Positions 1 through 64,000 of a stretch of 64,000 nt of DNA are shown here, in pieces; position 1 is the first letter of the stretch, and each line of letters opens with the position of its first letter. The stretch is from an uncultured Caulobacterales bacterium (GTDB lineage: Bacteria > Pseudomonadota > Alphaproteobacteria > Caulobacterales > Maricaulaceae): the NCBI GenBank assembly GCA_947503715.1, contig CANNER010000003.1, positions 310,001-374,000 of the forward strand, given 5' to 3'. The position numbers were made by a program, and so were the translations under genes. Under the pieces are notes generated by a model. That model ran no database searches and was not told where the DNA came from. It saw only the letters and a program-made list of their open reading frames with translations.

Positions 1-342
1 TTGCGGGCCTGAGGCGCCAGCGTTTTGCGCCATATTGAGATTCACGGTGACGGGCGCCCCGCCGCCTGTAATCGCGCCGGAAAGAGAGTTTGTCAGGGTC
101 CCGACAAGGCTCTCCAACGGTGCCGTGATGAGTTGATCGACGGCTAATCGCGCGAAGTCATTGGCGATAGAGTCTGCCAATGAATTAAATGAGAGTTCCC
201 CCGATCGCGCAGCCCGCTCGAGACTATCCGCAATGCGATCCCCCGCCTGTTCAAAGACATCGGCGAGACCATTCGCGGCGTCTGCCCCGGGCCCATTTGC
301 AAAATTATCCAGCGCGTTTGCCGCGTCATCATTCGGGTTCAT
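1..342 (-). CDS. GTA tail tape-measure protein (gp11-like), C-terminus beyond window
   Basis: Open frame of 114 codons that runs off the left edge, so only the N-terminus is present. The start at 342 is an ATG lying inside the end of the upstream chaperone gene (14-base overlap), the tight packing seen through this cluster. The product begins MNPNDDAANALDNF and contains an amphipathic segment (FEQAGDRIADSLERAARSG) followed by a Gly/Ser/Thr-rich stretch, which fits the short tape-measure protein of RcGTA-like clusters, where gp11 follows the tail assembly chaperones. The family sets tail length and crosses the tail lumen. Assignment rests mostly on position and N-terminal character; the rest of the protein and the distal tail genes are outside the window. 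Confidence 0.7.
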   Translation of the reverse strand, partial: MNPNDDAANALDNFANGPGADAANGLADVFEQAGDRIADSLERAARSGELSFNSLADSIANDFARLAVDQLITAPLESLVGTLTNSLSGAITGGGAPVTVNLNMAQNAGASGPQ

Positions 343-526
343 TTTCGTCTCCTGTGTCAGGATAAATATCGAGCAAATCAGCCAATGCCGTGCGGTCAAA
401 TCCGCTCGGTTTAGCGCCGTCCAAAAGGCTCAACCACTCCCGCACCGGCAGGGCCCAGAACTCTGTGGGCGCGAGTCCGAAACGACGAATGGCGATCTGT
501 TGCCAGCGTTCAAATGGCCAGCTCAT
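329..526 (-). CDS. GTA tail assembly chaperone, small (DUF2376 / TAC_6 type)
   Basis: 65 residues starting MSWPFERWQQIAIRRFGL, with the W-rich, 'PxEFWxLxxREW' pattern of the small phage tail assembly chaperone annotated as DUF2376 in alphaproteobacterial GTAs (the gene between gp10 and gp11 in RcGTA). The family helps the tape measure and tail tube protein assemble without entering the finished particle. It overlaps the upstream gp10-like gene by 4 bases and the tape-measure start by 14 bases, so translation is probably coupled. Identification is by sequence character and by exact position in the conserved GTA order. Confidence 0.8.
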   Translation of the reverse strand: MSWPFERWQQIAIRRFGLAPTEFWALPVREWLSLLDGAKPSGFDRTALADLLDIYPDTGDENEPE

Positions 527-813
527 CCGCCCAGCCCTTCAACGATGACGGCGGTGAGGTCGGGCAGGATCCGCCCCATATCCGAAGGGGAAATATCCCC
601 CGCCGGTCGGGGTGTGGCGATGGCTTTGAGAATAGGCTGCCACACCCCTGATCCCGTCTCGCGCCCGGCTTGACGGAGCCGGTGGGCCAGCGCGGCGGGC
701 GTGCCTGTATTGGTCAGCGCGGCGATCTCGGCCAGGGCCGAGAGGGTGAGCCGCAAGCGCGTCTCCACGCCGTCAATCATCACGATCCGGTCCCCTGGAC
801 GGAACCCGCTCAT
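523..813 (-). CDS. GTA gp10-like tail assembly chaperone (TAC_11)
   Basis: 96 residues. The N-terminal half (RIVMIDGVETRLRLTLSALAEI) and the length fit the GTA gp10 / Phage_TAC_11 family, found directly after the major tail protein in RcGTA-type clusters. The expected role is chaperoning tail tube and tape measure during assembly. The ATG at 813 overlaps the major tail stop by 4 bases, and the stop overlaps the next start by 4 bases. No unusual features. Confidence 0.82.
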   Translation of the reverse strand: MSGFRPGDRIVMIDGVETRLRLTLSALAEIAALTNTGTPAALAHRLRQAGRETGSGVWQPILKAIATPRPAGDISPSDMGRILPDLTAVIVEGLGG

Positions 814-1214
814 AGCGGTGCAAAGTCCGGGACGCCCGCACTGGACAGGCTCAATTCAAATTGCGCTTCGCCATTATAGCTGCCCGCATAGGACAGACCC
901 GTGACGAGGAAGGCGCCCGTAATCGTGCCGAAATCAGGGATGACGAATTGGCAATCCTGCGCAGCTTGTTCAAAGAATGCCGTGCGGATGAGCGCGTCAG
1001 AGCCCGCGTCGCGGAACACGCCCGTGCCGGAAATCTCCGCCGTGCGGATGCCCGCGCCGGGGAGCAATTCCTTCCACCCTTGAGACGCCGTATCCGTCAC
1101 ATCGACGGGCCGCGCGTTTAGGCGCAGGGTTTTGGTCCGTAATCCGGCGACGGTGGCGTATCCCGCACCGTCTTTAATCTTCAGCAGCATCTGGCTGCCC
1201 CGTTGCGCGCTCAT
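810..1214 (-). CDS. GTA major tail protein (gp9-like, TP901-1 family)
   Basis: 134 residues, close to the ~135 of RcGTA gp9. The sequence begins MSAQRGSQMLLKIKDGAGYA and has the beta-rich make-up and C-terminal 'GEAQFELSLSSAG' strand region of TP901-1-type tail tube proteins (compare 'Y.GE...F..SL.SSG' in the family). Subunits stack as hexameric rings to form the tail tube. It lies between the tail terminator and the chaperones with 4-base overlaps on both sides. The call is well supported by length, motif and order. Confidence 0.88.
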   Translation of the reverse strand: MSAQRGSQMLLKIKDGAGYATVAGLRTKTLRLNARPVDVTDTASQGWKELLPGAGIRTAEISGTGVFRDAGSDALIRTAFFEQAAQDCQFVIPDFGTITGAFLVTGLSYAGSYNGEAQFELSLSSAGVPDFAPL

Positions 1215-1633
1215 GGCGTTTCTCCTTGTGCGGTGAATGACACGCGCAAGACGCCGTGGCGGGTAAAGCCGTCCGGCGCGCGCAGAATGTCGGAATAAAT
1301 CGGATTGGCACTGCGCACGGCGATGTCGCCCGCAGCAGTCAATTTCTCTGCTGTGAGCGCCGCACTCACGCGGCGGATAAGGGTCAGAACCTCCGCCCGA
1401 CCCGCATAGCGCGACCAGACATGCAGCGTCATTTGATGGGCGGAAAGCGGCGTCTCGTCTGCGCCAATATCCTCGGACCGCATCGCGCCATAGGTGAGAT
1501 AGGGAAAGACGGGGTCTTCCGGCGCGGCGTCATATAGTCTTGGAGGTTCCCCAAAACTGTCCTGCACATGGAAATCATCGCGCAGCACGGCATGCACCGC
1601 TTTCGCCAGCGCTTCTGCATGATCAGTAATCAT
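1211..1633 (-). CDS. GTA tail terminator (gp8-like, DUF3168)
   Basis: 140 residues. Contains the 'PVFPYLTYG' segment typical of DUF3168 ('P.P.PYVTLG'), followed by 'TLHVWSRYAGRAEVLTLIRRVSAAL', a common DUF3168 pattern in which 'H..SR..G..E...L...V..AL' is conserved. In RcGTA the homologue (gp8) caps the tail tube and contacts the head-completion ring. It overlaps neighbours by 4 bases at each end. The assignment is firm from motif plus order. Confidence 0.88.
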   Translation of the reverse strand: MITDHAEALAKAVHAVLRDDFHVQDSFGEPPRLYDAAPEDPVFPYLTYGAMRSEDIGADETPLSAHQMTLHVWSRYAGRAEVLTLIRRVSAALTAEKLTAAGDIAVRSANPIYSDILRAPDGFTRHGVLRVSFTAQGETP

Positions 1634-1947
1634 TGTTTCTCCTCCTCACAGATCAGGTGCAGCCGCTCGCCCCGCGTATCCGGGTCACTCGCCGCGACGA
1701 CACGCAAGATGCGGTCGCCCCAGACGAGCCGCGCCCGTTCCGGAAAATGCGTTTGGTAGCGAATGGTGACGAGATAGGTCTGGGTGACAGCCAGCCGCCC
1801 ATTCTCGCGTGTTTCGGAAAGGGCGCGGGGTTGGATGGCCGCCCAGAGCCCGCGCTGAAACGCCCATGTTGTGATCGTCCCACCTAGATCGTCTCCCACC
1901 GTTTCCGGCGCATAAAGACCGACGCGTTTTCGCAATTGCCCGATCAT
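1630..1947 (-). CDS. GTA head closure / head-tail adaptor (gp7-like)
   Basis: 105 residues resembling the Phage_H_T_join (SPP1 gp16-like) family: N-terminal 'IGQLRKRVGLYAPE', then 'WAAIQPRALSETRENGRLA' and 'VTIRYQTHFPERARLVWGDRILRVVA', matching the family pattern 'R..V.....P....G......W...A.I..L...E.......' and 'V.IRYR..I.....V.....Y.I..I'. It should form the stopper ring closing the DNA-filled head before tail attachment. Overlaps both neighbours by 4 bases. Confidence 0.88.
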   Translation of the reverse strand: MIGQLRKRVGLYAPETVGDDLGGTITTWAFQRGLWAAIQPRALSETRENGRLAVTQTYLVTIRYQTHFPERARLVWGDRILRVVAASDPDTRGERLHLICEEEKQ

Positions 1948-2453
1948 AGCCGCACTCCCCGATAGGGCTGCAGCAACGCCCCGACCATGAGCGGCAGCGG
2001 CGGGATATCGCCCTCGCGATGTTCATAGAGATGCGCGACGAGGAGCAGGAGCGCCTGCCTGAGGGGTGTTGGAATATCAGACGGCTCCGTGCCGTAACCC
2101 GCCGTGAAGCCGATCTCGCAGACCGTGCCGTCCGGGGCATCGATGCGGAAACTGGCGGGGCGGGCTTTGAGATTGGCCGTATAGTCCACGCCCTCGCCGT
2201 CTACCCGCACAGCCTCCACAGAGGTCACAGGATAACGGTTGAGATAGACACACCCGCCACGCACGCGCTTGGTCAGGCGCTGCGGACGGGTAATGAGGCT
2301 CGTGCAGATCAACGGCTCGATCTGCCGCCCCGCCGAGTCGATGAGGTCCGTGATGAGCGCGTCTTCATCATCGTGATCAACGCGCAGAAAAGTTTTCGCC
2401 GCCTGTAGGGTCACGGGACCGGAGGGCGGCGGGGAGAGATCGGTAAAGGTCAT
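1944..2453 (-). CDS. GTA head-tail connector (gp6-like, Phage_gp6)
   Basis: 169 residues from the ATG at 2453, which starts MTFTDLSPPPSGPVTLQAAK; a longer frame upstream to 2546 crosses the terminator hairpin and has no family character, so it was not used. The motif 'TLQAAKTFLRVDHDDEDALI' is the hallmark of the gp6-like connector family ('L...K..LRID...DD..I...I..A'). The protein should sit under the portal as the first adaptor ring. It is the first gene after the capsid terminator (2475-2502), so its expression may depend on read-through. Confidence 0.88.
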   Translation of the reverse strand: MTFTDLSPPPSGPVTLQAAKTFLRVDHDDEDALITDLIDSAGRQIEPLICTSLITRPQRLTKRVRGGCVYLNRYPVTSVEAVRVDGEGVDYTANLKARPASFRIDAPDGTVCEIGFTAGYGTEPSDIPTPLRQALLLLVAHLYEHREGDIPPLPLMVGALLQPYRGVRL

Positions 2454-2474
2454 AAGGTCTCGCAAGGTGAAAAT

Positions 2475-2502
2475 GAAAAAGGCCCGCCGAATGGCGAGCC
2501 TT
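2475..2502 (-). terminator. Rho-independent terminator between GTA capsid and connector genes
   Basis: On the minus strand a 10-bp stem AAGGCTCGCC / GGCGGGCCTT with ATTC loop (one T-G wobble) is followed by TTTTT. It lies 46 bases after the capsid stop and 22 bases before the connector start. It should end most transcripts after the capsid gene, giving more capsid than connector mRNA, unless an anti-terminator acts. Confidence 0.8.
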
Positions 2503-2547
2503 GAATTTGGTTTATAATTTTCTCTCTCCGAGGAGAGGTGATGCACG

Positions 2548-3738
2548 TTAAGCCGCTTTCAAAACCTTGATCGCGTCAAAGTCCTGCACGCCGCCGCCGA
2601 CACGTTTCGTCGTGTAAAACAAGACGTAAGGCTTGGCGGAATACGGGTCGCGCAGGACGCGCACGCCCTGTCGATCGGCGATCAGGTATCCGCGACGGAA
2701 ATCCCCGAAGGCGGCACAGGCCCCACCGCCCGCAATGTCCGGCATATCTTCCATCTCGACGAGATTGTAGCCGAGCAATGTGGACGGCGTGCCGGCCACT
2801 TCCGACGGTCGCCAGATATAATTCCCTTCCGTATCCTTGAACTTCCGGACCTCGTTAATCGTCCGGCGGTTCATCACGAAGCTGCCATTCGTGCGGTAGC
2901 GGGAATTGGGCGCGTAGAGCAGGTTGAGCAGATCATCCGTTTCAAACACACCCGCTTCACCCGACAGGATCTCGCCGATTTCGCCAAAACTCTGCAAGCC
3001 ATCGGGACGGGAGGTGTAGGACAGGAAACCGCGCGGTTTATTCACGCCGTCGCCATTGACGAAGGCCGCCGTTTCCTGCGCAGCGAAGACGTCGCGGACC
3101 TCATCGGCCAGCCACGCATCGACATCGGCCACGCTGTCATCCAGCAGGGCCTGCGTCGCGGCGGGCATGGCGTAGAGCTCGCCCGCTGGGAAATCGAGCA
3201 ATTCGAGTTGCGGCGCGTCGGTTTCGACCCGTGCCTCGGTCTCGCCCGCCCATCCGGATTGCGCACCGGAGGCCGCCACAGGTTTGCGGAAGGTCGTCGC
3301 CCCAATCGTCCGCACCGTGGCAAGGCCACGCATGGGAGAGGTTTCGAACAATGCGGAAGCGATTCGGGACTCGGTCTCGACGGGCGCAATCAAGCCGCCC
3401 TCCCCGTCCACGCTGGACAGGGATTTGCCCTCAAGCGCGGAGGCATCCCCCGTGCGGATAAAACTGGCCCAGGCCGACTTGGCTTCCGTGCCAGAGGCCG
3501 GTGCGAAGCCGGGCCGTGCGCCGGAGAGAGTCAGGTTTTCGATACGCTTGGTCTGCGCATCCAGTGCCGTATTCAGGCGGTCGACCTTTTCGGAGAGCAG
3601 CGGATCCGGCGAGGATTTCGCTTCGATTTCCGCGAGGCGCGCATCATTGGCGTCGCGGAAGGCGGCGAAGGTGGTGGCGAAATCCGCTTGAGCTGTTTTT
3701 AGCTCAGGCGTCATTTTTGTTTGTAGTTCAGGGGTCAC
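2548..3738 (-). CDS. GTA major capsid protein (gp5-like, HK97 fold)
   Basis: 396 residues, close to RcGTA gp5 (~398). Residues 1-75 are charged and helical (SEKVDRLNTALDAQTKRIEN), the scaffold-like delta domain removed by the prohead protease in HK97-type capsids. The rest has family hallmarks: 'VETESRIASALFETSPMRGLA', 'EEQ.../ETDAPQLELLDFP', 'DVDAWLADEVRDVFAAQETAAFVNGDG', 'NKPRGFL', and C-terminal 'FGDFRRGYLIADRQGVRVLRDP'. The GTG start at 3738 overlaps the protease stop by 4 bases (GTGA). A terminator follows the gene. Confidence 0.93.
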   Translation of the reverse strand: MTPELQTKMTPELKTAQADFATTFAAFRDANDARLAEIEAKSSPDPLLSEKVDRLNTALDAQTKRIENLTLSGARPGFAPASGTEAKSAWASFIRTGDASALEGKSLSSVDGEGGLIAPVETESRIASALFETSPMRGLATVRTIGATTFRKPVAASGAQSGWAGETEARVETDAPQLELLDFPAGELYAMPAATQALLDDSVADVDAWLADEVRDVFAAQETAAFVNGDGVNKPRGFLSYTSRPDGLQSFGEIGEILSGEAGVFETDDLLNLLYAPNSRYRTNGSFVMNRRTINEVRKFKDTEGNYIWRPSEVAGTPSTLLGYNLVEMEDMPDIAGGGACAAFGDFRRGYLIADRQGVRVLRDPYSAKPYVLFYTTKRVGGGVQDFDAIKVLKAA

Positions 3739-4187
3739 GCAATTCTCCTATTGTGGTCTGCGTTGTCATTGAGAGTGTCGCCGATTTGAGTGATCCGCGC
3801 AGAGCGCAGCATCGGGAAGGCGACGACGGACACCTCCCAAAGGTCAAGGTCGAGCAGATTTCGCCCGACTGTTGTTTTACTGGACCGATTGGTCCTGTAT
3901 CCGATGGATAATCCGGTCACGGCATATTCCTGCACGAGGCGGATGGTCTGATCGGCCAGTTTCGCGCCGGACAGGATACGCCCCGAGACGAAGAGACCGT
4001 GACGGTCTTCGATCACACGGTCCCAGACGCCAATCGGTGTATCGGTCTTATGCCCGAACAGCATGGGCAGTTTTTCCATCCGCGCCAGCAGCGAGGCCGC
4101 AAATGCGCCCCGCGCCACACGGTCACCGGACAGGTCCACTTGCCCGAAAACACTGGCATAGCCGGAGATTTTAAGATCATTTATCAC
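3735..4187 (-). CDS. GTA prohead protease (gp4-like, U35 / HK97 protease)
   Basis: 150 residues with a GTG start at 4187 overlapping the preceding gene by 11 bases. Begins 'ISGYASVFGQVDLSGDRVARGAF', the usual N-terminus of HK97-type prohead proteases. Likely catalytic residues are His46 (PMLFGHKTD), Ser94 (VTGLSIGYR) and the acidic Glu118 in 'LWEVSVVAFPM'. It should cleave the capsid scaffold domain during maturation. Directly upstream of and overlapping the capsid gene, as in RcGTA. Confidence 0.9.
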   Translation of the reverse strand: MINDLKISGYASVFGQVDLSGDRVARGAFAASLLARMEKLPMLFGHKTDTPIGVWDRVIEDRHGLFVSGRILSGAKLADQTIRLVQEYAVTGLSIGYRTNRSSKTTVGRNLLDLDLWEVSVVAFPMLRSARITQIGDTLNDNADHNRRIA

Positions 4188-4449
4188 GGAGCAGCTCTCT
4201 TTCTATGCGGGACAGGCTCTTGGCCATTTCGCTCGTACGGCCTTCCAACCGGGCGAGACGTTCGGAAATATCCGCCGTTCCGGCATGTTGTTGTTCCAAC
4301 GCCGCCAAACGCGCCGCAGCAGAGCCGGCCCAGATCAGGCCAGCCCCCGTCTGCGCAAGAACTGTGAAAATCAATCCAATTGTGACCGTTCGGTCCAGTT
4401 GAAAAGCGCGGTAGACGGGCACGGGGTCGGGGATGGGATGAATATTCAT
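4177..4449 (-). CDS. Small membrane/coiled-coil protein between GTA portal and protease (gp3.5 position)
   Basis: 90 residues from the ATG at 4449, which overlaps the portal stop by 4 bases (ATGA); the longer frame to 4539 is an Arg/Gly-rich extension inside portal and was rejected. A hydrophobic segment (VTIGLIFTVLAQTGAGLIWAG) spans roughly residues 20-42, followed by a charged helical region with heptad spacing (RLARLEGRTSEMAKSLSRIE). RcGTA clusters have a small gene of this kind (g3.5) at the same place. Function is not established; a membrane-linked role in assembly or expression is only a guess. Confidence 0.65.
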   Translation of the reverse strand: MNIHPIPDPVPVYRAFQLDRTVTIGLIFTVLAQTGAGLIWAGSAAARLAALEQQHAGTADISERLARLEGRTSEMAKSLSRIERELLRDK

Positions 4450-5615
4450 CGCACGCCCTCCCCGCTTCCGGTCTCCAGCCCCGCGATCTCTCGCGCCTCT
4501 GCCTCGGTTACGAATGTCGCCTCTGACAGACGTTTCCACAGCACAGCGCGTTCTTCGGCCAGTGCAGGCACCCGGTCGAGGTCCGGCGCGATTGTCAGGT
4601 CATCACCAAAAAAGGCCGAGAGCCAGCCCTGCAACCCCGTCGCGGTCTTACTGACCAGTGGGATGATCGTCTGCCGCCAGAAGGCCTGGTTCGCCTCGCG
4701 GTAATTCGCGTATGTATTATCGCCCGGAATGCCGAGCAACATGGGCGGCACGCCAAAGGCCAGCGCGATATCGCGGGCGGCTTCGCGACGAAGTTCCGTG
4801 AAATCCATGTCGGACGGCGACAGGGCCAGCGTCTTCCAGTCCAGCCCGCCCTCCAGCACCATCGGGCGACCCGCTGCAGCAGGGCCGGAGAAATTGCTCT
4901 CCAACTCCTGTTTCAACCGCTCGAACTGATCATCCGTCAGGCGCTCACCGGATTTCGGCGCATGGATCAATGCCCCGCTCGGCCGCGCGGAATTATCCAG
5001 CAGCGCCTTGGCCCAGACCCCGCCGCGATTATGGAGTTCCACGGCAGAAGCCGCCGCTGCGAGGGGCGAGAGCCCGTGACATTCATCCGCCGGATTGAAC
5101 AGGCGCATATGGTGGAGAACGCAGCGCCCCGTAGCCGCATCGCGCGGGAAGCGACGTGTAATGCCGTCCCGCACCTGTTCCCACCCCGTCGCGCGACCCT
5201 GTGCGTCCGTTCCCATTTTCAGCGTGTCAGGCCGATGCGCGATCAGCGCGATAGGGTCGTCTGCACCAAGAACCGCCTCAAAGAACGCATTCCCGCCGAC
5301 TTGCAGGTAACCGTAAAACGCCTCGAACGTCTCGACCGCACTCATGCCCGGCAGGCCCCGGTTCAAAACCCGCGCCATATCCGCATCCGATGTGCGCAGC
5401 GGGACGGACGCCGCAGACTCCGCGATCAGGCGGACGCAACGATGGGCGACCGGATTGCGCGCAAACCCTTCGCGGCAAAGCGCGCCGTAATCACGGGCGG
5501 TGCCCGCATTGGCGGCGCGGAGTTGATGGGCAATGAGGGGTCTTGATTGAGACGGGCCAGCCTTACTTTCTGGCACGGCAAGAGGGTCGCCGGAGCGACG
5601 GAAAGATTTGAACAT
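4446..5615 (-). CDS. GTA portal protein (gp3-like, HK97 portal family)
   Basis: 389 residues, as in RcGTA gp3 (~396). Recognisable portal motifs include 'FARNPVAHRCVRLIAESAASVPL' (residues ~50-72), 'GNAFFEAVL', 'MRLFNPADECHGLSPLAAAASAVELH' and 'FGVPPMLLGIPGDNTYANYREANQAFWRQTIIPLV'. The dodecameric portal is the DNA entry vertex and the terminase docking site. In most RcGTA-type clusters it follows large terminase directly; here 1.8 kb with three extra genes lies between them. No obvious Shine-Dalgarno was seen before the ATG. Confidence 0.92.
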   Translation of the reverse strand: MFKSFRRSGDPLAVPESKAGPSQSRPLIAHQLRAANAGTARDYGALCREGFARNPVAHRCVRLIAESAASVPLRTSDADMARVLNRGLPGMSAVETFEAFYGYLQVGGNAFFEAVLGADDPIALIAHRPDTLKMGTDAQGRATGWEQVRDGITRRFPRDAATGRCVLHHMRLFNPADECHGLSPLAAAASAVELHNRGGVWAKALLDNSARPSGALIHAPKSGERLTDDQFERLKQELESNFSGPAAAGRPMVLEGGLDWKTLALSPSDMDFTELRREAARDIALAFGVPPMLLGIPGDNTYANYREANQAFWRQTIIPLVSKTATGLQGWLSAFFGDDLTIAPDLDRVPALAEERAVLWKRLSEATFVTEAEAREIAGLETGSGEGVR

Positions 5616-5786
5616 GTGGGGAGACCTTTAAAACAGTCGAAGACGGGAATTGCGTCGATGGGTGTTTTATAGGGCCGGTTGGGTTAGGTGCGGATCATTC
5701 TCTTGAAAATAGCATCAAGTAATTGAAATCATTGACGTCTCATAGCACCTTAAACGTGGACGTAGTTTTTAAGAGCAAGCTAAGGG

Positions 5787-6224
5787 CTACGCCACCTTAA
5801 ACAAAGACGGCGTTTTTGGACGTTTGCCCAGCAGCGAATCCGCGATCTTCATCTTATCCCGTAATTCGCGGCGTAGTGGCTCATCACCCTGCATAGAGGC
5901 CAGCGTAATCGCTGTGCGGTACGCCGTCTGTGCACGCTCAAAGGCGGGCTTGTCATTCTTTGCTTTGCCCAAGCGCATGAACATATCGCCGAGGGCGACC
6001 TGTACGAGGCAGATTTCAGCGGGTGTGTCTTCATACTCGTAATAGCGGCGCGTGGCGGAGAGCGCCTCTTCCGCCTGCGAGAGCGGGCCGAGATCATTGG
6101 TCTGCCCCGCGAGCTTCACCATCTGCGCGGCGAGTTGCGCATTCAGCAGGGCGAGCTTGGCATCCGTATTGGCCAGTTCCGCTTCCAGCGATTGTTTTTT
6201 CTTAGATTTGAATAATCCGAACAC
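5787..6224 (-). CDS. Unrecognised TPR-like helical protein inserted in GTA cluster
   Basis: 145 residues, GTG start. Begins MFGLFKSKKKQSLEAELANT and is helical throughout, with a tetratricopeptide-like segment ('CLVQVALGDMFMRLGKAKNDKPAFERAQTAYRTAITLASMQGD', about residues 73-115) in which the A/G/Y spacing resembles one to two TPR units. No signal peptide. I do not recognise a family. It is the last of three genes lying between terL and portal in the same orientation, so it may be co-transcribed with the GTA but has no known GTA role. Confidence 0.6.
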   Translation of the reverse strand: MFGLFKSKKKQSLEAELANTDAKLALLNAQLAAQMVKLAGQTNDLGPLSQAEEALSATRRYYEYEDTPAEICLVQVALGDMFMRLGKAKNDKPAFERAQTAYRTAITLASMQGDEPLRRELRDKMKIADSLLGKRPKTPSLFKVA

Positions 6225-6270
6225 GACTCAATTCCCCTAAACGCCTTGGCCTTACACAAGACCAACGTGG

Positions 6271-6786
6271 TTAAGAACGGTTTAATTCAGTCGCGATTGT
6301 GGCGGCAATAAGGTGAAAATCCTCGCCGACCCGCACGCGGCGCAGCGGGATGTTCGTCGCTGCGAAAAGCGCGGTCTTCACGCGGTCCGCCTCTGACGGA
6401 TTTTTCGGGTCATGCGACGCCCCGTCCAGTTCAATCGCGAGGACCGAACGTCCCGTGCTATCCGTAATCAGATAGTCCACATGACGCGATTTCACACGCC
6501 CACGCAATGTCCACCGCGCCTTTTCCGGCACGTTCCGTTTTACGCGGATAATATCCTCCAACCGGACTTTGCCATGCAGGTGATAGCCACGCGGCAAGCT
6601 CTGTAACAGCACCAGAAAGAACCCCCGCTCCGCCCCGTTCACCCAAAGCGATGGTGCCGCTTCGAATGCGTCCAGCGTACGGTCCGTGATCGGAGAGACA
6701 GCGGGCGGGGTGAACGGTTTTCGGCGCGTGCCGAGATAGAGGAGCAGCGCGACAATGGCGAGGGTTAGGAGAGCGAGGAGTTCCAT
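6271..6786 (-). CDS. DUF2726 protein with N-terminal membrane anchor
   Basis: 171 residues. An N-terminal hydrophobic helix (LLALLTLAIVALLLYLG, residues 3-19) is followed by a DUF2726-type domain: 'HVDYLITDSTGRSVLAIELDG' with D, E and downstream 'KTALFAATNIPLRRV' fits the pattern 'vDFvl.d....p..vIElDG.sH...r...D..K...l..agIpl.r', related to restriction-endonuclease-like folds (D-x(n)-E-x-D-G core). The substrate is unknown. It sits between terL and portal of the GTA cluster, away from any visible restriction-modification genes. Confidence 0.75.
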   Translation of the reverse strand: MELLALLTLAIVALLLYLGTRRKPFTPPAVSPITDRTLDAFEAAPSLWVNGAERGFFLVLLQSLPRGYHLHGKVRLEDIIRVKRNVPEKARWTLRGRVKSRHVDYLITDSTGRSVLAIELDGASHDPKNPSEADRVKTALFAATNIPLRRVRVGEDFHLIAATIATELNRS

Positions 6787-6839
6787 AGATACTCGGTGAC
6801 CTTATTAACCATAATTGAATGCCGCAATTCCAATTACGT

Positions 6840-7352
6840 TTAGGGCTTATAGCCTCTGGAAATATGGTGACGGCTTTCTAATTTGAAATTTAAGGTTCTT
6901 TCAGCCGTGTGACTGTAAAGGCATGAGAGATAAGCTGCACCGCCAAGAGAACCAAGGTAGTCTGATCTGTCAGATTTTGCCATGCAGTCAGTCTTATGAA
7001 ATTCTGACCATATCGCCTGAGAATTCTTCAGGCTAATAACGGCTTCACTTCCATATATTTGATCCACAAGTGAGATTAGGCGTTCATATTCAAAATCTAG
7101 TTTTGCCCCCCAAAGCTCATACCCCTTTTTTGAGCATCGTCTTATACCTTGAGAGGTTGAGTTTTCGGCTTCCGCCTCAATACATCTTTTAACAAAATTA
7201 CAACCGCCAAAGTCATTACTCGAATTAATTTTCTCATAGCAACCATTGAAGGCTTGTGTTTCGATATCTTCATTCCACCTCAGCTCTTCGGCAGAAACCT
7301 CGCCGGAAATAAAAATTAAAGATATTAATATTGGAAGAAAAGATTTTCGCAT
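6840..7352 (-). CDS. LprI/DUF1311-like secreted protein, AT-rich
   Basis: 170 residues with a signal peptide (SFLPILISLIFISGEVSA, cleavage near residue 21). The mature part has six cysteines and a DUF1311-like core ('YERLISLVDQIYGSEAVISLKNSQAIWSEFHKTDC...', compare 'L..aQ.aWi.yRdadC'), the family that includes the lysozyme inhibitor LprI. Exported and disulfide-bonded is inferred. The gene and its flanks (about 6790-7426) are visibly more AT-rich than the surrounding GTA genes and use more AAA/ATA/TTT-type codons, which suggests later acquisition. It lies directly downstream of terL. Confidence 0.75.
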   Translation of the reverse strand: MRKSFLPILISLIFISGEVSAEELRWNEDIETQAFNGCYEKINSSNDFGGCNFVKRCIEAEAENSTSQGIRRCSKKGYELWGAKLDFEYERLISLVDQIYGSEAVISLKNSQAIWSEFHKTDCMAKSDRSDYLGSLGGAAYLSCLYSHTAERTLNFKLESRHHISRGYKP

Positions 7353-7426
7353 GGAACGATTTCGTAAGTAAACACCCTTAAAAATTTGTGATTGAACTTT
7401 GATCTTTCTAGTGGGTAAAATTTAAT

Positions 7427-8725
7427 TCAAACCCACCGCATTCGCGCCACGGCCTGTTCCACCTTCTCCACCATCAACTCTCCCACCGCCCAGACCAGCG
7501 CGTCGGCGCGGTCGGGCGAATGGCGCAGGCTGTCCGTTCCCATGAGGCACATTTCCGCCTCCAAGGCATCAAAGCGCCCCGCGTGGCGGACTTTGCCGCG
7601 GCGATAGGCTTGGGCGACGGGTTCTGCGCGGCTGCGCTTGTTCCGGTTTGTATGGCGGGTCAGGACGGGGACATTGGGGTCGACCTGCGCGAGGCAAGCC
7701 TCGACCATTTCGCCGCCCTGATTGACCTCTGCAATAATCGCATCGGCGCGGTAATGGTGATAGAGCGCAACCGCGCGGTCGGCCCAATCGGCGGGCGCGG
7801 CGCGGTGAAAACTCGCATCCTCCAGCACATAGATCAGGTCGTCTGCGCGTCCCGCGACAATAATCCCGCAAGCATCCGCGCGGGGTCCGGAGGTCGTCGG
7901 CGGGTCAATCGCGATGACGATGCGGTCAAGCTCCGGCGCGGCTTCCACCCGTCGGTCGGAAATCCCCTGCAAGGTCCAGAGTGCGCCGGGCAGTTCAGAC
8001 AAGATCTCGCCGTCCAATTCCTGTTTGCCGAGCGGGCTGCCGCCGTAATTTTCCTCCATCAGGGCCGCAAAACCGGGCGAGAGATATTTCGCATTATCCG
8101 CCGTTTTGGACTGGGATATGTGTACGCCTTTTGTTGCGACGAGCTTGAGCAGAGACGGCGTGCGTTTCGGCGTCGTCGTGATGACGAGGCGCGGATCCTC
8201 GCCCAGTCGCAATCCCAATCGGAGATTAGACAGGGTATCTTCGGGATAGGTCCAGGCGCAGAACTCATCCGCCCAGGCCGCATCAAATTGCGCGCCGCGC
8301 AAACCGTCCGGATCTTCGGCGGAATAGACGTGACCCACCGCCCCGTTCGGCCATTCGAGCCGGTGACGCGAGGCAATGTAGCGCGGGCGTTCGCGCGGAT
8401 AACCGAGATTGAGCAATCCGCTCTCGCCCTCCAACATGACTTCTCGCGCTTCATTAAAACTCGGCGCGACGAGCGCGATATGTTTCGCCCCGCCCCGCAC
8501 CTGCGCCCGCACCCATTCCGCACCGGAGCGCGTTTTACCGGACCCCCGCCCGCCAAGAATGAGCCAGATATTCCACGGGGTTTCAGGGGCTTTCTGGTCG
8601 GGGCGCCCCAAAATTTTCCAGAAAATGAGGAGCCACCCTTTCAGGTGACCCTTAAGCATTTCAAAGAGCTGATCTTGTTTTTCATCCGTCAGCGACGATA
8701 CGGAATAGGCGTTTAAATTCTTCAT
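7427..8725 (-). CDS. GTA large terminase (gp2-like, TerL)
   Basis: 432 residues from the ATG at 8725, preceded by GAGGAGAG at good spacing; an upstream extension in the frame is Arg/Lys-rich and overlaps the small terminase, so it was not used. Walker A is GGRGSGKT (residues 58-65), Walker B is around AAWADE (149-154), and 'VITTTPKRTP' is the coupling motif. The C-terminal nuclease has acidic residues in 'VIAIDPPTT' (Asp274) and 'DRADALVWA'. It cuts and pumps host DNA into heads; in GTAs packaging is random headful. All key residues seem intact. Confidence 0.93.
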   Translation of the reverse strand: MKNLNAYSVSSLTDEKQDQLFEMLKGHLKGWLLIFWKILGRPDQKAPETPWNIWLILGGRGSGKTRSGAEWVRAQVRGGAKHIALVAPSFNEAREVMLEGESGLLNLGYPRERPRYIASRHRLEWPNGAVGHVYSAEDPDGLRGAQFDAAWADEFCAWTYPEDTLSNLRLGLRLGEDPRLVITTTPKRTPSLLKLVATKGVHISQSKTADNAKYLSPGFAALMEENYGGSPLGKQELDGEILSELPGALWTLQGISDRRVEAAPELDRIVIAIDPPTTSGPRADACGIIVAGRADDLIYVLEDASFHRAAPADWADRAVALYHHYRADAIIAEVNQGGEMVEACLAQVDPNVPVLTRHTNRNKRSRAEPVAQAYRRGKVRHAGRFDALEAEMCLMGTDSLRHSPDRADALVWAVGELMVEKVEQAVARMRWV

Positions 8726-8993
8726 AAAATCTCTCCTCATCTTCCGGACTGGGCGGGGGAAGGTCTTCCCACCGCGTGTATTTTTTGGCTGTTTCTTTGG
8801 CTTCCGCTTTCTCAATCTGCGCCTGCACATCATCCAAAGCTTTCAGCGTGATTGAGATGTCTTTTGGGTTCCGGTCGGGCGGGTCGACTTGGCTCTCGGT
8901 CTGCGTTGGTTGATTCATGGCCTCAAGGTCGGCAATTAAACCGGCCTCCGTTTGTCGTAGCGTGGCGAGAAGATTTTGGGTTTTATCTGTCAT
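8682..8993 (-). CDS. Probable GTA small terminase (gp1 position)
   Basis: 103 residues from the ATG at 8993 (MTDKTQNLLATLRQTE); a longer frame upstream crosses the intergenic gap and was rejected. The protein is short, highly charged and helical, with an acidic C-terminus (PPPSPEDEERFYEEFKRLFRI). RcGTA gp1 is the small terminase, of similar length and place, and overlaps terL likewise (44-base overlap here). I cannot see a clear DNA-binding motif; loss of specific pac recognition is typical of GTA TerS. The identity is mainly by position and character. Confidence 0.65.
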   Translation of the reverse strand: MTDKTQNLLATLRQTEAGLIADLEAMNQPTQTESQVDPPDRNPKDISITLKALDDVQAQIEKAEAKETAKKYTRWEDLPPPSPEDEERFYEEFKRLFRIVADG

Positions 8994-9040
8994 GCCCGAA
9001 ATGTAACCCCACCCGCCATAAGCGGGGATACGATTGTGTG

Positions 9041-9814
9041 TTAACGGGGATTGGCCGCGCCGCGCCCTGCCCCGACTTCCGTGCCGTAGAGCCGGACGAG
9101 CCGCGCGAGGCCGAGCTTGATGATCTGCTTGCCCGAACCGCTCGCCCATTTGTCCGTGCGTTCGACCTTATCCATATGTTCCGAGCGACAGCAGAGCGCG
9201 ATGACACCCGGGGCGAGGTCGGCACCGAGTATTTCGCGCGCCGTCCGCAACCGTGTCGAGGCCGTAATCCGCGAGAGCATCGCGCGCTCCGCCGCGCCGT
9301 TCCGGTCGCCGCCCTGCACGCCGGGATTGGTGAAATCCTGATGGCCCATACGTCCTTGGCCCGAGCGATGATAATCCCGCGCCAGCGCCCGTCCTGCCTC
9401 CAACTCAGCCGCGCTCAACCATTTCCCGCGCTCATGCCCTTTACGTCTGGCGAGGAGTTCTAGCGCGGAGCTTCGCACATTCACATTGGCGGGGCGAACC
9501 ACGCCGTCCGGCGTATAGATATCCTTGGATACGCGGTCTTCGTGTTGGCCGACCAGCCCGTCATCCGAGGTTTCCAAACGCTGTACGACCGAGTCGGCGA
9601 GCACATATCCGCGCGGTTCAGACGCGATCATGTCGCGACCCTGCAACCACGCAAAGCGCGCATTTTCCAGCCAGATGACGGGGCGTTTTCTTTTATCCCG
9701 ATGGGGATAGATGGGCCGGTCCATTCCCTGTGCACCTTCCGCAATCAGGCCGTCCACAGCGTAAATCTCCCGCACGAGGCGGTTCATGGCGAGGTTGTCA
9801 GAGGTATAGCTCAT
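9041..9814 (-). CDS. GafZ-like GTA regulator (DUF6456 protein)
   Basis: 257 residues. The C-terminal half has the DUF6456 pattern: 'RITASTRLRTAREILGADLAPGVIALCCRSEHMDKVERTDKWASGSGKQIIKLGLARLVRLYG' (hallmarks R..AA/RLR.A.e.lG..l...l...cC....l...E....w...sg..vlklaL..La..YG). In Caulobacter crescentus, GafZ is reported as an anti-terminator needed for GTA gene expression, and in Rhodobacter GafA the equivalent regions are fused in one protein. The start overlaps the stop of the DnaA-like gene by 4 bases, so the pair is coupled, and the gene ends 47 bases before the small terminase start. Function as GafZ is inferred from domain, pairing and place. Confidence 0.68.
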   Translation of the reverse strand: MSYTSDNLAMNRLVREIYAVDGLIAEGAQGMDRPIYPHRDKRKRPVIWLENARFAWLQGRDMIASEPRGYVLADSVVQRLETSDDGLVGQHEDRVSKDIYTPDGVVRPANVNVRSSALELLARRKGHERGKWLSAAELEAGRALARDYHRSGQGRMGHQDFTNPGVQGGDRNGAAERAMLSRITASTRLRTAREILGADLAPGVIALCCRSEHMDKVERTDKWASGSGKQIIKLGLARLVRLYGTEVGAGRGAANPR

Positions 9815-10152
9815 GCTGCCCCTCCGAAGAGGCTGGAACTCGTGAGGAGGAAATCCTCCACCTTGATGAGTTTGCGGTTAAAGACTTCGTCCTCCCGCGA
9901 ATCCTCGATAACTTTCAGGGCGTGAGTGACGGTTGAGCGGTCGCGGGAGAAGAGTTCCGCCGTCCGGCTAATCGTCATATCGAACACGGTTTGGAGCAGG
10001 TACATCGCGACCTGCCGCGAAAAGGCAATTTGTTTTGTCCCCTTCCGCCGAAGGTCAAGGGAGAGTTCGGGTGTGCCGAATTCCAGTGAAACCGCCGCCA
10101 CGGTCAGGCGGGCAAAAGCGGGATCATCGGGTCTGAATTTTTTGGTGCGCAT
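9811..10152 (-). CDS. GafY-like GTA activator (DnaA domain IV-like HTH)
   Basis: 113 residues. Residues 46-82 (RQVAMYLLQTVFDMT..RTAELF.RDRSTVTHA) copy the DnaA domain IV signature, including 'RDRSTVTHA' at 70-78 in place of DnaA 'RDHTTVLHA', but no AAA+ domain is present, so this is a stand-alone DNA-binding protein. GafA of Rhodobacter has a DnaA-like helix-turn-helix, and GafY is the matching short protein of Caulobacter, acting with IHF on GTA promoters. Here it is followed with a 4-base overlap by the DUF6456 gene and then the GTA genes. The alternative is an unrelated DnaA-like HTH regulator, which is common in Rhizobiales and Caulobacterales. Confidence 0.68.
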   Translation of the reverse strand: MRTKKFRPDDPAFARLTVAAVSLEFGTPELSLDLRRKGTKQIAFSRQVAMYLLQTVFDMTISRTAELFSRDRSTVTHALKVIEDSREDEVFNRKLIKVEDFLLTSSSLFGGAA

Positions 10153-10206
10153 AGGTCGGGTCCTCTTGTCTGAACGCCGAGTATACCCCAGTTCAGCAAT
10201 GTGAGG

Positions 10207-10238
10207 ATTATATTCCTATGAAAAATGCAGGAAGTCGA
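10207..10238 (-). promoter_or_regulatory. Candidate promoter of the gafYZ-like / GTA transcription unit
   Basis: A perfect TATAAT lies on the minus strand at 10212-10207, 54 bases before the start at 10152. The -35 region is weak (TCGACT at 10238-10233 with 20-bp spacing). Between it and the gene is a CTGAAC...GTTCAG inverted repeat (about 10178-10199), a possible operator. Nothing else in 10153-10283 looks coding. Confidence 0.35.
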
Positions 10239-10283
10239 GTCCCAATGTTCTTCTTCTGTTCACAACTTGGGATAAGCCTTTGA

Positions 10284-10802
10284 CTAGGCGTAAATTTTTT
10301 CCGGCTGCGGTTTGACCAGCGGAACGTCGGACATTTTTGCCAAATGATCATAACCGAGGATCATGTTTATATCGGTCCCGTTCTCAGAGAGCGGAAGGCG
10401 CACCCAGAACTGCGCCAGATGCGAGCCATTGGGCGTATTCGGACGGGTCACACCGACGAGGGGTTTACGGGTTTCTATGACTTGGTCGAGGACCTTGTGC
10501 CAATAGTCGACCCGACATCCGATGGGCAATTCGTCGACATGGCGGCCCTGAATTTCCTGGTCATAGAGGTTCCAAAACCCGGTCCCGGCGAGGCGGTGTT
10601 TGTAACGGGCCTGCCCGCCTTCGGTCGCGGCAGGAACACGTTCCATGATCGTCGTCATAGGCAGTTGTTGGTGGATTTCCTCGGGCAGGATATCTTCTCG
10701 GGAGGGGAATTTTCCCGCGCGGCATTTGCTGCGCCAATAGTCGTAGAATTTCTGTTGCTGCGGCAGGATAATCTGATGCCGTAATGCATTCCCCGATAAC
10801 AT
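10284..10802 (-). CDS. PAS_5-type single PAS domain protein
   Basis: 172 residues from the ATG at 10802, chosen because GGAGAGG sits at proper spacing; the TTG five codons upstream would overlap that site. The sequence fits the PAS_5 family of alphaproteobacteria: 'FYDYWRSKCRAGKFPSREDI.PEEI' then 'YKHRLAGTGFWNLYDQEIQGRHVDEL' and 'PLSENGTDINMILGY'. Such proteins are small cytoplasmic PAS domains, and MopJ of Caulobacter, which affects motility and development, is of this kind. The ligand is not predictable. It lies upstream of the gafYZ-like pair in the same orientation, separated by a 131-base gap with its own likely promoter. Confidence 0.8.
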   Translation of the reverse strand: MLSGNALRHQIILPQQQKFYDYWRSKCRAGKFPSREDILPEEIHQQLPMTTIMERVPAATEGGQARYKHRLAGTGFWNLYDQEIQGRHVDELPIGCRVDYWHKVLDQVIETRKPLVGVTRPNTPNGSHLAQFWVRLPLSENGTDINMILGYDHLAKMSDVPLVKPQPEKIYA

Positions 10803-11053
10803 ATTGTCCCTCTCCAACGGAATATCAGGCCCCGAACGGCCCGACAGTCTGAAATTTTTCTGGAGTGATGCGCCCGACGCATCACGTCCCCCTTGGACGA
10901 ATCTATGACAGGGGCGGAGTCATGGCATCAAGGTTTTGTTAACCATATTTCAGCCTCAAAACAGCCGAGAGGCGGCTTTTCCGAATCGGTTCCGAATCAG
11001 TTTGAGGAATTTAGGTTACAGGCGCAGTCTCGAACGTGAGCGCGCGAATCAGC

Positions 11054-11461
11054 TTAGGATTTGCCGAGGCCTGAACGTTTCGCCAGCGCCGAGCGACGCC
11101 GCGCATAATCCGGCGCGACCATGGGATAATCGCGCGGCAAACCCCATTTTTCGCGGTAAGCCTCTGGCGTTAGATTATATTTCACACGCAGGTGACGTTT
11201 CAGACTCTGGAACTCCAACCCGTCCTCGAGACAGACCAACGCATCATCGCGTAGGGAGTCCTCAATTGGCACGGCGGGGTCTGGCCGTGCCATGGCCATA
11301 TCCGGTCCGGCCTGCGCTTTCAGGAGCGCGGCATAAACCGTACCGATAAGCGTGGATATATCTTCTGGCTTTGTGGGATTGGCCCCGACATGCGCCCCGC
11401 CCAAATATGATGAGACGATTTGCGCCGTCAGGGCCAGGATATCCGAGTCCTTATCGGGCAA
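11054..11461 (-). CDS. mucR: MucR/Ros family transcriptional regulator
   Basis: 135 residues with a TTG start at 11461. The C-terminal half is the Ros/MucR zinc-finger region: 'CLEDGLEFQSLKRHL' with Cys77, Asp80 and His90, then 'YNLTPEAYREKWGLPRDYPMVAPDYARRRS', nearly diagnostic for MucR. A His at the fourth ligand position is not seen (Tyr95), as in several MucR relatives. The N-terminus (ILALTAQIVSSYL) is the oligomerisation region. MucR proteins are nucleoid-associated repressors of envelope, cell-cycle and virulence genes in alphaproteobacteria. The start overlaps the last antiporter gene by 11 bases, which is unusual and suggests co-transcription; no clear Shine-Dalgarno precedes the TTG. 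Confidence 0.88.
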   Translation of the reverse strand: MPDKDSDILALTAQIVSSYLGGAHVGANPTKPEDISTLIGTVYAALLKAQAGPDMAMARPDPAVPIEDSLRDDALVCLEDGLEFQSLKRHLRVKYNLTPEAYREKWGLPRDYPMVAPDYARRRSALAKRSGLGKS

Positions 11462-13199
11462 TATAGGCGACCATTAACACGATGAATAAGAGCCCGGCTG
11501 TCAGGACCGCCGCCAAACCGGACGGGGTCGCCTCTGACGCTGCACCGGCGGGAGAGAAGGTCTGATAGAACTTTCGGCCAGCCGTGCCGAGGAAGCGGTT
11601 GCGCTGCTGCCTTGTCACAGCCGAGAGGCGCGTCCACATCGCAGACGCCCATAGCGAGACGTTCAGTCCCATCCGGCGATAGAGCCAGTCTACGTCCAAG
11701 ACTTCCGCCCGTTGCGGCGCACGGTAGCGTTTCCACCGCAGGAAGAGGTTAAACGCAAACAGAACCCCAAAGAGCAGCTGTAGCTGAAACGCCACATGGT
11801 CGACCGTATAGGGCTTATAGGCATATTTCATCTCAAACGGCATGAGCGCGTAAAGCTGTGCATAGCCGCCAAAGGGCCAGGCGAGATAGACGCAGATAAA
11901 GGCGGCAATCCCCATAGCCAGATGCATATTCCACGGGGCCTCTTTGACCCGCCGCCCGCTATCGCGTCCGAAAAAGGCCGAATAGGGCACTTTGATCTCG
12001 GCAAAACCGACCATCCCCGCTGCGCCGAGCAGCAGGAGAACAAAGGGCACATAGTGATGCTCTTCAATCACCGCCGTTAGAATGAAAGCTTTGGTGATGA
12101 ATCCGGCAAAGAGCGGAGTCGCCGCCAATGTCATGGCTCCAACCAGTGCAAATCCAGTAGAAAAAGGCATGGACCGGAACAAGCCGCCCAGCTCTGACGC
12201 TTTCGCCGTCCCGACGCGGTGCATCACGGCCCCGACCGACATAAAGAGTAGGCCCTTGGCGAGTACATTGACGAAAACATGTCCGGCCACCCCGTTCAAC
12301 GCCATGGCCGAACCGACACCAATACCCGCCACCATAAAGCCGAGCTGGCTGTTAATACTGTAACTCAGGATGCGGCGGAGATCGTTTTCAACGATGGCAA
12401 AGGCAATCGGGAAGATCGCCATAATCGCGCCAACCCAGATGAGGATCCCCTCACCCGCGAAGCCACGCGCCAAGGCGTAGATCGCAAACTTCGTCGTGAA
12501 GCTCGCGAGGATAACCGTGCCGGTGATAGAGGCTTTCGGATAGGCATCCTGCATCCACATATGCAACATCGGGAAGCCGCATTTAATCCCCATCGCCAAT
12601 AGCATGAGCCACCCGCCCGGACTGTCCAGACCAATGGCGCCAAAGGTGAAATCACCACCATTGGCCTGCGCGTGAAGGATCGCCCCCGTCAGCAGCATAA
12701 CACCCGACAGGACTTGAATGGCGAGATAACGAATCCCTGCCGCGTAGGCCTGCTCTCCGCCCTTCCAAATCAGGAAGACGGAACTGATTGCGGTCAATTC
12801 CCACATGATAAACAGGGTAATCATATCACCCGCCAAGACGCCGGAAATCGCTGCACCTGTATAGATCAGGGCGGAACTATCCGTGATCCGGCATTTTTCG
12901 TGCAACCCGTAAATCCCGTTAATAATTCCGGCCAAACAGAACAGATAGGCCCAGATCAGCGACAGACTGTCCAAGCGAAATGTCGTTAACTCAACAGGAC
13001 CGAACTGTAACACACCACCTAGACGCGCTGCCTGTGTCGGGTCATGGAGCTGGAAAATCAGCACGCCCGCGATGAGGGGCACAGCAATGACGAAGGCTTT
13101 GCGCAGCGATCCAATTGGCAGGAGCGCGCAGATAAGTCCGGCGAGAATGACCCAGAAGCCCGGATTAATTTCAGCCAAAAGCGGGATTGCGTCGATCAT
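11451..13199 (-). CDS. Mrp-type proton-conducting antiporter-like subunit (third copy, ND2/4/5 family)
   Basis: 582 residues with about 14 membrane helices and a C-terminal amphipathic plus final TM extension (GLAAVLTAGLLFIVLMVAYIAR). Key proton-channel features are present: Glu in 'FIMWELTAISSVFLIW' (TM5), Lys in 'MGIKCGFPMLHMWMQDAYPKA' (TM7), Lys in 'ASFTTKFAIYALAR' (TM8) and Lys in 'AGFITKAFI' (TM12). It is the third such subunit in this operon and the last gene before mucR. The start overlaps the small membrane gene by 4 bases. Proteins of this type translocate cations or protons in Mrp/Mbh complexes; the ion here is not predictable. Confidence 0.88.
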   Translation of the reverse strand: MIDAIPLLAEINPGFWVILAGLICALLPIGSLRKAFVIAVPLIAGVLIFQLHDPTQAARLGGVLQFGPVELTTFRLDSLSLIWAYLFCLAGIINGIYGLHEKCRITDSSALIYTGAAISGVLAGDMITLFIMWELTAISSVFLIWKGGEQAYAAGIRYLAIQVLSGVMLLTGAILHAQANGGDFTFGAIGLDSPGGWLMLLAMGIKCGFPMLHMWMQDAYPKASITGTVILASFTTKFAIYALARGFAGEGILIWVGAIMAIFPIAFAIVENDLRRILSYSINSQLGFMVAGIGVGSAMALNGVAGHVFVNVLAKGLLFMSVGAVMHRVGTAKASELGGLFRSMPFSTGFALVGAMTLAATPLFAGFITKAFILTAVIEEHHYVPFVLLLLGAAGMVGFAEIKVPYSAFFGRDSGRRVKEAPWNMHLAMGIAAFICVYLAWPFGGYAQLYALMPFEMKYAYKPYTVDHVAFQLQLLFGVLFAFNLFLRWKRYRAPQRAEVLDVDWLYRRMGLNVSLWASAMWTRLSAVTRQQRNRFLGTAGRKFYQTFSPAGAASEATPSGLAAVLTAGLLFIVLMVAYIAR

Positions 13200-13573
13200 G
13201 TCGCGTCTCCTTTGGCCTCGGACGCCTCGAGACTATCCTCCGGATCGGGCAGACCGCCTTCCCCGTAATAGCTTTCCGGGCGGGCAAGAAAATGCGCGAA
13301 TGTCGTGGCGCAGAGCCCGACACCGCAAAAGACGAGAAAGCCAAAAATCGCCCAACTGCCGGGGATATATTGTTCATAGGGGAGCGGGTGTTTCTGTGGA
13401 TGGAATACGCCCAGGACTGAGCAGATGATTAATCCCACCAATGGCAACCAGAGAAAATTCCGTCTCACCTTGTCCCGTGTTAAAAAGAGAAATGGCTGCG
13501 CGGCCGGGTGAATATCTGCACCTGAATTTGGCGTGGCCGCAGTCTCCATGGGGGTTTCGGTCTCAACACTCAT
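13196..13573 (-). CDS. Small two-helix membrane protein of the Mrp operon
   Basis: 125 residues from the ATG at 13573, which overlaps the upstream stop by 4 bases; the longer frame to 13684 lies inside the upstream gene and was rejected. Two hydrophobic helices (FLWLPLVGLIICSVLGVF and WAIFGFLVFCGVGLCATTFAHFL) are joined by a short loop, with acidic termini. I do not recognise a family. A similar small gene commonly lies between two antiporter-like subunits in alphaproteobacterial operons of this type. It probably packs against the large subunits; that is inference from position only. Confidence 0.75.
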   Translation of the reverse strand: MSVETETPMETAATPNSGADIHPAAQPFLFLTRDKVRRNFLWLPLVGLIICSVLGVFHPQKHPLPYEQYIPGSWAIFGFLVFCGVGLCATTFAHFLARPESYYGEGGLPDPEDSLEASEAKGDAT

Positions 13574-15066
13574 GATAGGCCGCCTCCCGGAAGGATCGGT
13601 TGTAAGAAGTCTACAATCTGTCCCGCGAAGAAGAACAGAACCAGTGAGCCGATTGCCGTGACGACGGGCGGGATAATGACCCATTTATGTTTCTTCCGCT
13701 CAAAAGCGAGCAACGCATCGGCGGTTGGATCCGCCGGCGGTTTCAGAAATCCGCGAATGGCGACGGGCACAAGATAAATAATATTGAGAATAGAGGACGC
13801 AATCAGGGCCGCAATGAGGATGGATTTCCCGCTATCCACAGCGCCCGCCATGAGGAAGAATTTCGGCCAAGACCCGCCCATCGGGGGAATGCCGATAATG
13901 GACACGGCCCCGACGAGAAATGCGCCAAAGACCCAAGGCATGGTGCGGCCCAGCCCGTCCAGTTGCGAAATATGCGTCCGATGCGCAATCGTATAAATCG
14001 CGCCTGCACACATGAAGAGCGTGATTTTCCCCCAAGCATGCATCACAATCTGCAACCCACCGCCCAAAATTCCCATGGACGTCGCCAGCATCGCGCCCAG
14101 TGTCACATAAGACAATTGCGAGACTGTGGAATAGGCCAGACGGGCTTTCAGATTATCCTGACGCAGGGCGATGACGGATGCAAGAACGATAGAAATCGCC
14201 GCAATCCAGGCGAGCCATGTCGAGGCCGGTGTCGCGGCGGCGAGGCTCGGCCCGAAGGTCATGGTCACAACTTTTAACATCGTGAACACACCCGCCTTCA
14301 CGACGGCCACGGCATGGAGCAGCGCGGAGACCGGCGTCGGCGCGACCATGGCATTGGGCAACCACGGATGGGTCGGCATGAGCGCCGCCTTGCCGATCCC
14401 AAAGGCGAAGAGGAAGAGCAGTGTCGAGGTCGCGAGGAGTGACGTCCCGGGTGGGAAAATGCCGCCCACTTGGAACTCTGTCGTCCCCGCAATCACATAG
14501 GTCCCGATAATAGCGGGCAGGAGCAATGCAAGCGATGTCCCCATCAGGATCAGCGCATAAATCGTACCGCCCTTTTTGGCTTTCGCGTCACCCTTATGCG
14601 TGACGAGCGGGAAGGTTGAGAGCGTGAGCGCCTCATAAAAGATAAATAATGTGATGAGGTTCGCCGAGGCCGCAATCCCCATAGCCGCAGCGATGGCCAC
14701 AGCTACAAAAGCGAAGAACCGCGTCTGATGTTTCTCACGATTGCCCCGCATATAGCCGAGCGTAAACACGGAATTCACGATCCAGAGTGAAGACGCAATC
14801 GCGGCGAATGTCGCGCCAAGCGGTTCTAGTCTCAGCGTAAAATCAAATTTTCCGGCAAAGCTGCCAAAGTGCAATTCAGGACGCCCACCGCCCGCAACAT
14901 CAACGCAAAGATAAATAACTGTCGCCAGCAATGCGACGCCGCCTATAAAAGTCACGCCTTCGCGCAGGTTTGGATTTTTCCCAAAAACGGGAATGAGCAG
15001 CGCGGTCAGCAGCGGGATAGCGAGCAGAAGGCCCAGCGCGATTTGAGGAGTCATAAAATCCATCAT
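13570..15066 (-). CDS. Mrp-type proton-conducting antiporter-like subunit (NuoL/MrpA N-terminal type)
   Basis: 498 residues with ~13-14 helices. The TM5 Glu is in 'LFIFYEALTLSTFPLV', the TM7 Lys in 'GIGKAALMPTHPWLPNAMVAPTPVSALLHAV', the TM8 Lys in 'AVVKAGVFTMLKV', and a TM12 Lys in 'WPKFFLMAG'. The 'HPWLPNAM..PTPVSALLHA' block is the NuoL/MrpA signature. The C-terminal MbhD/MbhE-like part of MrpA is not fused here but encoded separately (17556-18242). Overlaps both neighbours by 4 bases. It should form one of the cation/proton pathways of the membrane complex. Confidence 0.9.
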   Translation of the reverse strand: MMDFMTPQIALGLLLAIPLLTALLIPVFGKNPNLREGVTFIGGVALLATVIYLCVDVAGGGRPELHFGSFAGKFDFTLRLEPLGATFAAIASSLWIVNSVFTLGYMRGNREKHQTRFFAFVAVAIAAAMGIAASANLITLFIFYEALTLSTFPLVTHKGDAKAKKGGTIYALILMGTSLALLLPAIIGTYVIAGTTEFQVGGIFPPGTSLLATSTLLFLFAFGIGKAALMPTHPWLPNAMVAPTPVSALLHAVAVVKAGVFTMLKVVTMTFGPSLAAATPASTWLAWIAAISIVLASVIALRQDNLKARLAYSTVSQLSYVTLGAMLATSMGILGGGLQIVMHAWGKITLFMCAGAIYTIAHRTHISQLDGLGRTMPWVFGAFLVGAVSIIGIPPMGGSWPKFFLMAGAVDSGKSILIAALIASSILNIIYLVPVAIRGFLKPPADPTADALLAFERKKHKWVIIPPVVTAIGSLVLFFFAGQIVDFLQPILPGGGLS

Positions 15067-16586
15067 CCCGCTCCGAGGAGAAGTTCAGCCGCCCGCACAG
15101 ACGCTTCGACTATCAGGTCCGACTCTATTCCGATCACAATGGAGAGAATGGCAAGTGTCCAAATAGGGATCAGCATCGCGAGGGGGGCTTCATTGCGTTT
15201 GACGACAGCCCCGTCCACTTCCGGCGGAGATTGGAAATAGGCAATCAGCAAGAGCCGTCCAATATAGACGAGCGCGAGGATGGAGGTCAGCATGATGACG
15301 CCCACGGCCCACCACCAGCCCGCATCTGCCGCCGCGCCTGCGAGATTAATTTTGGACACAAATCCGGCTGTGAACGGTACGCCAATTAGAGACAGGCCGG
15401 AGATCGTAAAGGCGCCCATGGTCAGTGGCATGGTCTTTCCAAGGCCACGGAAGTCTTCCATTCGGGTGATGCCGAACCGGTACCACATCGCGCCAAGGGC
15501 GAGGAATAATCCACCCTTAATAATCGCATGATTGAGAATATGGAGATAACCCGCCGCAACGGAGGCCGTTGTCGCAATACCAATACCGAGCAGCATATAG
15601 CCAACTTGTGCCACAGAACTAAAGGCCAGCATCCGCCGCACATCCGTCTGGAAAATTGCCGTCAGTGACGCAAACAACATTCCGATCACACCCAGCCCGA
15701 CCAGGACAAACATGAGGACATCTGCAACATAGGCAAAGCTCGGATCAAAGACGAAGAAGGTGAAACGCAGCAACAGGTAGAGCGCTGCTTTCGTCGCTGT
15801 CGAGGCGAGGAACGCCGTCACCGGCGTCGGGGAATGCGCATAGGCCCCCGGCAGCCATGTATGAAGCGGGAACATGGCGAGTTTCAGTCCCAGACCGATA
15901 ATGATAAAGCCAAAGGCCACTTTCGCGACACGCGACCCACCGTCTAAATCCGCCAAAATCCGCGCCATATCCGCCATATTGAGCGTGCCCGTCTCCATAT
16001 AAAGAAAGCCAATCCCGATAACGAAGAACGTCGCGCCGATAGACCCTAGAATTAGATAATTATAAGCGGCAGATAAGGCCCGACGGTCCCGCGCCGCGCC
16101 CATGGCGACCAGCGTGTAGGTCGAAATAGAGGACACTTCGAGGAAGACAAAAACGTTAAACGCATCGCCCGTCACGACCATCCCAAGCAAGCCGGCGATA
16201 CAGAGCAGAAAAGCCGCATAAAAAGGCGCGCGCTTATTCGGTTTGATCTCCGCAATCGTCGCGGGCAGCGCATAAATCACCGTGATAAACGCCATGAGCG
16301 CGACCAAGAGGACGAGCGGCGCATTCAACGCGTCAATGTAAAGAGAAATTCCATGCGGCGGAGCCCAGCCGCCCATTTTATAAATAAAGGTGCCGACCTC
16401 TATATTATAAAGCGCGATACCAAAGGCCGTCACGGTCAGGATTGCCGTGACGATAAAGGTCGAAATCCACCCAATCCGCTTATTTGGCAGCAGCGCCGTC
16501 ACCGCCGCCATAAGCAGGGGTAGAGCCATGAGAAAGCCGGGACCGTGCACGAGGAGCCAGTCCGGAAAATAATTAAGAAGGGCCAT
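15063..16586 (-). CDS. mnhD: Mrp/Mnh antiporter subunit D
   Basis: 507 residues, the normal size for MrpD/MnhD. TM5 Glu is in 'FNVFVFLEVSSISTYTLVAMG', TM7 Lys in 'GLGLKLAMFPLHTWLPGAYAHSPTPVTAFLASTATKAALYLLLRF' (with the second Lys in TM8) and TM12 Lys in 'AGFVSKINL'. The segment 'HTWLPGAYAHSP.PVTAFL' is typical of MrpD. Its ATG shares one base with the mnhC stop (TGATG). It acts with MrpA-like subunits in a hetero-oligomeric Na+(K+)/H+ antiporter. Confidence 0.92.
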   Translation of the reverse strand: MALLNYFPDWLLVHGPGFLMALPLLMAAVTALLPNKRIGWISTFIVTAILTVTAFGIALYNIEVGTFIYKMGGWAPPHGISLYIDALNAPLVLLVALMAFITVIYALPATIAEIKPNKRAPFYAAFLLCIAGLLGMVVTGDAFNVFVFLEVSSISTYTLVAMGAARDRRALSAAYNYLILGSIGATFFVIGIGFLYMETGTLNMADMARILADLDGGSRVAKVAFGFIIIGLGLKLAMFPLHTWLPGAYAHSPTPVTAFLASTATKAALYLLLRFTFFVFDPSFAYVADVLMFVLVGLGVIGMLFASLTAIFQTDVRRMLAFSSVAQVGYMLLGIGIATTASVAAGYLHILNHAIIKGGLFLALGAMWYRFGITRMEDFRGLGKTMPLTMGAFTISGLSLIGVPFTAGFVSKINLAGAAADAGWWWAVGVIMLTSILALVYIGRLLLIAYFQSPPEVDGAVVKRNEAPLAMLIPIWTLAILSIVIGIESDLIVEASVRAAELLLGAG

Positions 16587-17062
16587 CAGTCCGCCGTACC
16601 TTCCAAATTATAAATGAAATCTGCCGCCTCGATCTCGTCTTCCTCAATGGTGTGATACACTTCGCGGATACGCACGACGAGCGCGAGACCAATGGCCAGT
16701 GTCGCCACACCCACCACAATCGCGGTCAGGATCAGGACATGCGGTAGCGGGTTTGAATAAATAACATCACTGCCCGGCCCCGGAAGAATATAGGACGCAT
16801 CCCCCGCAGCCACGGAAATCGGGCCGTCGAGCAGTGCATAACCGTCCTCATCGTAACCATATTTTTTATCTTCCAGCAGGATGGGGGGTTGCCCGCCCTT
16901 AATCTTGCTGATCGTGATATAAAGCAGGAAGACAGAGGTCTGAAACACGGAGAGACCGGCAAGTTTTTTAATGAGGTTCCGCGAGGCGAAAATCGTATAG
17001 AGTCCCGTCATCATCAAAATTATGACAATCACATAATTATATTGTGCAAATAATTCAGCCAT
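16586..17062 (-). CDS. mnhC: Mrp/Mnh antiporter subunit C (NuoK-like)
   Basis: 158 residues from the ATG at 17062; a TTG three codons upstream was not preferred because it overlaps the mnhB stop. Three membrane helices with the NuoK/MrpC pattern: 'IILMMTGLYTIFASRNLIKKLAGLSVFQTSVFLLYI' and 'PLPHVLILTAIVVGVATLAIGLALVVRI' (compare 'dPlpqALvLTaIVIg.a.ta..l.l..r'). The soluble loop between helices 2 and 3 (about residues 55-105, acidic, 'EDKKYGYDEDGYALLDG') is longer than in typical MrpC (~115 residues), giving the extra length. Confidence 0.92.
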   Translation of the reverse strand: MAELFAQYNYVIVIILMMTGLYTIFASRNLIKKLAGLSVFQTSVFLLYITISKIKGGQPPILLEDKKYGYDEDGYALLDGPISVAAGDASYILPGPGSDVIYSNPLPHVLILTAIVVGVATLAIGLALVVRIREVYHTIEEDEIEAADFIYNLEGTAD

Positions 17063-17064
17063 GA

Positions 17065-17559
17065 CTACCAATCCTCGTCCGAGGTTTCGGGCTGACGAGA
17101 GCCGAAGGCATAAAATATTGCAATCATAACGGATGTCACAGCGCAGAGCACACCGAGTTCAATCGCGATAATCCCGTAATGCTGTCCCGAAATTGCATTT
17201 TCATTCAATACGGAATAATTTAGAAACTCGCCGCCCTTGAGGAAAGAGACCACACCGGTCCCGCCATAGAGCAAGACACCCAGCGACATGCCCACACGAA
17301 TGAGCCAGGGCGGAAAGGCCCGCTTGGCTTCGTCCAATCCGAAAATCAACGCATAGAGAATGACGGAGGCCGCGAGGATAACGCCGGCTTGGAATCCACC
17401 GCCCGCACTATATTCGCCGTGAAAATGGACGTAAAATCCAAAAATCGCGATTAGCGGAATGAGGAATTTAGAAATCACCCGCAGCAGAACATGCGGATCC
17501 CGCGCCGCATAGGCATGGGGCAGTTCAGACTCTGTCATTTTGGGATCAGGCGCGCTCAT
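17065..17559 (-). CDS. mnhB: Mrp/Mnh antiporter subunit B
   Basis: 164 residues. Contains the MrpB signature 'YVHFHGEYSAGGGFQAGVILAASVILYAL' (family: 'h.HG...PGGGFqgG...a.a'), four predicted helices and an N-terminal cytosolic segment. The ATG overlaps the upstream stop by 4 bases, and the stop lies 2 bases before mnhC. It is a structural membrane subunit of the antiporter complex. Confidence 0.93.
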   Translation of the reverse strand: MSAPDPKMTESELPHAYAARDPHVLLRVISKFLIPLIAIFGFYVHFHGEYSAGGGFQAGVILAASVILYALIFGLDEAKRAFPPWLIRVGMSLGVLLYGGTGVVSFLKGGEFLNYSVLNENAISGQHYGIIAIELGVLCAVTSVMIAIFYAFGSRQPETSDEDW

Positions 17560-18242
17560 GTCTCGGCCTCCCCGCTCTTTTTCTTATCTTCAGAGCGGTT
17601 ATCTTTGGCATAGGCAGCAGAAGGGGCGGAGCGGTCATTGACGACCTGTCCGTTGGGGCGCGCAACCCAACGGCCCGCATTTCCGTTCAAACCGAGCAAG
17701 AGCAACACGCCCAATCCGGCGGCAAAAATCACGACAACTTCGCCAAATGTGTCATAGCCGCGATAGCTGCCGAGGACAGCCGTCACGACATTCGGGATTT
17801 GCACTTCCTCCGCCGTTTTCGCGAGATAATCCGTCCCGACATATGAATTTGCAGGCGAATTGGCGTCCCCAAAGGCCGGCATATCGCCCACCGCCCAGAG
17901 CATTGCTGCCCCCGCGAGACAGACAACAATGAATGCCCCGAGTTGACGGTTCATGGGAACCGGCGTTGACTTCCGATCCGCGAGCAACATGGCCGAGAGC
18001 ATAAGAACGGTGGACACGCCTGCGCCCACAGCAGCTTCTGTAAAGGCCACGTCCACCGCATCTAGCGAGACAAACCATGCGGCACAAACAAGCGAATAGA
18101 CACCTTGCAACATCACAACAGCAAAGAGCGACCGCATCCGCACAATCGCAAAGGCGACGACCACAAGCAGCGCCATCAAAGAAATATCTAGTAGGAGGAC
18201 CGGTACGGCGAAAACCGGCTCAGCGGCGGCAAAGAGGGTCAT
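17556..18242 (-). CDS. Mrp subunit equivalent to the MrpA C-terminus (MbhD/MbhE, DUF4040)
   Basis: 228 residues. The first half has the MbhD motif 'AVDVAFTEAAVGAGVSTVLML' (family 'aPDVAlTEaavGagl'), the second the MbhE motif 'NVVTAVLGSYRGYDTFGEVVVIFAAGLGVLLLL' (family 'N.Vt.iL.dfRgfDTlGE'). In canonical Mrp these two domains form the C-terminus of MrpA; here they are a separate gene, as in group 2-like and Mbh-like operons. The C-terminal tail (KDNRSEDKKKSGEAE) is charged and probably cytosolic. Overlaps mnhG and mnhB by 4 bases each. Confidence 0.9.
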   Translation of the reverse strand: MTLFAAAEPVFAVPVLLLDISLMALLVVVAFAIVRMRSLFAVVMLQGVYSLVCAAWFVSLDAVDVAFTEAAVGAGVSTVLMLSAMLLADRKSTPVPMNRQLGAFIVVCLAGAAMLWAVGDMPAFGDANSPANSYVGTDYLAKTAEEVQIPNVVTAVLGSYRGYDTFGEVVVIFAAGLGVLLLLGLNGNAGRWVARPNGQVVNDRSAPSAAYAKDNRSEDKKKSGEAET

Positions 18243-18649
18243 GTTCCGTCCTCCTCTACATCCGGTAGGGAATATTTGCCGAGCACAGGTTTAACTCCCG
18301 CCTTATAGGCCGCATGGGCAATCGCATGTGTCGCTGTCGGGCTCGTGATCAGCAGGAAAAATGCGACGAGCAGGAGTTTCAGAACCATTTGCAGACTGTC
18401 ACTCTGGAAGATCAAAGCGATGAGAATCAGCTCCGCCCCCAGCGTATCAGTCATCCCCGCCGCGTGAAGCCGCGTGAAAAAATCGGGCAAGCGCAAGACG
18501 CCAATCGTGCCCGCCATGACGAAAAATAAGCCCGTCACCATGGAGATTATCGTCCCCACATTCCGCAGCAATCCAACCCAATCGATAGAGTGTGTCACAG
18601 CCGCCGTGTCGGCAGCCACAGCGCCGAACAGAATAAATGCACTCATCAT
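18239..18649 (-). CDS. mnhG: Mrp/Mnh antiporter subunit G
   Basis: 136 residues from the ATG at 18649; an in-frame TTG at 18655 overlaps the mnhF stop and is less likely. The MrpG core is clear: 'GTIGVLRLPDFFTRLHAAGMTDTLGAELILIALI' (family 'G.iGllRfPDvytRlHaat.adTLG'), then 'KLLLVAFFLLITSPTATHAIAHAAYKAGV'. Three helices. An acidic C-terminal tail (DVEEDGT) follows. Part of the translationally coupled operon. Confidence 0.93.
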   Translation of the reverse strand: MMSAFILFGAVAADTAAVTHSIDWVGLLRNVGTIISMVTGLFFVMAGTIGVLRLPDFFTRLHAAGMTDTLGAELILIALIFQSDSLQMVLKLLLVAFFLLITSPTATHAIAHAAYKAGVKPVLGKYSLPDVEEDGT

Positions 18650-18651
18650 GC

Positions 18652-18960
18652 TCAACGCTCCGACTCGTCATTGACCATGAGGGTCACATTCAGGGCGCGG
18701 TAATTAAAAAATTTCAGCACGGCAATTGTCGCGATAAAATTCATCAACGCATAGAGCATTGCAATATCGACCCCATCAGGACGACCAATGATGAAACAAA
18801 AAACGCAGAGAAAGAGAACCGTCTTCGTCCCGAACGAGTTCACGGCGAGCAGGCGATCATAAAGCGTTGGCCCACCGATCAGACGTGTCAACATCATGGC
18901 CATAGACACGATGATGAGGAACGCGCTCCCCAGCATAAAATATCCAATAAAGGGCGTCAT
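18652..18960 (-). CDS. mnhF: Mrp/Mnh antiporter subunit F
   Basis: 102 residues from the ATG at 18960, which overlaps the mnhE stop by 4 bases; the longer frame to 18984 lies inside mnhE. Three helices with the MrpF pattern 'MMLTRLIGGPTLYDRLLAVNSFGTKTVLFL' (family 'lyRll.GPt..DRvlA.d.lgt') and 'DIAMLYALMNFIATIAVLKFF'. Role as in the family: a small membrane subunit needed for complex stability. Confidence 0.93.
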   Translation of the reverse strand: MTPFIGYFMLGSAFLIIVSMAMMLTRLIGGPTLYDRLLAVNSFGTKTVLFLCVFCFIIGRPDGVDIAMLYALMNFIATIAVLKFFNYRALNVTLMVNDESER

Positions 18961-19421
18961 TCCACATGCTCCCCAATGGCCCAAGCGGAGCGTTTGCCCA
19001 TATCCGTAAAATCTTCCGGCGCGGACATCTCGGCGAGCAGAGCGTGGACTAGGATATGATCGTCCTCCATCGACACGCTGACTGTTCCGGGGGTGAGCGT
19101 GATGGAATTGGCAAACATGACTTTGCCAATATCGCTTTTCTGCGGGGTCGGGATTTTCGTCATGGTCGGCGAAATGTTGAGGTTTGGCGAGAGAACAGCC
19201 CGCACAACTGCAATGTTAGCTTTGATAATCTCAATGAATAACCAGACGAAATAGGACAAAGTCTGCGGAATGGTCGTATAAGGCGCCGTTTCGTGATCCA
19301 GAATGCGCATGCGAACAGCCATCCACATCGTCAGGCCAATGGAAAACGCGCCCAGTGTCAGTAGGAGCGGCTTAAAATATCCCGACAGGGTCATCCACGT
19401 TGTGATGAGGGCCAGAAGCAA
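18957..19421 (-). CDS. mnhE: Mrp/Mnh antiporter subunit E, first gene of the operon
   Basis: 154 residues from a TTG at 19421. MrpE features: 'QTLSYFVWLFIEIIKANIAVVRAVL' and 'GKVMFANSITLTPGTVSVSMEDDHILVHAL' (family 'va..iLAnsITLTPGTlsvdv..d...VHal'). No Shine-Dalgarno precedes the TTG. A strong AAGGGAG (19455-19449) is correctly spaced for a CTG at 19442, which would add VLLRYSFI-like codons (LLRYSFIL) completing the usual first membrane helix, so translation may start at 19442. No ATG is available before an in-frame stop. First gene of a ten-gene unit ending at mucR. Confidence 0.88.
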   Translation of the reverse strand: MLLALITTWMTLSGYFKPLLLTLGAFSIGLTMWMAVRMRILDHETAPYTTIPQTLSYFVWLFIEIIKANIAVVRAVLSPNLNISPTMTKIPTPQKSDIGKVMFANSITLTPGTVSVSMEDDHILVHALLAEMSAPEDFTDMGKRSAWAIGEHVE

Positions 19422-19516
19422 TATGAAACTATAGCGTAACAGAACTCACTCCCTTGATTTGCACCGTCTTTAGCGGGCGAATCGAAAGGGTTAAAGGCTA
19501 AAGGCCCCTGTTTTTG

Positions 19517-20779
19517 CTATCCCTTGTGGGAAAAAACCAAGGCTGCCGTAATGGCCGCCGCGCCAAACTCTTCTTCGCGCGGAATCACACCATTTTTGAT
19601 GTAGCGCAAGACATCCGCATTCAGGGACGCGGTCAGGGACCAGTTCCAATAGCGCAGGACCGTCTGGGCCTTATCCGTCGAAATCGTGTCATAGGTTTCC
19701 ATGACGCGTTTCAGGTCCGGATGCATGGACCCATCCAGATCGTGCAGCGGGCGTTTCAGCGCGCGCCAAAATTTATTGATATAATCCCGCTTTAATCCAG
19801 GAGCCTTGCAGAGAATGGCAATCGCCTCCCCGCCCTTATCCGTCAGGATTTGCGCGCCCGTCGCGGGCTTCACGCCGGACATATATGAAATTTCTTCCGT
19901 CAGCTTCCGTGTCAGGCCCTGCACTTCCGCCGTTTCAATCGCATGTTCCAATCCGTCAAAATCAGACCGCGTTATGGCCGCGCGGTTCCGCTGTCGCCGT
20001 TCGATAAATTGTAGCGCTTTTCGCACACCTGCATCCGTCCAGCCATCGGCGGCAGCTTTTGGGAAGAGGTCCTGACAGGTTTCTTGCAGGACGTGTCGCG
20101 TGACACCGAACCGATGCAAAATCTTCTTCCGATTGGCCGCATCCGCCCACCAGAACATCGTCAATCCGTGAGAGGGGCGAAGCTCATCGCGTTTGATGAG
20201 AAGTTCAACATAGGTCTGATGAGAGCGCGAAACAGTTAAGATACGTTGCAGCGCGGTCTCACTGAAATTTGCGCCTTTATTTTTCAGAAGCGTTTCGACG
20301 ACGTCCTCTTCGAGGAACTCAACCATGGCATCGACAACCGAGTCGGTGATTTTACGACGCTTAGCAATCACTGCTCGATGCGCAGAGGAGACTTTATGCG
20401 CGATTTGGATGAGGTCAGAGTCGGTCAGGGATCGGCTCTCTTCCAAAATATGTTTTGCGACGCGGATTTCATCTTTGGCGAGAATGACGAGAATGGTCCG
20501 CGGAGCCTCGTTCAACATGACGAGGCGTTTGGCGACAGATTCGCGAATATCGACATCCGCACTGCGTAGGAGTTCGACGAGAACATCCCCCGCCATATGG
20601 CGTTCCTGCGGCGTTAATTGGCTGGCCGGAATGCAGATAACATCGGCAAGACGTTTGGCGAGTTGACGCCGTACGGCAGCATCATCTTCGACCTCCGTTG
20701 CAACATCTTTTAACGCCATAGCCACCGTGCTGGAGCCATCTTCGTTCATCTGAGATATGGCTAATCCGGCCATGCGCAT
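19517..20779 (-). CDS. DUF2336 protein
   Basis: 420 residues, nearly all helical. It fits the DUF2336 family of alphaproteobacteria: an N-terminal HEAT-like repeat region ('LAKRLADVICIPASQLTPQERHMAGDVLVELLRSADVDIRESVAKRLVMLNEAPRTILVILAKDEIRVAKHILEES', about residues 40-115), then 'DSDLIQIAHKVSSAHRAVIAKRRKITDSVVDAMVE', the usual 'L..i......h..aIA.R..ls..V.daLv' block. The molecular function is not established. The gene is separated from mnhE by 95 bases and is divergent from the oligopeptidase gene. Start ATG at 20779, with another ATG two codons later. Confidence 0.85.
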   Translation of the reverse strand: MRMAGLAISQMNEDGSSTVAMALKDVATEVEDDAAVRRQLAKRLADVICIPASQLTPQERHMAGDVLVELLRSADVDIRESVAKRLVMLNEAPRTILVILAKDEIRVAKHILEESRSLTDSDLIQIAHKVSSAHRAVIAKRRKITDSVVDAMVEFLEEDVVETLLKNKGANFSETALQRILTVSRSHQTYVELLIKRDELRPSHGLTMFWWADAANRKKILHRFGVTRHVLQETCQDLFPKAAADGWTDAGVRKALQFIERRQRNRAAITRSDFDGLEHAIETAEVQGLTRKLTEEISYMSGVKPATGAQILTDKGGEAIAILCKAPGLKRDYINKFWRALKRPLHDLDGSMHPDLKRVMETYDTISTDKAQTVLRYWNWSLTASLNADVLRYIKNGVIPREEEFGAAAITAALVFSHKG

Positions 20780-20925
20780 CCGTTTCGTGAAAGTCAGTTA
20801 GGGCTAGGTCTAAACGGATAGGGTTAATGGAGGGTGACTTCCGGGACCTAACAAAGATGTTTTCACAACGCCCCTGTTATTCCCCCGCACACGCGACTAT
20901 CTCCACCCTATAAGAGGAGGCTCGC

Positions 20926-23019
20926 ATGAAAACCAATCCCGTACAGCCCGCACCAAGCGCTGAGAAACGCCCACATCATCAGACCCGGTTTGAGACGGAA
21001 TGGACGGATGATTATGCGTGGATGAAGGACGCGAATTGGCAGACGGTCATGCGTGACCCTTCGCAGCTTGCACGAGATATTCGTGCGCATTTAGAAACTG
21101 AAAACGCCTATACAGACGCCGCCCTCACCCCCCTATCAGACCTAAAAGATGCGATTTTTGGCGAGATGAAGGGACGGTTGGAACCGACAGCGCGGGGTGT
21201 GCCCATGCCGGACGGCGCCTATGCCTATTTCCATTTCTACCGTGAAGGCGATCAGCACGGCGTCTATGCGCGACAAGACGTGGCGGCGGCTGAACCGGAA
21301 GACGAAATCATTCTGGATTGCGACGCACTGGCCAAAGGCACATCTTTTTTTGATATCGGGGATGTCTCGCACAGCCCCGATCATAAATGGCTCGCCTATT
21401 CCGTGGATGAAAAAGGCAGCGAAAACTATGCAGTCTTCCTACGCGATCTCGCCTCGGGCCAGGTTCATGGGACGGGGATTGACCGCTCGGCTGGCGCCCT
21501 CGTCTGGGCCGCAAATGGCCGGACGCTCTTCTGGGTGGAACGCGATGAAAACCAACGTCCCTATGCCGTGCGGTTCAAGGATGTGTTTGATGCGCGGGGC
21601 AAAATCCACACCGCCTATGAGGAACAAGATCCCGGCTTTTTCGTCAGTGTCGGCAGTTCAGATGATGAACGCTTCATCGAAATCAGCGCCCACAATCACA
21701 CGACGAGCGAGATTCACCGCATCCCCTCCATTGATCCCAGCACGCCGCCCACATGTTTTTCGAAGCGCCAAGCGGGATTGGAATATTCCCTCCATGATCA
21801 GGGCGGCACGACCTATATTCTGACCAATCAGGGCGGCGCCGTCGATTTCGCCGTCATGACAGGCAAAGCCGGAGACGCGCCGACGGACTGGCAGCCTTTC
21901 ATTCCGCATAAACCTGGAACGCTCATCCTCGGCATGGAAACCTTCTCGCGCTGGCTCGTCCGGTTGGAACGCGAAAACGCCCTGCCCCAAATCATTATTC
22001 GCGATATGGAGAACGGCGCAGAACACGCTATTGCGATGCCGGAAGCCGCCTATGGGCTTGGCATTAAATCGGGTTATGAATACGAAACGGACACGCTCTA
22101 TTTCAGCTATTCCTCCCCGTCCCGCCCCGGCACGGTTTACCGATACGATATGAACACGCGCGAACGTGAGACTGTCCGCGTACAAGTCGTGCCCTCCGGA
22201 CATAATCCTGAAGACTATCGCGTTGAACGGATTTCAATCACGGCAAGAGATGGTGAGTCTATTCCCGTCACGATTTTGGCGCGGAAAGATGTCGAAACTG
22301 ACGGGAGCAATCCGCTTCTGCTCTATGGCTATGGGTCTTATGGGATCACCATTCCCGCAGGGTTTAGAACGCATATACTGTCGCTCGTGGATCGCGGTAC
22401 GGTCTATGCGATTGCGCATATTCGAGGCGGACAAGCCAAAGGGTATCAGTGGTATCTGGACGGCAAACTTGAGAAGAAGATAAATACGTTCAACGATTTC
22501 GTCGATGCCGGGCGCGCGCTGGCAGAACTCGGTTGGACATCTGAAGGCCGGATCGTTGCCCATGGTGGCTCAGCGGGAGGCTTGCTCGTCGGGGCGGCGG
22601 TTAATCAGGCGCCGGAGATTTTCGCGGGCGTCATCGCAGCCGTTCCCTTTGTTGATGTCCTCAACACGATGAGCGACACGGAACTCCCCCTCACCCCGCC
22701 GGAATGGCCGGAATGGGGCAACCCGATCACGGACGCCGCCGCCTTCCATCGTCTACGCAATTACAGCCCCTATGATAATGTTAAAGCGAAAGCCTATCCG
22801 CCCATGCTAATCACAGGCGGGTTGACCGACCCCCGGGTAACCTATTGGGAGCCCGCAAAATGGGCCGCGAAACTCCGCGATCGCCAAACGAGCGACGCCC
22901 CGATTTTACTCAAGATAAATATGGAAGCCGGACATCAGGGCGAAAGCGGGCGTTATGACAGTTTGAAAGAAACCGCGCTGGAATATGCCTTCGCAGTGGA
23001 TTGTATGGGGTTGAGTTAG
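20926..23019 (+). CDS. ptrB: Oligopeptidase B, prolyl oligopeptidase family (S9A)
   Basis: 697 residues, the usual size. The N-terminal segment and seven-bladed propeller (to about residue 420) begin 'RPHHQTRFETEWTDDYAWMKD', and the C-terminal alpha/beta hydrolase domain carries the triad Ser549 in GGSAGG, Asp635 in 'GGLTDPRVTYWEPAKWAAKLR' and His670 in 'AGHQGESGRY'. The acidic 'PEWPEWGNP' region and overall motifs match PtrB, which cleaves peptides after Lys/Arg in the cytoplasm. No signal peptide. RBS GAGGAGG precedes the ATG. The stop overlaps the end of the convergent TonB-like gene by 4 bases. Confidence 0.93.
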   Translation: MKTNPVQPAPSAEKRPHHQTRFETEWTDDYAWMKDANWQTVMRDPSQLARDIRAHLETENAYTDAALTPLSDLKDAIFGEMKGRLEPTARGVPMPDGAYAYFHFYREGDQHGVYARQDVAAAEPEDEIILDCDALAKGTSFFDIGDVSHSPDHKWLAYSVDEKGSENYAVFLRDLASGQVHGTGIDRSAGALVWAANGRTLFWVERDENQRPYAVRFKDVFDARGKIHTAYEEQDPGFFVSVGSSDDERFIEISAHNHTTSEIHRIPSIDPSTPPTCFSKRQAGLEYSLHDQGGTTYILTNQGGAVDFAVMTGKAGDAPTDWQPFIPHKPGTLILGMETFSRWLVRLERENALPQIIIRDMENGAEHAIAMPEAAYGLGIKSGYEYETDTLYFSYSSPSRPGTVYRYDMNTRERETVRVQVVPSGHNPEDYRVERISITARDGESIPVTILARKDVETDGSNPLLLYGYGSYGITIPAGFRTHILSLVDRGTVYAIAHIRGGQAKGYQWYLDGKLEKKINTFNDFVDAGRALAELGWTSEGRIVAHGGSAGGLLVGAAVNQAPEIFAGVIAAVPFVDVLNTMSDTELPLTPPEWPEWGNPITDAAAFHRLRNYSPYDNVKAKAYPPMLITGGLTDPRVTYWEPAKWAAKLRDRQTSDAPILLKINMEAGHQGESGRYDSLKETALEYAFAVDCMGLS

Positions 23020-23642
23020 AACCCCGGCGGGAGGGGTAAGAGATCTCCAGTCTCGTCGTGAAGATCAAATCGAATGAAAGTTTCCTTGGCCGTTCTCACC
23101 ACAGGTTCATATCGCCACGTGCGTAAAGACTTTATCGAAACGTCTTTTAAGCTTTCATCCGTGCAGAGAATGACCTTCACATTCGTGGGTTTACCTTGCG
23201 CAGAAATATCAAATTTTAACCTACAATACCCGGAATGATTACCCCTTAGAAAACGTGGAGGAAATGTCGGAGGACTGCGCGGCACATGATAGTCATGTGC
23301 TGCCTCTTTCGAGCGGAAATCTATATCCAATTTGGCCGTATCAAATTTGGGTGTCCTGAGTTTAATATCAGGAAATCCCGGCCCTTCTTGAATTTTTGGA
23401 TAGACACAATAATCCTGCGAAACAGGGCGCTCTGGGATTAGATATATATTAAAGACATCCGAAGCCCTCAAATTTCGATCCGTGTCAGCCCCATCTGATC
23501 GCCCCGCAAATGCAAAAGAGGAAACCTCGCGGGGCGCAATACTCATGCTTTCCATATCTGAACGCAAATATACTGCGCCGCAGATGGCAGCGACACTCAC
23601 AGCCATCGCCGCGATGACGACACAAACCCCCAACTTTAACAC
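23016..23642 (-). CDS. Divergent TonB-like C-terminal domain protein
   Basis: 208 residues. An N-terminal hydrophobic helix (GVCVVIAAMAVSVAAICGAVYL) anchors or exports it. The C-terminus (about 125-208) is a TonB C-terminal fold closely parallel to the two genes at 23652 and 26217: 'SPPTFPPRFLRGNHSGYCRLKFDISAQGKPTNVKVILC' and 'SIKSLRTWRYEP', ending 'GDLLPLPPGF'. It lacks the Pro-rich periplasm-spanning stretch and the QPQDKS motif of the other two, so it may not work as a classical energy transducer. It lies 9 bases after the upstream tonB in the same orientation. Confidence 0.75.
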   Translation of the reverse strand: MLKLGVCVVIAAMAVSVAAICGAVYLRSDMESMSIAPREVSSFAFAGRSDGADTDRNLRASDVFNIYLIPERPVSQDYCVYPKIQEGPGFPDIKLRTPKFDTAKLDIDFRSKEAAHDYHVPRSPPTFPPRFLRGNHSGYCRLKFDISAQGKPTNVKVILCTDESLKDVSIKSLRTWRYEPVVRTAKETFIRFDLHDETGDLLPLPPGF

Positions 23643-23651
23643 GGAGCAGAC

Positions 23652-24392
23652 CTAATACCCGCTCGGCAGCGGCAAGCGATTGCCCCGCTCATCCGCGAGG
23701 TCAAAGCGAATCTTTGTCTCCACCCCGCTGCGCGACACGGCACGGCCATTGACGATCTTGGGATTATATTTCCATCTCAGCACCGCTTTCGTGGACGCGC
23801 GTTCTAATATTCGGTTGGTGCATTGAGTCGCGGTCACATCAAAGGGCTGCCCTTCGGGGGAGACGCTGAACCGCATTGTGCAATATCCCGACGCATCGCC
23901 CTGTTGGAACCGTGCGGGCATAACGGGCGGAATCCGGACGATGGGTTGTTCATCCGTGTCGGGCTTAACGTAACCGGTTCCGCCAAAATCGATTTCCGGC
24001 AGTTCAAAATCGGGATCTGCAGAGACGGTTTTGATGACGGGTTCCGTCACAGGTTCCACGACATCTACACCAGTCGTGGGTGGCGGCGGCGGTGTTTCCA
24101 CCCGCTCAAGTGGATCCGGCTCATCAATTCGCTCTTTGATCTCAACAATCTTCTCAACCGGATTGATCTCAAATTTGATAGATTTGGATTTATCCTGCGG
24201 CTGGAACTCCGTCGCAATGAGTTGGGCCATTGAGAACGTAAGTCCGACCGTCAACACGGCCGCAACTGGCATAACAAGCGGGGCGCGACACCAAACAGTT
24301 TGTTTCGCTCGAACGTGTGATGGAGAGAAAGAGTCAGGCTGAACAGTCCCCTCGCCTTTTCCTGTCACCGCTTCAGATGATTCAAAATACAT
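23652..24392 (-). CDS. Energy transducer TonB (second copy)
   Basis: 246 residues. A cytosolic N-terminus of ~35 residues, one TM helix (VMPVAAVLTVGLTFSMAQLIA, about 40-60), a Pro/Glu-rich periplasmic linker (ETPPPPPTTG) and a C-terminal TonB domain ('PPVMPARFQQGDASGYCTMRFSVSPEGQPFDV', 'KAVLRWKYNPKIVNGR', ending LPLPSGY). It is a clear paralogue of the 26217 gene, with a longer N-terminus and linker. The ribbon AGGGAGG used as its ribosome binding site lies inside a perfect palindrome (24397-24440). It is separated from the upstream operon by a terminator, so it is regulated independently. Confidence 0.88.
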   Translation of the reverse strand: MYFESSEAVTGKGEGTVQPDSFSPSHVRAKQTVWCRAPLVMPVAAVLTVGLTFSMAQLIATEFQPQDKSKSIKFEINPVEKIVEIKERIDEPDPLERVETPPPPPTTGVDVVEPVTEPVIKTVSADPDFELPEIDFGGTGYVKPDTDEQPIVRIPPVMPARFQQGDASGYCTMRFSVSPEGQPFDVTATQCTNRILERASTKAVLRWKYNPKIVNGRAVSRSGVETKIRFDLADERGNRLPLPSGY

Positions 24393-24396
24393 GTTT

Positions 24397-24440
24397 GCCT
24401 CCCTACAATGTTATGTAACAACATAACATTGTAGGGAGGC
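24397..24440 (-). promoter_or_regulatory. Perfect 20-bp inverted repeat covering the tonB ribosome binding site
   Basis: Arms 24397-24416 and 24421-24440 are exact inverted repeats with a 4-base spacer. On the minus strand the 3' arm ends in AGGGAGGC followed by AAAC and the ATG at 24392, so the Shine-Dalgarno lies in the stem of the predicted mRNA hairpin. It could be an RNA switch or thermosensor limiting TonB synthesis, or a DNA operator for a dimeric regulator. The sequence shows only the symmetry and the SD overlap. Confidence 0.75.
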
Positions 24441-24467
24441 CTGTCAATTTCTATTTAATTTTAGACA

Positions 24468-24493
24468 TAAAAAAACCCGGCTGAGCCGGGTTT
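24468..24493 (-). terminator. Rho-independent terminator after the TPR gene
   Basis: Stem AAACCCGGC / GCCGGGTTT with a TCA loop, followed on the minus strand by a T-run. It lies 22 bases past the stop of the TPR gene and closes the TonB/ExbBD operon. Confidence 0.9.
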
Positions 24494-24514
24494 CTTACGA
24501 GATATAGTGAAAGA

Positions 24515-26035
24515 CTACTCTTCAACAGTTACAACACGGAATTCCGCATCATAGTCTTCCTTATATGGCATACAGGTCTCAGCATCATCGAGCTTGAATT
24601 CTCCGATAAGGAATTCAGCTTTATAGGCTTGCTCAATCTTGCCGTAGCAAAGCTGGCGTTCGAGTCCTATTTCGAATTCGCAACGACGATCCACGGCGCT
24701 TTTTTCAGCCGCGATAAACTTCATCCATTTTTGAGCATTCAAACGCTCACGGGATGTCGCAGGTACACGTTCAAAAGCTTGTACAGCACTAAGACGCGCC
24801 TTTGTAATCGGAGCCTCAGCCATTTGAGCCGGAGTCATGTCGCAATTTAATCGCTCCATTGTCGACGTCGTGTCATAACGACAGTTCGCGATCAGCATCC
24901 AAGATTTGCCGGCATCATATCCACGATTAATGGCCTCCGTGAACGCTTTCTCAGAGGCTGCACATTGACCCTCATTATAGAGGGCTTCGCCCCAATCCGC
25001 ATAAAGTTTGGCTTCGCCCGACTGGCTGGCGGCTGCCTCAAGGATTGGAATCGCGCGCTTATATTCGCGGGCTTGACGGAACAGGCCGGATAGTTGCTTC
25101 AGCTTATCTGGCGTTTTCGCGATCCGATTAGCGTTCATCTCACGCTCGAGAATCTCAGCCGCCTGATAGGGCATGTCATAGAAGGAATAATATTGAACGA
25201 CTTTAAGAAGGTCCTGCTCTGTCGACAGCGCACCGCCGAGATAAAGCATTTTCGTGACTTCAAAAGCTTCCTGTTCACGTCCGCCATTGGCCAACATGGA
25301 CGCCCAAGCATCCCACAGGTTCTTATCTTCCGGCCAACGACCGATCATCTGTTTAACAATATCCGCCTGACGACCTTGCATACCCAGATTATTGTAGAGG
25401 AAGTTCATCAGGTCGAAATGCTTGCGCTCTTTCGGGCTGGCAGCGTTAAACCAACGCTCGGCCCAAGGCAGGGCGCGTTGGTAATTTTCGGCCTGAACCC
25501 AGGCATTGACCAAGAGATCGATATATTGCGGCTTTTGTTGTCCACCGGAATTCAGATAATTCTCAAGACGTTGTGCACCTTCAACATATTGACCATTCCC
25601 GATCATGAGCTGAGCAATAACGACTTTGATATTGTCGACTTCGTTCGGCAATAATCCGCCGGCATTGATGGCGTTCTCAAAAGCGCGTTGCGCATCACCC
25701 GGACGGTCGAGCTCATAGCTATACTGACCGAGCATTTGATACATGGTCGACTTTTCGTAAGGATTGAGATCAGGCAGGGTCAGCGCTTGGTTGAGCGCAT
25801 TAACCGCGCCGAGATTGTCACCATTACTCGCCAGTGTTTGAGCATTATTGACGGCTTCGCCGGACTTCGCATCAAATTGACGGCCTTCTTCCGGCGGCGC
25901 ATCCTGCGCAAATGCGGCCGTGGAAGGGAGTGTCGCACTAAACCCAATGACGGCAAGCGCTAGAAAGCTCGATCCCAATAGGGAGGCAGCTTTCACGCGA
26001 AACTTTGTTTTCTGTGTAGCAATGGTGTCGATCAT
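24515..26035 (-). CDS. Periplasmic TPR protein of the TonB/ExbBD locus
   Basis: 506 residues. Signal peptide with 'SSFLALAVIGFSATLPSTAAFAQ' (cleavage near residue 43). The mature protein is a long helical TPR array: 'AVNNAQTLASNGDNLGAVNALNQALTLPDL', 'STMYQMLGQYSYELDRPGDAQRAFENAINAG', 'QYVEGAQRLENYL', 'YADWGEALYNEGQCAASEKAFTEAINRG'. TPR proteins of this type are the last gene of TtpC-type TonB loci in Gammaproteobacteria (TonB2-like systems) and are thought to help couple TonB to receptors. It is separated from tonB by ~180 bases and followed by a terminator. Confidence 0.85.
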   Translation of the reverse strand: MIDTIATQKTKFRVKAASLLGSSFLALAVIGFSATLPSTAAFAQDAPPEEGRQFDAKSGEAVNNAQTLASNGDNLGAVNALNQALTLPDLNPYEKSTMYQMLGQYSYELDRPGDAQRAFENAINAGGLLPNEVDNIKVVIAQLMIGNGQYVEGAQRLENYLNSGGQQKPQYIDLLVNAWVQAENYQRALPWAERWFNAASPKERKHFDLMNFLYNNLGMQGRQADIVKQMIGRWPEDKNLWDAWASMLANGGREQEAFEVTKMLYLGGALSTEQDLLKVVQYYSFYDMPYQAAEILEREMNANRIAKTPDKLKQLSGLFRQAREYKRAIPILEAAASQSGEAKLYADWGEALYNEGQCAASEKAFTEAINRGYDAGKSWMLIANCRYDTTSTMERLNCDMTPAQMAEAPITKARLSAVQAFERVPATSRERLNAQKWMKFIAAEKSAVDRRCEFEIGLERQLCYGKIEQAYKAEFLIGEFKLDDAETCMPYKEDYDAEFRVVTVEE

Positions 26036-26216
26036 GTCGTCATCCTTTGGTCTCTAAAGTCGCCCTGCCCTTTAGACTTAGTCAAAAGCAGAGGGGCTTC
26101 AATGTGGCGGAATGGAACATCAACATCACATTCCGGTTATTTAATTACTCAAATCACGTCAGTGATATGACGGAACACTTAATCGAGCTGTTCCAAGAGC
26201 AACTCGACCGTAAGTC

Positions 26217-26867
26217 TTAGAAGCCCGATGGCATTGGCAATGTGCGACCACGCTCATCCGAGAGATCGAAACGGATTGTTGATTCAACGCCGGAACGCGA
26301 AACTGACCGCCCATCAACGATCTTCGGGTTATACTTCCATTTTTGGACGGATTTAATGGTCGCCGATTTCAATTGATTAGACGTGCAAAGCGTCGTCTCA
26401 ACATTAAAAGGTTGACCTTCTGGGCTTACGTCAAAACGGACTTTACAAAAACCGGAATTGTCACCCTGCAGAAAGCGTGGTGGAAAAATCGGTGGAATCC
26501 GGACAAGAGGCTGAGCATCGCGGTCAGAGACGGCAATCTTGAAGTTTTGCGCATCAATTTTGGGCGCTTCAAATTCAGGAATCGCGCCTTCTAGAGAGGC
26601 AATCTTTTCTGTTGGTTTATCGGCCTGCGCCCGCTCAATTTGCGGCGGTGGTGGCGGCGTGTCGACTTTCTTAATTTTGTCAACTTTGATTTCGCGCTCA
26701 ATGACTTTGACGTCCTCGACCTTCGGATTAATCTCGAAACTTGCCGTCTCAGATTTATCTTGCGGCTGGAATTCTTTCGCAATCAGCGCGCGCATCGCGA
26801 GAAACAAGCCAACGGTCACAATGGCCGCAACGGGGATGGTGACGAACCAACGAATAGCGTTATTCAT
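26217..26867 (-). CDS. tonB: Energy transducer TonB
   Basis: 216 residues: N-terminal TM helix (VTIPVAAIVTVGLFLAMRALIA), 'EFQPQDKSETASFEINPK' immediately after it, a charged/Pro linker (VDTPPPPPQIERA) and a C-terminal TonB domain with two conserved cysteines ('FLQGDNSGFCKVRFDVSPEGQPFNV..TLC', 'SVQKWKYNPKIVDGR'). It couples the proton-motive ExbB/ExbD complex to outer-membrane receptors. Located 13 bases after exbD2, hence co-transcribed. A closely similar second copy lies at 23652-24392. Confidence 0.92.
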   Translation of the reverse strand: MNNAIRWFVTIPVAAIVTVGLFLAMRALIAKEFQPQDKSETASFEINPKVEDVKVIEREIKVDKIKKVDTPPPPPQIERAQADKPTEKIASLEGAIPEFEAPKIDAQNFKIAVSDRDAQPLVRIPPIFPPRFLQGDNSGFCKVRFDVSPEGQPFNVETTLCTSNQLKSATIKSVQKWKYNPKIVDGRSVSRSGVESTIRFDLSDERGRTLPMPSGF

Positions 26868-26880
26868 GAGAGGCTCCTAT

Positions 26881-27276
26881 TTATTCCGTGCCGACCCGGG
26901 CGTTAATGCCAAGATCCTGCATGAGTTCCTGTACTGACATCACGATACCCACTTCGGCATCGCGGTCAGCCTTGATTATGGCATCGGCTTTCGGACTTTC
27001 GTCACGAATAGACATAATGATCGGACGGATTTCGCCGATCTCATAAGGACGTTTATCAATCCAAATCTCATTTTGAGCATTCACCGCCACGAGAATTGTC
27101 GGCTTCCACTCCGCGTCTGTCACAGCTTCGGGTTCAGACGGGTCTATGCCAGGCGTTTTCACGAAAACAGATGTGACGATGAAGAAGATGAGAAGAATAA
27201 AGACGACATCCAACATGGGTGTCATGTTCAGTTCTGTATCCTCATCAGGGATGGATGTACGTCCGCGTCTTGCCAT
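26881..27276 (-). CDS. exbD: ExbD/TolR-type biopolymer transport protein (second)
   Basis: 131 residues. 'DEDTELNMTPMLDVVFILLIFFIVTSVFVKTPGIDP' (residues ~10-45) is the ExbD signature with the essential Asp in the single TM helix; the periplasmic domain has 'IIKADRDAEVGIVMSVQELMQDLGI'. It forms the proton-conducting channel with ExbB. It differs from the first exbD in its periplasmic domain. Preceded by a 136-base spacer that contains two hairpins. Confidence 0.93.
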   Translation of the reverse strand: MARRGRTSIPDEDTELNMTPMLDVVFILLIFFIVTSVFVKTPGIDPSEPEAVTDAEWKPTILVAVNAQNEIWIDKRPYEIGEIRPIIMSIRDESPKADAIIKADRDAEVGIVMSVQELMQDLGINARVGTE

Positions 27277-27298
27277 GATGTTACCTTATTACAAAAGA

Positions 27299-27388
27299 GG
27301 CGCCTTAGCAAGCGCCGAATTCAGTTTGCCCTCGAAATCAGTGAAAGACACAATGACGGGACAAGAAAACGGACGCGGGATGCGTCCG
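27299..27388 (-). other. Two hairpins in the spacer between the exbD genes
   Basis: Hairpin A, 27299-27316: GGCG.CTT / AAG.CGCC with a 3-base loop and one bulged base. Hairpin B, 27370-27388: CGGACGC / GCGTCCG with a 5-base loop. Neither has a T-run, so they look more like mRNA processing or stability elements than terminators. They sit in the only long gap (136 bases) between the exbD genes of the operon. Confidence 0.45.
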
Positions 27389-27412
27389 CCAGTGGAGCCG
27401 GAGCCCCAAAAC

Positions 27413-27829
27413 TTAGCTATTGCGAACAATCTCAATCTTAGAGCTCAACCCAGCCGAATCGAGGCCGTCTTTTAACTCAATCAAGATTTTATGTTTCGCA
27501 GCTTCATCCATACGAAGGATAACAGCAGCATTCGGTTTATCTGCGAGAAGTTTCTCAACCCGAAGCAAAACCCGGTCACAGCCCGTCCGTTCTCCATCGA
27601 CGGAGCAACTGTCGCGATTATCGACGTAAACCGTAATCGCAGGATTGTCCGGCGGAGGTGTATCCAGATCATCCGGCGGAGGCGGAGGCTGAGTCAGATC
27701 AACACCTGTCTCGTCCAAGAATGTCGCCGTCACGATGAAGAAGATCAGCATGATAAACACGATGTCGAGCATCGGTGTCATATCGACGTCTGCGTCATCT
27801 CCACCTGAATTTTTGCGTGAGCGTCTCAT
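27413..27829 (-). CDS. exbD: ExbD/TolR-type biopolymer transport protein (first)
   Basis: 138 residues. TM signature 'DVDMTPMLDIVFIMLIFFIVTATFLDETGVDL' with the conserved Asp, followed by an unusual Pro/Asp-rich stretch (PPPPDDLDTPPPDNPA, residues ~49-64) before the periplasmic domain. 'SCSVDGERTGCDRVLLRVEKLLADKPNAAVILRMD' includes two cysteines that could pair. It lies 20 bases after exbB. Two ExbD paralogues in one operon are seen in some TtpC-type systems. Confidence 0.92.
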   Translation of the reverse strand: MRRSRKNSGGDDADVDMTPMLDIVFIMLIFFIVTATFLDETGVDLTQPPPPPDDLDTPPPDNPAITVYVDNRDSCSVDGERTGCDRVLLRVEKLLADKPNAAVILRMDEAAKHKILIELKDGLDSAGLSSKIEIVRNS

Positions 27830-27849
27830 ATCAGTTTCCTTTCACGCGC

Positions 27850-28383
27850 CTAGTAGACAACAGTTTCGGGTGACACATCGAGATCATCCGCAAAACGGGC
27901 GGTCTCGCGTGCACTCCACCGCGGCAGGACAGTTGAAAAGTAAAGCCCTGACAGAGCTGCCATCATACCGGCCATAGTCGGAATCGTAGCCTTAAAGACA
28001 CCCCCCGCCATTAGACGTGCATTTGAAGATCCGGACAGTGCCATCACGTCGAACACCTCGATCATACCTGTCACCGTGCCGAGCAATCCCATCAGGGGAG
28101 CCAGTGCTACGAGTGTCTTGATGATACCGACATTCGTGTCCGTGCGTTCTTTAACCTGGCTGATCAACTCATCCTTGATGGCGTGTGCCCGCCAGGATGT
28201 CTTATCCGTCCGCGCGTCCCACTCCGCCTTAAGGCGGGCTTTGAGCGGTTTATGCGCGAAGAGATAGTAAGCAAATCTTTCAAGGATGAACGTCCACATA
28301 AAGAACGTCAAAATCATGATGTAAAAGAGGATGTTTCCTCCGGTCCCCAAGAACTCCTGGAGACCGTTAAAGACATTTTGCAT
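27850..28383 (-). CDS. exbB: ExbB/MotA/TolQ proton channel protein (small)
   Basis: 177 residues with three TM segments: 'FYIMILTFFMWTFILERFAYYLF', 'TLVALAPLMGLLGTVTGMIEVFDVMALSG' and 'FKATIPTMAGMMAALSGLYFSTVL'. The 'APLMGLLGTVTGMI..F' block is diagnostic for ExbB/TolQ/MotA. It energises ExbD/TonB. Between the large TtpC-like gene and exbD. Confidence 0.93.
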   Translation of the reverse strand: MQNVFNGLQEFLGTGGNILFYIMILTFFMWTFILERFAYYLFAHKPLKARLKAEWDARTDKTSWRAHAIKDELISQVKERTDTNVGIIKTLVALAPLMGLLGTVTGMIEVFDVMALSGSSNARLMAGGVFKATIPTMAGMMAALSGLYFSTVLPRWSARETARFADDLDVSPETVVY

Positions 28384-28417
28384 GGCGTAGGCCTTTCTTT
28401 GTCTTTCCTAGAGGTCC

Positions 28418-29818
28418 TTACGCGACGCCGCGTGTCTCAACGTGGCGGGCCACGATACCGGCAGACTGCTCTTCCAACGTGCCCTGGATAGAGCGGGCGA
28501 TGGAGGCACAGAAGCTGTGAAGCACGAGGAGCGGGATAGCCGCATAGAGACCCAACATGGTCGTCACGAGAGCGACGGAGATACCACCGGCCATCAATTG
28601 TGGATCACCTGTTCCGTAGATCATCATAGCTTGGAAGGTCTGGATCATACCTGTGACGGTACCGAGGAGACCGAGAAGCGGTGCAACACCAGCCAGAAGC
28701 TTCAGAAGGTTGAGACCAAACTCAAATTTAGGAGATTCCCGCAGGATCGCTTCGTCAAGTTTCAATTCAACAACTTCGGCATTGTCAGATTGTGCACCAT
28801 CATAAGCCATCATGACGCGACCCAATGGATTCGACTTGGACGCCTGCGCTTTACGCTTCTGACCATTCACAGCCATCTTCACGAGGAAGAGACGCAGGAA
28901 GTTCAGGACACCAAAGATCACACCGAGGAAAGCCATAATAATGATGAATTTACCAATGTTGCCGCCTTGGACCCAGTGACGCTCATAGAAGGACGGCACG
29001 CGCTCAAATGACTTCAGCAACTCACCCCGTGTTGGGTCGAGTGGCGCATAGACAACTTGTCCAGCTTCAGCATTGGCAACCTTTTGAGCCGCTGACGAAA
29101 TCTGTCCGCCTGGCTGGCTGGGCAATCTCGCGAGGAGCGGAGCATCCTCACCACTTTCAACACCGGCAGCGCTATAGCTCAGGAATTGTGCATTATCAGA
29201 CGTAAAGACCGCAAACGGACCCACGCGAGTCACGCCCTGAACGGCGCCATCATCAATATTGGCAACAGCGGCTTGATAAGTTGAAACCTGACGCTGAGCT
29301 TTGATTTCACCCAACATAGTTTCCCAAATCGCGTTCAAATCTTCTGCGGAAGGCAGCGCTTTTGACTCAGCGATACGACCCAAAACGCGTGTCCGCGTTG
29401 GATATTCGGATGTGATTAAGGAGCTATCGAGAAGAGCCTTAAATTCTGCAGCCTTCGAACGGGCAAGGCCAAAAACCTCACCAAAATCACCCTGCGCAGC
29501 GCGAAGCTGTTCTTCGAGCGCCTCAATGCGAACGCGGTTGCCATCGAAGGACCGCTGAACCTGCGCCGCACGATTTTCCAACTGACGCAGCTGGTTTCGG
29601 GCTTGATCTAATTTCGCCTGCTGCTGATTAGCATTGGCTTGGAACTCTTGGACACGCTGACGATTTTCAGCCTCTACCTTGGCGGCATTTTGGCGAATAT
29701 CGTTGAGGAGACCGTCAACGGAGTTGATTTGCGCGCTCGCCGGGACAGCCGTGAGCAAGAGAGCGGAGCCGAATACGGCCGCCGTCGCTTTTGAGATAAA
29801 TTTCATTTTAACACTCAT
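28418..29818 (-). CDS. TtpC-like large ExbB/MotA/TolQ protein with periplasmic coiled coil
   Basis: 466 residues. Signal peptide (ATAAVFGSALLLTAVPASAQ, cleavage near 29), a periplasmic coiled coil (residues ~35-110, Gln/Glu/Arg-rich with heptads such as LRQLENRAAQVQRS), a further periplasmic domain to ~275, a TM helix (KFIIIMAFLGVIFGVLNFLRLF) and the ExbB core 'LLKLLAGVAPLLGLLGTVTGMIQTFQAM' and 'MAGGISVALVTTMLGLYAAIPLL'. This is the layout of TtpC, needed for TonB2 function in Vibrio. It is 17 bases downstream of DUF3450 and upstream of exbB. Confidence 0.92.
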   Translation of the reverse strand: MSVKMKFISKATAAVFGSALLLTAVPASAQINSVDGLLNDIRQNAAKVEAENRQRVQEFQANANQQQAKLDQARNQLRQLENRAAQVQRSFDGNRVRIEALEEQLRAAQGDFGEVFGLARSKAAEFKALLDSSLITSEYPTRTRVLGRIAESKALPSAEDLNAIWETMLGEIKAQRQVSTYQAAVANIDDGAVQGVTRVGPFAVFTSDNAQFLSYSAAGVESGEDAPLLARLPSQPGGQISSAAQKVANAEAGQVVYAPLDPTRGELLKSFERVPSFYERHWVQGGNIGKFIIIMAFLGVIFGVLNFLRLFLVKMAVNGQKRKAQASKSNPLGRVMMAYDGAQSDNAEVVELKLDEAILRESPKFEFGLNLLKLLAGVAPLLGLLGTVTGMIQTFQAMMIYGTGDPQLMAGGISVALVTTMLGLYAAIPLLVLHSFCASIARSIQGTLEEQSAGIVARHVETRGVA

Positions 29819-29835
29819 GTTGATTATCCTTATCC

Positions 29836-30597
29836 TTAGCCGCGAATTTCGACGGGGGCGTAAATGAGACCCGGAGCAGCTTCGCCCTTGGCAATACGAA
29901 TGGCCTGACGCATTTGAATCGCGTCCGCGCCCTCCAATATATCCCAGCTTTTTGAATCATTATTGTAGCGTGCAATTTCAGCTTCGTCTTTTGTGACATA
30001 GACGAGAGATGTTCGGCCAAAGCGGATGAAGTTCACGACATTACCAGCGCGCGTGGGATGCGCCCCCTCGTAACTATCAACACCCATGCCATATGTGACT
30101 TCGATTTTATAAGCGTTCAATACGCGACGATATTGCTCCGCCGGAGAGACATCGGGATTACCCAAAACAGCCTTCACATTTTCGATGCGCGCCAGACGCT
30201 CACCGATATTGAAAGGAAGATCATCTTTAATGCTGTCTTCCAAAGCTGCCGCCATTTTCAGCATCATCGGGCTCATACCCTGTTTGATCTGCTCAACAGT
30301 ACCAAGCTGATTATTCAATGATGTGATCTCGGACTCTTGTGACGCCTTGAAAATTTCCTGCTGCGCCACGAATAATTCGATATTATCCTTCTGCTGCAAG
30401 ACTGCACGATATTCGCGAATAGCCGTATCCGCCTGATCATCGAGCTGTTCGACGCGTTGCTGCGAAGCAGCGGCGGCGGCCGTAGAGGATTTCGCGACAC
30501 TCAGTGCGGTATCGAGCTGAGCGTAAGCCGGCGTGGCGAGCATCCCCGCCGCAATTCCGGCCAGCATCAGGCGCTTGGCGATTGAAGATTTTAACAT
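29836..30597 (-). CDS. DUF3450 periplasmic protein (second)
   Basis: 253 residues from the ATG at 30597, chosen because GGAAGGAAACC precedes it; the longer frame to 30663 overlaps the intergenic region. Signal peptide ends AYA-Q. A coiled coil of ~90 residues (SVAKSSTAAAAASQQRVEQL...) is followed by the conserved domain 'LPFNIGERLARIENVKAVLGNPDVSPAEQYRRVLNAYKIEVTYGMGVDSYEG' and 'FIRFGRTSLVYVTKDEAEIARYN', typical of DUF3450. Genes of this family open TtpC-type TonB loci. Paralogue of the next gene upstream. Confidence 0.88.
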   Translation of the reverse strand: MLKSSIAKRLMLAGIAAGMLATPAYAQLDTALSVAKSSTAAAAASQQRVEQLDDQADTAIREYRAVLQQKDNIELFVAQQEIFKASQESEITSLNNQLGTVEQIKQGMSPMMLKMAAALEDSIKDDLPFNIGERLARIENVKAVLGNPDVSPAEQYRRVLNAYKIEVTYGMGVDSYEGAHPTRAGNVVNFIRFGRTSLVYVTKDEAEIARYNNDSKSWDILEGADAIQMRQAIRIAKGEAAPGLIYAPVEIRG

Positions 30598-30681
30598 GGT
30601 TTCCTTCCAGGTCTGCTTTTGTTTTGCGAAAATGCCCGACATCACTTCAAAGCGTGAGGACAATCCCGAATTTTTACGCCG

Positions 30682-31491
30682 CTATTGCGCGGCCTGAACT
30701 CTAATAGGTGCCGTCACGACACCCGGGGCACTTTCACCACGCGCAATACGCACCGCACGACGTGTATTAATGATGTCACCGGAACTCAGTTTGTCCCACT
30801 CACTGCTTTCTTGGTTCCAGCGAAAGCCTTCACGGCTATCTAGATCCAGATAGATAAAAGACATGCGTCCGAAATGGACATAATTGCCGTCTTTAATTTC
30901 GCTCTGGATGTCATCTATGGTCGCCCCAGCTTCCAATTTTTTCCGGCTATCGGTTGAAAGGTTACAAGTGGCAGAGGCAACATCCTCGCGGCAAGCCGCC
31001 AGACGACGACCAGGCGTGAGAGGGTGATCCCCTGTATATGCGGAAACTGAATTTCCGTAATTCACCTCAATATCCATGACGGCCATCGCACGACGATAAA
31101 GATCAGATGGGCGAACATCCTCGTCATTCACCATGCCCAGAAGCTGGCCAAGGCGGGCATAACGCTCTTCGCGTCTAAAAGGCAGATCTTGCTCAATCTG
31201 TTTTTCAATCTCATTGGCCATTTTCACGGCAATACCGCGAACAGCTTCAGCCGTTTGAGGCACCTGCTCAATCTGAGCTTCAAGCCGAGCGATTTTGTCT
31301 TGCTGGCTTTGTAGCATGACCTGCCGCTGGGCTGTCTCAATTTGTTTATTTGCGATCCGATCCAAGAGAACGGCGTAGGAGTTTGCGGCAGCGTCTGCAT
31401 CTTGTGCGGTCGCCATCGGCACGGACACCAATTGCGCACCCGCCAATAAACCAGCACAAAGTGCTATATGGGCGATTTTAAATCTCACCAC
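30682..31491 (-). CDS. DUF3450 periplasmic protein (first), start of the TonB locus
   Basis: 269 residues. GTG start (two adjacent GTG codons at 31491 and 31488) after GGAGG. Signal peptide 'IALCAGLLAGAQLVSVPMATAQD'. Coiled coil at about 35-80, then 'LPFRREERYARLGQLLGMVNDEDVRPSDLYRRAMAVMDIEVNYGNSVSAYTGDHPL' and 'YVHFGRMSFIYLDLDSREGFRW', the DUF3450 core. It differs from its paralogue by an insertion with two cysteines (CREDVASATC) at about residues 157-166. First gene of the operon; 31492-31773 upstream holds no gene and presumably its promoter. Confidence 0.88.
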   Translation of the reverse strand: MVRFKIAHIALCAGLLAGAQLVSVPMATAQDADAAANSYAVLLDRIANKQIETAQRQVMLQSQQDKIARLEAQIEQVPQTAEAVRGIAVKMANEIEKQIEQDLPFRREERYARLGQLLGMVNDEDVRPSDLYRRAMAVMDIEVNYGNSVSAYTGDHPLTPGRRLAACREDVASATCNLSTDSRKKLEAGATIDDIQSEIKDGNYVHFGRMSFIYLDLDSREGFRWNQESSEWDKLSSGDIINTRRAVRIARGESAPGVVTAPIRVQAAQ

Positions 31492-31773
31492 TCAGGTCCT
31501 CCGGTTTTCGACGTGCACTTGATGGCACATCCTTTTTTTTGCCCGCTTACACGGACGCTTTTTATTAATCAATCATTACGACGACGTCAGTGCAAGGGGG
31601 TTGACGCGTCTTTTTATTATTTAATTGCATTCTTGCGCAGTCTTAGCCGTCATAATTGTTATAACGTTACACAACTAAAGAAATTTGTCCAGAGCCGGAG
31701 CCATTTAGAAGTCAGTTTTCGGAAGTTATCGCCCCGATCTCTTTTCAAATCAAAGAGTTAGAAAAGGTGTACG

Positions 31774-31847
31774 TGGTTGGGGCGGCTGGATTCGAACCAA
31801 CGATCACGGGATCAAAACCCGATGCCTTACCGCTTGGCTACGCCCCA
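31774..31847 (-). tRNA. tRNA-Gln (anticodon TTG)
   Basis: 74 bases on the minus strand including an encoded CCA. Acceptor TGGGGCG pairs with CGCCCCA, followed by discriminator A and CCA. The D-arm is AGCCAAGCGGTAAGGC, the anticodon loop is TTTTGAT giving TTG, and the T-loop contains GGTTCGAATCC. All arms pair as expected. Confidence 0.95.
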
Positions 31848-32109
31848 ATATCGTACAGACCATCTGGCGTGAGCGGCCTCATAATGCGGGCTTGCCGCTA
31901 TAGCAACAGCATTTGATGCAAAATATCAGGCCTACCCCAAACTTTGTGTCACACCTTTCATTTATAGCCCACATAACGCGTCGTTCCGCCGCAGATTCAG
32001 TCCCAGATAGACTGTCATTCCGTCAAAACGCCCCCTTCCCTCCTTCAGCTTTATCGTTTAACAACAAATAATAATCGAATTTCAATCCGATAATACGGGA
32101 CACCTTATA

Positions 32110-33870
32110 ATGCGCCAATTTTTTATCACGATGGTCGGAACGATTGCCGGCATTTTTGGATTCTTTATCGTTCTCATCGGCCTTTTCATCATATTTGGAA
32201 TCATCGGCGCATTGGGCTCAATTGGCGAAAAGGAGCCGCAGAAGATATTGAATCTCGATCTACGCGCCCCGATGACTGACCACAATTCTGGAACGGACTT
32301 ATTTGGCAGCAGTCCTGGCTCAATCGTTGATACCGTTTTTGCGCTGAATCGCGCGAAAACGGATGATTCGGTCAAAGGCCTTTTCATTCGTGCAGAGAGT
32401 GGCGGCATGGCCCCCGCCAGTGCGGAGGAACTGCGTCTTGCCCTGCTTGATTTTAAAGAATCAGGGAAATTTATCATTGCCCATGCGCAGGGATTCGAGA
32501 GCACATCCCTCATCACTTATCAGGCCGTCTCAGCAGCAGATGAAATCTGGATGCAGGATACAACGGGTTTCGCAGTTTCAGGACTCCATTCAGAAACTGA
32601 ATTTTACGGCGGCGTTATGGAAAAGACGGGCGCCAATCCGGAATTCTTTCAATTCCACGAATATAAGAATGCCGTGAACAGTTATACACAGGAAGATTTC
32701 ACAGACGCGCATCGTGAGTCGACGACAAGCTTTCTGACGTCAATTTTTGACAATGCCGTCGCCCAGATCGCAACGGATCGGGAGATGAGTGTTGAGGCCA
32801 TAACATCTGTCCTCCAGACCGCACCACATAGCGCGGAAGACGCACTCGCCGCCGGAATGGTGGATGAACTCGGTCACATAGAGACAGCCCGGGAATATGC
32901 CCGCAAGAAATCCGGAAATGATAAGATCAAATTTGTAAACGTGTCGGATTACGGTCCAGGCGTCGATGTAAGTGGCGATATGATCGCCTTTATTGGCGGA
33001 CAGGGTGCAATTTTACCCGGTCAATCCTCTGGCGGATCACTCTTTTCTCCAACCCCAACATTTGGAGGCGATACAGTCGCCAGTGGCTTTGATGCCGCCT
33101 TAAAAGATAAGCGCGTCAAAGCTATCGTTTTCCGAGTGAGCTCAGGCGGAGGCAGCCCGGCCGCATCTGATCAAATTCTTGCTGCCGCAGATCGCGCGAA
33201 AGAGGCCGGTAAACCCGTCATTATTTCCATGGGACAATATGCGGCCTCGGGCGGCTACTATGTCTCCGCCCATGCAGACCATATCGTCGCAATGCCTCAG
33301 ACCATTACAGGTTCAATCGGGGTGTATGGCGGCAAGGTTGCGTTCGAAGATACATTTGCAAAAGTCGGCTATAATGTTGAAGGTATCACAGTTGGCGGTG
33401 AATATGCAGGCGCCTATTCCGTTGATACCGCCTTCTCAGACATGCAATCGGAAGCCTATCGTGGTCAATTACAAGATATTTATGACGATTTCACACAACG
33501 TGTCTCAAATGGGCGCGATATCCCGCTAGAGCGCGTGCAGGAGATCGCCAAAGGCCGCGTCTGGACGGGTGCACAAGCCCAAGAGATTGGACTCGTCGAT
33601 GAACTGGGCGGCATCATGACGGCGCTAAACGCGGCGAAACGTTTAGCAAATCTGGACGAGGATGCTGATATTCGGATTAAAGTCTTCCCGCGTCAGAAAA
33701 CATTTGAGGAACAGCTGGAAGACCTCTTCAAAGGCAGTGCGCAAGTCACGCAAGATATACAAACGCTGCGCGAAATCACCGCCCTCCCCGAAGTCCAAGC
33801 CGCAATCCGCGCGCGCAACAAAGCGCGCATGGGCCAGGAGATGACAGCGGATATTCCGGAGATTAAGTAA
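32110..33870 (+). CDS. sppA: Signal peptide peptidase SppA, 67K type (S49)
   Basis: 586 residues with an N-terminal TM helix (TIAGIFGFFIVLIGLFIIFGIIGAL) and two tandem S49 domains, as in E. coli SppA. The catalytic dyad is predicted as Lys186 in 'FHEYKNAVNSYTQEDF' (first domain) and Ser380 in 'SMGQYAASGGYYVSAHAD' (second domain). It degrades cleaved signal peptides in the membrane. Start ATG after GGACACC. It stands alone, followed by a 700-base gap. Confidence 0.93.
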   Translation: MRQFFITMVGTIAGIFGFFIVLIGLFIIFGIIGALGSIGEKEPQKILNLDLRAPMTDHNSGTDLFGSSPGSIVDTVFALNRAKTDDSVKGLFIRAESGGMAPASAEELRLALLDFKESGKFIIAHAQGFESTSLITYQAVSAADEIWMQDTTGFAVSGLHSETEFYGGVMEKTGANPEFFQFHEYKNAVNSYTQEDFTDAHRESTTSFLTSIFDNAVAQIATDREMSVEAITSVLQTAPHSAEDALAAGMVDELGHIETAREYARKKSGNDKIKFVNVSDYGPGVDVSGDMIAFIGGQGAILPGQSSGGSLFSPTPTFGGDTVASGFDAALKDKRVKAIVFRVSSGGGSPAASDQILAAADRAKEAGKPVIISMGQYAASGGYYVSAHADHIVAMPQTITGSIGVYGGKVAFEDTFAKVGYNVEGITVGGEYAGAYSVDTAFSDMQSEAYRGQLQDIYDDFTQRVSNGRDIPLERVQEIAKGRVWTGAQAQEIGLVDELGGIMTALNAAKRLANLDEDADIRIKVFPRQKTFEEQLEDLFKGSAQVTQDIQTLREITALPEVQAAIRARNKARMGQEMTADIPEIK

Positions 33871-34544
33871 CTCGTATCAGCGCCTTTAGGCTTACAGGAA
33901 CTAAGGCCACAATAAAACATCACACCGGAGAGGCGGGTCACTTGCCTCTCATTCATTTCACGCAAGTTACATTGAATTATCCAAACTCGGTCTGTCGCAT
34001 TTGGAACAGTTTCTTCTAATTCGATACGTGAAAGACAGTTTGCGCGTGGCCTTTTTCAAACTCGCACTCCAGCTGATGGAAACCACGCTCAGGCCAATGT
34101 GCATGGATGCCCCCAGCATGCTTGGCTGAGCATGTGTTCAAAAGTTCTTCAAGCACGCACACCCATTGACGAATAGCAGCATTGACCTCAGCAAAAGACC
34201 TGAGGGACAGTAAATTTGTTCAAGAGGATCAAGGTCTTGTTCGGCTTTAATAGCGTCTACAAAACCGGCCCATCGGCGCGCGACGGAGGAACCCGTCCGG
34301 GCAGTTCAAGTAAGTTCTATGGAAATGTAGTCGTTCTACACGGGTCTCATCAACCTGCCCTCTGATCTACAATCTCCTAAACGGCCATGCCTTGAGCGCC
34401 GTTAGCGGCGCTATGAAAAGCAAAATTTAAAGTCCTACACCGGGTTGTGAAGCGGGCCATAGCGCGTGTTTTATTTACTACTACGACGCCAAAACCGATC
34501 TTAGACCCTGCCCAAAATCGGTAACTATATCCTAGATGTCGCGC
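33871..34544. other. 674-base gap with a decayed coding remnant
   Basis: No intact gene. On the minus strand an open frame of 67 codons without a good start (34016-34219) reads as helical protein (LLSLRSFAEVNAAIRQWVC and FEKGHAQTVFHVSN), flanked by stops and other short frames, as expected from a broken gene. I do not recognise it; the 'FAEVNAAIRQW' piece only faintly recalls transposase sequences. No terminal inverted repeats were seen. The remaining bases look like non-coding flank of sppA and the receptor gene. Confidence 0.35.
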
Positions 34545-34574
34545 ATAAAAAAAGCCCCGCCAAAGCGGGGCTTT
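34545..34574 (-). terminator. Rho-independent terminator after the TonB-dependent receptor
   Basis: Perfect 10-bp stem AAAGCCCCGC / GCGGGGCTTT with a 4-base loop, followed by T7 on the minus strand, 23 bases past the receptor stop. Confidence 0.93.
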
Positions 34575-34597
34575 AGAAATTCAAAACTCAAACTGAC

Positions 34598-37500
34598 TTA
34601 GAAAGTCTTCGTTACGTTCGCGAAGTAAGTCCGGCCACCGATATCGTAACCAATACCGCCGAGGTTGCCCAAGTCGTTATTTGTTGTCAGAGGCGGAGCC
34701 GTATCAAACAGGTTGTTCACACCTACACGGACAACATAAGAGTCACGTGAGAATGCAAAAGACGCTGTGTGGTTCCAGTAGCTTTCGAGATCATCAAGCT
34801 GACGACAAGCCTCATCCGGTCCACCGGATGCACGACCTTCTGCACGCGAACAGTTCGAGAAGAATGTCGTGACGACCTCATTGCGGTTCTCTTCGACATT
34901 ATCTTCGATCTGGCTGTCAATGAAACGAGATTGGAAGAGGAATGAGAAATCACGCCAGTTCAAAGTGTTCGTCAGAGTCAGACGCCACTCAGGGTTACCA
35001 TACTCGTTAAGCTGATCATTTAGGTCGGTTCCATCAACGGTAAATTGCTCAATCGTCTGCGTTAGAGATTGCGTTGCACGACCGATCAAACGGTAATCAA
35101 ACGCGTCATCAACACCCGGAAGCTCAAAATCAAATCCGAATTCTGCGTTATAATCGATACCTTCGACGACTTGATCACCCAAGTTCTGGTTCAGCGCGGA
35201 AACGAATGAAATTTCACCTGTTGTGTCATCACTTGGATCCAAAGGATCACGAACGAGGAACTCACATGTAGGATCAGTCAAACCGGGTGAATTATAGCAT
35301 CGGTTTACAATCGTAGCAGCTGTAAGAGAGTTAACTTCATCTTCAATCGTGATTTCGAAGTAATTTACAGCCAATTTGAAATCAAAGTCATCAAACCAAG
35401 GCTGATCAATTGTCGCACCAATAGAGAGAGCAGACGACGTTTCGGGATCCAATTCAGGGTTTGAACCACTAGCAACACGTGTTGGCGCACCAAAGAAGAC
35501 CGGGTTCGTACCGCCAAGGCCACGAATACCCAAATTGAATGGGTTTGTCGCAGGAATGCCGAACGGTCCACCACCATTCAAACAGTTATCAAGAACGATT
35601 TGAGAGCGGTTTTCCAAAGTCGGGTCATAATTTCGTGTGTCCGGCGTATTTGGATCATTATCGAAATCCGTGAATGGAACCGTAATGCCAGGCGTCCGAC
35701 AAGGGTCATTCGGGTTTGCGAAACCAGTCACACTCCCGCCGAATTGCTCGCCCAAGTTTGGCGCACGGAAAGATGTTCCGTAAGTTGCAGCAAAGCTTAG
35801 CCAATCAGTCGGAGAATACTGACCTTTGACGCTGTAAGTTTCAGCAGAACCAAAGTTTGACTCATCCGTATAACGACCTGCCAAGTTTAATGTCAGCTCT
35901 TCGATGCCCGGCTTGTCTTTGATAAGCGGAATTTCGAGCTCACCAAAAAACTCTGTCAGGTCACGTGTGCCGTTTGAGCCCGGATCGTTGAAGAAACCCT
36001 GAAAATCTCCCGCGAGAGATGTTCTGGTCTCAATTTGATCTTCGCGATATTCGCCACCAAAACCAGCAATAACTGTTCCGCCGAATGGAATTTCGAACAA
36101 GTCACCAGACATATATCCGGAAATAGTAGACTGCTTGACAATTGTATCTGTTAGGCGATTCGGGAAGAGATAAGCATTATCTTCCTCGTTATCAAAACGG
36201 CCTGTAAAGATGAATGTTGGATCCAAAAAGTTGAGTGGGCGACATTCGACTGTCTGCCCAACACCCGGTATAGACCGTGGATCACAAACGGCTTCGCCTG
36301 TCGCTTCATCAATACGTGTATTTGCCAGAGTCTGCTCCAAACGTGGGAAGAATGGCACACCGGAAACACTGTCTTGACCACTGGAACGTGAATAGCTCCA
36401 ATATGCATCATACCCCCAGTTCTTCAGACCAATATTCTCAAGGAATGGAAGATCCCCTTTCAGTCCACCAATGACGCGGGTTTGCGCAACATTTGTGTCG
36501 TTCTGGAAACGGTTATTGAAGAAAAGCGTAGGCTGCGCACCAGAGCCAGCGAACGGGCTAAAGACGTATTCATCAAGCAAAGGAATACTGCCTTGACCGG
36601 ATGTATCCGTCCGCGTTTCACGGCTGGCATATGACGCCTCAAAGTAAGCGGTCATACCACCGTAAAGGCCGGTGTCATACTCACCGATTGTGTAAAGTGA
36701 TGTCCGCTGGAAATCAGGCGCAAATGCTGCATTCAATTCTTCAGGGAAAAGAAGAAGACGTTGACCGTTAACATCATCGGGCTGAATCAGAGTCCCCGTA
36801 ATGCCAATAGGAACAAAGTTTTCTGGAATTCCATCTTCATTCGCACCTTCTTGATATGCGAGGAAACCAAATGGTGAGCCACTGACCGCGCCGGCACCGA
36901 ATGAACCCGTACAAAGATCCGGATTGTAAATTGTACCACTGGCACCAAGCGTAACAGCACTCCGGCACCCACCGCCATAGGGAGAGTAGAAATCTGACAA
37001 TGCACTTTCGGCATATCCAGCCTGACGACTATGCTCAATCGCAAGTGTCAAGAAGCCTTTATCGTTCGAAACACCGGTTGTTGCAGAGAACACTTCCTGA
37101 TGTCCGGCATTTCCAGGGAGTTCAGGGACAGTCGCGAAAGCATCAAGCTGAAGACCTTCGAACTCTCTTCTAAGTTCATAGTTAACAACACCCGCAACCG
37201 CATCGGAACCATAAACGGCTGACGCACCGTCAAGGAGAACGTCAACGCGCTCAATCAAGGAGCCGGGGATCAAGTTGAGGTCAGGCGCGGATGGTGCACC
37301 GCGAACACCCGCAGGTGCAAGACGACGACCATTCACAAGAACAAGTGTACGGCCTGGGTTCAGTCCGCGCAATGAAGCCGTCGCGGAACCCGGACCGCTT
37401 TCAGAAAGGTTACCAGCTGATGTGGACAAACCGGTCGTAATTTGCTGACCCTGAACAACGGTTGTTTGACCGAGAAGATCAGAAGCATCGACGAGGCCAA

Positions 37501-37756
37501 GGTCACGGGCAAATTCGCCATCAATAACCTGAAGCGGTGAGGCTGACGTGAACTCGCTCCGGCGCAGACGCGAACCCGTGACAACCATAAGGTCATCATC
37601 AGCTTCCAAAGCCGTATCTTCGGCCTGCTCAATTTCAATGACATCATCATCTAGTATTGGATCCGCGTCTTGTGCATTTGCTGCAAATGCAGCGCCGAAT
37701 AATACGGTAGATAGAATTGAACTTTGTAGTAGTTTTGATTTCTCTCGCATGTTCAT
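34598..37756 (-). CDS. TonB-dependent outer-membrane receptor
   Basis: 1052 residues from the ATG at 37756 (GGAAGGG upstream); the longer frame is not needed. Signal peptide ends in 'FGAAFAANAQD'. The TonB box region and plug follow: 'DDLMVVTGSRLRRSEFTSASPLQVIDGEFARDLGLVDASDLLGQ' and 'ASLRGLNPGRTLVLVNGRRLAPAGVRG', 'VDVLLDGASAVYGSDAVAGVVNYELRRE'. Strands of the C-terminal barrel end with 'GGRTYFANVTKTF', an aromatic C-terminal residue as usual. Many Cys pairs lie in extracellular loops. This type is very common in Caulobacterales/Sphingomonadales; the substrate cannot be told. It is a likely client of the TonB locus nearby. Confidence 0.93.
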   Translation of the reverse strand: MNMREKSKLLQSSILSTVLFGAAFAANAQDADPILDDDVIEIEQAEDTALEADDDLMVVTGSRLRRSEFTSASPLQVIDGEFARDLGLVDASDLLGQTTVVQGQQITTGLSTSAGNLSESGPGSATASLRGLNPGRTLVLVNGRRLAPAGVRGAPSAPDLNLIPGSLIERVDVLLDGASAVYGSDAVAGVVNYELRREFEGLQLDAFATVPELPGNAGHQEVFSATTGVSNDKGFLTLAIEHSRQAGYAESALSDFYSPYGGGCRSAVTLGASGTIYNPDLCTGSFGAGAVSGSPFGFLAYQEGANEDGIPENFVPIGITGTLIQPDDVNGQRLLLFPEELNAAFAPDFQRTSLYTIGEYDTGLYGGMTAYFEASYASRETRTDTSGQGSIPLLDEYVFSPFAGSGAQPTLFFNNRFQNDTNVAQTRVIGGLKGDLPFLENIGLKNWGYDAYWSYSRSSGQDSVSGVPFFPRLEQTLANTRIDEATGEAVCDPRSIPGVGQTVECRPLNFLDPTFIFTGRFDNEEDNAYLFPNRLTDTIVKQSTISGYMSGDLFEIPFGGTVIAGFGGEYREDQIETRTSLAGDFQGFFNDPGSNGTRDLTEFFGELEIPLIKDKPGIEELTLNLAGRYTDESNFGSAETYSVKGQYSPTDWLSFAATYGTSFRAPNLGEQFGGSVTGFANPNDPCRTPGITVPFTDFDNDPNTPDTRNYDPTLENRSQIVLDNCLNGGGPFGIPATNPFNLGIRGLGGTNPVFFGAPTRVASGSNPELDPETSSALSIGATIDQPWFDDFDFKLAVNYFEITIEDEVNSLTAATIVNRCYNSPGLTDPTCEFLVRDPLDPSDDTTGEISFVSALNQNLGDQVVEGIDYNAEFGFDFELPGVDDAFDYRLIGRATQSLTQTIEQFTVDGTDLNDQLNEYGNPEWRLTLTNTLNWRDFSFLFQSRFIDSQIEDNVEENRNEVVTTFFSNCSRAEGRASGGPDEACRQLDDLESYWNHTASFAFSRDSYVVRVGVNNLFDTAPPLTTNNDLGNLGGIGYDIGGRTYFANVTKTF

Positions 37757-38063
37757 TGTTAAACCCTTCCTAGAACATCGTGGCTTTTTTGCCTCGTTGG
37801 TGCTGTTAGATGTCATAAATTTAATGCATTCAAGGGCAACCTGACGAAATTGTTAGAAAAAAAACAGTGTTCGTGAGTTTTTTGGGCTCTTTGTTGCAAA
37901 TTTACCACTTTTGAACGAAATGATAGCAACAGCACGGATATCCTCTGGTCTTAACCCGTCGCGGTCACGAGAATTTTCATTGTAAAACCTTCCCACAGTG
38001 ACTTAAGCATGACGTTGGACACAAACGCCGCCGGCACCGCCTTAAATCTGTGGGGAACCGAAT
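37757..38063. other. 307-base divergent intergenic region
   Basis: AT-rich non-coding region between the receptor gene (minus) and the next gene (plus). It should hold the promoters of both. No clear operator, riboswitch or repeat was seen; poly-T/A stretches near 37860 and 37880 are the only notable pattern. Confidence 0.5.
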
Positions 38064-38642
38064 ATGTATAGACTTAAAAGTAAATCCAACCGTATCCTGA
38101 CTTTATCGGCCTGCGTAACCGCACTCTCCTTCATGTTCACCTCAACGGCGACGGCGCAAATGGCGGGCATTGAGGCCTGTCAAGCCACACCAGATCCCGC
38201 ACAGAGATTACAGTGTTATGACGCACTCTTCCCCACATCATCCATTTCAAATCCGCCAAAAGTGGAAAGTGTCGAAAGCCCGGCCTCCAAAATAGAGCAA
38301 GCTGAGAAAAACTTCGGAGATAAAACCGCTCAGAAAAAGGATGATCTGGTAAGGCCCGTCATCATCGCTCAGAAAGACGAAAAAGTTGCGAAAGTTAAAG
38401 TCCCGGAGATCACCTCAATCTCGCAACAGGTTTCAAGAATTGATACATTTGGGTATAAAAAATTACGGGTTTACCTCAAGAACGGACAAGTCTGGGAGCA
38501 GGTCGGCTCGGTGACACGCAGACCCCCTAAAGTTTCAGACAAGCGCCCGCTTATCGCAGAAATCAAAACGGGGGCTTTGGGGAGTTACTCTCTTCAATTT
38601 GATGGCAAAGGCCGTGAAATAAAAGTCAAGCGCGTCCGTTAG
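38064..38642 (+). CDS. Unrecognised exported protein with an N-terminal Cys-pair motif
   Basis: 192 residues. Signal peptide 'LSACVTALSFMFTSTATAQ' (cleavage near 32). The mature N-terminus has 'IEACQATPDPAQRLQCYDALF', a motif (C-x(n)-D-x(n)-RL-x-CYD) found at the N-terminus of several unrelated secreted alphaproteobacterial proteins. A Lys/Glu-rich linker follows (residues ~60-110), then a small beta-rich domain (FGYKKLRVYLKNGQVWEQVGS...GSYSLQFDGKGREIKVKRV). I do not recognise a function. It precedes the ATP-grasp-like gene by 27 bases and may be co-transcribed. Confidence 0.7.
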   Translation: MYRLKSKSNRILTLSACVTALSFMFTSTATAQMAGIEACQATPDPAQRLQCYDALFPTSSISNPPKVESVESPASKIEQAEKNFGDKTAQKKDDLVRPVIIAQKDEKVAKVKVPEITSISQQVSRIDTFGYKKLRVYLKNGQVWEQVGSVTRRPPKVSDKRPLIAEIKTGALGSYSLQFDGKGREIKVKRVR

Positions 38643-38669
38643 GATTTGAGAAAACCATAGCGCATTCTC

Positions 38670-39560
38670 ATGTCCGTATTTTCAGATTTTGATTGGTCCT
38701 GGCGCGGCGTGCGGGTGCGCGAAACGGGGGCGGAGATTCGTTTTTCGCGCGGCCTGATCTTGGATGTGTGGCGTGGGGGGCTTTATATCATTGCTGAAGC
38801 TTTGCGTCCAAAAGCGGCGCGCTTATCCGGTCTTAGCTTTGCGCAAATCAAGCCCCGCCCCTGGTATCTGATCTGGGGCGCTCTACGTCAGGGCGGATTG
38901 CGGCATGAGGCGGAAGGCTCTGTTGTCCTTCATTTCTCAGACCAGACAGTCACAGATCAGCTGAGTTTGGATGACAGCCTGCATATTAATGGCGCCTGCA
39001 CGGATATTTCCAAATCACATGTCGCCAAAACCTTTGAAGCCATTTTTGGCTATGACCTTGCAACCGACCCCGAAACGGCGAGCGGACCCTATCTCGAAAA
39101 AGGAGAAGAGAACGGCGTGCATGATGCGACGATTGAGACGCGGCCAAAACCTGCCGCTGCCGGACGCGTCTATCAACGCCTCATCGACAACCGGACGCAG
39201 GGCGGGACGGTCCTCGATTATCGTTGCCCGACCGTGTTTGGGGAAATCCCCCTGGTCTTTTTAAAGGAGCGCCCCATCGACCAGCGCTTTGCGAACCTGA
39301 ACACGCGGGTGCGGATTACAACAGCGGACACCTGTTTCAGTAATGAAGAAATTGAACAAATTAGTACGTTTTGCGCCGCTATGGGCCTCGACTGGGGTGG
39401 ATTGGATATTCTGCGTGATGCTGCGGATGGACGTCTTTATATCGTGGATGTAAACAAGACGGATATGGGCCCGCCGTTGGCCCTGCCCCTCAAAGAAAAG
39501 TTATCTGCCGTTAAAACACTTGGCCTTGCCCTGCGGGACGGGGTAGAGAGTCGCCTATAA
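38670..39560 (+). CDS. ATP-grasp-like protein of unknown substrate
   Basis: 296 residues, no signal peptide. The C-terminal half resembles an ATP-grasp fold: 'RVYQRLIDNRTQGGTVLDYRCPTVFGEIPLVFLKERPI' (strand that would bind nucleotide, with catalytic Lys), 'LNTRVRITTADTCFSNEEIEQISTFCAAMGLDWGGLDILRDAADGRLYIVDVNKTDMGPP' (D..r.....y..DvN). The 'GLDWGGLDILRD...LYIVDVNKT' block corresponds to the Mg-binding E/D-x-N motif. Such proteins ligate carboxylates to amines; the substrate is not known. Its stop shares one base with the start of the MBL-fold gene (TAATG), so the two probably work together. Confidence 0.65.
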   Translation: MSVFSDFDWSWRGVRVRETGAEIRFSRGLILDVWRGGLYIIAEALRPKAARLSGLSFAQIKPRPWYLIWGALRQGGLRHEAEGSVVLHFSDQTVTDQLSLDDSLHINGACTDISKSHVAKTFEAIFGYDLATDPETASGPYLEKGEENGVHDATIETRPKPAAAGRVYQRLIDNRTQGGTVLDYRCPTVFGEIPLVFLKERPIDQRFANLNTRVRITTADTCFSNEEIEQISTFCAAMGLDWGGLDILRDAADGRLYIVDVNKTDMGPPLALPLKEKLSAVKTLGLALRDGVESRL

Positions 39561-40468
39561 TGGGAATCCCTTTCGTCAGAACCTTTGATTTCGACTATGG
39601 CGTGGCCACACAGGTCAGCCCAATGGTCCAACGTGTGATTGCCGATAATCCCGGGCCGTTCACCTATACGGGGACTGGCGTTTATATTATCGGAAACAAA
39701 AATGTTTGCGTGATTGACCCGGGGCCTGAGACCGAAAACCACAAGGCCGCGTTGAAAAAAGCCCTCGCAGGCCGAACCGTCACGCATGTCCTCGTCACGC
39801 ATCACCATATCGACCACAGCCCCATGGCCAAACCACTGGCAAGCGAGTATGGTTGCCAAGTTTACGGCTTTGGCGTCCAGCCCAAGCCCCCACAGGGCGG
39901 CGAAGTGCGGCTAGAAGCCGGCGATGACTTGTCTTTCAAACCCGATGTCGAAATCCGTGATGGCCACGTGATTGAGGGTGACGGCTGGACGATGGAAGCG
40001 CTGCACACGCCCGGCCATACATCCAATCATCTCTGCTATGCCCTGCAAGAGGAAAACACGCTTTTCTCGGGCGATCATATTATGGGCTGGTCAACCTCCG
40101 TCGTCTCACCACCGGACGGACATATGGGTGACTATCTAAATAGTCTGAATGAAGTTCTGATCCGTGACTTTGACGTCATCCGCCCCACGCATGGGCCGGA
40201 AATTACAGATGTTCGCCCTTTCGTGCAGGCCTATATTGACCACCGTTCAAAGCGGGAGGCCCAGATTTTGGCAGCATTGGAAGCGGGGCTCGAAACCATA
40301 GGTGATATTGTCGCGAAACTCTATGTCGATGTCGATAAACGCCTGCACCCGGCGGCGGCGCATAGTGTGTTGTCGCATATGATTCACTTGCGCGAAACAG
40401 GTCGCGTCTTGGCGGATGGACATGATGGTCTGCGCCAGACTTACACGCTGACGCCCGTCACGCGCTAG
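39560..40468 (+). CDS. Metallo-beta-lactamase fold hydrolase (LACTB2/glyoxalase II-like)
   Basis: 302 residues. Metal-binding motif HxHxDH at His81-x-His83-x-Asp85-His86 ('VTHHHIDHSPMA'), third-site His in 'LHTPGHTSNHLCY', and Asp/His in 'LFSGDHIMGW', with the last His in 'IRPTHGPEI'. The C-terminal 'KLYVDVDKRLHPAAAHSVLSHMIHLRETGRV' is the winged-helix-like tail of the LACTB2-type branch. Probably a hydrolase of thioesters, esters or phosphodiesters; the substrate is unknown. It is translationally coupled to the ATP-grasp-like gene. Converges on the DUF1499 gene with a 9-base gap. Confidence 0.88.
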   Translation: MGIPFVRTFDFDYGVATQVSPMVQRVIADNPGPFTYTGTGVYIIGNKNVCVIDPGPETENHKAALKKALAGRTVTHVLVTHHHIDHSPMAKPLASEYGCQVYGFGVQPKPPQGGEVRLEAGDDLSFKPDVEIRDGHVIEGDGWTMEALHTPGHTSNHLCYALQEENTLFSGDHIMGWSTSVVSPPDGHMGDYLNSLNEVLIRDFDVIRPTHGPEITDVRPFVQAYIDHRSKREAQILAALEAGLETIGDIVAKLYVDVDKRLHPAAAHSVLSHMIHLRETGRVLADGHDGLRQTYTLTPVTR

Positions 40469-40477
40469 GTCTCTGAC

Positions 40478-41359
40478 CTACCCCGTCTGACCCATACGCT
40501 CTAAAAACTCACCCACACGTTCAGCGTTTTTACCGAGATCAGACCCACCGATTCGGGACAATGAGCGGACATCGACAACAGTCCCGCCGCCCTTTGCATC
40601 GCGAAGACGGATGGTCACGTCGTCCTGAAAACCGTACCAGAATGTCGTATCCGTCGCATCAATGCGTCCCGTCGCGGGATCTTGTTCCTTGATCTTCCAA
40701 CCCATGGCTTTCGCCGTCGCTAAGGCTTCGCCGAAGACCACGTCCTTGGAGGAATCGATTACAAGTGGACGAATATCGGGAAAGGCTTTTGTCTGCATAG
40801 CGGAGACGAGGCCTTCGCCGGTCTTCTCTTTCTGCGCGTTGAATTTCGGCGCTTTTTTGCCGATATAATCCGCCGTGTTAACACCTTTAACTTTGGCGCG
40901 TTCCGCCATGACGACCGAACCAAAGACAGGCGGGTCCTGCGTGTCCGTGGTGACATCATGAATGAAGGGCAGTTTCACATAGACTGCTTTTTCCGTCGCC
41001 TTTAACTTCCCGATCGCGACAAGTGGGATGAGAACAGCCAATATGCCGACGATCAGACCTTTGCGAGGTTTGACGATAAAAGCGAGCACGACGCTGATGA
41101 GGCCAAACGCTCCGCAAATTAAAACCACCAATGGCCCAATTTTCTGGTTAAGCATACCAAAGGCTACACCCAGATCGAATAAACCAAGTTTATATCCGAC
41201 GGCGGCGATGATGAAAATGAGCGGCGAAAGGATGAGCAGCGCCAGCGTGATCCGGTTCACCCAGCGCCGCAATTTCCGTCGCTTGTCACCGCTATGTTTG
41301 GGATGAATCGCAATATCGTCGGAATGATCATTTGCGGGGGGCGGTGTCAGGTCAGCCAT
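40478..41359 (-). CDS. DUF1499 membrane protein
   Basis: 293 residues. Four helices in the N-terminal half ('RITLALLILSPLIFIIAAVGYKLGLF', 'IGPLVVLICGAFGLISVVLAFIV', 'GLIVGILAVLIPLVAIG'), then a soluble DUF1499 domain: 'FIHDVTTDTQDPPVFG...', 'YPDIRPL...SKDVVFGEALATAKAMGWKI', 'GRIDATDTTFWYGFQDDVTIRL' and 'VDVRSLSRIGGSDLGKNAERV' (the 'R S . S r . G . s D . G . N a . R i' signature). The biological role is not established. Convergent with the MBL gene, 30 bases after pdxH. Confidence 0.88.
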   Translation of the reverse strand: MADLTPPPANDHSDDIAIHPKHSGDKRRKLRRWVNRITLALLILSPLIFIIAAVGYKLGLFDLGVAFGMLNQKIGPLVVLICGAFGLISVVLAFIVKPRKGLIVGILAVLIPLVAIGKLKATEKAVYVKLPFIHDVTTDTQDPPVFGSVVMAERAKVKGVNTADYIGKKAPKFNAQKEKTGEGLVSAMQTKAFPDIRPLVIDSSKDVVFGEALATAKAMGWKIKEQDPATGRIDATDTTFWYGFQDDVTIRLRDAKGGGTVVDVRSLSRIGGSDLGKNAERVGEFLERMGQTG

Positions 41360-41389
41360 GGGAGGTCCTATGCTCAGCGTGAGGGTGTC

Positions 41390-42049
41390 TTAAGGGTAAA
41401 GACGGGTGCGGGTCCAGCCACCATCCGTCGCGCGTGAAAAAACAATTCTGTCATGCAGACGGAACGCGCCGTCCTGCCAGAACTCAATCGCGTCAGGCAC
41501 AACACGCCAGCCATACCAATGGGGCGGGCGCGGGACCTCTCTGCCCTCATATTCGGCTTCGACCGCTTGAACCGCATCCACGATCTCCTCGCGGGAGCCG
41601 ACGGGGCGGGATTGGTCTGACGCCCACGCCCCGATGCGGGAGCCGCGCGCGCGTTCCGCGAAATAGGCATCAGATTCCGCATCAGAGACTTTCTCAACAC
41701 GGCCGCGCACGCGCACTTGCCGCTTCCAGCTCTTCCAGTGAAAGCAGAGCGCCGCCTGCCCGGTGGCCTGCAACTGCTCGCCCTTGGCGCTCTCACTATT
41801 TGTGTAAAAAACAAATCCTGCCTCGCTGAGCCCCTTGAGCAACAGGATGCGCACATCCGGCACCCCTTGCGCATCGACGGTGGCGACACTCATCGCATTG
41901 GAGTCATTGAGCTCTGTCTCGCCCGCTTTTCCGAGCCATTTCTCAAACAGGCTTATCGGTTCATCCGCCTCCAGCCAGCCCATTTTTCGCGGGCCATTAT
42001 CCAGATATTCGTCCCGGGTCGGTGTGGGGGGGATGACGGTGTCAGACAT
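41390..42049 (-). CDS. pdxH: Pyridoxamine 5'-phosphate oxidase
   Basis: 219 residues, normal size. Motifs: 'DSNAMSVATVDAQGVPDVRILLLKGLSEAGFVFYTNSESAKGEQL', 'ALCFHWKSWKRQVRVRGRVEKV' (FMN binding) and C-terminal 'PRPPHWYGWRVVPDAIEFWQDGAFRLHDRIVFSR...W...RLYP', the PdxH hallmark. It oxidises pyridoxine/pyridoxamine 5'-phosphate to PLP using FMN. Cytoplasmic. The gene is followed by DUF1499 and is divergent from the J-domain gene. Confidence 0.95.
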   Translation of the reverse strand: MSDTVIPPTPTRDEYLDNGPRKMGWLEADEPISLFEKWLGKAGETELNDSNAMSVATVDAQGVPDVRILLLKGLSEAGFVFYTNSESAKGEQLQATGQAALCFHWKSWKRQVRVRGRVEKVSDAESDAYFAERARGSRIGAWASDQSRPVGSREEIVDAVQAVEAEYEGREVPRPPHWYGWRVVPDAIEFWQDGAFRLHDRIVFSRATDGGWTRTRLYP

Positions 42050-42177
42050 AGACTTCTTTTCAATTTGGCGCGGAAAATGGAAAATTAACCATAGCTCTTT
42101 GGACGGTGTTAAGAGTCTATCTGCTTCATAAGAGAAAATTAAGCACGAATATTAGCATCGTGATAAGGGATAGAAAA

Positions 42178-42393
42178 ATGACGCGCCAGAACGCCCTCCT
42201 CACTCTCGGTCTTTCCATGTCTGCCCGCGAAGCCGATATCCGCTCCGCATGGCGCAAAAAGGCCAAGTTCTTCCACCCCGACAGCCCCTACGGCAATGTC
42301 ACGGCATTCCTGCAGGCAAAATCCGCGTTTGAAACGCTCATCCCGCCTGCGCCGCAAGCGATCCGCGTCCGAGCGGGTGCGCGCGCGTTTTAG
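42178..42393 (+). CDS. Minimal J-domain protein
   Basis: 71 residues from the ATG at 42178; a longer frame upstream is Lys/Arg-rich non-coding sequence. The J-domain core is 'ALLTLGLSMSAREADIRSAWRKKAKFFHPDSPYGN' with the HPD tripeptide at 33-35, then 'FLQAKSAFETL', so helices II-IV are present and little else. It could stimulate a DnaK ATPase at a specific site, but no client domain is fused. It starts 129 bases upstream-divergent of pdxH. Short length makes it easy to miss; the HPD context gives good support. Confidence 0.75.
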   Translation: MTRQNALLTLGLSMSAREADIRSAWRKKAKFFHPDSPYGNVTAFLQAKSAFETLIPPAPQAIRVRAGARAF

Positions 42394-42438
42394 GACATAA
42401 GCTCTTTTTAAAAGAGTTCGATTTGCTATGACGGAAAG

Positions 42439-43455
42439 ATGTCAAATCTGAATTCTTTTATCCAATCCCTGCCCAAGGCGGAACTTCACCTCCACATTGA
42501 AGGCAGCCTTGAGCCGGAACAGATGTTTGAGATGGCGCAGCGTAACGGCGTCACCCTACCCTATGCGGATGTGGCGGAAATCCGCGCCGCCTATGATTTC
42601 AATAACCTTCAAGAGTTTTTAGATCTCTATTATGCAGGCATGTCGGTTTTACAGACTAAGCAGGATTTCTTTGACCTCACCTATGCCTATCTCAAACGTG
42701 TTCATGCGGATAATTGCCGCCATGTAGAGATTTTCTTCGACCCACAAGGGCACACGGAACGCGGCATTGCCTTTGCGGATGTGATCGAGGGCATTCTGGA
42801 CGGGTTAGATCAAGGCGAAGCAGATTTCGGGATATCCTCGCATCTCATCCTGTCCTTCCTTCGGCATCTATCGGAGGAGGATGCTTTTGCGACGCTGGCC
42901 GAAGCCGAACCCTATTATGATCGAATCCTCGGTGTGGGCTTAGACTCGTCAGAGATGGGACATCCGCCGTCCAAATTCGCGCGTGTCTTTGCGAAGTCGC
43001 GGGAACTCGGCTTGAAACTTTTCGCCCATGCAGGCGAGGAAGGCCCGCCTGAATATGTCTATGAAGCGCTCGATATTCTCGACATTGACCGCATTGATCA
43101 CGGCAACCGATCACTGGAAGATGACGTGCTGGTTCAACGTTTGGTCGAGGAAGAAATGTACCTCACGGTCTGCCCGCTCTCGAACCTTAAACTCTGCGTG
43201 GTCGATGATTTGAAAAATCATCCGCTGAAAGTGATGCTTGATGCGGGTATCAAGGCGACCGTGAATTCGGATGATCCGTCCTATTTCGGCGGCTATCTGA
43301 ATGATAATTACATCCGCACGGCAGACGCGCTGAACCTGTCGAAAGACGACATTGTGACACTCGTGCGAAACGGATTTGAGGGGGCTTATCTGAGCCCTGA
43401 GCGGAAGGAGCTTCTGTTAAGTGAACTCTCTAAAAACATAAGCGCCTCCAACTGA
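42439..43455 (+). CDS. Adenine/adenosine deaminase family protein (adenine deaminase type 2-like)
   Basis: 338 residues. Zinc ligands His17 and His19 ('AELHLHIEGSLEPE'), His197 with catalytic Glu200 ('FAHAGEEGPPEY'), His221 ('RIDHGNRSLED') and Asp278/279 ('VNSDDPSYFGGY'). The N-terminus and 'CPLSNLKLCVV', 'NSDDPSYFGGY' resemble the bacterial adenine deaminases of this family (PA0148-like) more than classical adenosine deaminases ('NTDDP'). It should deaminate adenine to hypoxanthine, or adenosine to inosine. A hairpin overlaps the stop. Confidence 0.85.
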   Translation: MSNLNSFIQSLPKAELHLHIEGSLEPEQMFEMAQRNGVTLPYADVAEIRAAYDFNNLQEFLDLYYAGMSVLQTKQDFFDLTYAYLKRVHADNCRHVEIFFDPQGHTERGIAFADVIEGILDGLDQGEADFGISSHLILSFLRHLSEEDAFATLAEAEPYYDRILGVGLDSSEMGHPPSKFARVFAKSRELGLKLFAHAGEEGPPEYVYEALDILDIDRIDHGNRSLEDDVLVQRLVEEEMYLTVCPLSNLKLCVVDDLKNHPLKVMLDAGIKATVNSDDPSYFGGYLNDNYIRTADALNLSKDDIVTLVRNGFEGAYLSPERKELLLSELSKNISASN

Positions 43456-43473
43456 CATAGCGTCAATTGGAGG
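43445..43473. terminator. Hairpin between the deaminase and the secreted repeat protein genes
   Basis: 12-bp stem CCTCCAACTGAC / GTCAATTGGAGG with one mismatch and a 5-base loop. It overlaps the deaminase stop codon and lies between two convergent genes. No T-run follows on the plus strand and only a broken one on the minus, so it is a weak bidirectional terminator or an mRNA end. Confidence 0.45.
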
Positions 43474-43496
43474 ACCAGTATTCAATAGTTTAAAGC

Positions 43497-44060
43497 CTAG
43501 CGACGTTGCTGTCTGGGCTCTGGCCTTTTGCGGATATCCCGGCGGTCAAACCTTGTGTCTTTTGTGTCATCAGCGACGCCATTACAATCCGCATCGAGGG
43601 CTCCGTCCTCTGTCACACAGGCTGGCCCTTCATCTGGTTTTCTTTGAGACTCGCCTTGAACATCGCCGATCTTCGGGCTGTCGGCTTTCACGCCCAGCAC
43701 AACATTCTCTGTCAAGCGGTCTTCACCGCCATCAACCATGGCTTTGTCTTGGCTTTCGCCCTTGATCGGTCCCAATTTCAAACCCGTCGCCTCTTGCGCT
43801 AAGGAAAGGTCTTGGAAGTTAGCTTTGCCCGCTCCGCTGCCCGGCGCTGCGATTGATACATTCTCTGTCAGACGATCTTCGCCGCCGGACCCCATCATTT
43901 TATCCTGAGATTCACCCGCGATCGGTTGAATCTTTTTCGTCACAGGTAGAGTTGACTGATCCGTTTCTGTCGTAACCGGCTGCACTTTATCTTGTGAAAA
44001 AGCATTGGACGACAAAGCAAATGAAATTGCGGCCGTCGCGGCGAGTGTCTTATAAATCAT
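43497..44060 (-). CDS. Unrecognised secreted protein with internal repeats
   Basis: 187 residues from the ATG at 44060. Signal peptide 'TLAATAAISFALSSNAFSQ' (cleavage near 23). Two near-identical 20-residue repeats (GESQDK, then GGEDRLTENV) lie at 49-68 and 101-120, with a partial third at 136-145 (GESQRKPDEG). The C-terminus has a Cys-x(n)-Cys pair with acidic loop 'CVTEDGALDADCNGVADD', resembling calcium-binding type loops, and a basic tail (RKRPEPRQQRR). Low complexity and acidic mature protein. No family recognised. It faces the deaminase (convergent) and is downstream of the phaD-like gene by 109 bases. Confidence 0.6.
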   Translation of the reverse strand: MIYKTLAATAAISFALSSNAFSQDKVQPVTTETDQSTLPVTKKIQPIAGESQDKMMGSGGEDRLTENVSIAAPGSGAGKANFQDLSLAQEATGLKLGPIKGESQDKAMVDGGEDRLTENVVLGVKADSPKIGDVQGESQRKPDEGPACVTEDGALDADCNGVADDTKDTRFDRRDIRKRPEPRQQRR

Positions 44061-44169
44061 GATAGTCCCCTCATTATTGATATGAGAACAATACAGATCC
44101 GGCTCTGTCTGTCTGTAACGCATATGAGGGGGTGAACGCATACGGCACGCCGCGACGACAAGCAGGAGT

Positions 44170-44811
44170 TTAATCGATTTTTCCGCTGGCAAATTCGCTT
44201 AGGAGTTCGGCATAGCCCTCGCCGTGATGCCAATAGGGCGTGATCTGGATGAGGGTCATGAAGACGCCTTGGTCGATCAGGCGTTTTTCCGGCGCCGTGC
44301 CATATCGCAAATCGTGATATTGGAGCCAGAATGTAAAATGCTGCGCGAGGCGGCCCGCCAACGCGCCCTTCTCTCCCTCGTCAAACTCCAAATGCCCGCT
44401 ATCGTCTAGCGTCGAGAGCAGCGAAAAAGCGGTGCGTTCTTTAAGGGCAAGGATACGGGAAAACGGGCCGCGCAATTCGGGGATACGCTGTAACAATTCC
44501 CCTTGATTGCGGTAGAAAAAGCGGAAATCGAAGATTTCCTCAAAGATAATATAGAGATAGACCCAATTATCCGCGATCGCGAGCGGGTCCTTGAGCGGGG
44601 CCGTCAGGACCTGCCGAATTTCGGCATCGAAATCCTCGAACAGGGCAACGATAATCTCGTCCTTGCCCTTATAATGGTAATAGAGATTGCCCGGGGAAAT
44701 TCCCATGACGGAGGCGATATCAACAGCTGAAACCTGCGCTTCGCCCTCATTGTTGAAGAGTTCGAGCGCGGTGGCGAGGATTTTATCCTTGGTTTTGGAG
44801 CGTGTCGCCAA
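44170..44811 (-). CDS. TetR family regulator of the PHA cluster (PhaD-like)
   Basis: 213 residues, TTG start at 44811 immediately after the phasin stop (TGATTG), so probably translationally coupled. N-terminal TetR helix-turn-helix: 'KDKILATALELFNNEGEAQVSAVDIASVMGISPGNLYYHYKGKDEII' (residues 8-54). The C-terminal ligand domain is 'FDAEIRQVL... DNWVYLYIIFEEIFDFRFFYRNQGELL'. In Pseudomonas, phaD is a TetR protein controlling phaI and is encoded in the pha cluster with the same neighbours. Here it follows phaC-phaZ-phasin, which supports the same role; no operator was identified. Confidence 0.78.
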   Translation of the reverse strand: MATRSKTKDKILATALELFNNEGEAQVSAVDIASVMGISPGNLYYHYKGKDEIIVALFEDFDAEIRQVLTAPLKDPLAIADNWVYLYIIFEEIFDFRFFYRNQGELLQRIPELRGPFSRILALKERTAFSLLSTLDDSGHLEFDEGEKGALAGRLAQHFTFWLQYHDLRYGTAPEKRLIDQGVFMTLIQITPYWHHGEGYAELLSEFASGKID

Positions 44812-45279
44812 TCAGCTTTTCTTTTTTGGAGCAGCTTTGGTCTTCTGAGTCGTCATTTTCTTCTTCGGCGCTGCCCGTTTCGCGACCTTCTTCTCCGGCG
44901 CGTCGAGTTTCGCGAGTATCGCGAGTATCGCGTCCAGTTTCGCTTCCATCGCATCGACCCGCTTCGCAAGTTTGTCGGTTCCGCTCTCACCCATACCGGA
45001 GAGGCGGGCGCGCATTTTCGCGATACGGTCATCAATTTCGAAATCAGGTTTAATATCCTCGACGGCGGATTTGCCCTTGCCGAGTAATTCTTTGGATTTA
45101 TATTTTCCGACCGTTTCCAACATCTCGCCCTTTTGCACGAGATCATCAAACACCTCGGACGACTTCCCGGTCAAGCTGTCCACCGCCCCTTTGGCTTCGG
45201 TAAAAGCCCGACCATAGGCGCCAATGCCGGCGAGCCAGATTTTGCGGACCATATCTTTGTCATCAGAGCTTTTTGCCAT
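44812..45279 (-). CDS. Phasin (polyhydroxyalkanoate granule-associated protein, PhaI-like)
   Basis: 155 residues. N-terminal phasin region 'VRKIWLAGIGAYGRAFTEAKGAVDSLTGKSSEVFDDLVQKGEMLE' (family 'v..iwlAGlGA...A..eg...f..LV..G'), an acidic central helix (residues ~68-118, heptads) and a C-terminal tail rich in Lys/Ala/Pro (KRAAPKKKMTTQKTKAAPKKKS), of the AAKP type in PhaF/PhaI. It coats PHA granules and may bind DNA through its tail. Co-transcribed with phaZ (3 bases apart). Confidence 0.85.
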   Translation of the reverse strand: MAKSSDDKDMVRKIWLAGIGAYGRAFTEAKGAVDSLTGKSSEVFDDLVQKGEMLETVGKYKSKELLGKGKSAVEDIKPDFEIDDRIAKMRARLSGMGESGTDKLAKRVDAMEAKLDAILAILAKLDAPEKKVAKRAAPKKKMTTQKTKAAPKKKS

Positions 45280-45282
45280 GTT

Positions 45283-46224
45283 TTAACTCGCAAATCTGGA
45301 TTGATAGTTGATGAAGCTTTCCTCGACGGAAGGTAGTTTGACAGCGTCTTTATGCGGGATATCGACTTCAAATTCGCCGAAGAAGTTCCGGATGATTTCA
45401 ATCGTCTCTTCGCGGCGGGTCAGAAGGAACAGGTGGCCCGCACCTTTTATCACGCGGAGCTTTGAGCGCGGTAACATCAGATTCAAAAACTTGCCATTCG
45501 CGACGGGAACAATGTGATCCTTATCGCCCATAATCACGAGAGACTTCGCCTTGATCCGGCGGATAAACGGCAGGGTCGAATAGCCCATCATCGCCATCAA
45601 CTGATAGAGATAGCCCTTCACGGAAGGCGGCATCATGTTGATCGAAAACTCACCCGCATTACCGGCCGCATCACCGTAAAGCGTCTCGAAATTCTTCTTC
45701 AGGAAATCACGGTCGATATAGCGTTTCGGCGAGGCCATCTTGGACAGCGCTTTCGGATTGCCCGGTATCATCGTGACACCCGTTGTCGTCGCGCAGAGGA
45801 CGAGGCGTCGAGTCATGTCTTTACACTGCCACGCAAATTGCTGCGCGGGTCCGCCGCCCCAACTCACGCCGAGCACGTCGACCATCTCGTAACCGTTTTC
45901 CTGCAGGATTTGCCGCGCGGCTTTCGCGACCCACCACGGACGATAAGGCACCGTTGGATCAGGTGACCCGCCAATACCCGGCATATCAAAGGTGATGATA
46001 TCGCGGCCCGTAAAGGTATCGGCAAAAGCCTGTGCAATTTCGAGATTTGCGCCAATTCCGTTGAAAAAGAGCAGCGGCGTGCGCTTACCCTGCCCCTTAT
46101 CGACACCGGACCAGATCGCGGTACGGAGTTTCTGGTTCCCGACTTTTGAGAAGAAAATTTTTGGGATTGAGTGGTTTTCAATCGGTTCTTCATGGCCGTC
46201 AATGGCCGTGAGCGTATGTGGCAT
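45283..46224 (-). CDS. phaZ: Intracellular PHA depolymerase PhaZ (alpha/beta hydrolase)
   Basis: 313 residues, close to Pseudomonas PhaZ. Triad: Ser121 in GVSWGG, Asp236 in 'MGDKDHIVPVANG', His264 in 'KGAGHLFLLTR'. 'TPLLFFNGIGANLE' and 'TFDMPGIGGSPDPTVPYRPWWVAKAARQIL' are the family signature. It breaks down medium-chain-length PHA in granules. No signal peptide, as expected. RBS GGGGGAAAG precedes the ATG. Located downstream of phaC in the same orientation, 162 bases apart, as in the Pseudomonas phaC1-phaZ order. Confidence 0.9.
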   Translation of the reverse strand: MPHTLTAIDGHEEPIENHSIPKIFFSKVGNQKLRTAIWSGVDKGQGKRTPLLFFNGIGANLEIAQAFADTFTGRDIITFDMPGIGGSPDPTVPYRPWWVAKAARQILQENGYEMVDVLGVSWGGGPAQQFAWQCKDMTRRLVLCATTTGVTMIPGNPKALSKMASPKRYIDRDFLKKNFETLYGDAAGNAGEFSINMMPPSVKGYLYQLMAMMGYSTLPFIRRIKAKSLVIMGDKDHIVPVANGKFLNLMLPRSKLRVIKGAGHLFLLTRREETIEIIRNFFGEFEVDIPHKDAVKLPSVEESFINYQSRFAS

Positions 46225-46386
46225 AATGCGTCTTTCCCCCGGAATGTCCGGATGGCCGGGGGAATATCTGCGTATTCATACCCAACCCGCACCCGATTCA
46301 GCCCGGGTGCGACAATCTGTTTAAGTCTCTATGCGTCGGGGGAAACCCTTTCGCAAAGGTAAATACAGTGAAATTATCAGCTATAC

Positions 46387-48057
46387 TTACGTGAAAACAT
46401 ATTCGCCTGGCGCCTGTGATAGCGGAGGAAATGCCTTGTTCCCCAGCGATTTCGGGGCAGGTTTTCTCTCACCCGACCGAATGGCGAGCCATTCATTCCA
46501 CCGCAGCCACCAACTCTCATTCACGCTTTCCGCCGCCTCGAGCCATTTTGTGGCGCGTGGAGGATGGTTAGAATTCGTGAAATATTGCGCTTTTGGATTA
46601 CCCGGCGGGTTGAGCAGCGACTGCAAATGGCCGGAATTGGAGAGGACAAAATCGATCTCTCCACCGAAGAGGCGGATATTGCGATAGCATGCCATCCACG
46701 GCGTGATGTGATCGGTAATCCCCGCAACCATAAATCCGTCCTGCGAGACGGCTTCCAGATCGACAATATGATCCATGAAGACGACATCCTTATCCTTACG
46801 GAAGCGACGGTCCTGAAAAATGTCGAGATAGTCCGAGTGCAACTGTGCCGGCAGGTTCGTCGTATCATTATTCCAATAGAGCACATCAAAAGGCGGCGGG
46901 TCCTGCCCCAGCAAATAATTATTAACGACATAATTCCAGATCAGGTCATTCGGGCGCATCCATGCAAAGGCTCTTCCGAGCTCCTCGCCCGCTAGAATGC
47001 CTTTTTTCTTGGAGTGCTTCCGCGCCTGCTCAATCGCCGTATCCGTCACGAATAGGCCGACATCACTGTCAACTTTCTTCCCGTCGAGCACAGACACCAT
47101 CAGTGTGTAACAATTGATCCGGTTATCGCCACGAGAGGCGAGTTCCGAGAGGAACAGCGCCAGCGTAATACCGCCGGAACAAGCACCCGTCACATTAATC
47201 CGCGGGCTTTTCGTGATCTTACGTACGGCGTCAGACGCCTCGAACAAGGCTTCGACATATTGCTCTAAGCCCCAATGGGCATGTTGCCGTGTCGGGTTCC
47301 GCCAAGAGACAGCAAAGGCCTGATAGCCCATTTTCGTCAGGAAGCGGATCATGGATTTGTCAGGGGCGAGATCGGTTGCGTAGAATTTATTGATCTGAGG
47401 CGGGATAATCATCAGCGGTGTTTTGTAGACATTTTTGGTCTGAGGCGTATATTGAATGACTTCCAGCATTTCATTCTGAAACACGACCGCACCGGGCGAG
47501 ACGGCGAGATTTTCGCCGACTTTGAACGGACGCCCGTCAACCTGACTCGGCATACCGCCATTTTTTGTGAGGTCATTATAGGCGTTCTGCAAACCCTTCA
47601 CGAGGCTCTGCCCCTTTGTGTGGACGAGCATTTTCATCGCCGTTGGATTGCCGAGTAATGTATTAGTCGGGGCCATCGCATCGACGATGAGGTCGGTTAC
47701 AAATTTCGCCCGTGCCTGATCCGCCGGATGCATACGAGAATCTGAAATCCAGCCATTGAGTTCCTGCTGCATCGCCAGCCAGGATTGCATGGCGCGTTTG
47801 TAAAGCGGATTTTTCTGCCAACTTTCATCCCGGAAGCGGCGGTCCTTGCGGTTTGGGGCCAGTTCGGAGGTGCCTTTCGCAATATCCACCATTTCCGACG
47901 CGTATTTTACCAGATGTTTGGCGAAAGGTTTTGGCTGCTTGGCGGCATATCCCGCCATGAGGCCGAAACTCTTGATAATTTCGGACCGTCTGAACCCGAC
48001 CAGTCCATTCACCGCCGTTGTTGTTTCAGCCGCTTTTGCGCCAATTTTGTCCGGCAT
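46387..48057 (-). CDS. phaC: Poly(3-hydroxyalkanoate) synthase PhaC, class II-like
   Basis: 556 residues from the ATG at 48057 (GAGGGAG at good spacing; the GTG at 48066 is too close to it). Lipase-like box GACSGG with the nucleophile Cys293, Asp449 in 'ITDHITPW' and His477 in 'SNSGHLQSLLNPPGNP'. 'WNNDTTNLPAQLHSDYLDI' and the length (~559) match class II synthases of Pseudomonas. It polymerises (R)-3-hydroxyacyl-CoA. The presence of phaZ, phasin and a TetR gene next to it completes the mcl-PHA layout; class I enzymes of alphaproteobacteria have a different neighbourhood. No active-site loss seen. Confidence 0.88.
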   Translation of the reverse strand: MPDKIGAKAAETTTAVNGLVGFRRSEIIKSFGLMAGYAAKQPKPFAKHLVKYASEMVDIAKGTSELAPNRKDRRFRDESWQKNPLYKRAMQSWLAMQQELNGWISDSRMHPADQARAKFVTDLIVDAMAPTNTLLGNPTAMKMLVHTKGQSLVKGLQNAYNDLTKNGGMPSQVDGRPFKVGENLAVSPGAVVFQNEMLEVIQYTPQTKNVYKTPLMIIPPQINKFYATDLAPDKSMIRFLTKMGYQAFAVSWRNPTRQHAHWGLEQYVEALFEASDAVRKITKSPRINVTGACSGGITLALFLSELASRGDNRINCYTLMVSVLDGKKVDSDVGLFVTDTAIEQARKHSKKKGILAGEELGRAFAWMRPNDLIWNYVVNNYLLGQDPPPFDVLYWNNDTTNLPAQLHSDYLDIFQDRRFRKDKDVVFMDHIVDLEAVSQDGFMVAGITDHITPWMACYRNIRLFGGEIDFVLSNSGHLQSLLNPPGNPKAQYFTNSNHPPRATKWLEAAESVNESWWLRWNEWLAIRSGERKPAPKSLGNKAFPPLSQAPGEYVFT

Positions 48058-48134
48058 ATACGTCACTCCCTCATTTATTTTTTCTATTTGACTAAGATAG
48101 AGCGCGGGCCGAGTCGAGTCGGATACCGTCGGTC

Positions 48135-48172
48135 AAAAAAAAACGGCGCCTACTCACGAAGAGCAGACGCCG
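48135..48172 (-). terminator. Strong terminator after the PhaF-like phasin gene
   Basis: 12-bp stem on the minus strand, CGGCGTCTGCTC / GAGTAGGCGCCG (two G-T wobbles), TTCGT loop, followed by T9. It lies ~100 bases past the phasin stop and upstream of phaC, separating the two units. Confidence 0.92.
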
Positions 48173-48270
48173 AAGGCAATCCGGGACGATCGCAGGTCAA
48201 ATCAAACGGGGAGAGCGATGGACCTGCAAGGGAGGAGAGAGATGACCCTCCCGGAAAGTATTCAATTCAC

Positions 48271-48756
48271 TTAAGCGGCTTTTTTGTCCGTTTTCATGAT
48301 GTCTTTGTTGATGCCTGTTTTCTTGGCAGGCGTCGCAGCTTTCTTGGACAGCGCGGAGATCTTCTTGTTTAACGCTTTGACTTCAGCTTCCAGCTCTTCA
48401 ACGCGGTCATTTGCGCCGAATGGCAGGCTTGTTGGGACGATTGATTTCACTTTGGATGTTGTTGTCTCAAATGTTTCAACCGCACGCTTTTGCGCTGTCT
48501 TGGCTGTGTCCAGCGCAAGCTCTTCAACTTTTTCGCCGCGAGCGACGAGGTCTTCGAACAGGCCGTCAGTTGTCTTATTGTAAAGACCCTTGACTTGCTC
48601 GGCACGCAAACGTGCACGCTCAGCCGCAACACCGTAGAGGCCGAGATAGGCCAATGTACCCTTACGCAGAGCAGATGTTGTTTTCGCTTCAGTCTTTTTC
48701 GCGACCTTGGCTGTTTTCTTCGTGACTTTTTTCGCAGTTTTCTTGGCAGTGGCCAT
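48271..48756 (-). CDS. PhaF-like phasin / histone-like PHA protein
   Basis: 161 residues from the ATG at 48756 (AAGGAATATC upstream); the frame's seven extra N-terminal residues are not needed. The N-terminal segment is Lys/Ala-rich (ATAKKTAKKVTKKTAKVAKK), histone H1-like. The phasin-like core is 'RKGTLAYLGLYGVAAERARLRAEQVKGLYNKTTDGLFEDLVARGEKVEELA' (family '...aglGay......f..LV.rGe.ve'), then a leucine-heptad coiled coil (DRVEELEAEVKALNKKISALSKK) and another Lys-rich tail. In PhaF the basic part binds DNA to distribute granules between daughter cells; here the basic tract is N-terminal. Own transcription unit with terminator. Confidence 0.8.
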   Translation of the reverse strand: MATAKKTAKKVTKKTAKVAKKTEAKTTSALRKGTLAYLGLYGVAAERARLRAEQVKGLYNKTTDGLFEDLVARGEKVEELALDTAKTAQKRAVETFETTTSKVKSIVPTSLPFGANDRVEELEAEVKALNKKISALSKKAATPAKKTGINKDIMKTDKKAA

Positions 48757-48949
48757 GATGATATTCCTTAGTTTCAATGAGGCGGGAAAGCCCCGCTTTG
48801 TTCGATGATTAGGAAATAGGGAATAGAATTAGAAAGCGCGTCCTAATTTTTGGGGGATGGGGTGCTTCGGCAACCCGACCCGCACACAAAAAGTGGCTGA
48901 TCGGCGTAAATGGCTTCAAAGAGCTCTGCTCGTCAGCAGAGTTTCGTTC

Positions 48950-49777
48950 TTATTGATGTTTGTCCGTTGTCAGAAGCTCGGGCAGCAACGCTATTAATCG
49001 CGGAGACACATAGTCCTCCTGCTCTGGTAGATTGACAGCAGGATCAAGAAAGTTTCCGAAGAGAAACGTCTCCAGATTCTTTGCACTCGCCTCGTGGGAA
49101 AGTAAGTCCAGCACACCTGCGGTGACGCTGTCCACAGTTTGTTCTGCCCAGCTAACCCATAAAAAATAATTGCCCGGCGCAAAGCTCTCAATCGCTTCCT
49201 CTATACGATCTTCAAAGTCAAACTCGCCTTCGTCAGGCTCACGGTCTAGTCTGAATTTAGCTCGAACTTTGGCGAGTGTATCTAAACTAAAACGTTTCAT
49301 CATCACCCGGCTTTGCAGAATATAAGTATGCGCCCATTCTAATTGGTGTCTCAGCGCTTCCGCCTGTAAATCGGCGAAAGATTTGAAATAATCCTCATGA
49401 AAAGAAGGCTTAACGAATAAGGCTGAGCAATTCTCAAACCGAAGTAACATACGACCAAAGAGTGGTAACACGTCGTCAAACACAGCTTTGCGTTCAGGAC
49501 CACTCATTTGAATTTCCATACTCGACTTATGACGAACATGAATAAAGTTTACAGCGAATGTAGGTGTATTTTCGCCGACAGTTTCAAGGTTACCGAAGAT
49601 ATGAGCATTCGACCTGAATTCAAAATCGAATACTATGTGACATGAGAAACGGATAGTTTTTTCGTCCGTCGTAATGTCGAAGTCTTGCATATCTTTAAAA
49701 TGCAGGAAGGGCAGCGCGACAAAGGTCGCACCCGTTACAGTATCAATCATGGGTTCCGACGGTTTTTCACGATACAT
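48950..49777 (-). CDS. Unrecognised soluble protein
   Basis: 275 residues, no signal peptide or TM helices. Mixed alpha/beta with acidic and aromatic content; regions such as 'TIRFSCHIVFDFEFRSNAHIFGNLETVGENTPTFAVNFIHVRHKSSMEIQ' (beta-rich) and 'RFSLDTLAKVRAKFRLDREPDEGEFDFEDRIEEAIESFAP' (helical). I do not recognise a family and can see no catalytic motif. RBS GAGGGAGC precedes the ATG at 49777. It stands alone between the phasin and ccrM regions, facing away from ccrM. Confidence 0.65.
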   Translation of the reverse strand: MYREKPSEPMIDTVTGATFVALPFLHFKDMQDFDITTDEKTIRFSCHIVFDFEFRSNAHIFGNLETVGENTPTFAVNFIHVRHKSSMEIQMSGPERKAVFDDVLPLFGRMLLRFENCSALFVKPSFHEDYFKSFADLQAEALRHQLEWAHTYILQSRVMMKRFSLDTLAKVRAKFRLDREPDEGEFDFEDRIEEAIESFAPGNYFLWVSWAEQTVDSVTAGVLDLLSHEASAKNLETFLFGNFLDPAVNLPEQEDYVSPRLIALLPELLTTDKHQ

Positions 49778-49804
49778 AATAGCTCCCTCTCGTGCTACTA
49801 TAAT

Positions 49805-49977
49805 GCAATTTTGCGGACGTGACAGGCAGGAGTCCGCCTAAATTCGGGAGACTTGAGATCGCTACACTCGCTAATTTCCGCTTTCGGGAATGTTCCGACC
49901 GAAACCTGATTCGTCCGCTCGCACTCACCAGAACTCTTATATCAAGCCGCTCTCCTCTCTCGGAGCGGCTTTTTTTA
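49805..49977 (+). ncRNA. Candidate structured small RNA with its own terminator
   Basis: A perfect TATAAT at 49799-49804 precedes, and a strong terminator at 49944-49977 (stem AAGCCGCTC / GAGCGGCTT, T7) ends, a ~170-base plus-strand segment without an ORF. The 5' and 3' parts pair over 11 bases: GCGGACG (49813-49819) with CGTCCGC (49912-49918) and, across a 3x3 internal loop, CAGG (49823-49826) with CCTG (49905-49908). Inside, TTTCGG (49882-49887) can pair with CCGAAA (49899-49904). No coding gene upstream needs this terminator. Identity is unknown; size and closing stem would suit 6S-like RNA, but I cannot confirm it. Confidence 0.4.
49944..49977 (+). terminator. Rho-independent terminator, plus strand, upstream of ccrM
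   Basis: 9-bp perfect stem AAGCCGCTC / GAGCGGCTT with a 10-base loop, followed by a run of seven T. It reads on the plus strand though no plus-strand gene precedes it, which is the main evidence for the small RNA above. Confidence 0.85.
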
Positions 49978-50090
49978 TGTTTGGGTAACACTCCCTAACA
50001 AAATCGATTATTCCATTAAGCATCCCTAACGAGGTGTTAAAACCTATGGTTAATCAAGGGTTTAAAATCAGAACTTAAAAGGTTTGGTAA

Positions 50091-51320
<1,230 letters not shown>

Positions 51321-51381
51321 ACAAGACTTAACCCGCGTTCAGCTTGCGTTTAAGTTGGATTAACCATATCAAATATACAGG

Positions 51382-51403
51382 CCCGAGCAGCCGCTCGGGT
51401 TCT
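51382..51403 (+). terminator. Terminator after ccrM
   Basis: Stem CCCGAGC / GCTCGGG with AGCC loop followed by TTCTT, 61 bases past the ccrM stop. It also lies in the leader of the DUF2853 gene. Confidence 0.75.
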
Positions 51404-51425
51404 TCAGTTTTATGGGGAGACCACA

Positions 51426-51767
51426 ATGAGTAAACGTGACGATCTAATCGCGAAATATGCCGACGATATTAAGACAAAAATCGGTGAAACACCAAATATG
51501 GACCTGCTGACGAAAGTCACAATCGGTTGCGGGCCATCTATCTATAATAAGGACGCGTCCACAGTTTCCGGCTCCGACCAATCCGAACTCGACACTGTAA
51601 AGAAGAACTTTCTCATTAAAAAGCTCGGTTTATCAGAGAGCCAAGACCTTGACGGTGCAATCGCAGCCGTGATGGAGAAATACGGCAAGTCCAACCGCAG
51701 TAAATACCGCGCGGTTGTCTATTACCTGCTGACAAAGCATTTCGGCAAAGAGAGCCATTACGGCTAG
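51426..51767 (+). CDS. DUF2853 family protein
   Basis: 113 residues, cytoplasmic. The sequence 'MSKRDDLIAKYADDIKTKIGETPNMDLLTKVTIGCGPSIYNKDASTVSGSDQSELDTVKKNFLIKKLGL' and 'AIAAVMEKYGKSNRSKYRAVVYYLLTKHFGK' is typical of DUF2853, a small helical family frequent in alphaproteobacteria and of unknown function. RBS GGGGAGA precedes the ATG. Followed by two hairpins, the second a terminator. Confidence 0.9.
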   Translation: MSKRDDLIAKYADDIKTKIGETPNMDLLTKVTIGCGPSIYNKDASTVSGSDQSELDTVKKNFLIKKLGLSESQDLDGAIAAVMEKYGKSNRSKYRAVVYYLLTKHFGKESHYG

Positions 51768-51774
51768 TCTTTCG

Positions 51775-51836
51775 GAACCCTCCCGAGGGTTCAGATATTG
51801 AAGTAGGTGCGGGCCTTACGGTCGCGCACCTTTTTT
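51775..51836 (+). terminator. Tandem hairpins / terminator after DUF2853
   Basis: First hairpin GAACCCTC / GAGGGTTC (51775-51792), second GGTGCG / CGCACC (51806-51830) followed by T6. The second is a good Rho-independent terminator; the first may help. Confidence 0.8.
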
Positions 51837-51852
51837 ATTGAGGAGACGTAAA

Positions 51853-51975
51853 ATGGACAAGCAAACGAAAGATATGAAACAATCGCTAGAGGAAGCGGAT
51901 AAAAAGGGTTTGAGCCCGGAAGTTAAGAATTCGATTGATGCCAGATTAGGCGTACAGCCGTCTGAAGAAGAGTAG
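51853..51975 (+). CDS. Small 40-residue charged protein
   Basis: ATG at 51853 after GAGGAGACG at good spacing; 40 residues, MDKQTKDMKQSLEEADKK followed by a GLSPEVKNSIDARLGVQ region. Charged and helical, no TM segment. No family recognised. The RBS and complete frame between a terminator and a hairpin region make it likely to be real. Just downstream of the DUF2853 terminator, so it needs read-through or its own promoter. Confidence 0.5.
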   Translation: MDKQTKDMKQSLEEADKKGLSPEVKNSIDARLGVQPSEEE

Positions 51976-51997
51976 TTTGAGACTAAAACGATGTCAT

Positions 51998-52078
51998 CCC
52001 GCATAAGCCTATAAAACGCATATGCGGGACCTGACGACTGTAAACGCTGGCCATTTCAGGTTACGATAGGTCCCGCAT
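51998..52078. repeat. Overlapping inverted repeats with alternative hairpins
   Basis: The arm CCCGCATA (51998-52005) pairs with TATGCGGG (52021-52028), while the overlapping ATGCGGGACCT (52022-52032) pairs exactly with AGGTCCCGCAT (52068-52078); an inner CCTGA/TCAGG extends the second stem. The two hairpins share the middle arm and exclude each other. It lies between convergent ends of the 40-residue gene and mutY, so it may be a bidirectional terminator or a REP-like element. Confidence 0.6.
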
Positions 52079-52116
52079 CTGCGCTTCGCTCCGTCCGAGA
52101 TGATAGCTAGTTTAAT

Positions 52117-53154
52117 TTAGCTGGATTTAGTTTTTAAAGCAGCCTCAACCACCTTCCGAAACACAGTCGGAAATCCCGATATATCGGCGGTCCACTCGCC
52201 CTCTTCCATCACGTGCACCTCCCCCACAAACACCTCCAACCGCAATTCGAAATGGGTAAAGACGTGTTTGACGTCGCCCACCTTCTCCCAGTTCCGTTTC
52301 ATCGGCGCGGCTGAATGATCAATCGGCTTTTCGCCCCATGCACTCGTCGGAACGCCCAACATCCCGCCGAGCAAGCCGCCATCCGGACGGCGTTCGACCA
52401 GCACCTTATCCGCATGACGCAAAATATAGGCATAGCCGTGGCGGATGGGTGTTTTGACCTTTTTGATTTTCTTCGGATATTCGGTTTCGACGCCCTTCGC
52501 ATGGGCGACACACCACTTCTCCCACGGGCACAGCAGACAAGTCGGGCTTTTCGGCGTGCAGATCGTCGCACCCAGATCCATCAGCGCCTGTCCGTAATCG
52601 CCTGGGCGGTCCGCGCGCACCAATGTGCCTGCCAATTCCCGCAAACCCTTGCGGCCTTTCGGAAGTGGCGGCTCATATATAAAGACGCGGCTGATAACGC
52701 GCTCCACATTACCATCGACAATATTGGTCGCTTCCTCCGCACAGATCGCGGCAATCGTCGCTGCCGTGTAAGGCCCGATTCCCGGGAGTGTCAGCAACGT
52801 CGTCTCATCCGTTGGGAAAGTACCGCTATGTTCATCCCGCACCACGCCCGCACATTTATGCAGATTTCGCGCCCGCGCATAATATCCCAACCCCGCCCAC
52901 ATAGACAGCACCACATCCCGATCCGCATCGGCCAAATCGGTCACAGTCGGAAAAGCCGCGAGGAATTTCCGCCAATAGGGCGTCGCGTGTGGCAGGGTCG
53001 TTTGCTGGCTCATGACCTCGGACAGCCAGATTGCATAGGGGTCCGGCACCACGCCCCGCGCACGGTCTTCGGGCCTGACGCGCCAAGGCAATGTCCGCCC
53101 CTGTTCGTCATACCAGCGCAAGAGCGCGCGTCTCATGTCAGGAATGTCATGCAT
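52117..53154 (-). CDS. mutY: A/G-specific adenine glycosylase
   Basis: 345 residues. Catalytic Glu46 in 'IWLSEVMSQQTTLPHATPYW', helix-hairpin-helix 'LPGIGPYTAATIAAI' with Asp147 in 'NIVDGNVERV', and the 4Fe-4S cluster Cys199-x6-Cys206-x2-Cys209-x5-Cys215. The C-terminal Nudix-like domain ('VLVERRPDGGLLGGMLGVPTSAW', 'HVFTHFELRLEVFVGEV') recognises 8-oxoG. It removes A mispaired with 8-oxoguanine. Divergent from the DciA-like gene. Confidence 0.95.
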   Translation of the reverse strand: MHDIPDMRRALLRWYDEQGRTLPWRVRPEDRARGVVPDPYAIWLSEVMSQQTTLPHATPYWRKFLAAFPTVTDLADADRDVVLSMWAGLGYYARARNLHKCAGVVRDEHSGTFPTDETTLLTLPGIGPYTAATIAAICAEEATNIVDGNVERVISRVFIYEPPLPKGRKGLRELAGTLVRADRPGDYGQALMDLGATICTPKSPTCLLCPWEKWCVAHAKGVETEYPKKIKKVKTPIRHGYAYILRHADKVLVERRPDGGLLGGMLGVPTSAWGEKPIDHSAAPMKRNWEKVGDVKHVFTHFELRLEVFVGEVHVMEEGEWTADISGFPTVFRKVVEAALKTKSS

Positions 53155-53206
53155 AAATCCGATGTGTCCGCTTTACGGTTCCACCGCAATAGGCGACAGT
53201 GCGGCG

Positions 53207-53752
53207 ATGACGGATGATCGCCATAATAAGCAGGTATTGGGGCGTTGGGTCGAGACCCAGCGCGGTCGCCCACAATTCCGCCCCCCACCCAGTGCGGGCA
53301 TGGCGGTGACGAAGATCATGCGCCCGCTGGCCAGAAAACATGGCGGCGGTAGTTCAGCCCTCGCACTGGAGAAAATCTGGCCCGAGATCATGGGCCCGCG
53401 CTGGAGCAAGATCTCATCCCCCGTGCGCTTTCTCGGCGGACGGCAGGGACGCACACTCATTATATCAGCACCCGGTCCGGCGGCGGCGCTCATCCTCGCG
53501 CAATCGGGTCCCATCCTACAACGCCTCGACGCGCATTTAGGTCAGGGTCATGTTGCGCGAATTAAGGTTGTCCAAGGTCGAATGACTCGGCCCGCAGCAA
53601 CACAGCCTAAACGCGGCCTACCACCGCGCAAGGCAAGCGAACTGCAAGAGAGCCTATCGGAGATCGAAAATCCCCGTTTAAAGGCAGCATTGGAAAAAAT
53701 GGGCCGCAGCGTCCTGATCCGGAATGAAAAATCAGTGAGTGAGAAGCAATGA
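53207..53752 (+). CDS. DUF721 / DciA-like protein
   Basis: 181 residues from the ATG at 53207; the longer frame to 53135 overlaps the mutY promoter region. The DUF721 core is 'MRPLARKHGGGSSALALEKIWPEIMGPRWSKISSPVRFLGGRQGRTLIISAPGPAAALILAQSGPILQRLDAHLGQGHVARIKVVQGRM' (family 'W..ivG..la.ht.P..l..g....L.V.v.ss.wa..L......il..ln'). DciA loads the replicative helicase DnaB in bacteria lacking DnaC; in alphaproteobacteria the family has a C-terminal extension like the one here. The next gene starts within its stop (4-base overlap). Confidence 0.82.
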   Translation: MTDDRHNKQVLGRWVETQRGRPQFRPPPSAGMAVTKIMRPLARKHGGGSSALALEKIWPEIMGPRWSKISSPVRFLGGRQGRTLIISAPGPAAALILAQSGPILQRLDAHLGQGHVARIKVVQGRMTRPAATQPKRGLPPRKASELQESLSEIENPRLKAALEKMGRSVLIRNEKSVSEKQ

Positions 53753-54489
53753 AAACGAAATTCCTGATAACAGCGCTCCTCGCGGGTCTGATGCCAACAC
53801 TCGTAACTGCGCAAGAGCAGACTCTGACAGAGGCGGAAAACAGCGCCAATATTCCAGCCCGCATTTCGGAAACGGTTTATGCCGAAGCTCCGGACGATCA
53901 CGTGCTCGGCAGCGAAGACGCCGTTCAAACGATGATCGTCTATGCCTCTGTCACCTGCCCACATTGCGGCGGCTGGTTCACGGAGGAATGGCCGAAGGTC
54001 AAAACGGAGCTGGTTGAGGCAGGAACGATGCGCTTTGTTTTGCGGGAATTGCGGACAGGCGCAGGGAATGCGGCAGAGGTTGGGTTTACAATTGCGGCCT
54101 GTGCGCCCTCAGCTCAGTATTTTGAAATGATTGAGTTCCAGATGGAAAATCAGGCTTTTATTGCAAAAGAAGTCGCCGAAAAGCGTGGCGACAAGGTCTT
54201 TTACGCCCTCGCCGCGCGGGCGGGCATGGACAATAATGAAGCTGTCACAGCCTGTATGACCAACCCTGATATCAAAGCGCATATGGATGAAAACGAGGTG
54301 CGGGCGACGCTAGCCAAAATCGAAGGTGTCCCTGCCTTCTTCATCAATGGCGAACCCTATTTCGGACCGCAGGATGCGGAGAGTCTCATCGCACTCGTCA
54401 AAGATATGGAGGAAAAAGGTATCACAGCCATTCCCGAAGAATTGACGATCGCCCCACCACGTGACCATACGGGACATAATCACGACTAA
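53749..54489 (+). CDS. DsbA-family thioredoxin-like periplasmic protein
   Basis: 246 residues. Signal peptide 'KFLITALLAGLMPTLVTAQ' (cleavage near 21). Thioredoxin fold with the active site Cys70-Pro-His-Cys73 ('SVTCPHCGGWFTEEWPKVK') and the cis-Pro loop 'GVPAFFINGEPYFG'. The central helical insertion is typical of DsbA. The His-rich C-terminus (HTGHNHD) could bind metal. It should oxidise or isomerise disulfides of exported proteins. Overlaps the DciA-like gene by 4 bases. Confidence 0.88.
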   Translation: MKTKFLITALLAGLMPTLVTAQEQTLTEAENSANIPARISETVYAEAPDDHVLGSEDAVQTMIVYASVTCPHCGGWFTEEWPKVKTELVEAGTMRFVLRELRTGAGNAAEVGFTIAACAPSAQYFEMIEFQMENQAFIAKEVAEKRGDKVFYALAARAGMDNNEAVTACMTNPDIKAHMDENEVRATLAKIEGVPAFFINGEPYFGPQDAESLIALVKDMEEKGITAIPEELTIAPPRDHTGHNHD

Positions 54490-54573
54490 TCCATCATTGA
54501 CCCATCCACAGCGAATTCCCGCGCTATGAGGTCGCAGACTTGCTAAACACGGATAAATCCCAAGGATAACGCT

Positions 54574-55260
54574 ATGACAGTTTTTGATTCGCTTTCGAGA
54601 CGATTGGTTCTCACCCTCGCGGCCTCGGCCCTCGCTTTATCTGCTTGTAGTGGTGGCGGCGAGACCTCCTCTGCAGCCACAGGCACGGATGGAGAGTTCA
54701 CTGTTGAGGGCGATTACGTGCTCGGTAATGCGGATGCGCCGATCACCCTTGTCGAATATGCCTCAGTCGCCTGTCCCGGATGTGCAGCTTGGCATGAAGG
54801 CGTTTATCCCGACGTGAAGGCCAAATATATCGACACCGGCAAAATCAAATATGTCTTCCGTCCATTCCCCGCCTCCACACCGGAAATGGCGACGACGGGT
54901 CACAAACTGGCTTATTGCGCGCCGCGTGATAAATTCTTCAAAAATATCGGCCTGCAATTCAAAGAGCAGCGCAAGCTGTTCAATGCACTGCAGAGCGGTA
55001 ATGGCCGTCAGGCCTATGTCTCCCTCGCCAAAGCGTCCGGCCTCAGCGAAGAGGAATTCATGGCCTGCCTGACGGACCCTGAAATTACGGCCCGTTATGA
55101 CCGCGATACGCAGCTCGGGGTCGATCAAGGCGTGCGCTCTACCCCGACCATTTTCGTCAATGGCCAGAAGACACCAAATAACAGTCTCGAAGCGATTGAA
55201 GCGATTGCGCTGCCAATCCTCGGTGAACCTATTCCAACGCCTGAATCCGACGCCGAATAA
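54574..55260 (+). CDS. DsbA-family lipoprotein
   Basis: 228 residues. Lipobox LSAC with Cys25 after 'LVLTLAASALA', so it is likely a membrane-anchored lipoprotein. Active site Cys67-Pro-Gly-Cys70 ('SVACPGCAAWHEGVYPDVK'), cis-Pro in 'RSTPTIFVNGQ'. Paralogue-like partner of the previous gene (CPHC), and both are related to the DsbA-type proteins next to smc in many alphaproteobacteria. Three bases separate it from smc. Confidence 0.88.
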   Translation: MTVFDSLSRRLVLTLAASALALSACSGGGETSSAATGTDGEFTVEGDYVLGNADAPITLVEYASVACPGCAAWHEGVYPDVKAKYIDTGKIKYVFRPFPASTPEMATTGHKLAYCAPRDKFFKNIGLQFKEQRKLFNALQSGNGRQAYVSLAKASGLSEEEFMACLTDPEITARYDRDTQLGVDQGVRSTPTIFVNGQKTPNNSLEAIEAIALPILGEPIPTPESDAE

Positions 55261-55263
55261 GTC

Positions 55264-58200
55264 ATGGGATCGCTCGTCTTCAATTCTATTAAGCTGACGG
55301 GCTTTAAATCTTTCGTCGAACCGACGGAGTTCCTGATTGAACCCGGGCTGACAGGGATTGTCGGCCCGAATGGCTGCGGTAAATCCAACCTTCTGGAAGC
55401 GATCCGCTGGGTCATGGGGGCAAACTCTGCCAAAGCCATGCGCGGCGCGGCGATGGAAGACGTAATATTTAACGGCACGAAAACGAGGCCTGGTAGAAAT
55501 CAGGCTCATGTCACCCTGAACGTCGACAATACGGCCCGCATTGCGCCGCCCGCTTTTAACGACTCGGATGATCTGGAGATCATGCGGATTATCGAGAAGT
55601 CCAAAGGCTCCAAATATAAGATCAACGGCAAAACCGTTCGCGCTAAAGACGTGCAGCTTCTTTTCGCCGACGCGTCAACGGGTGCAAACTCCCCCGCTCT
55701 CGTACGGCAGGGCCAGATTTCGGAATTGATCGCGGCCAAGCCGTCCAATCGCCGCCGTATCCTTGAAGAAGCCGCTGGTATTTCCGGTCTTCATTCCCGC
55801 CGTCACGAGGCAGAATTGCGCCTGCGCGCGGCGGAAAATAATCTCGACCGTCTGGAAGATATTGTCGGTCAGATTGAAAGCCAGCTTCTCTCCCTTCGCC
55901 GTCAATCACGGCAGGCCTCGCGGTACAAACGACTCGCGGGAGAGATCCACGAATATAAAGCGCTGCTCTGGCTCAAACGCTGGCAGGCGGCCCTTGACAC
56001 TTTGGAAGCCGCGCAGACGGATTTGCGGGCACGGGAGAATACTGTCGCAGAGACGCAACTCCGCGCATCTGAAAATATGCGTCGCGCGGATGAACTGTCC
56101 GCGTTGCTCGAACCCAAACGGGAAGAACAACTCATCGCCGCCGCCCTACTTGCCCGACTGAATGCGGCGAAAGACGCGCTGGAGCAGGATGAAAACGCAG
56201 CGAAATCCGAGGTTCGGAAGTTGGAAGCCCAACTTGCCGACATAACATCCGATCTCGAGCATGAGCAGGAAGTCGTGAATGATGCGGCCACCGCCGAAGA
56301 CCGCCTCGCGGCGGAACATGCGGAACTCTCCGCGCTGAAAGATATTTCCGCCGCGCTGGATTCTGCCGCAGATGCCGCCGCCGAGGCCCTGAAAGCACGC
56401 AATACGCTGGACGCGGACTTCAACGAATTGACTCGCAAGACGGCGGATCAGGCCGCGCGGAAGGATGCGGCTGAGCGTGAACTGACACAGGCGCAGCAAA
56501 GACGCTCACGTGTGCGGATTGAATTGGAACAGACTCAGGACAAATTGGACGGGCTGGACACGGAGAGTTTTGGAAATTCAAACCTGTTCTCCTCTTCCGC
56601 CAAAGAGGCGATGGAGGCGTTGGAAACCGCCCGCGCGAAAGAACAAGACCTTCAAGCGCAACGGACCAAGGCCGAGACGGCAGACCGTGACGCCCGCGAC
56701 TATCTCTCGACCCTGCGTCAGGCAACGCAGAAATTGACCGCTGAAAAATCCGCATTGGAAAATGTGCTGCGCCGCTCTGCCTCCGCCGATTGGACACCCG
56801 CCCTCGACAGCGTTCAAGCCAAGGCCGGATATGAGCAGGCGCTCGCCGCCGTGTTGGGTGAAGATCTGGAAGCAGCTGTCGGCGGCTCCGCCGGATTACG
56901 CTGGGACGGGGCGGATGTGCCGACGCAGGATTTACCGGCCGGTGTCGAACTAATCACGGATTACATCACCGCGCCGCAGGAACTCCGCGCGCGTCTGTCT
57001 CAAATCGGTGTAGCTGCGATTGAGGATATTCACGCGAAAGCCAAAGAGCTGAAACCCGGCCAACGCCTCGTCAGCCCGCGCGGCGATGTTGTGCGATGGG
57101 ACGGTTTCACAATTGCCGCAGGCGTCGAAACCTCTGCCGCGATTAAGTTGAAACAACAGAACCGCATCGCGGAATTGGAAGCGGAAATCGCGGAGGCCGA
57201 GGCTGGCGTGAGCGACGCCAATGCCGCATTCGAAGCCGCCCGCGAAGCCCGCCAAATGGCCGAATCCGCCGCGCGGGATGCTCGTAAAGCGCTGCCCGAC
57301 TTGGAACGTGCCGACCGCGCGGCCCAAGCCGCGATGGCGCAATATGAAACTGATATTGCCCGCGCCTCCGCGCAGAAGACAGGTCTGGAAGATCGTGTCG
57401 AACGGCTGACCATCGAGCTGACCGAGATTGAAAAACAGGTTGTCGCGGCGGAGGCCAATTTATCGGAGCATTCCGGCGGGGAAGACCTCTCTGAACAACG
57501 CGAAATCCTGTCTGAGAAACTCTCAACAGCCCGCGATGTCGCAGACGAAGCCAGCGCCCAATATCGCAGCCTAAAAAACGAATCCGAGGCCCGCGCTGCA
57601 CGGCTGCAAGCCGTCGAAGCGGAACGGGCAAACTGGGCGAGACGCTCGGAAAATGCCGCCAAACGCGTGGCGACATTGGAAAATCGTCGTGCAGCGGTGG
57701 ATATGTCGCTCCACGCCGCAACAGACGGACCCGATCAGTTTGCCGAGCGCCGGACCACCCTCTTCGCAGAACTCGCCGCCGCCGAATCGCGTCGGACTGC
57801 TTCCGCAGATGCGCTCTCTCAATCCGAGACGGAAACCGCCGATGCGGTGCAAGCCGCGCGTCAGGCCGAGACCGATGCAGGCGCCGCCCGTGAAGCCCGC
57901 GCCGGGTCCGAAGCCCGCCTGAACGCCGCGCAGGAACGGATTGGCGAAACCAAAGCCCGCGTGAACGAGACGCTGAATTGCGAACCATCCGAGTTAAAAT
58001 CCCATCTTGGTGAGTTATCTGCAGATTCCGGTCTGTCCGAGAATGACATTGAGCGGAAACTCGAACGCTTGAATACAGAGCGTGAGAAAATGGGCGGGGT
58101 AAACCTGCGCGCGGATGAGGAAGCCGTCGAGCAGGAGGAACGTCTCGCCGCGATGATCGAGGAACGCGAAGACCTCATCAAAGCCATTGCACGTCTGCGC

Positions 58201-58716
58201 GAAGGGATTGACGAGTTGAACACTGAGGGTCGCCAACGCCTCCTCGCCGCATTCGATATGGTCAATGGTCACTTTGGCCGCCTGTTCCAAACATTGTTCG
58301 GTGGCGGAGAAGCCGCGCTGGCCCTGACAGAATCAGATGATCCGCTGGAAGCCGGTCTCGAAGTCATGGCCCGCCCGCCCGGGAAATCGTTGAAGGCCAT
58401 GTCGCTGCTCTCCGGCGGCGAACAGGCAATGACGGCGACGGCGCTGATTTTCGCGGTCTTCCTCTCCAATCCTGCCCCCGTTTGTGTGCTGGACGAAGTC
58501 GATGCGCCGCTGGATGATGCCAATGTTGCGCGTTATTGTGATCTCTTGGACGATATGAAGAAAAACACGAATACTAAGTTTATCGCGATTACGCATAATC
58601 CCGTGACGATGAGCCGGATGGACCGTTTGTTTGGTGTCACCATGGCGGAACAAGGTGTGAGCCAGTTGCTGTCAATTGAACTGGCGAAGGCAGAAGCTTT
58701 GGTCGCGGCTGAGTAA
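55264..58716 (+). CDS. smc: Chromosome segregation protein SMC
   Basis: 1150 residues. N-terminal Walker A GPNGCGKS (34-41) with 'KSFVEPTEFLIEPGLTGIVGPNG', coiled coils at ~170-510 and ~650-990, a hinge at ~520-640 ('YEQALAAVLGEDLEAAVGG' to 'VSPRGDVVRWDGFT'), and the C-terminal signature LLSGGEQ (near 1049) and Walker B 'VCVLDEVDAPLDD' (Asp1077, Glu1078). The Asp-rich D-loop 'DAPLDDANV' is intact. It compacts and aligns the chromosome with ScpA/B. First base of the palindromic repeat follows 8 bases after the stop. Confidence 0.97.
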   Translation: MGSLVFNSIKLTGFKSFVEPTEFLIEPGLTGIVGPNGCGKSNLLEAIRWVMGANSAKAMRGAAMEDVIFNGTKTRPGRNQAHVTLNVDNTARIAPPAFNDSDDLEIMRIIEKSKGSKYKINGKTVRAKDVQLLFADASTGANSPALVRQGQISELIAAKPSNRRRILEEAAGISGLHSRRHEAELRLRAAENNLDRLEDIVGQIESQLLSLRRQSRQASRYKRLAGEIHEYKALLWLKRWQAALDTLEAAQTDLRARENTVAETQLRASENMRRADELSALLEPKREEQLIAAALLARLNAAKDALEQDENAAKSEVRKLEAQLADITSDLEHEQEVVNDAATAEDRLAAEHAELSALKDISAALDSAADAAAEALKARNTLDADFNELTRKTADQAARKDAAERELTQAQQRRSRVRIELEQTQDKLDGLDTESFGNSNLFSSSAKEAMEALETARAKEQDLQAQRTKAETADRDARDYLSTLRQATQKLTAEKSALENVLRRSASADWTPALDSVQAKAGYEQALAAVLGEDLEAAVGGSAGLRWDGADVPTQDLPAGVELITDYITAPQELRARLSQIGVAAIEDIHAKAKELKPGQRLVSPRGDVVRWDGFTIAAGVETSAAIKLKQQNRIAELEAEIAEAEAGVSDANAAFEAAREARQMAESAARDARKALPDLERADRAAQAAMAQYETDIARASAQKTGLEDRVERLTIELTEIEKQVVAAEANLSEHSGGEDLSEQREILSEKLSTARDVADEASAQYRSLKNESEARAARLQAVEAERANWARRSENAAKRVATLENRRAAVDMSLHAATDGPDQFAERRTTLFAELAAAESRRTASADALSQSETETADAVQAARQAETDAGAAREARAGSEARLNAAQERIGETKARVNETLNCEPSELKSHLGELSADSGLSENDIERKLERLNTEREKMGGVNLRADEEAVEQEERLAAMIEEREDLIKAIARLREGIDELNTEGRQRLLAAFDMVNGHFGRLFQTLFGGGEAALALTESDDPLEAGLEVMARPPGKSLKAMSLLSGGEQAMTATALIFAVFLSNPAPVCVLDEVDAPLDDANVARYCDLLDDMKKNTNTKFIAITHNPVTMSRMDRLFGVTMAEQGVSQLLSIELAKAEALVAAE

Positions 58717-58724
58717 AGCGATGA

Positions 58725-58857
58725 TGTCACACCGTCGCAGTCCATAGGACTGCCCGGTGCCCATGCCGTGATATTTGCGTCTCCAACTTACATTTAATCA
58801 AGCCGATAATTTTGCGGTATGGGCACGGGGCGACCCGAGGGTCGCGACGGTGTGACA
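58725..58857. repeat. Cross-shaped palindromic element, copy 1
   Basis: Terminal arms TGTCACACCGTCGC / GCGACGGTGTGACA are a perfect 14-bp inverted repeat. Inside lie a left hairpin AGTCC-ATA-GGACT, a second stem GCCCGGTGCCCATGCCG with 2 mismatches to CGGTATGGGCACGGGGC, an unpaired middle of ~45 bases and a right hairpin CGACCC-GA-GGGTCG. It starts 8 bases after the smc stop. Same family as 62463-62593 and 63208-63340. Confidence 0.85.
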
Positions 58858-58871
58858 ACTGATTTGTGATT

Positions 58872-58914
58872 TGTCCCGACACGAAATTCCTCCTGTCCCG
58901 ACACACAATTCCTC
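58872..58914 (+). repeat. Two 21-bp direct repeats (period 22) upstream of the RHH fusion gene
   Basis: TGTCCCGACAC.(2).AATTCCTC occurs at 58872-58892 and 58894-58914, with two mismatches in 21 bases. Each copy contains the inverted pair TGTC-CC-GACA. They are 63 bases before the start of the ribbon-helix-helix gene and could be its operator. Confidence 0.7.
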
Positions 58915-58977
58915 GCGAACACCCTCTCGTTTTGCGACTTCCCTCTCGCGGGCTATAGCAGGTCCTGCGAATCAGGG

Positions 58978-59589
58978 ATGAATATGAAACCGCCCAAAAA
59001 ATCAGAAACTCTGGAAATCCGTCTGTCCCATCCGGACAAGACGGCGCTGCAGATCAAAGCCTCCCATGAAGGTCGCACGGTCAGTGATGTCGTACGCGGT
59101 TTGATTTCAGTCTATATCGCAGAACCGGATACCCGCTCCACTTCAACCAAATTGACGGAGCTTCTCATGACACTCAAATCCAAACCGAAATCAGCCCTGG
59201 CCACAGCCGCCGCCTGTGTGGCGCTCCCTTTTGCGATTGTGCCATTCGCAGCGGCGGAGCCTATCGCGCTGAAACTCGACGGCGAATATATCGAACCTGT
59301 CGTAGAGAATGGAACGGAAGGCACACGAACTCGTCGTTTCGATACAGAAATCCACGTGGAAACGGGGGATTCATATGAATTTATTGTGGGCGGCTCCGAC
59401 CCTTTTTCACTGACTCTCTCAGTCACAGAAGTCGGTGATGAACTACTCATTGATATGAAAATCTATGGCGGAGAAGATTTCATCGGTCATCCAAAAGTCA
59501 AAACCCAAATCAATACCCCCGTTCGCATTGAAATCGGGCATGATGACGGGCAAACCTTCACCATGAACGCTCTGCCCACACGACAATAA
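58978..59589 (+). CDS. Ribbon-helix-helix domain fused to a signal anchor and periplasmic domain
   Basis: 203 residues. N-terminus (residues ~11-48) reads as an Arc/MetJ-type ribbon-helix-helix: 'LEIRLSHPDKTALQIKASHEGRTVSDVVRGLISVYI'. Residues 64-94 (MTLKSKPKSALATAAACVAL then PFAIVPFAAAEP) look exactly like a signal peptide with an AxA cleavage site, followed by a beta-rich domain of about 110 residues ('FDTEIHVETGDSYEFIVGGSDPFSLTLSV'). An internal ATG at 59167 has its own GGAG. So the gene may encode a membrane-tethered regulator, a secreted protein from the internal start, or both. No family recognised for the C-terminal domain. Direct repeats lie upstream. Confidence 0.7.
   Translation: MNMKPPKKSETLEIRLSHPDKTALQIKASHEGRTVSDVVRGLISVYIAEPDTRSTSTKLTELLMTLKSKPKSALATAAACVALPFAIVPFAAAEPIALKLDGEYIEPVVENGTEGTRTRRFDTEIHVETGDSYEFIVGGSDPFSLTLSVTEVGDELLIDMKIYGGEDFIGHPKVKTQINTPVRIEIGHDDGQTFTMNALPTRQ
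59157..59169 (+). promoter_or_regulatory. Possible internal ribosome binding site and start in the RHH fusion gene
   Basis: GGAG (59157-59160), six bases, then in-frame ATG (59167-59169) whose product would begin with a complete signal peptide. It would separate the exported part from the DNA-binding part. Confidence 0.45.
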
Positions 59590-59745
59590 ATGCCATCATC
59601 CCCCGACACATCCCGCACGAAACGCATCATCGCCCTGATCCTCGGCCTCGTATTCATGGGGGCGCTGGTCTATTTCATGGCGCAGCCGCGGCCCGTTCCG
59701 GACGCGAAACAGGCGAGTCTTCCGGCCCCGTTGTCGCAGGCCTGA
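59590..59745 (+). CDS. Small single-TM protein
   Basis: 51 residues, ATG immediately after the RHH gene stop (TAAATG), so translation is probably coupled. A basic N-terminus (SRTKR) precedes one TM helix (IIALILGLVFMGALVYFMA), then a Pro/Ala-rich tail (PRPVPDAKQASLPAPLSQA). No family recognised. Possibly a partner of the upstream protein in the membrane. Confidence 0.6.
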   Translation: MPSSPDTSRTKRIIALILGLVFMGALVYFMAQPRPVPDAKQASLPAPLSQA

Positions 59746-59894
59746 AAAAACCTGCGGAATAACGCGACAGAAAGTGATTTTCCGTTTCTATTCAAAAGCT
59801 TGCGCCCACACCCCCTTATGTTGACTTCCCCTAACCCCTTCGTTAGGTAGGGGCCGCTTTCAGAGGGTTGTCCTTTGGGGGCAAAGACGTTGCC

Positions 59895-60263
59895 ATGACA
59901 AACCGAGAAACGCCTGATCGACCTTCGACATCGCCAGACCTCACTGATTTGCGCAGGCGCTTAGACGCCGCCCAAACGAAGCACGAGGCTCCACCGGCGA
60001 GGACAAGACAAGATGACGGGCGAATTCTTGGACAAGCATGGCGAATGAGCACCGAATTAGTGGTGTCCGTTATGGTCGGTTTGGGACTCGGATATGGGTT
60101 CGATCGTCTTGTGGGCAGCACACCTTGGGGGCTTCTCGTTGGATTAGGTCTGGGCTTTGCGGCCGGGATCAAAACAGTTTTAATATCAGCCGATAAAATG
60201 GCTGAGCAAAGTGCGGGTATCCCCAAAGGGGACGACATGCCCGATGACATTGAAGACGAATAG
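59895..60263 (+). CDS. atpI: ATP synthase accessory protein AtpI (AtpZ/AtpI type)
   Basis: 122 residues from the ATG at 59895; nine upstream residues in the frame were dropped because the family start fits here. Cytosolic N-terminus with 'DLTDLRRRLDAAQTKHE', two TM helices ('STELVVSVMVGLGLGYGFDRLVGSTPWGLLVGLGLGFAAGIKTV'), typical of AtpI. Helps assemble the c-ring. Heads the F0 operon. Confidence 0.9.
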   Translation: MTNRETPDRPSTSPDLTDLRRRLDAAQTKHEAPPARTRQDDGRILGQAWRMSTELVVSVMVGLGLGYGFDRLVGSTPWGLLVGLGLGFAAGIKTVLISADKMAEQSAGIPKGDDMPDDIEDE

Positions 60264-60273
60264 GAGCGGGTAA

Positions 60274-61023
60274 GTGGCTACCGACCCGATGCAACAGTTC
60301 GAGATTAAGGAAAAGGCTAGCCTTTTCGAGATCGCGGGACAGACAATCAGCTTCAGCAATTCTGCGCTGTGGATGATTGTGTCCGGCATATTGATTGTCG
60401 GATTTTTCGCACTGACCCTGCGTGGCAAGCTCATTCCGGGCCGCTTACAGTCTATGGGCGAACTGTCCTATCAGTTCATTTCCGACATGATCCGGGACAC
60501 GACTGGACAGGAAGCGATGAAATTCCTGCCTTTCATCTTTACCCTCTTCTTCTTCATTCTTGCCGCCAACCTGATCGGCATGAACCCTTACGCCTTTACA
60601 ACGACATCCCATCTGGCCGTGACATTTACCCTCGCCATCATGACGATTAGCATCGTGATCATCGCGGGAATTTGGAAAAACGGTCTGTCCTGGTTCAAGA
60701 TTTTTGCGCCCTCCGGCTTGCCTCTCATCATGTATATTTTGATTATTCCGATTGAGGTCATTTCCTTTATAGCCCGCCCCGTAACCTTGGCCGTTCGTTT
60801 GTTCGCCAATATGGTGGCCGGACACGTCATGTTGAAACTCTTTGCTATTTTCGCGGCCTATCTGGTCGCGAAGGGCGGTGTTTTTATTGGTGCTGCGATC
60901 TTGCCAATTGTCGGCGTCATGGGCATTGCGGCGCTGGAGTTTCTCGTCGCGGCTCTGCAAGCTTTCGTGTTTGCGATCCTGACCTGTATTTATCTTAACG
61001 ACGTTTACCACGTTCATCATTAA
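60274..61023 (+). CDS. atpB: ATP synthase F0 subunit a
   Basis: 249 residues, GTG start after GGAGCGGG. The essential Arg175 is in 'RPVTLAVRLFANMVAGHVMLK', with 'GMNPYAFTTTSHLAVTFTLAI' and C-terminal 'LEFLVAALQAFVFAILTCIYLNDVYHVHH', all family hallmarks. Forms the proton half-channels next to the c-ring. Ten bases after atpI. Confidence 0.97.
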   Translation: MATDPMQQFEIKEKASLFEIAGQTISFSNSALWMIVSGILIVGFFALTLRGKLIPGRLQSMGELSYQFISDMIRDTTGQEAMKFLPFIFTLFFFILAANLIGMNPYAFTTTSHLAVTFTLAIMTISIVIIAGIWKNGLSWFKIFAPSGLPLIMYILIIPIEVISFIARPVTLAVRLFANMVAGHVMLKLFAIFAAYLVAKGGVFIGAAILPIVGVMGIAALEFLVAALQAFVFAILTCIYLNDVYHVHH

Positions 61024-61055
61024 TCTGACTAATTCCATCCTTAGGAGAATTTAAA

Positions 61056-61280
61056 ATGGAAGCAGAAGCAGCACGTTACATTGGTGCCGGAATTGCCGGT
61101 CTCGCCCTTCTGGGTGCGGGTCTTGGTATTGGTTCGATCTTCTCGAGCTATCTTTCAGGTGCCTTGCGCAACCCATCCGCAGCTGACGGCCAGCGCACAA
61201 ACCTTCTTCTCGGTTTTGCTCTTTGCGAAGCAACAGGTCTGTTTGGCTTCGTTCTCGCGATGATCATCCTGTTCGTCTAA
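61056..61280 (+). CDS. atpE: ATP synthase F0 subunit c
   Basis: 74 residues, two helices joined by the polar loop 'LRNPSAADGQ' (family 'R(N/Q)P'). The proton-binding Glu58 is in 'FALCEATGLFGFVLAMI'. No Na+-type ligands (Q/ST pattern) in helix 1, so H+-type. RBS AGGAGA precedes the ATG. Confidence 0.97.
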   Translation: MEAEAARYIGAGIAGLALLGAGLGIGSIFSSYLSGALRNPSAADGQRTNLLLGFALCEATGLFGFVLAMIILFV

Positions 61281-61304
61281 ATCACGACCTACGGGAGCGT
61301 CATT

Positions 61305-61835
61305 ATGGCAGCCGATACGCCAAAGACTGATACCTATGGTGAAGCCGCCGCATCGGGCGGCCTCCCGCAATTCGATTTCACTACATGGGCAAGCCAGATT
61401 TTCTGGCTTCTCCTTGTTTTTGGTGTGCTGTATTTCATCCTGTCGACATTTATTCTGCCGCGTATCGGACAGAATATTGCGGATAGAACGGATAGAATTA
61501 GCGACGACTTGGACCAGGCTGCCAATTTCCAAGCTCAAGCCGAAGAAACCGAAAAGTCCTACACAAAAATTCTCGCAGATGCCCGCGCAAAATCGATGAA
61601 TGTTTCTGAAGCGACACGCAATGCCGTCGAAGAGGATATCGCAAAAGAAATCGAGGCTGCAGAAGCGGTCGCGGAGCGAGAGGCCGTTGTGGCGGAAGCT
61701 CGCATTCGAAAATCTCGCGATGCAGCCTTGGAAAGCGTTGAGACGGTTGCGGTTGAAGCGGCGGGCGACGTCCTCGAAGCCTTGACAGGCAAGACGTTCA
61801 CGGCCGCGAAAATTCGCGCGTCCCTGAAAACGTAA
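61305..61835 (+). CDS. ATP synthase F0 subunit b'
   Basis: 176 residues. 'SGGLPQFDFTTWASQIFWLLLVFGVLYFILSTFILPRIGQNIADR' (residues 17-61) is the typical b' N-terminus of alphaproteobacteria, followed by a long helical stalk rich in Ala/Glu. With b it forms the peripheral stator. Name differs between genomes (atpF', atpX, atpG). Confidence 0.93.
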   Translation: MAADTPKTDTYGEAAASGGLPQFDFTTWASQIFWLLLVFGVLYFILSTFILPRIGQNIADRTDRISDDLDQAANFQAQAEETEKSYTKILADARAKSMNVSEATRNAVEEDIAKEIEAAEAVAEREAVVAEARIRKSRDAALESVETVAVEAAGDVLEALTGKTFTAAKIRASLKT

Positions 61836-61847
61836 CAGGTATTACAG

Positions 61848-62378
61848 ATGTACACGTCCAATTTTATAATTGCAGCATCCGCGGGCACACCTTTTTATCA
61901 AGACTCAAAATTTTGGGTCGCAATTCCCGTTATTCTCTTCCTTCTCTTTGTCGCTTATAAAGGCGCATTTCGCGCAATGGGCAAAGCGCTCGATGACCGC
62001 GCGGAAAAAATTCGGGCGGAACTTGATGAAGCCCGTCGCTTACGCGAAGAGGCTCAAACGCTCCTCGCCTCTTACCAGCGGAAGCAAAAAGAAGCCGAGA
62101 CTCAGGCTGAAGCAATTGTGAAACAGGCGCGTGTCGACGCAGAAAACATGGCATCTCAAGCCCGTAAAGATCTGGCGGAAAGCCTAGAGCGCCGCATGGC
62201 TCAGGCAGAGGCCAAAATCGCCAATGCCGAGATCAAGGCCATGAGTGAAGTCAAAGCAAAAGCCGCTGATCTAGCCATGAATACAGCCGAAAAATTACTC
62301 CGCACGGAACTCTCTGCGGCGGATAAGTCAAAGCTTATTGCGGACGGGATTAAGCAGATGGGATCTGCCCTCGGTTAG
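61848..62378 (+). CDS. atpF: ATP synthase F0 subunit b
   Basis: 176 residues. TM helix 'FWVAIPVILFLLFVAYKGAFRAM' followed by 'GKALDDRAEKIRAELDEARRLREEAQTLLASYQRKQKEAE', the usual subunit b stalk. Partner of b'. Followed by a terminator; the F1 genes are not in the window, as usual for alphaproteobacteria with split F0/F1 operons. Confidence 0.95.
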   Translation: MYTSNFIIAASAGTPFYQDSKFWVAIPVILFLLFVAYKGAFRAMGKALDDRAEKIRAELDEARRLREEAQTLLASYQRKQKEAETQAEAIVKQARVDAENMASQARKDLAESLERRMAQAEAKIANAEIKAMSEVKAKAADLAMNTAEKLLRTELSAADKSKLIADGIKQMGSALG

Positions 62379-62406
62379 GCCTATAGTCACCAGATTAAAG
62401 CGAATG

Positions 62407-62431
62407 AGCCGTCCTCTGTGACGGCTTTTTT
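62407..62431 (+). terminator. Terminator of the F0 operon
   Basis: Stem AGCCGTC / GACGGCT with a 6-base loop and T6, 28 bases past the atpF stop. Confidence 0.92.
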
Positions 62432-62462
62432 GTTGGCCGCACCACGTTCAAATTTATATATA

Positions 62463-62593
62463 TGTCACACCGACGCGACGTAGTCGCCCGGTGCCTATAC
62501 CGTGGTGTGAGCGGTATGATCAAAAATCAAATTTTGACGCATATGCTAACGGCATGGGTACCGGGCGGCCCTACGGCCCGCGACGGTATGACA
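62463..62593. repeat. Cross-shaped palindromic element, copy 2
   Basis: Arms TGTCACACCGACGC / GCGACGGTATGACA (2 mismatches). Left hairpin GCGAC-GTA-GTCGC, second stem GGTGCCTATACCGT with ACGGCATGGGTACC (wobbles, one mismatch), right hairpin GGCC-CTAC-GGCC. It ends 25 bases from the stop of the convergent membrane protein gene. Confidence 0.85.
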
Positions 62594-62618
62594 TTTGGTT
62601 TACCGTTAGCTCACTCCG

Positions 62619-63134
62619 CTATCTCAGCTGCATCACAGGCTGTTCAGCAGCAGGAAGCTCAACGACAACATCAAGCAAACTCGCAGAATGTAATTCCAAA
62701 CCAAAATAACCTGCAACAGTCAGAAACCCTATCGCAGCCATTGGAACCGCGCCCTCTTCCCCAGAGACGACAAGTTTTTCATAAATCACCATCAGACCTG
62801 CCCATAAACCTGTGAGGATCAGAATCGCGCAATAAACATCAAACGCCTGATGTAAGGGAATCCACAGCGCGACAATCGCCAGAGCCTTATAAACGCCCGC
62901 GCCCACAACACCGAAAACGGTATAGGCAATCCAGCCCAGAAGGAATAACACAGCGGCGAAAATCGCCTGGGTTACGAGAGCAATCTCCTGCTCTGGAAAG
63001 AAAAAGGTGCCCGCGAGAAACGCCAGACCTACGAAGAGTAAAACCCCGTGTGGGACTTTCTTTTTGAGAAGCGTAGTTACGCCTGCTGCCCCGAGGATCA
63101 AGACTGCGAAAAGGGGATAGGTGAAGAATTCCAT
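62619..63134 (-). CDS. Unrecognised polytopic membrane protein
   Basis: 171 residues with five to six TM helices ('YPLFAVLILGAAGVTTLL', 'HGVLLFVGLAFLAGTFFF', 'QAIFAAVLFLLGWIAYTVFGVVGAGVYKALAIVALWI', 'VYCAILILTGLWAGLMVIY', 'AVPMAAIGFLTVAGYFGLEL'). No motif that I recognise; no Cys or acidic catalytic pair. Flanked on both sides by copies of the palindromic element. Confidence 0.7.
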   Translation of the reverse strand: MEFFTYPLFAVLILGAAGVTTLLKKKVPHGVLLFVGLAFLAGTFFFPEQEIALVTQAIFAAVLFLLGWIAYTVFGVVGAGVYKALAIVALWIPLHQAFDVYCAILILTGLWAGLMVIYEKLVVSGEEGAVPMAAIGFLTVAGYFGLELHSASLLDVVVELPAAEQPVMQLR

Positions 63135-63207
63135 AGCCTCCCATAGGATAGAAGGATTTGAAAAGGTTTCTTGGACAAGGTTAAGGCGAACTGAAATTTC
63201 AATTGGG

Positions 63208-63340
63208 TGTCACACCGACGCAACCTTCAGGTCGCCCGGTGCCTATGCCGTGGTATTAGCGGTATGATCGGAAATCGAATTTTCACGCGAATTTGACGGC
63301 ATGGGTACCGGGCGGCCAAGTAGGCCGCGACGGTATGACC
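63208..63340. repeat. Cross-shaped palindromic element, copy 3
   Basis: Arms TGTCACACCGACGC / GCGACGGTATGACC (3 mismatches including the last base). Left hairpin ACCT-TC-AGGT, second stem GGTGCCTATGCCGT with ACGGCATGGGTACC (two wobbles), right hairpin GCGGCC-AAGTA-GGCCGC. It ends 10 bases from the gcvPB stop. Confidence 0.85.
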
Positions 63341-63350
63341 TTTCAAAAAA

Positions 63351-64000
63351 CTACTCCGCCGCCTCAGCCACATCACTCGGTGGCGTCCAGCGTAAAACCG
63401 GCTTCCTTGCAGCTTGCGTTTCGTCCAAGCGGCGCATCGGTGCGTAGATGGGAGCTTGTTTAAAGCTCTCCACATCACCGGATTTCGCACGTTCGGCGAG
63501 GCTGCGCATGGATCGGATGAAGCGGTCGAGTTCGCCTTTGGACTCACTCTCCGTCGGTTCGATCAACATCGCGCCATGCACGACAAGCGGGAAATACATC
63601 GTCATCGGGTGGTAGCCCTCGTCAATCATGGCCTTTGCAAAATCAAGCGTATCGACGCCTGTATCTTTCAGGAAACGATCATCGAAGAGCGCTTCATGCA
63701 TACAGCCGCCCTCAAAGGCGGGGGTCATAACATCTGACAGTGAGGCTTGAACATAATTCGCATTCAAAACCGCGTCTTCCGTCGCCTGTTTCAAACCGTC
63801 GGAACCGTGGCTCATCATATAGGACAGGGCACGCGTATACATGCCCATATTGCCGTGGAAGGCGCACATGCGGCCAAAGCTCTTGTCATCTGGATGTTCG
63901 ACGAGATCGAACCCGTCTTCTGTTTTTACGACATAAGGCACAGGGGCGTGATCCTTCAGCGCATCAGACAGCACTGTCGGGCCGGAGCCGGGACCGCCGC
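63351..64000 (-). CDS. gcvPB: Glycine dehydrogenase (decarboxylating) subunit 2, C-terminal part
   Basis: Frame open to the right edge; ~216 codons present, N-terminus outside. It fits the C-terminal third of the P-protein beta subunit: 'GGPGSGPTVLSDALKDHAPVPYVV', 'FHGNMGMYTRALSYMMSHGSDGLKQATEDAVLNANYVQASL', 'FEGGCMHEALFDDRFLKDTGVDTLDFAKAMIDEGYHPMTMYFPLVVHGAMLIEPTESESKGELDRFI'. It decarboxylates glycine with PLP in the glycine cleavage system. The PLP lysine is in the missing part or near the edge. Confidence 0.93.
   Translation of the reverse strand, partial: GGPGSGPTVLSDALKDHAPVPYVVKTEDGFDLVEHPDDKSFGRMCAFHGNMGMYTRALSYMMSHGSDGLKQATEDAVLNANYVQASLSDVMTPAFEGGCMHEALFDDRFLKDTGVDTLDFAKAMIDEGYHPMTMYFPLVVHGAMLIEPTESESKGELDRFIRSMRSLAERAKSGDVESFKQAPIYAPMRRLDETQAARKPVLRWTPPSDVAEAAE

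Follow-up and report, generated by a model that had tools for sequence, protein, structure and literature searches.

Gene content of the locus

The window examined here, a stretch of 64,000 nucleotides from the 3.15-Mb genome of an uncultured Caulobacterales bacterium, carries on its minus strand gafY, gafZ and a terS candidate in that order, followed by a gta cluster (Table 1); the gafYZ pair is the sole DUF6456 locus of this genome. The gafY and gafZ reading frames overlap by 4 bases (ATGA at 9811-9814), and an intergenic gap of 47 nt separates the gafZ stop (9041-9043) from the terS ATG (8993-8991). These coordinates, the overlap and the gap into the small terminase, recorded in an earlier note on this DNA, all held on recheck.

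Table 1. Positions of the genes and putative control elements in the window.
Feature	Position	Strand	Basis
Head-tail connector, head completion and tail genes	1-2546	-	Distal tail Rcc01695 family, baseplate hub, NlpC/P60, GTA_megatron
Major capsid	2548-3738	-	Phage_capsid, HK97 models
Prohead protease	3735-4187	-	Peptidase_S78, HK97 models
Portal	4446-5615	-	Phage_portal, 234.6 bits
Three extra genes in the TerL-portal interval (LprI-like, DUF2726, 145-aa unknown)	5787-7352	-	
TerL, large terminase	7427-8833	-	Terminase_6N and Terminase_6C
terS candidate, small terminase, 103 aa	8682-8993	-	Position, size, TerL overlap
P2, putative gta promoter in the 47-nt gap	9000-9029	-	-35 ATCCCC (9029-9024), 18 nt, -10 TACATT (9005-9000)
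gafZ-like gene, 257 aa, DUF6456	9041-9814	-	Pfam DUF6456
gafY-like gene, 113 aa, DnaA domain IV-type HTH	9811-10152	-	Pfam Bac_DnaA_C
P1, putative gafYZ promoter	10180-10208	-	-35 ATCCTC (10208-10203), 17 nt, -10 TATACT (10185-10180)
RogA-type operator candidate TAGGAATATAATCC, GGAA-N4-ATCC	10205-10218	-	Motif match
PAS_5/MopJ-type gene, upstream of gafY	10284-10817	-	Family matches
MucR-type gene, upstream of gafY	11054-11461	-	Pfam ROS_MUCR, 135.8 bits

HMM comparison placed both putative regulators above curated cut-offs: the gafY product matched Bac_DnaA_C (44 bits, cut-off 31.5) and the gafZ product matched DUF6456 (80.4 bits, cut-off 26.3). The former has an HTH of the DnaA domain IV type, lacks the ATPase part and is encoded directly ahead of gafZ, and in 57 of 61 loci a DUF6456 gene is preceded by a gene for such a GafY-type protein. 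Domain content, the overlapping pair and the genomic place, including the neighbourhood shared with related loci, support the assignment to the GafY/GafZ type that had been proposed from domains and pairing. An AlphaFold model of GafZ (pTM 0.49) gave Foldseek hits to sigma-28 and a sigma -35-binding domain at probability 0.35-0.75, none of them at E <= 0.001.

The gta cluster extends past the window edge to G000:C3:304598 (L061:9598) and ends with a gene for a 1216-aa protein that matched NCBIfam GTA_megatron with 1273.6 bits against a cut-off of 800. With its head-tail set and GTA-type distal tail, hub, NlpC and megatron genes the cluster is apparently intact and RcGTA-like. The terS product had no match in Pfam, NCBIfam or PHROGs and is called a small terminase by position and size. 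The three genes between TerL and portal gave no match in PADLOC; the DUF2726 and 145-aa genes likewise lie behind TerL in two other fused loci (G409, G528). An Rfam scan of positions 1-12000 returned no match.

An activator or anti-terminator beside late genes is a phage layout; in lambda the anti-terminator gene Q lies directly ahead of the late promoter pR' and the late genes, much as gafZ stands here just ahead of a putative promoter and the gta cluster. GTA-type clusters are moreover filed as viral in IMG/VR, and the locus might accordingly be read as a prophage with its own late regulator and not as a domesticated GTA. We consider this very improbable: the GTA_megatron and Rcc01695-family matches exceed their cut-offs, host-type genes (Mrp, MucR, DnaJ, a trypsin-like protease) flank the locus on both sides, the host neighbourhood of gafYZ is conserved, GafZ had no match at E <= 1e-3 among 50,697 phage records, and the arrangement is derived within a clade rather than ancestral.

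Distribution and origin of the junction

Each of the 6 genomes sampled from the window's genus, that of the window among them, has gafYZ fused directly to terS, and so does Hellea; this recurrence of gene order is more than chance. In the 8 fused loci having a clear terS start the gap stays at or below 67 nt (9 nt in G399, 12 nt in G404, 23 nt in G528); in G493 the terS start overlaps gafZ or is unclear. In 18 of the 21 unfused family loci sufE stands behind gafZ, in the place of terS.

Upstream of gafYZ, Mrp antiporter genes occur in 17 of 21 unfused and, outside the window, 5 of 6 fused family loci; MucR and PAS genes occur there in 3 of 21 unfused (G386, G394, G453) and 5 of 6 fused loci. 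A host-gene tree of Mrp, built from those 25 of 29 candidate rows that have two or more mrp genes (the four rows lost include fused G409), placed the 6 fused rows on one side of a 100/100 branch with unfused G453 outside. The TerL tree of 54 hand-chosen rows conflicts with it, since there G453 falls inside the fused set (96/86). The host-gene tree supports a single derived origin of the fusion, which we place in an ancestor shared by Hellea and the genus of the window. Since gafYZ retains its host neighbourhood, the locus is not the relic of an intact element. Both points qualify the earlier note's reading of the locus as a self-contained cassette on one element.

Looser linkage is widespread. 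In 15 of 25 genomes gafZ and TerL lie within 35 kb of each other (0.8 expected), and in 14 of these 15 gafYZ precedes gta in the same orientation. The 25 are genomes whose gafZ contig of at least 1 Mb also carries TerL, with contig sizes available for 70 genomes, and the 15 include three fused genus members; outside this count TerL lies on another contig in three genomes, and three more have no TerL. The survey covered 120 DUF6456 hits (119 genomes), chosen without the weakest ones and the window's own genome, together with most, not all, TerL pieces. The co-oriented arrangement within 35 kb occurs in six families. The earlier note had contrasted the cis arrangement with the unlinked activator of Rhodobacter; the direct fusion is confirmed, but linkage is less odd than first thought because in many Alphaproteobacteria gafYZ precedes gta, co-oriented with it and within 35 kb. 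Linkage this widespread, if loose, suggests that the activator has stayed with the cluster for much of GTA history.

Where gafYZ and gta are already close and co-oriented, a single rearrangement could join them, and the junction might be neutral and without regulatory meaning, with GafYZ acting in trans as in Caulobacter. The position of sufE and prfC in the window's genome, about 230 kb off and one on either side, fits such a rearrangement. Against it, the junction persists across deeply split genomes (GafZ of G409 is 65% identical to the window's, that of the other fused loci 31-38%), and the short gaps have been kept in the 8 loci while the genes upstream of gafY were reshuffled in G409. 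We consider a neutral junction unlikely.

Operator and putative promoters

The strict form of the operator motif, TAGGAANNNNATCC (TAGGAAN4ATCC), has one match in the whole genome. Each of the 28 family loci surveyed has GGAA-N4-(A/T)TCC in the 350 nt ahead of gafY, as against 21 of 2882 control windows; one more family genome with DUF6456, G508, stands outside this count. The Caulobacter RogA site is described as two GGAA-N4-TTCC repeats (PMC9632790), whereas the window has a single copy, GGAA-N4-ATCC, one base off a perfect repeat. Its ATCC half coincides with the putative -35 of P1, the putative gafYZ promoter, and because this -35 is half of the candidate operator, P1 should be RogA-repressible. 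The P1 layout recurs in 18 of 21 gafY upstream regions, with GGAA exactly 8 nt ahead of ATCC in 17 of the 18. The candidate for the repressor itself (L255:1249-1872) is a 208-aa protein with a Peptidase_S24 domain (85 bits) that is not LexA and has one match in each of 11 chosen relatives; judged against the description of Caulobacter RogA (CCNA_00080), it seems to retain the Ser and Lys reported as missing there, so that it may or may not be a RogA orthologue.

An element with the -35/-10 layout of P1 but without the GGAA half (P2, which in the window lies inside the 47-nt gap) stands 35-36 bases ahead of the terS ATG in 5 of 8 fused loci, the distance from its -10 to the ATG being 6, 6, 6, 6 and 5 nt (6 nt in the window). 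When the 1469 ATGs of 7 fused loci (G493 omitted for its unclear terS start) were scanned for the P2 pattern, picked after inspection of the gaps, four had it at -37 to -34, and all four are terS. A matrix trained on P1 sequences only scored P2 at p = 0.003 in the window, 0 of 300 shuffles in G483, p = 0.02 in L257, p = 0.047 in G409 and p = 0.22 in G399. It did no better than shuffles on G404 (0.70), G528 (0.51) and L338 (0.27), and the P2 pattern was not found in these three or in G493. A sigma-70 consensus scan of 7000-10600 found neither P1 nor P2: the promoter-like sites that it gave numbered 2, where 1.6 were expected, and both lie elsewhere. In the same interval 4 terminator-like sites, one the gap hairpin, were seen against 4.5 expected. 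Synonymous sites at the gafZ 3' end showed no constraint and thus no sign of a promoter inside gafZ. Folding of seven gaps gave z -0.40 for the window and z -2.0 to -2.6 for G409, G399 and G493, and no common RNA structure was seen among them.

On a rival reading, no longer favoured for the window once its P2-like element had been seen, fusion did away with the separate gta promoter: the locus would form one operon transcribed entirely from P1, and the P2 sequence would be no promoter. The gaps of G399, G404 and G528 and the start in G493 leave no space outside gafZ for a Caulobacter-type promoter, P2 was not found in the four loci named above, and purine runs resembling Shine-Dalgarno sequences stand ahead of terS in P2-less G404 and Hellea balneolensis, with a purine run also in G528. 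The near-invariant distance from P2 to the terS ATG in 5 of 8 loci, and its restriction to terS in the ATG scan, speak against this reading, which we judge improbable for the window; it may apply to the P2-less loci.

Proposed relay and known systems

We regard it as probable that the locus is the GafYZ switch of an RcGTA-like GTA, fused once to the front of the cluster and operating as a relay. A RogA-like repressor on the operator overlapping the P1 -35 would keep gafYZ silent. When repression lapses, GafY would aid RNA polymerase at two degenerate -35 elements of the ATCC type, that of P1, where it would activate its own gene, and that of P2, from which a leaderless terS transcript would start; as P2 has no GGAA half-site, it should be blind to RogA. 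P1 transcripts could also run on into gta, and in P2-less loci (G404, Hellea balneolensis) terS would be read from them. GafZ would join the polymerase and carry it through terminators, with GTA production as the presumed outcome. Linkage is not needed for the positive feedback that the earlier note expected a cis arrangement to allow, since in the Caulobacter account GafY and IHF co-activate gafYZ in trans (PMC11150451).

The steps follow the Caulobacter crescentus precedent of RogA, GafY at a degenerate -35 and GafZ as anti-terminator, which shares with the window the split gafY-gafZ pair, the RogA-type operator and the RcGTA-like cluster (PMC9632790, PMC11150451). Experiments reported there have GafY binding PgafYZ and PgtaT and activating with IHF and RpoD, and GafZ anti-terminating with NusA, NusG and NusE (PMC11150451). 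Going by locus numbers, the Caulobacter pair (CCNA_01111/01112) lies well away from the GTA genes (CCNA_02861-02880; PMC9632790), and gtaT has its own promoter, whereas the pair in the window is fused to the cluster; the gtaT start codon is given at +251, the opposite of the leaderless terS predicted here. The palindrome bound by GafZ between the gta -35 and -10 in Caulobacter was not found in the window (p = 0.24), which leaves the proposed loading of GafZ unsupported by sequence there. Since the palindrome is known from Caulobacter alone, its absence does not exclude the protein as GafZ; among 31 loci scored it was clear only in the Caulobacter-type genomes G496 and G422; G493 scored p = 0.01, G409 p = 0.025 and G488 p = 0.035. 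The published work draws a parallel to the Q binding site and does not report a sequence relation of GafZ to Q (PMC11150451).

Detailed knowledge of GTA control comes from two species, with the activator away from the cluster in both, whereas in one marine alphaproteobacterial group the apparent on-switch genes stand directly ahead of the DNA-transfer particle's own genes. A wider proposal, possible but less likely than not, is that a two-tier trans network has here become a one-locus relay with tandem GafY-dependent P1 and P2 sharing the ATCC -35, a P2 escaping RogA and a leaderless terS, and that linkage of activator and gta, not separation, is the usual alphaproteobacterial GTA state. In a clade where activator and cluster form a unit, and which includes the cultured Hellea balneolensis, one can ask whether the RogA switch by itself determines GTA output. 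The common promoter signature may also help to find GafY targets; for Caulobacter, motif prediction is described as having failed, and manual mapping gave a single element (PMC9632790, PMC11150451).

Rhodobacter capsulatus GafA resembles the window's pair in its DnaA-like N-terminal and DUF6456 C-terminal domains and serves the same kind of cluster; it differs in being one fused protein, reported to bind RNAP omega (PMC9638019, PMC9765227). Its gene lies outside the RcGTA head-tail cluster (PMC9765227), in agreement with the statement in the earlier note that the Rhodobacter activator is unlinked. The mucR-gafY-gafZ-sufE loci described in Hyphomicrobiales likewise have a split pair with a mucR or HTH gene upstream; there sufE follows gafZ, whereas in the window the GTA cluster takes its place (PMC9638019).

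The gafYZ-gta junction

Confirming the earlier note, which had placed a GafY-/GafZ-like gene pair (gafYZ) directly upstream of an RcGTA-like cluster (gta), gafY, gafZ and the candidate small terminase gene terS were all found on the minus strand and their coordinates hold. gafY and gafZ have ATGA in common, and 47 nt lead from the end of gafZ to the terS ATG at 8993. Downstream of terS, on the minus strand, follow the genes for the large terminase TerL (Terminase_6N/6C matches in Pfam), portal (Phage_portal match), protease, capsid and tail proteins. The cluster extends past the window edge as far as G000:C3:304598 in the same genome, and its last gene, a GTA_megatron equivalog (1273.6 bits), is preceded by Rcc01695-family, hub and NlpC/P60 genes. 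This genome carries one DUF6456 gene.

The gafYZ-gta junction is real and specific and is a variant of the GafYZ-GTA system. No published description of gafYZ adjoining a gta cluster was found in the mostly open-access literature covered, which included PMC9632790, PMC11150451, PMC9638019, PMC9765227, PMC6854486, PMC13236601 and PMC11409702. A search of that literature for gene transfer agents in Hellea returned no paper.

Between TerL and portal (5787-7352) lie LprI-like, DUF2726 and 145-aa unknown genes; the latter two also stand behind TerL in a relative (G409) and in Hellea balneolensis DSM 19091 (G528), and the 145-aa gene occurs there without DUF2726 in four other fused genomes.

Features of the gafYZ locus, S24 proteins of the window's genome and a GenBank record
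Feature	Location	Strand	Evidence or size
gafY	9811-10152	minus	Pfam Bac_DnaA_C, 44 bits
gafZ	9041-9814	minus	Pfam DUF6456, 80.4 bits
PAS/MopJ, MucR, Mrp antiporter genes	upstream of gafYZ		ROS_MUCR 135.8 bits (MucR)
LexA	L254		TIGR00498 189.4 bits
RogA-like S24 candidate	L255:1249-1872		208 aa
GTA-like TerL and GafY-like matches	MW462191.1, 50502-51725 and 76885-77073	same strand	

Putative promoters and a candidate repressor

The RogA binding region at the Caulobacter gafYZ core promoter is described with two GGAA-N4-TTCC repeats (PMC9632790). GGAA-N4-(A/T)TCC precedes gafY in 37/57 loci, including 28/28 family loci examined, as opposed to 21/2882 control windows, and is absent from most loci outside the order. 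The candidate operator TAGGAANNNNATCC was found once in the window's genome (10205-10218), its backward control pattern three times. ATCCNY followed by TANNNT at 17-18 nt occurred in 18/21 gafY upstream regions, 17 of them with GGAA 8 nt before ATCC. The two layouts overlap, so the candidate operator's right half doubles as the -35 of the putative gafYZ promoter (P1). The Caulobacter gta promoter likewise has a -35, AATCAT, that departs strongly from the consensus, with GafY proposed to assist there (PMC11150451).

That promoter requires sequence from about -123 and has the start codon at +251 (PMC11150451), for which the gafZ-terS gap is too short. Even so, upstream of terS 5/8 fused loci (window, G399, G409, G483, Hellea MAG-133) carry ATCCNY-N17/18-TANNNT, a putative promoter P2, at 35-36 nt from the ATG, with 6, 6, 6, 6 and 5 nt in the -10-to-ATG spacing; in G399 it falls partly within gafZ. 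None of the five has a GGAA half-site before it. G404, G528 and L338 lack the element, and none was found in G493; purine runs precede terS in G404 and G528. The pattern was picked after the gaps had been inspected, with the fixed distance to the ATG not part of it; it occurred in 0/206 coding control blocks and 3/52 unfused upstream regions. Across seven fused loci, 4/1469 ATGs (frames of at least 80 aa) had the element at that place, and all four were terS. A matrix trained on P1 alone recovered 4/5 P2 elements at p < 0.05 (not G399). Among unfused genomes 8/52 regions reached p <= 0.05 versus about 2.6 expected, indicating that P2-like sites are not general there. The mechanism of control that we infer draws on the Caulobacter precedent and on new sequence evidence for two related putative promoters.

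A genome of a distant family (L240 of G057) has TAATCCCC-N17-TAAACT, its spacer ending in GGGG, some 660 nt upstream of the TerL core; the site resembles P2 of G409 and hints at a gta promoter class common to both.

S24 domains occur at three places in the window's genome: LexA, a 99-aa frame and L255:1249-1872. The last, a candidate RogA-like repressor, had one match in each of the 11 relatives chosen. Unlike Caulobacter RogA, described as 213 aa without cleavage residues (PMC9632790), it seems by our reading to keep the Ser/Lys pair; it might therefore be cleavable and might couple GTA induction to DNA damage.

Distribution and origin of the fusion

DUF6456 was present in 71/385 genomes class-wide and 67/150 in the order; TerL was sought in 67 genomes (66 with DUF6456 plus G458) and in 68 genomes. 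Direct fusion, defined as the next gene on the same strand, was found in the window, in five further members of its genus and in G528, which NCBI taxonomy assigns to the order Maricaulales; it was found in none of the remaining 22 family genomes with DUF6456 (in G419 and G523 TerL was not found). G126, of another family, has a close pair whose gap of about 194 nt contains, by our reading, a TTGACT-17-TATAAG site. Looser linkage is common: 46/61 tabulated gafZ-TerL pairs on one contig, a few weak DUF6456 hits included, lie at most 35 kb apart, 38 with TerL downstream on the same strand. On contigs of at least 1 Mb, 15/25 genomes had pairs within 35 kb versus 0.8 expected under uniform placement, 14 with TerL downstream on the same strand, from six families; same-family genomes are not independent, and the order is sampled more densely than the class. 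Among the best 80 loci listed in a named, TerL-centred sample, many with short flanks, five had gafZ within 10 kb, two being fused Hellea loci. gafZ and TerL stand 2.7 kb apart in Methylobacterium sp. J-088 and have, by our reading, a sufE-like frame between them.

GafZ of the window is 65% identical to its nearest relative (G409) and 19-38% to the others among 14 DUF6456 proteins aligned. In family loci outside the window, Mrp genes precede gafYZ in 17/21 unfused and 5/6 fused loci, and MucR and PAS in 3/21 (G386, G394, G453) and 5/6. Within the stretches examined, sufE follows gafZ in 18/21 unfused loci and prfC in 13/21 (profile scores 162 and 611-680 bits), neither in the six fused ones. 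On one contig of the window's genome, prfC lies at 95 kb, gafZ at 319 kb and sufE at 551 kb.

When three Mrp proteins of the host are used for a tree, a 100/100 branch sets the six fused rows included apart from the rest, and unfused G453 is the nearest row outside. In the TerL tree the clade's eight fused rows group with G453 (100/99) but, unlike in the Mrp tree, G453 falls inside the fused set (96/86); with G126 counted, three changes of state are required. One fusion event, derived in one clade, is the simplest reading, and GTA gene exchange may account for the disagreement on G453.

Among the best 80 IMG/VR contigs listed (L337-L416), whose TerL is 44-59% identical to the fused-clade query, one (L338) is fused; GTA clusters may be numerous among such 'viral' contigs. 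GenBank MW462191.1, a 103-kb 'Bacteriophage sp.' record, is possibly a bacterial contig with a GTA: its TerL is GTA-like (47%), and 25 kb upstream on the same strand stands a GafY-like match. In two small genomes of distant families, weak DUF6456 proteins precede a co-oriented GTA-like TerL (L141 of G101, 28 bits, 2.5 kb; L190 of G384, 33 bits, 1.3 kb).
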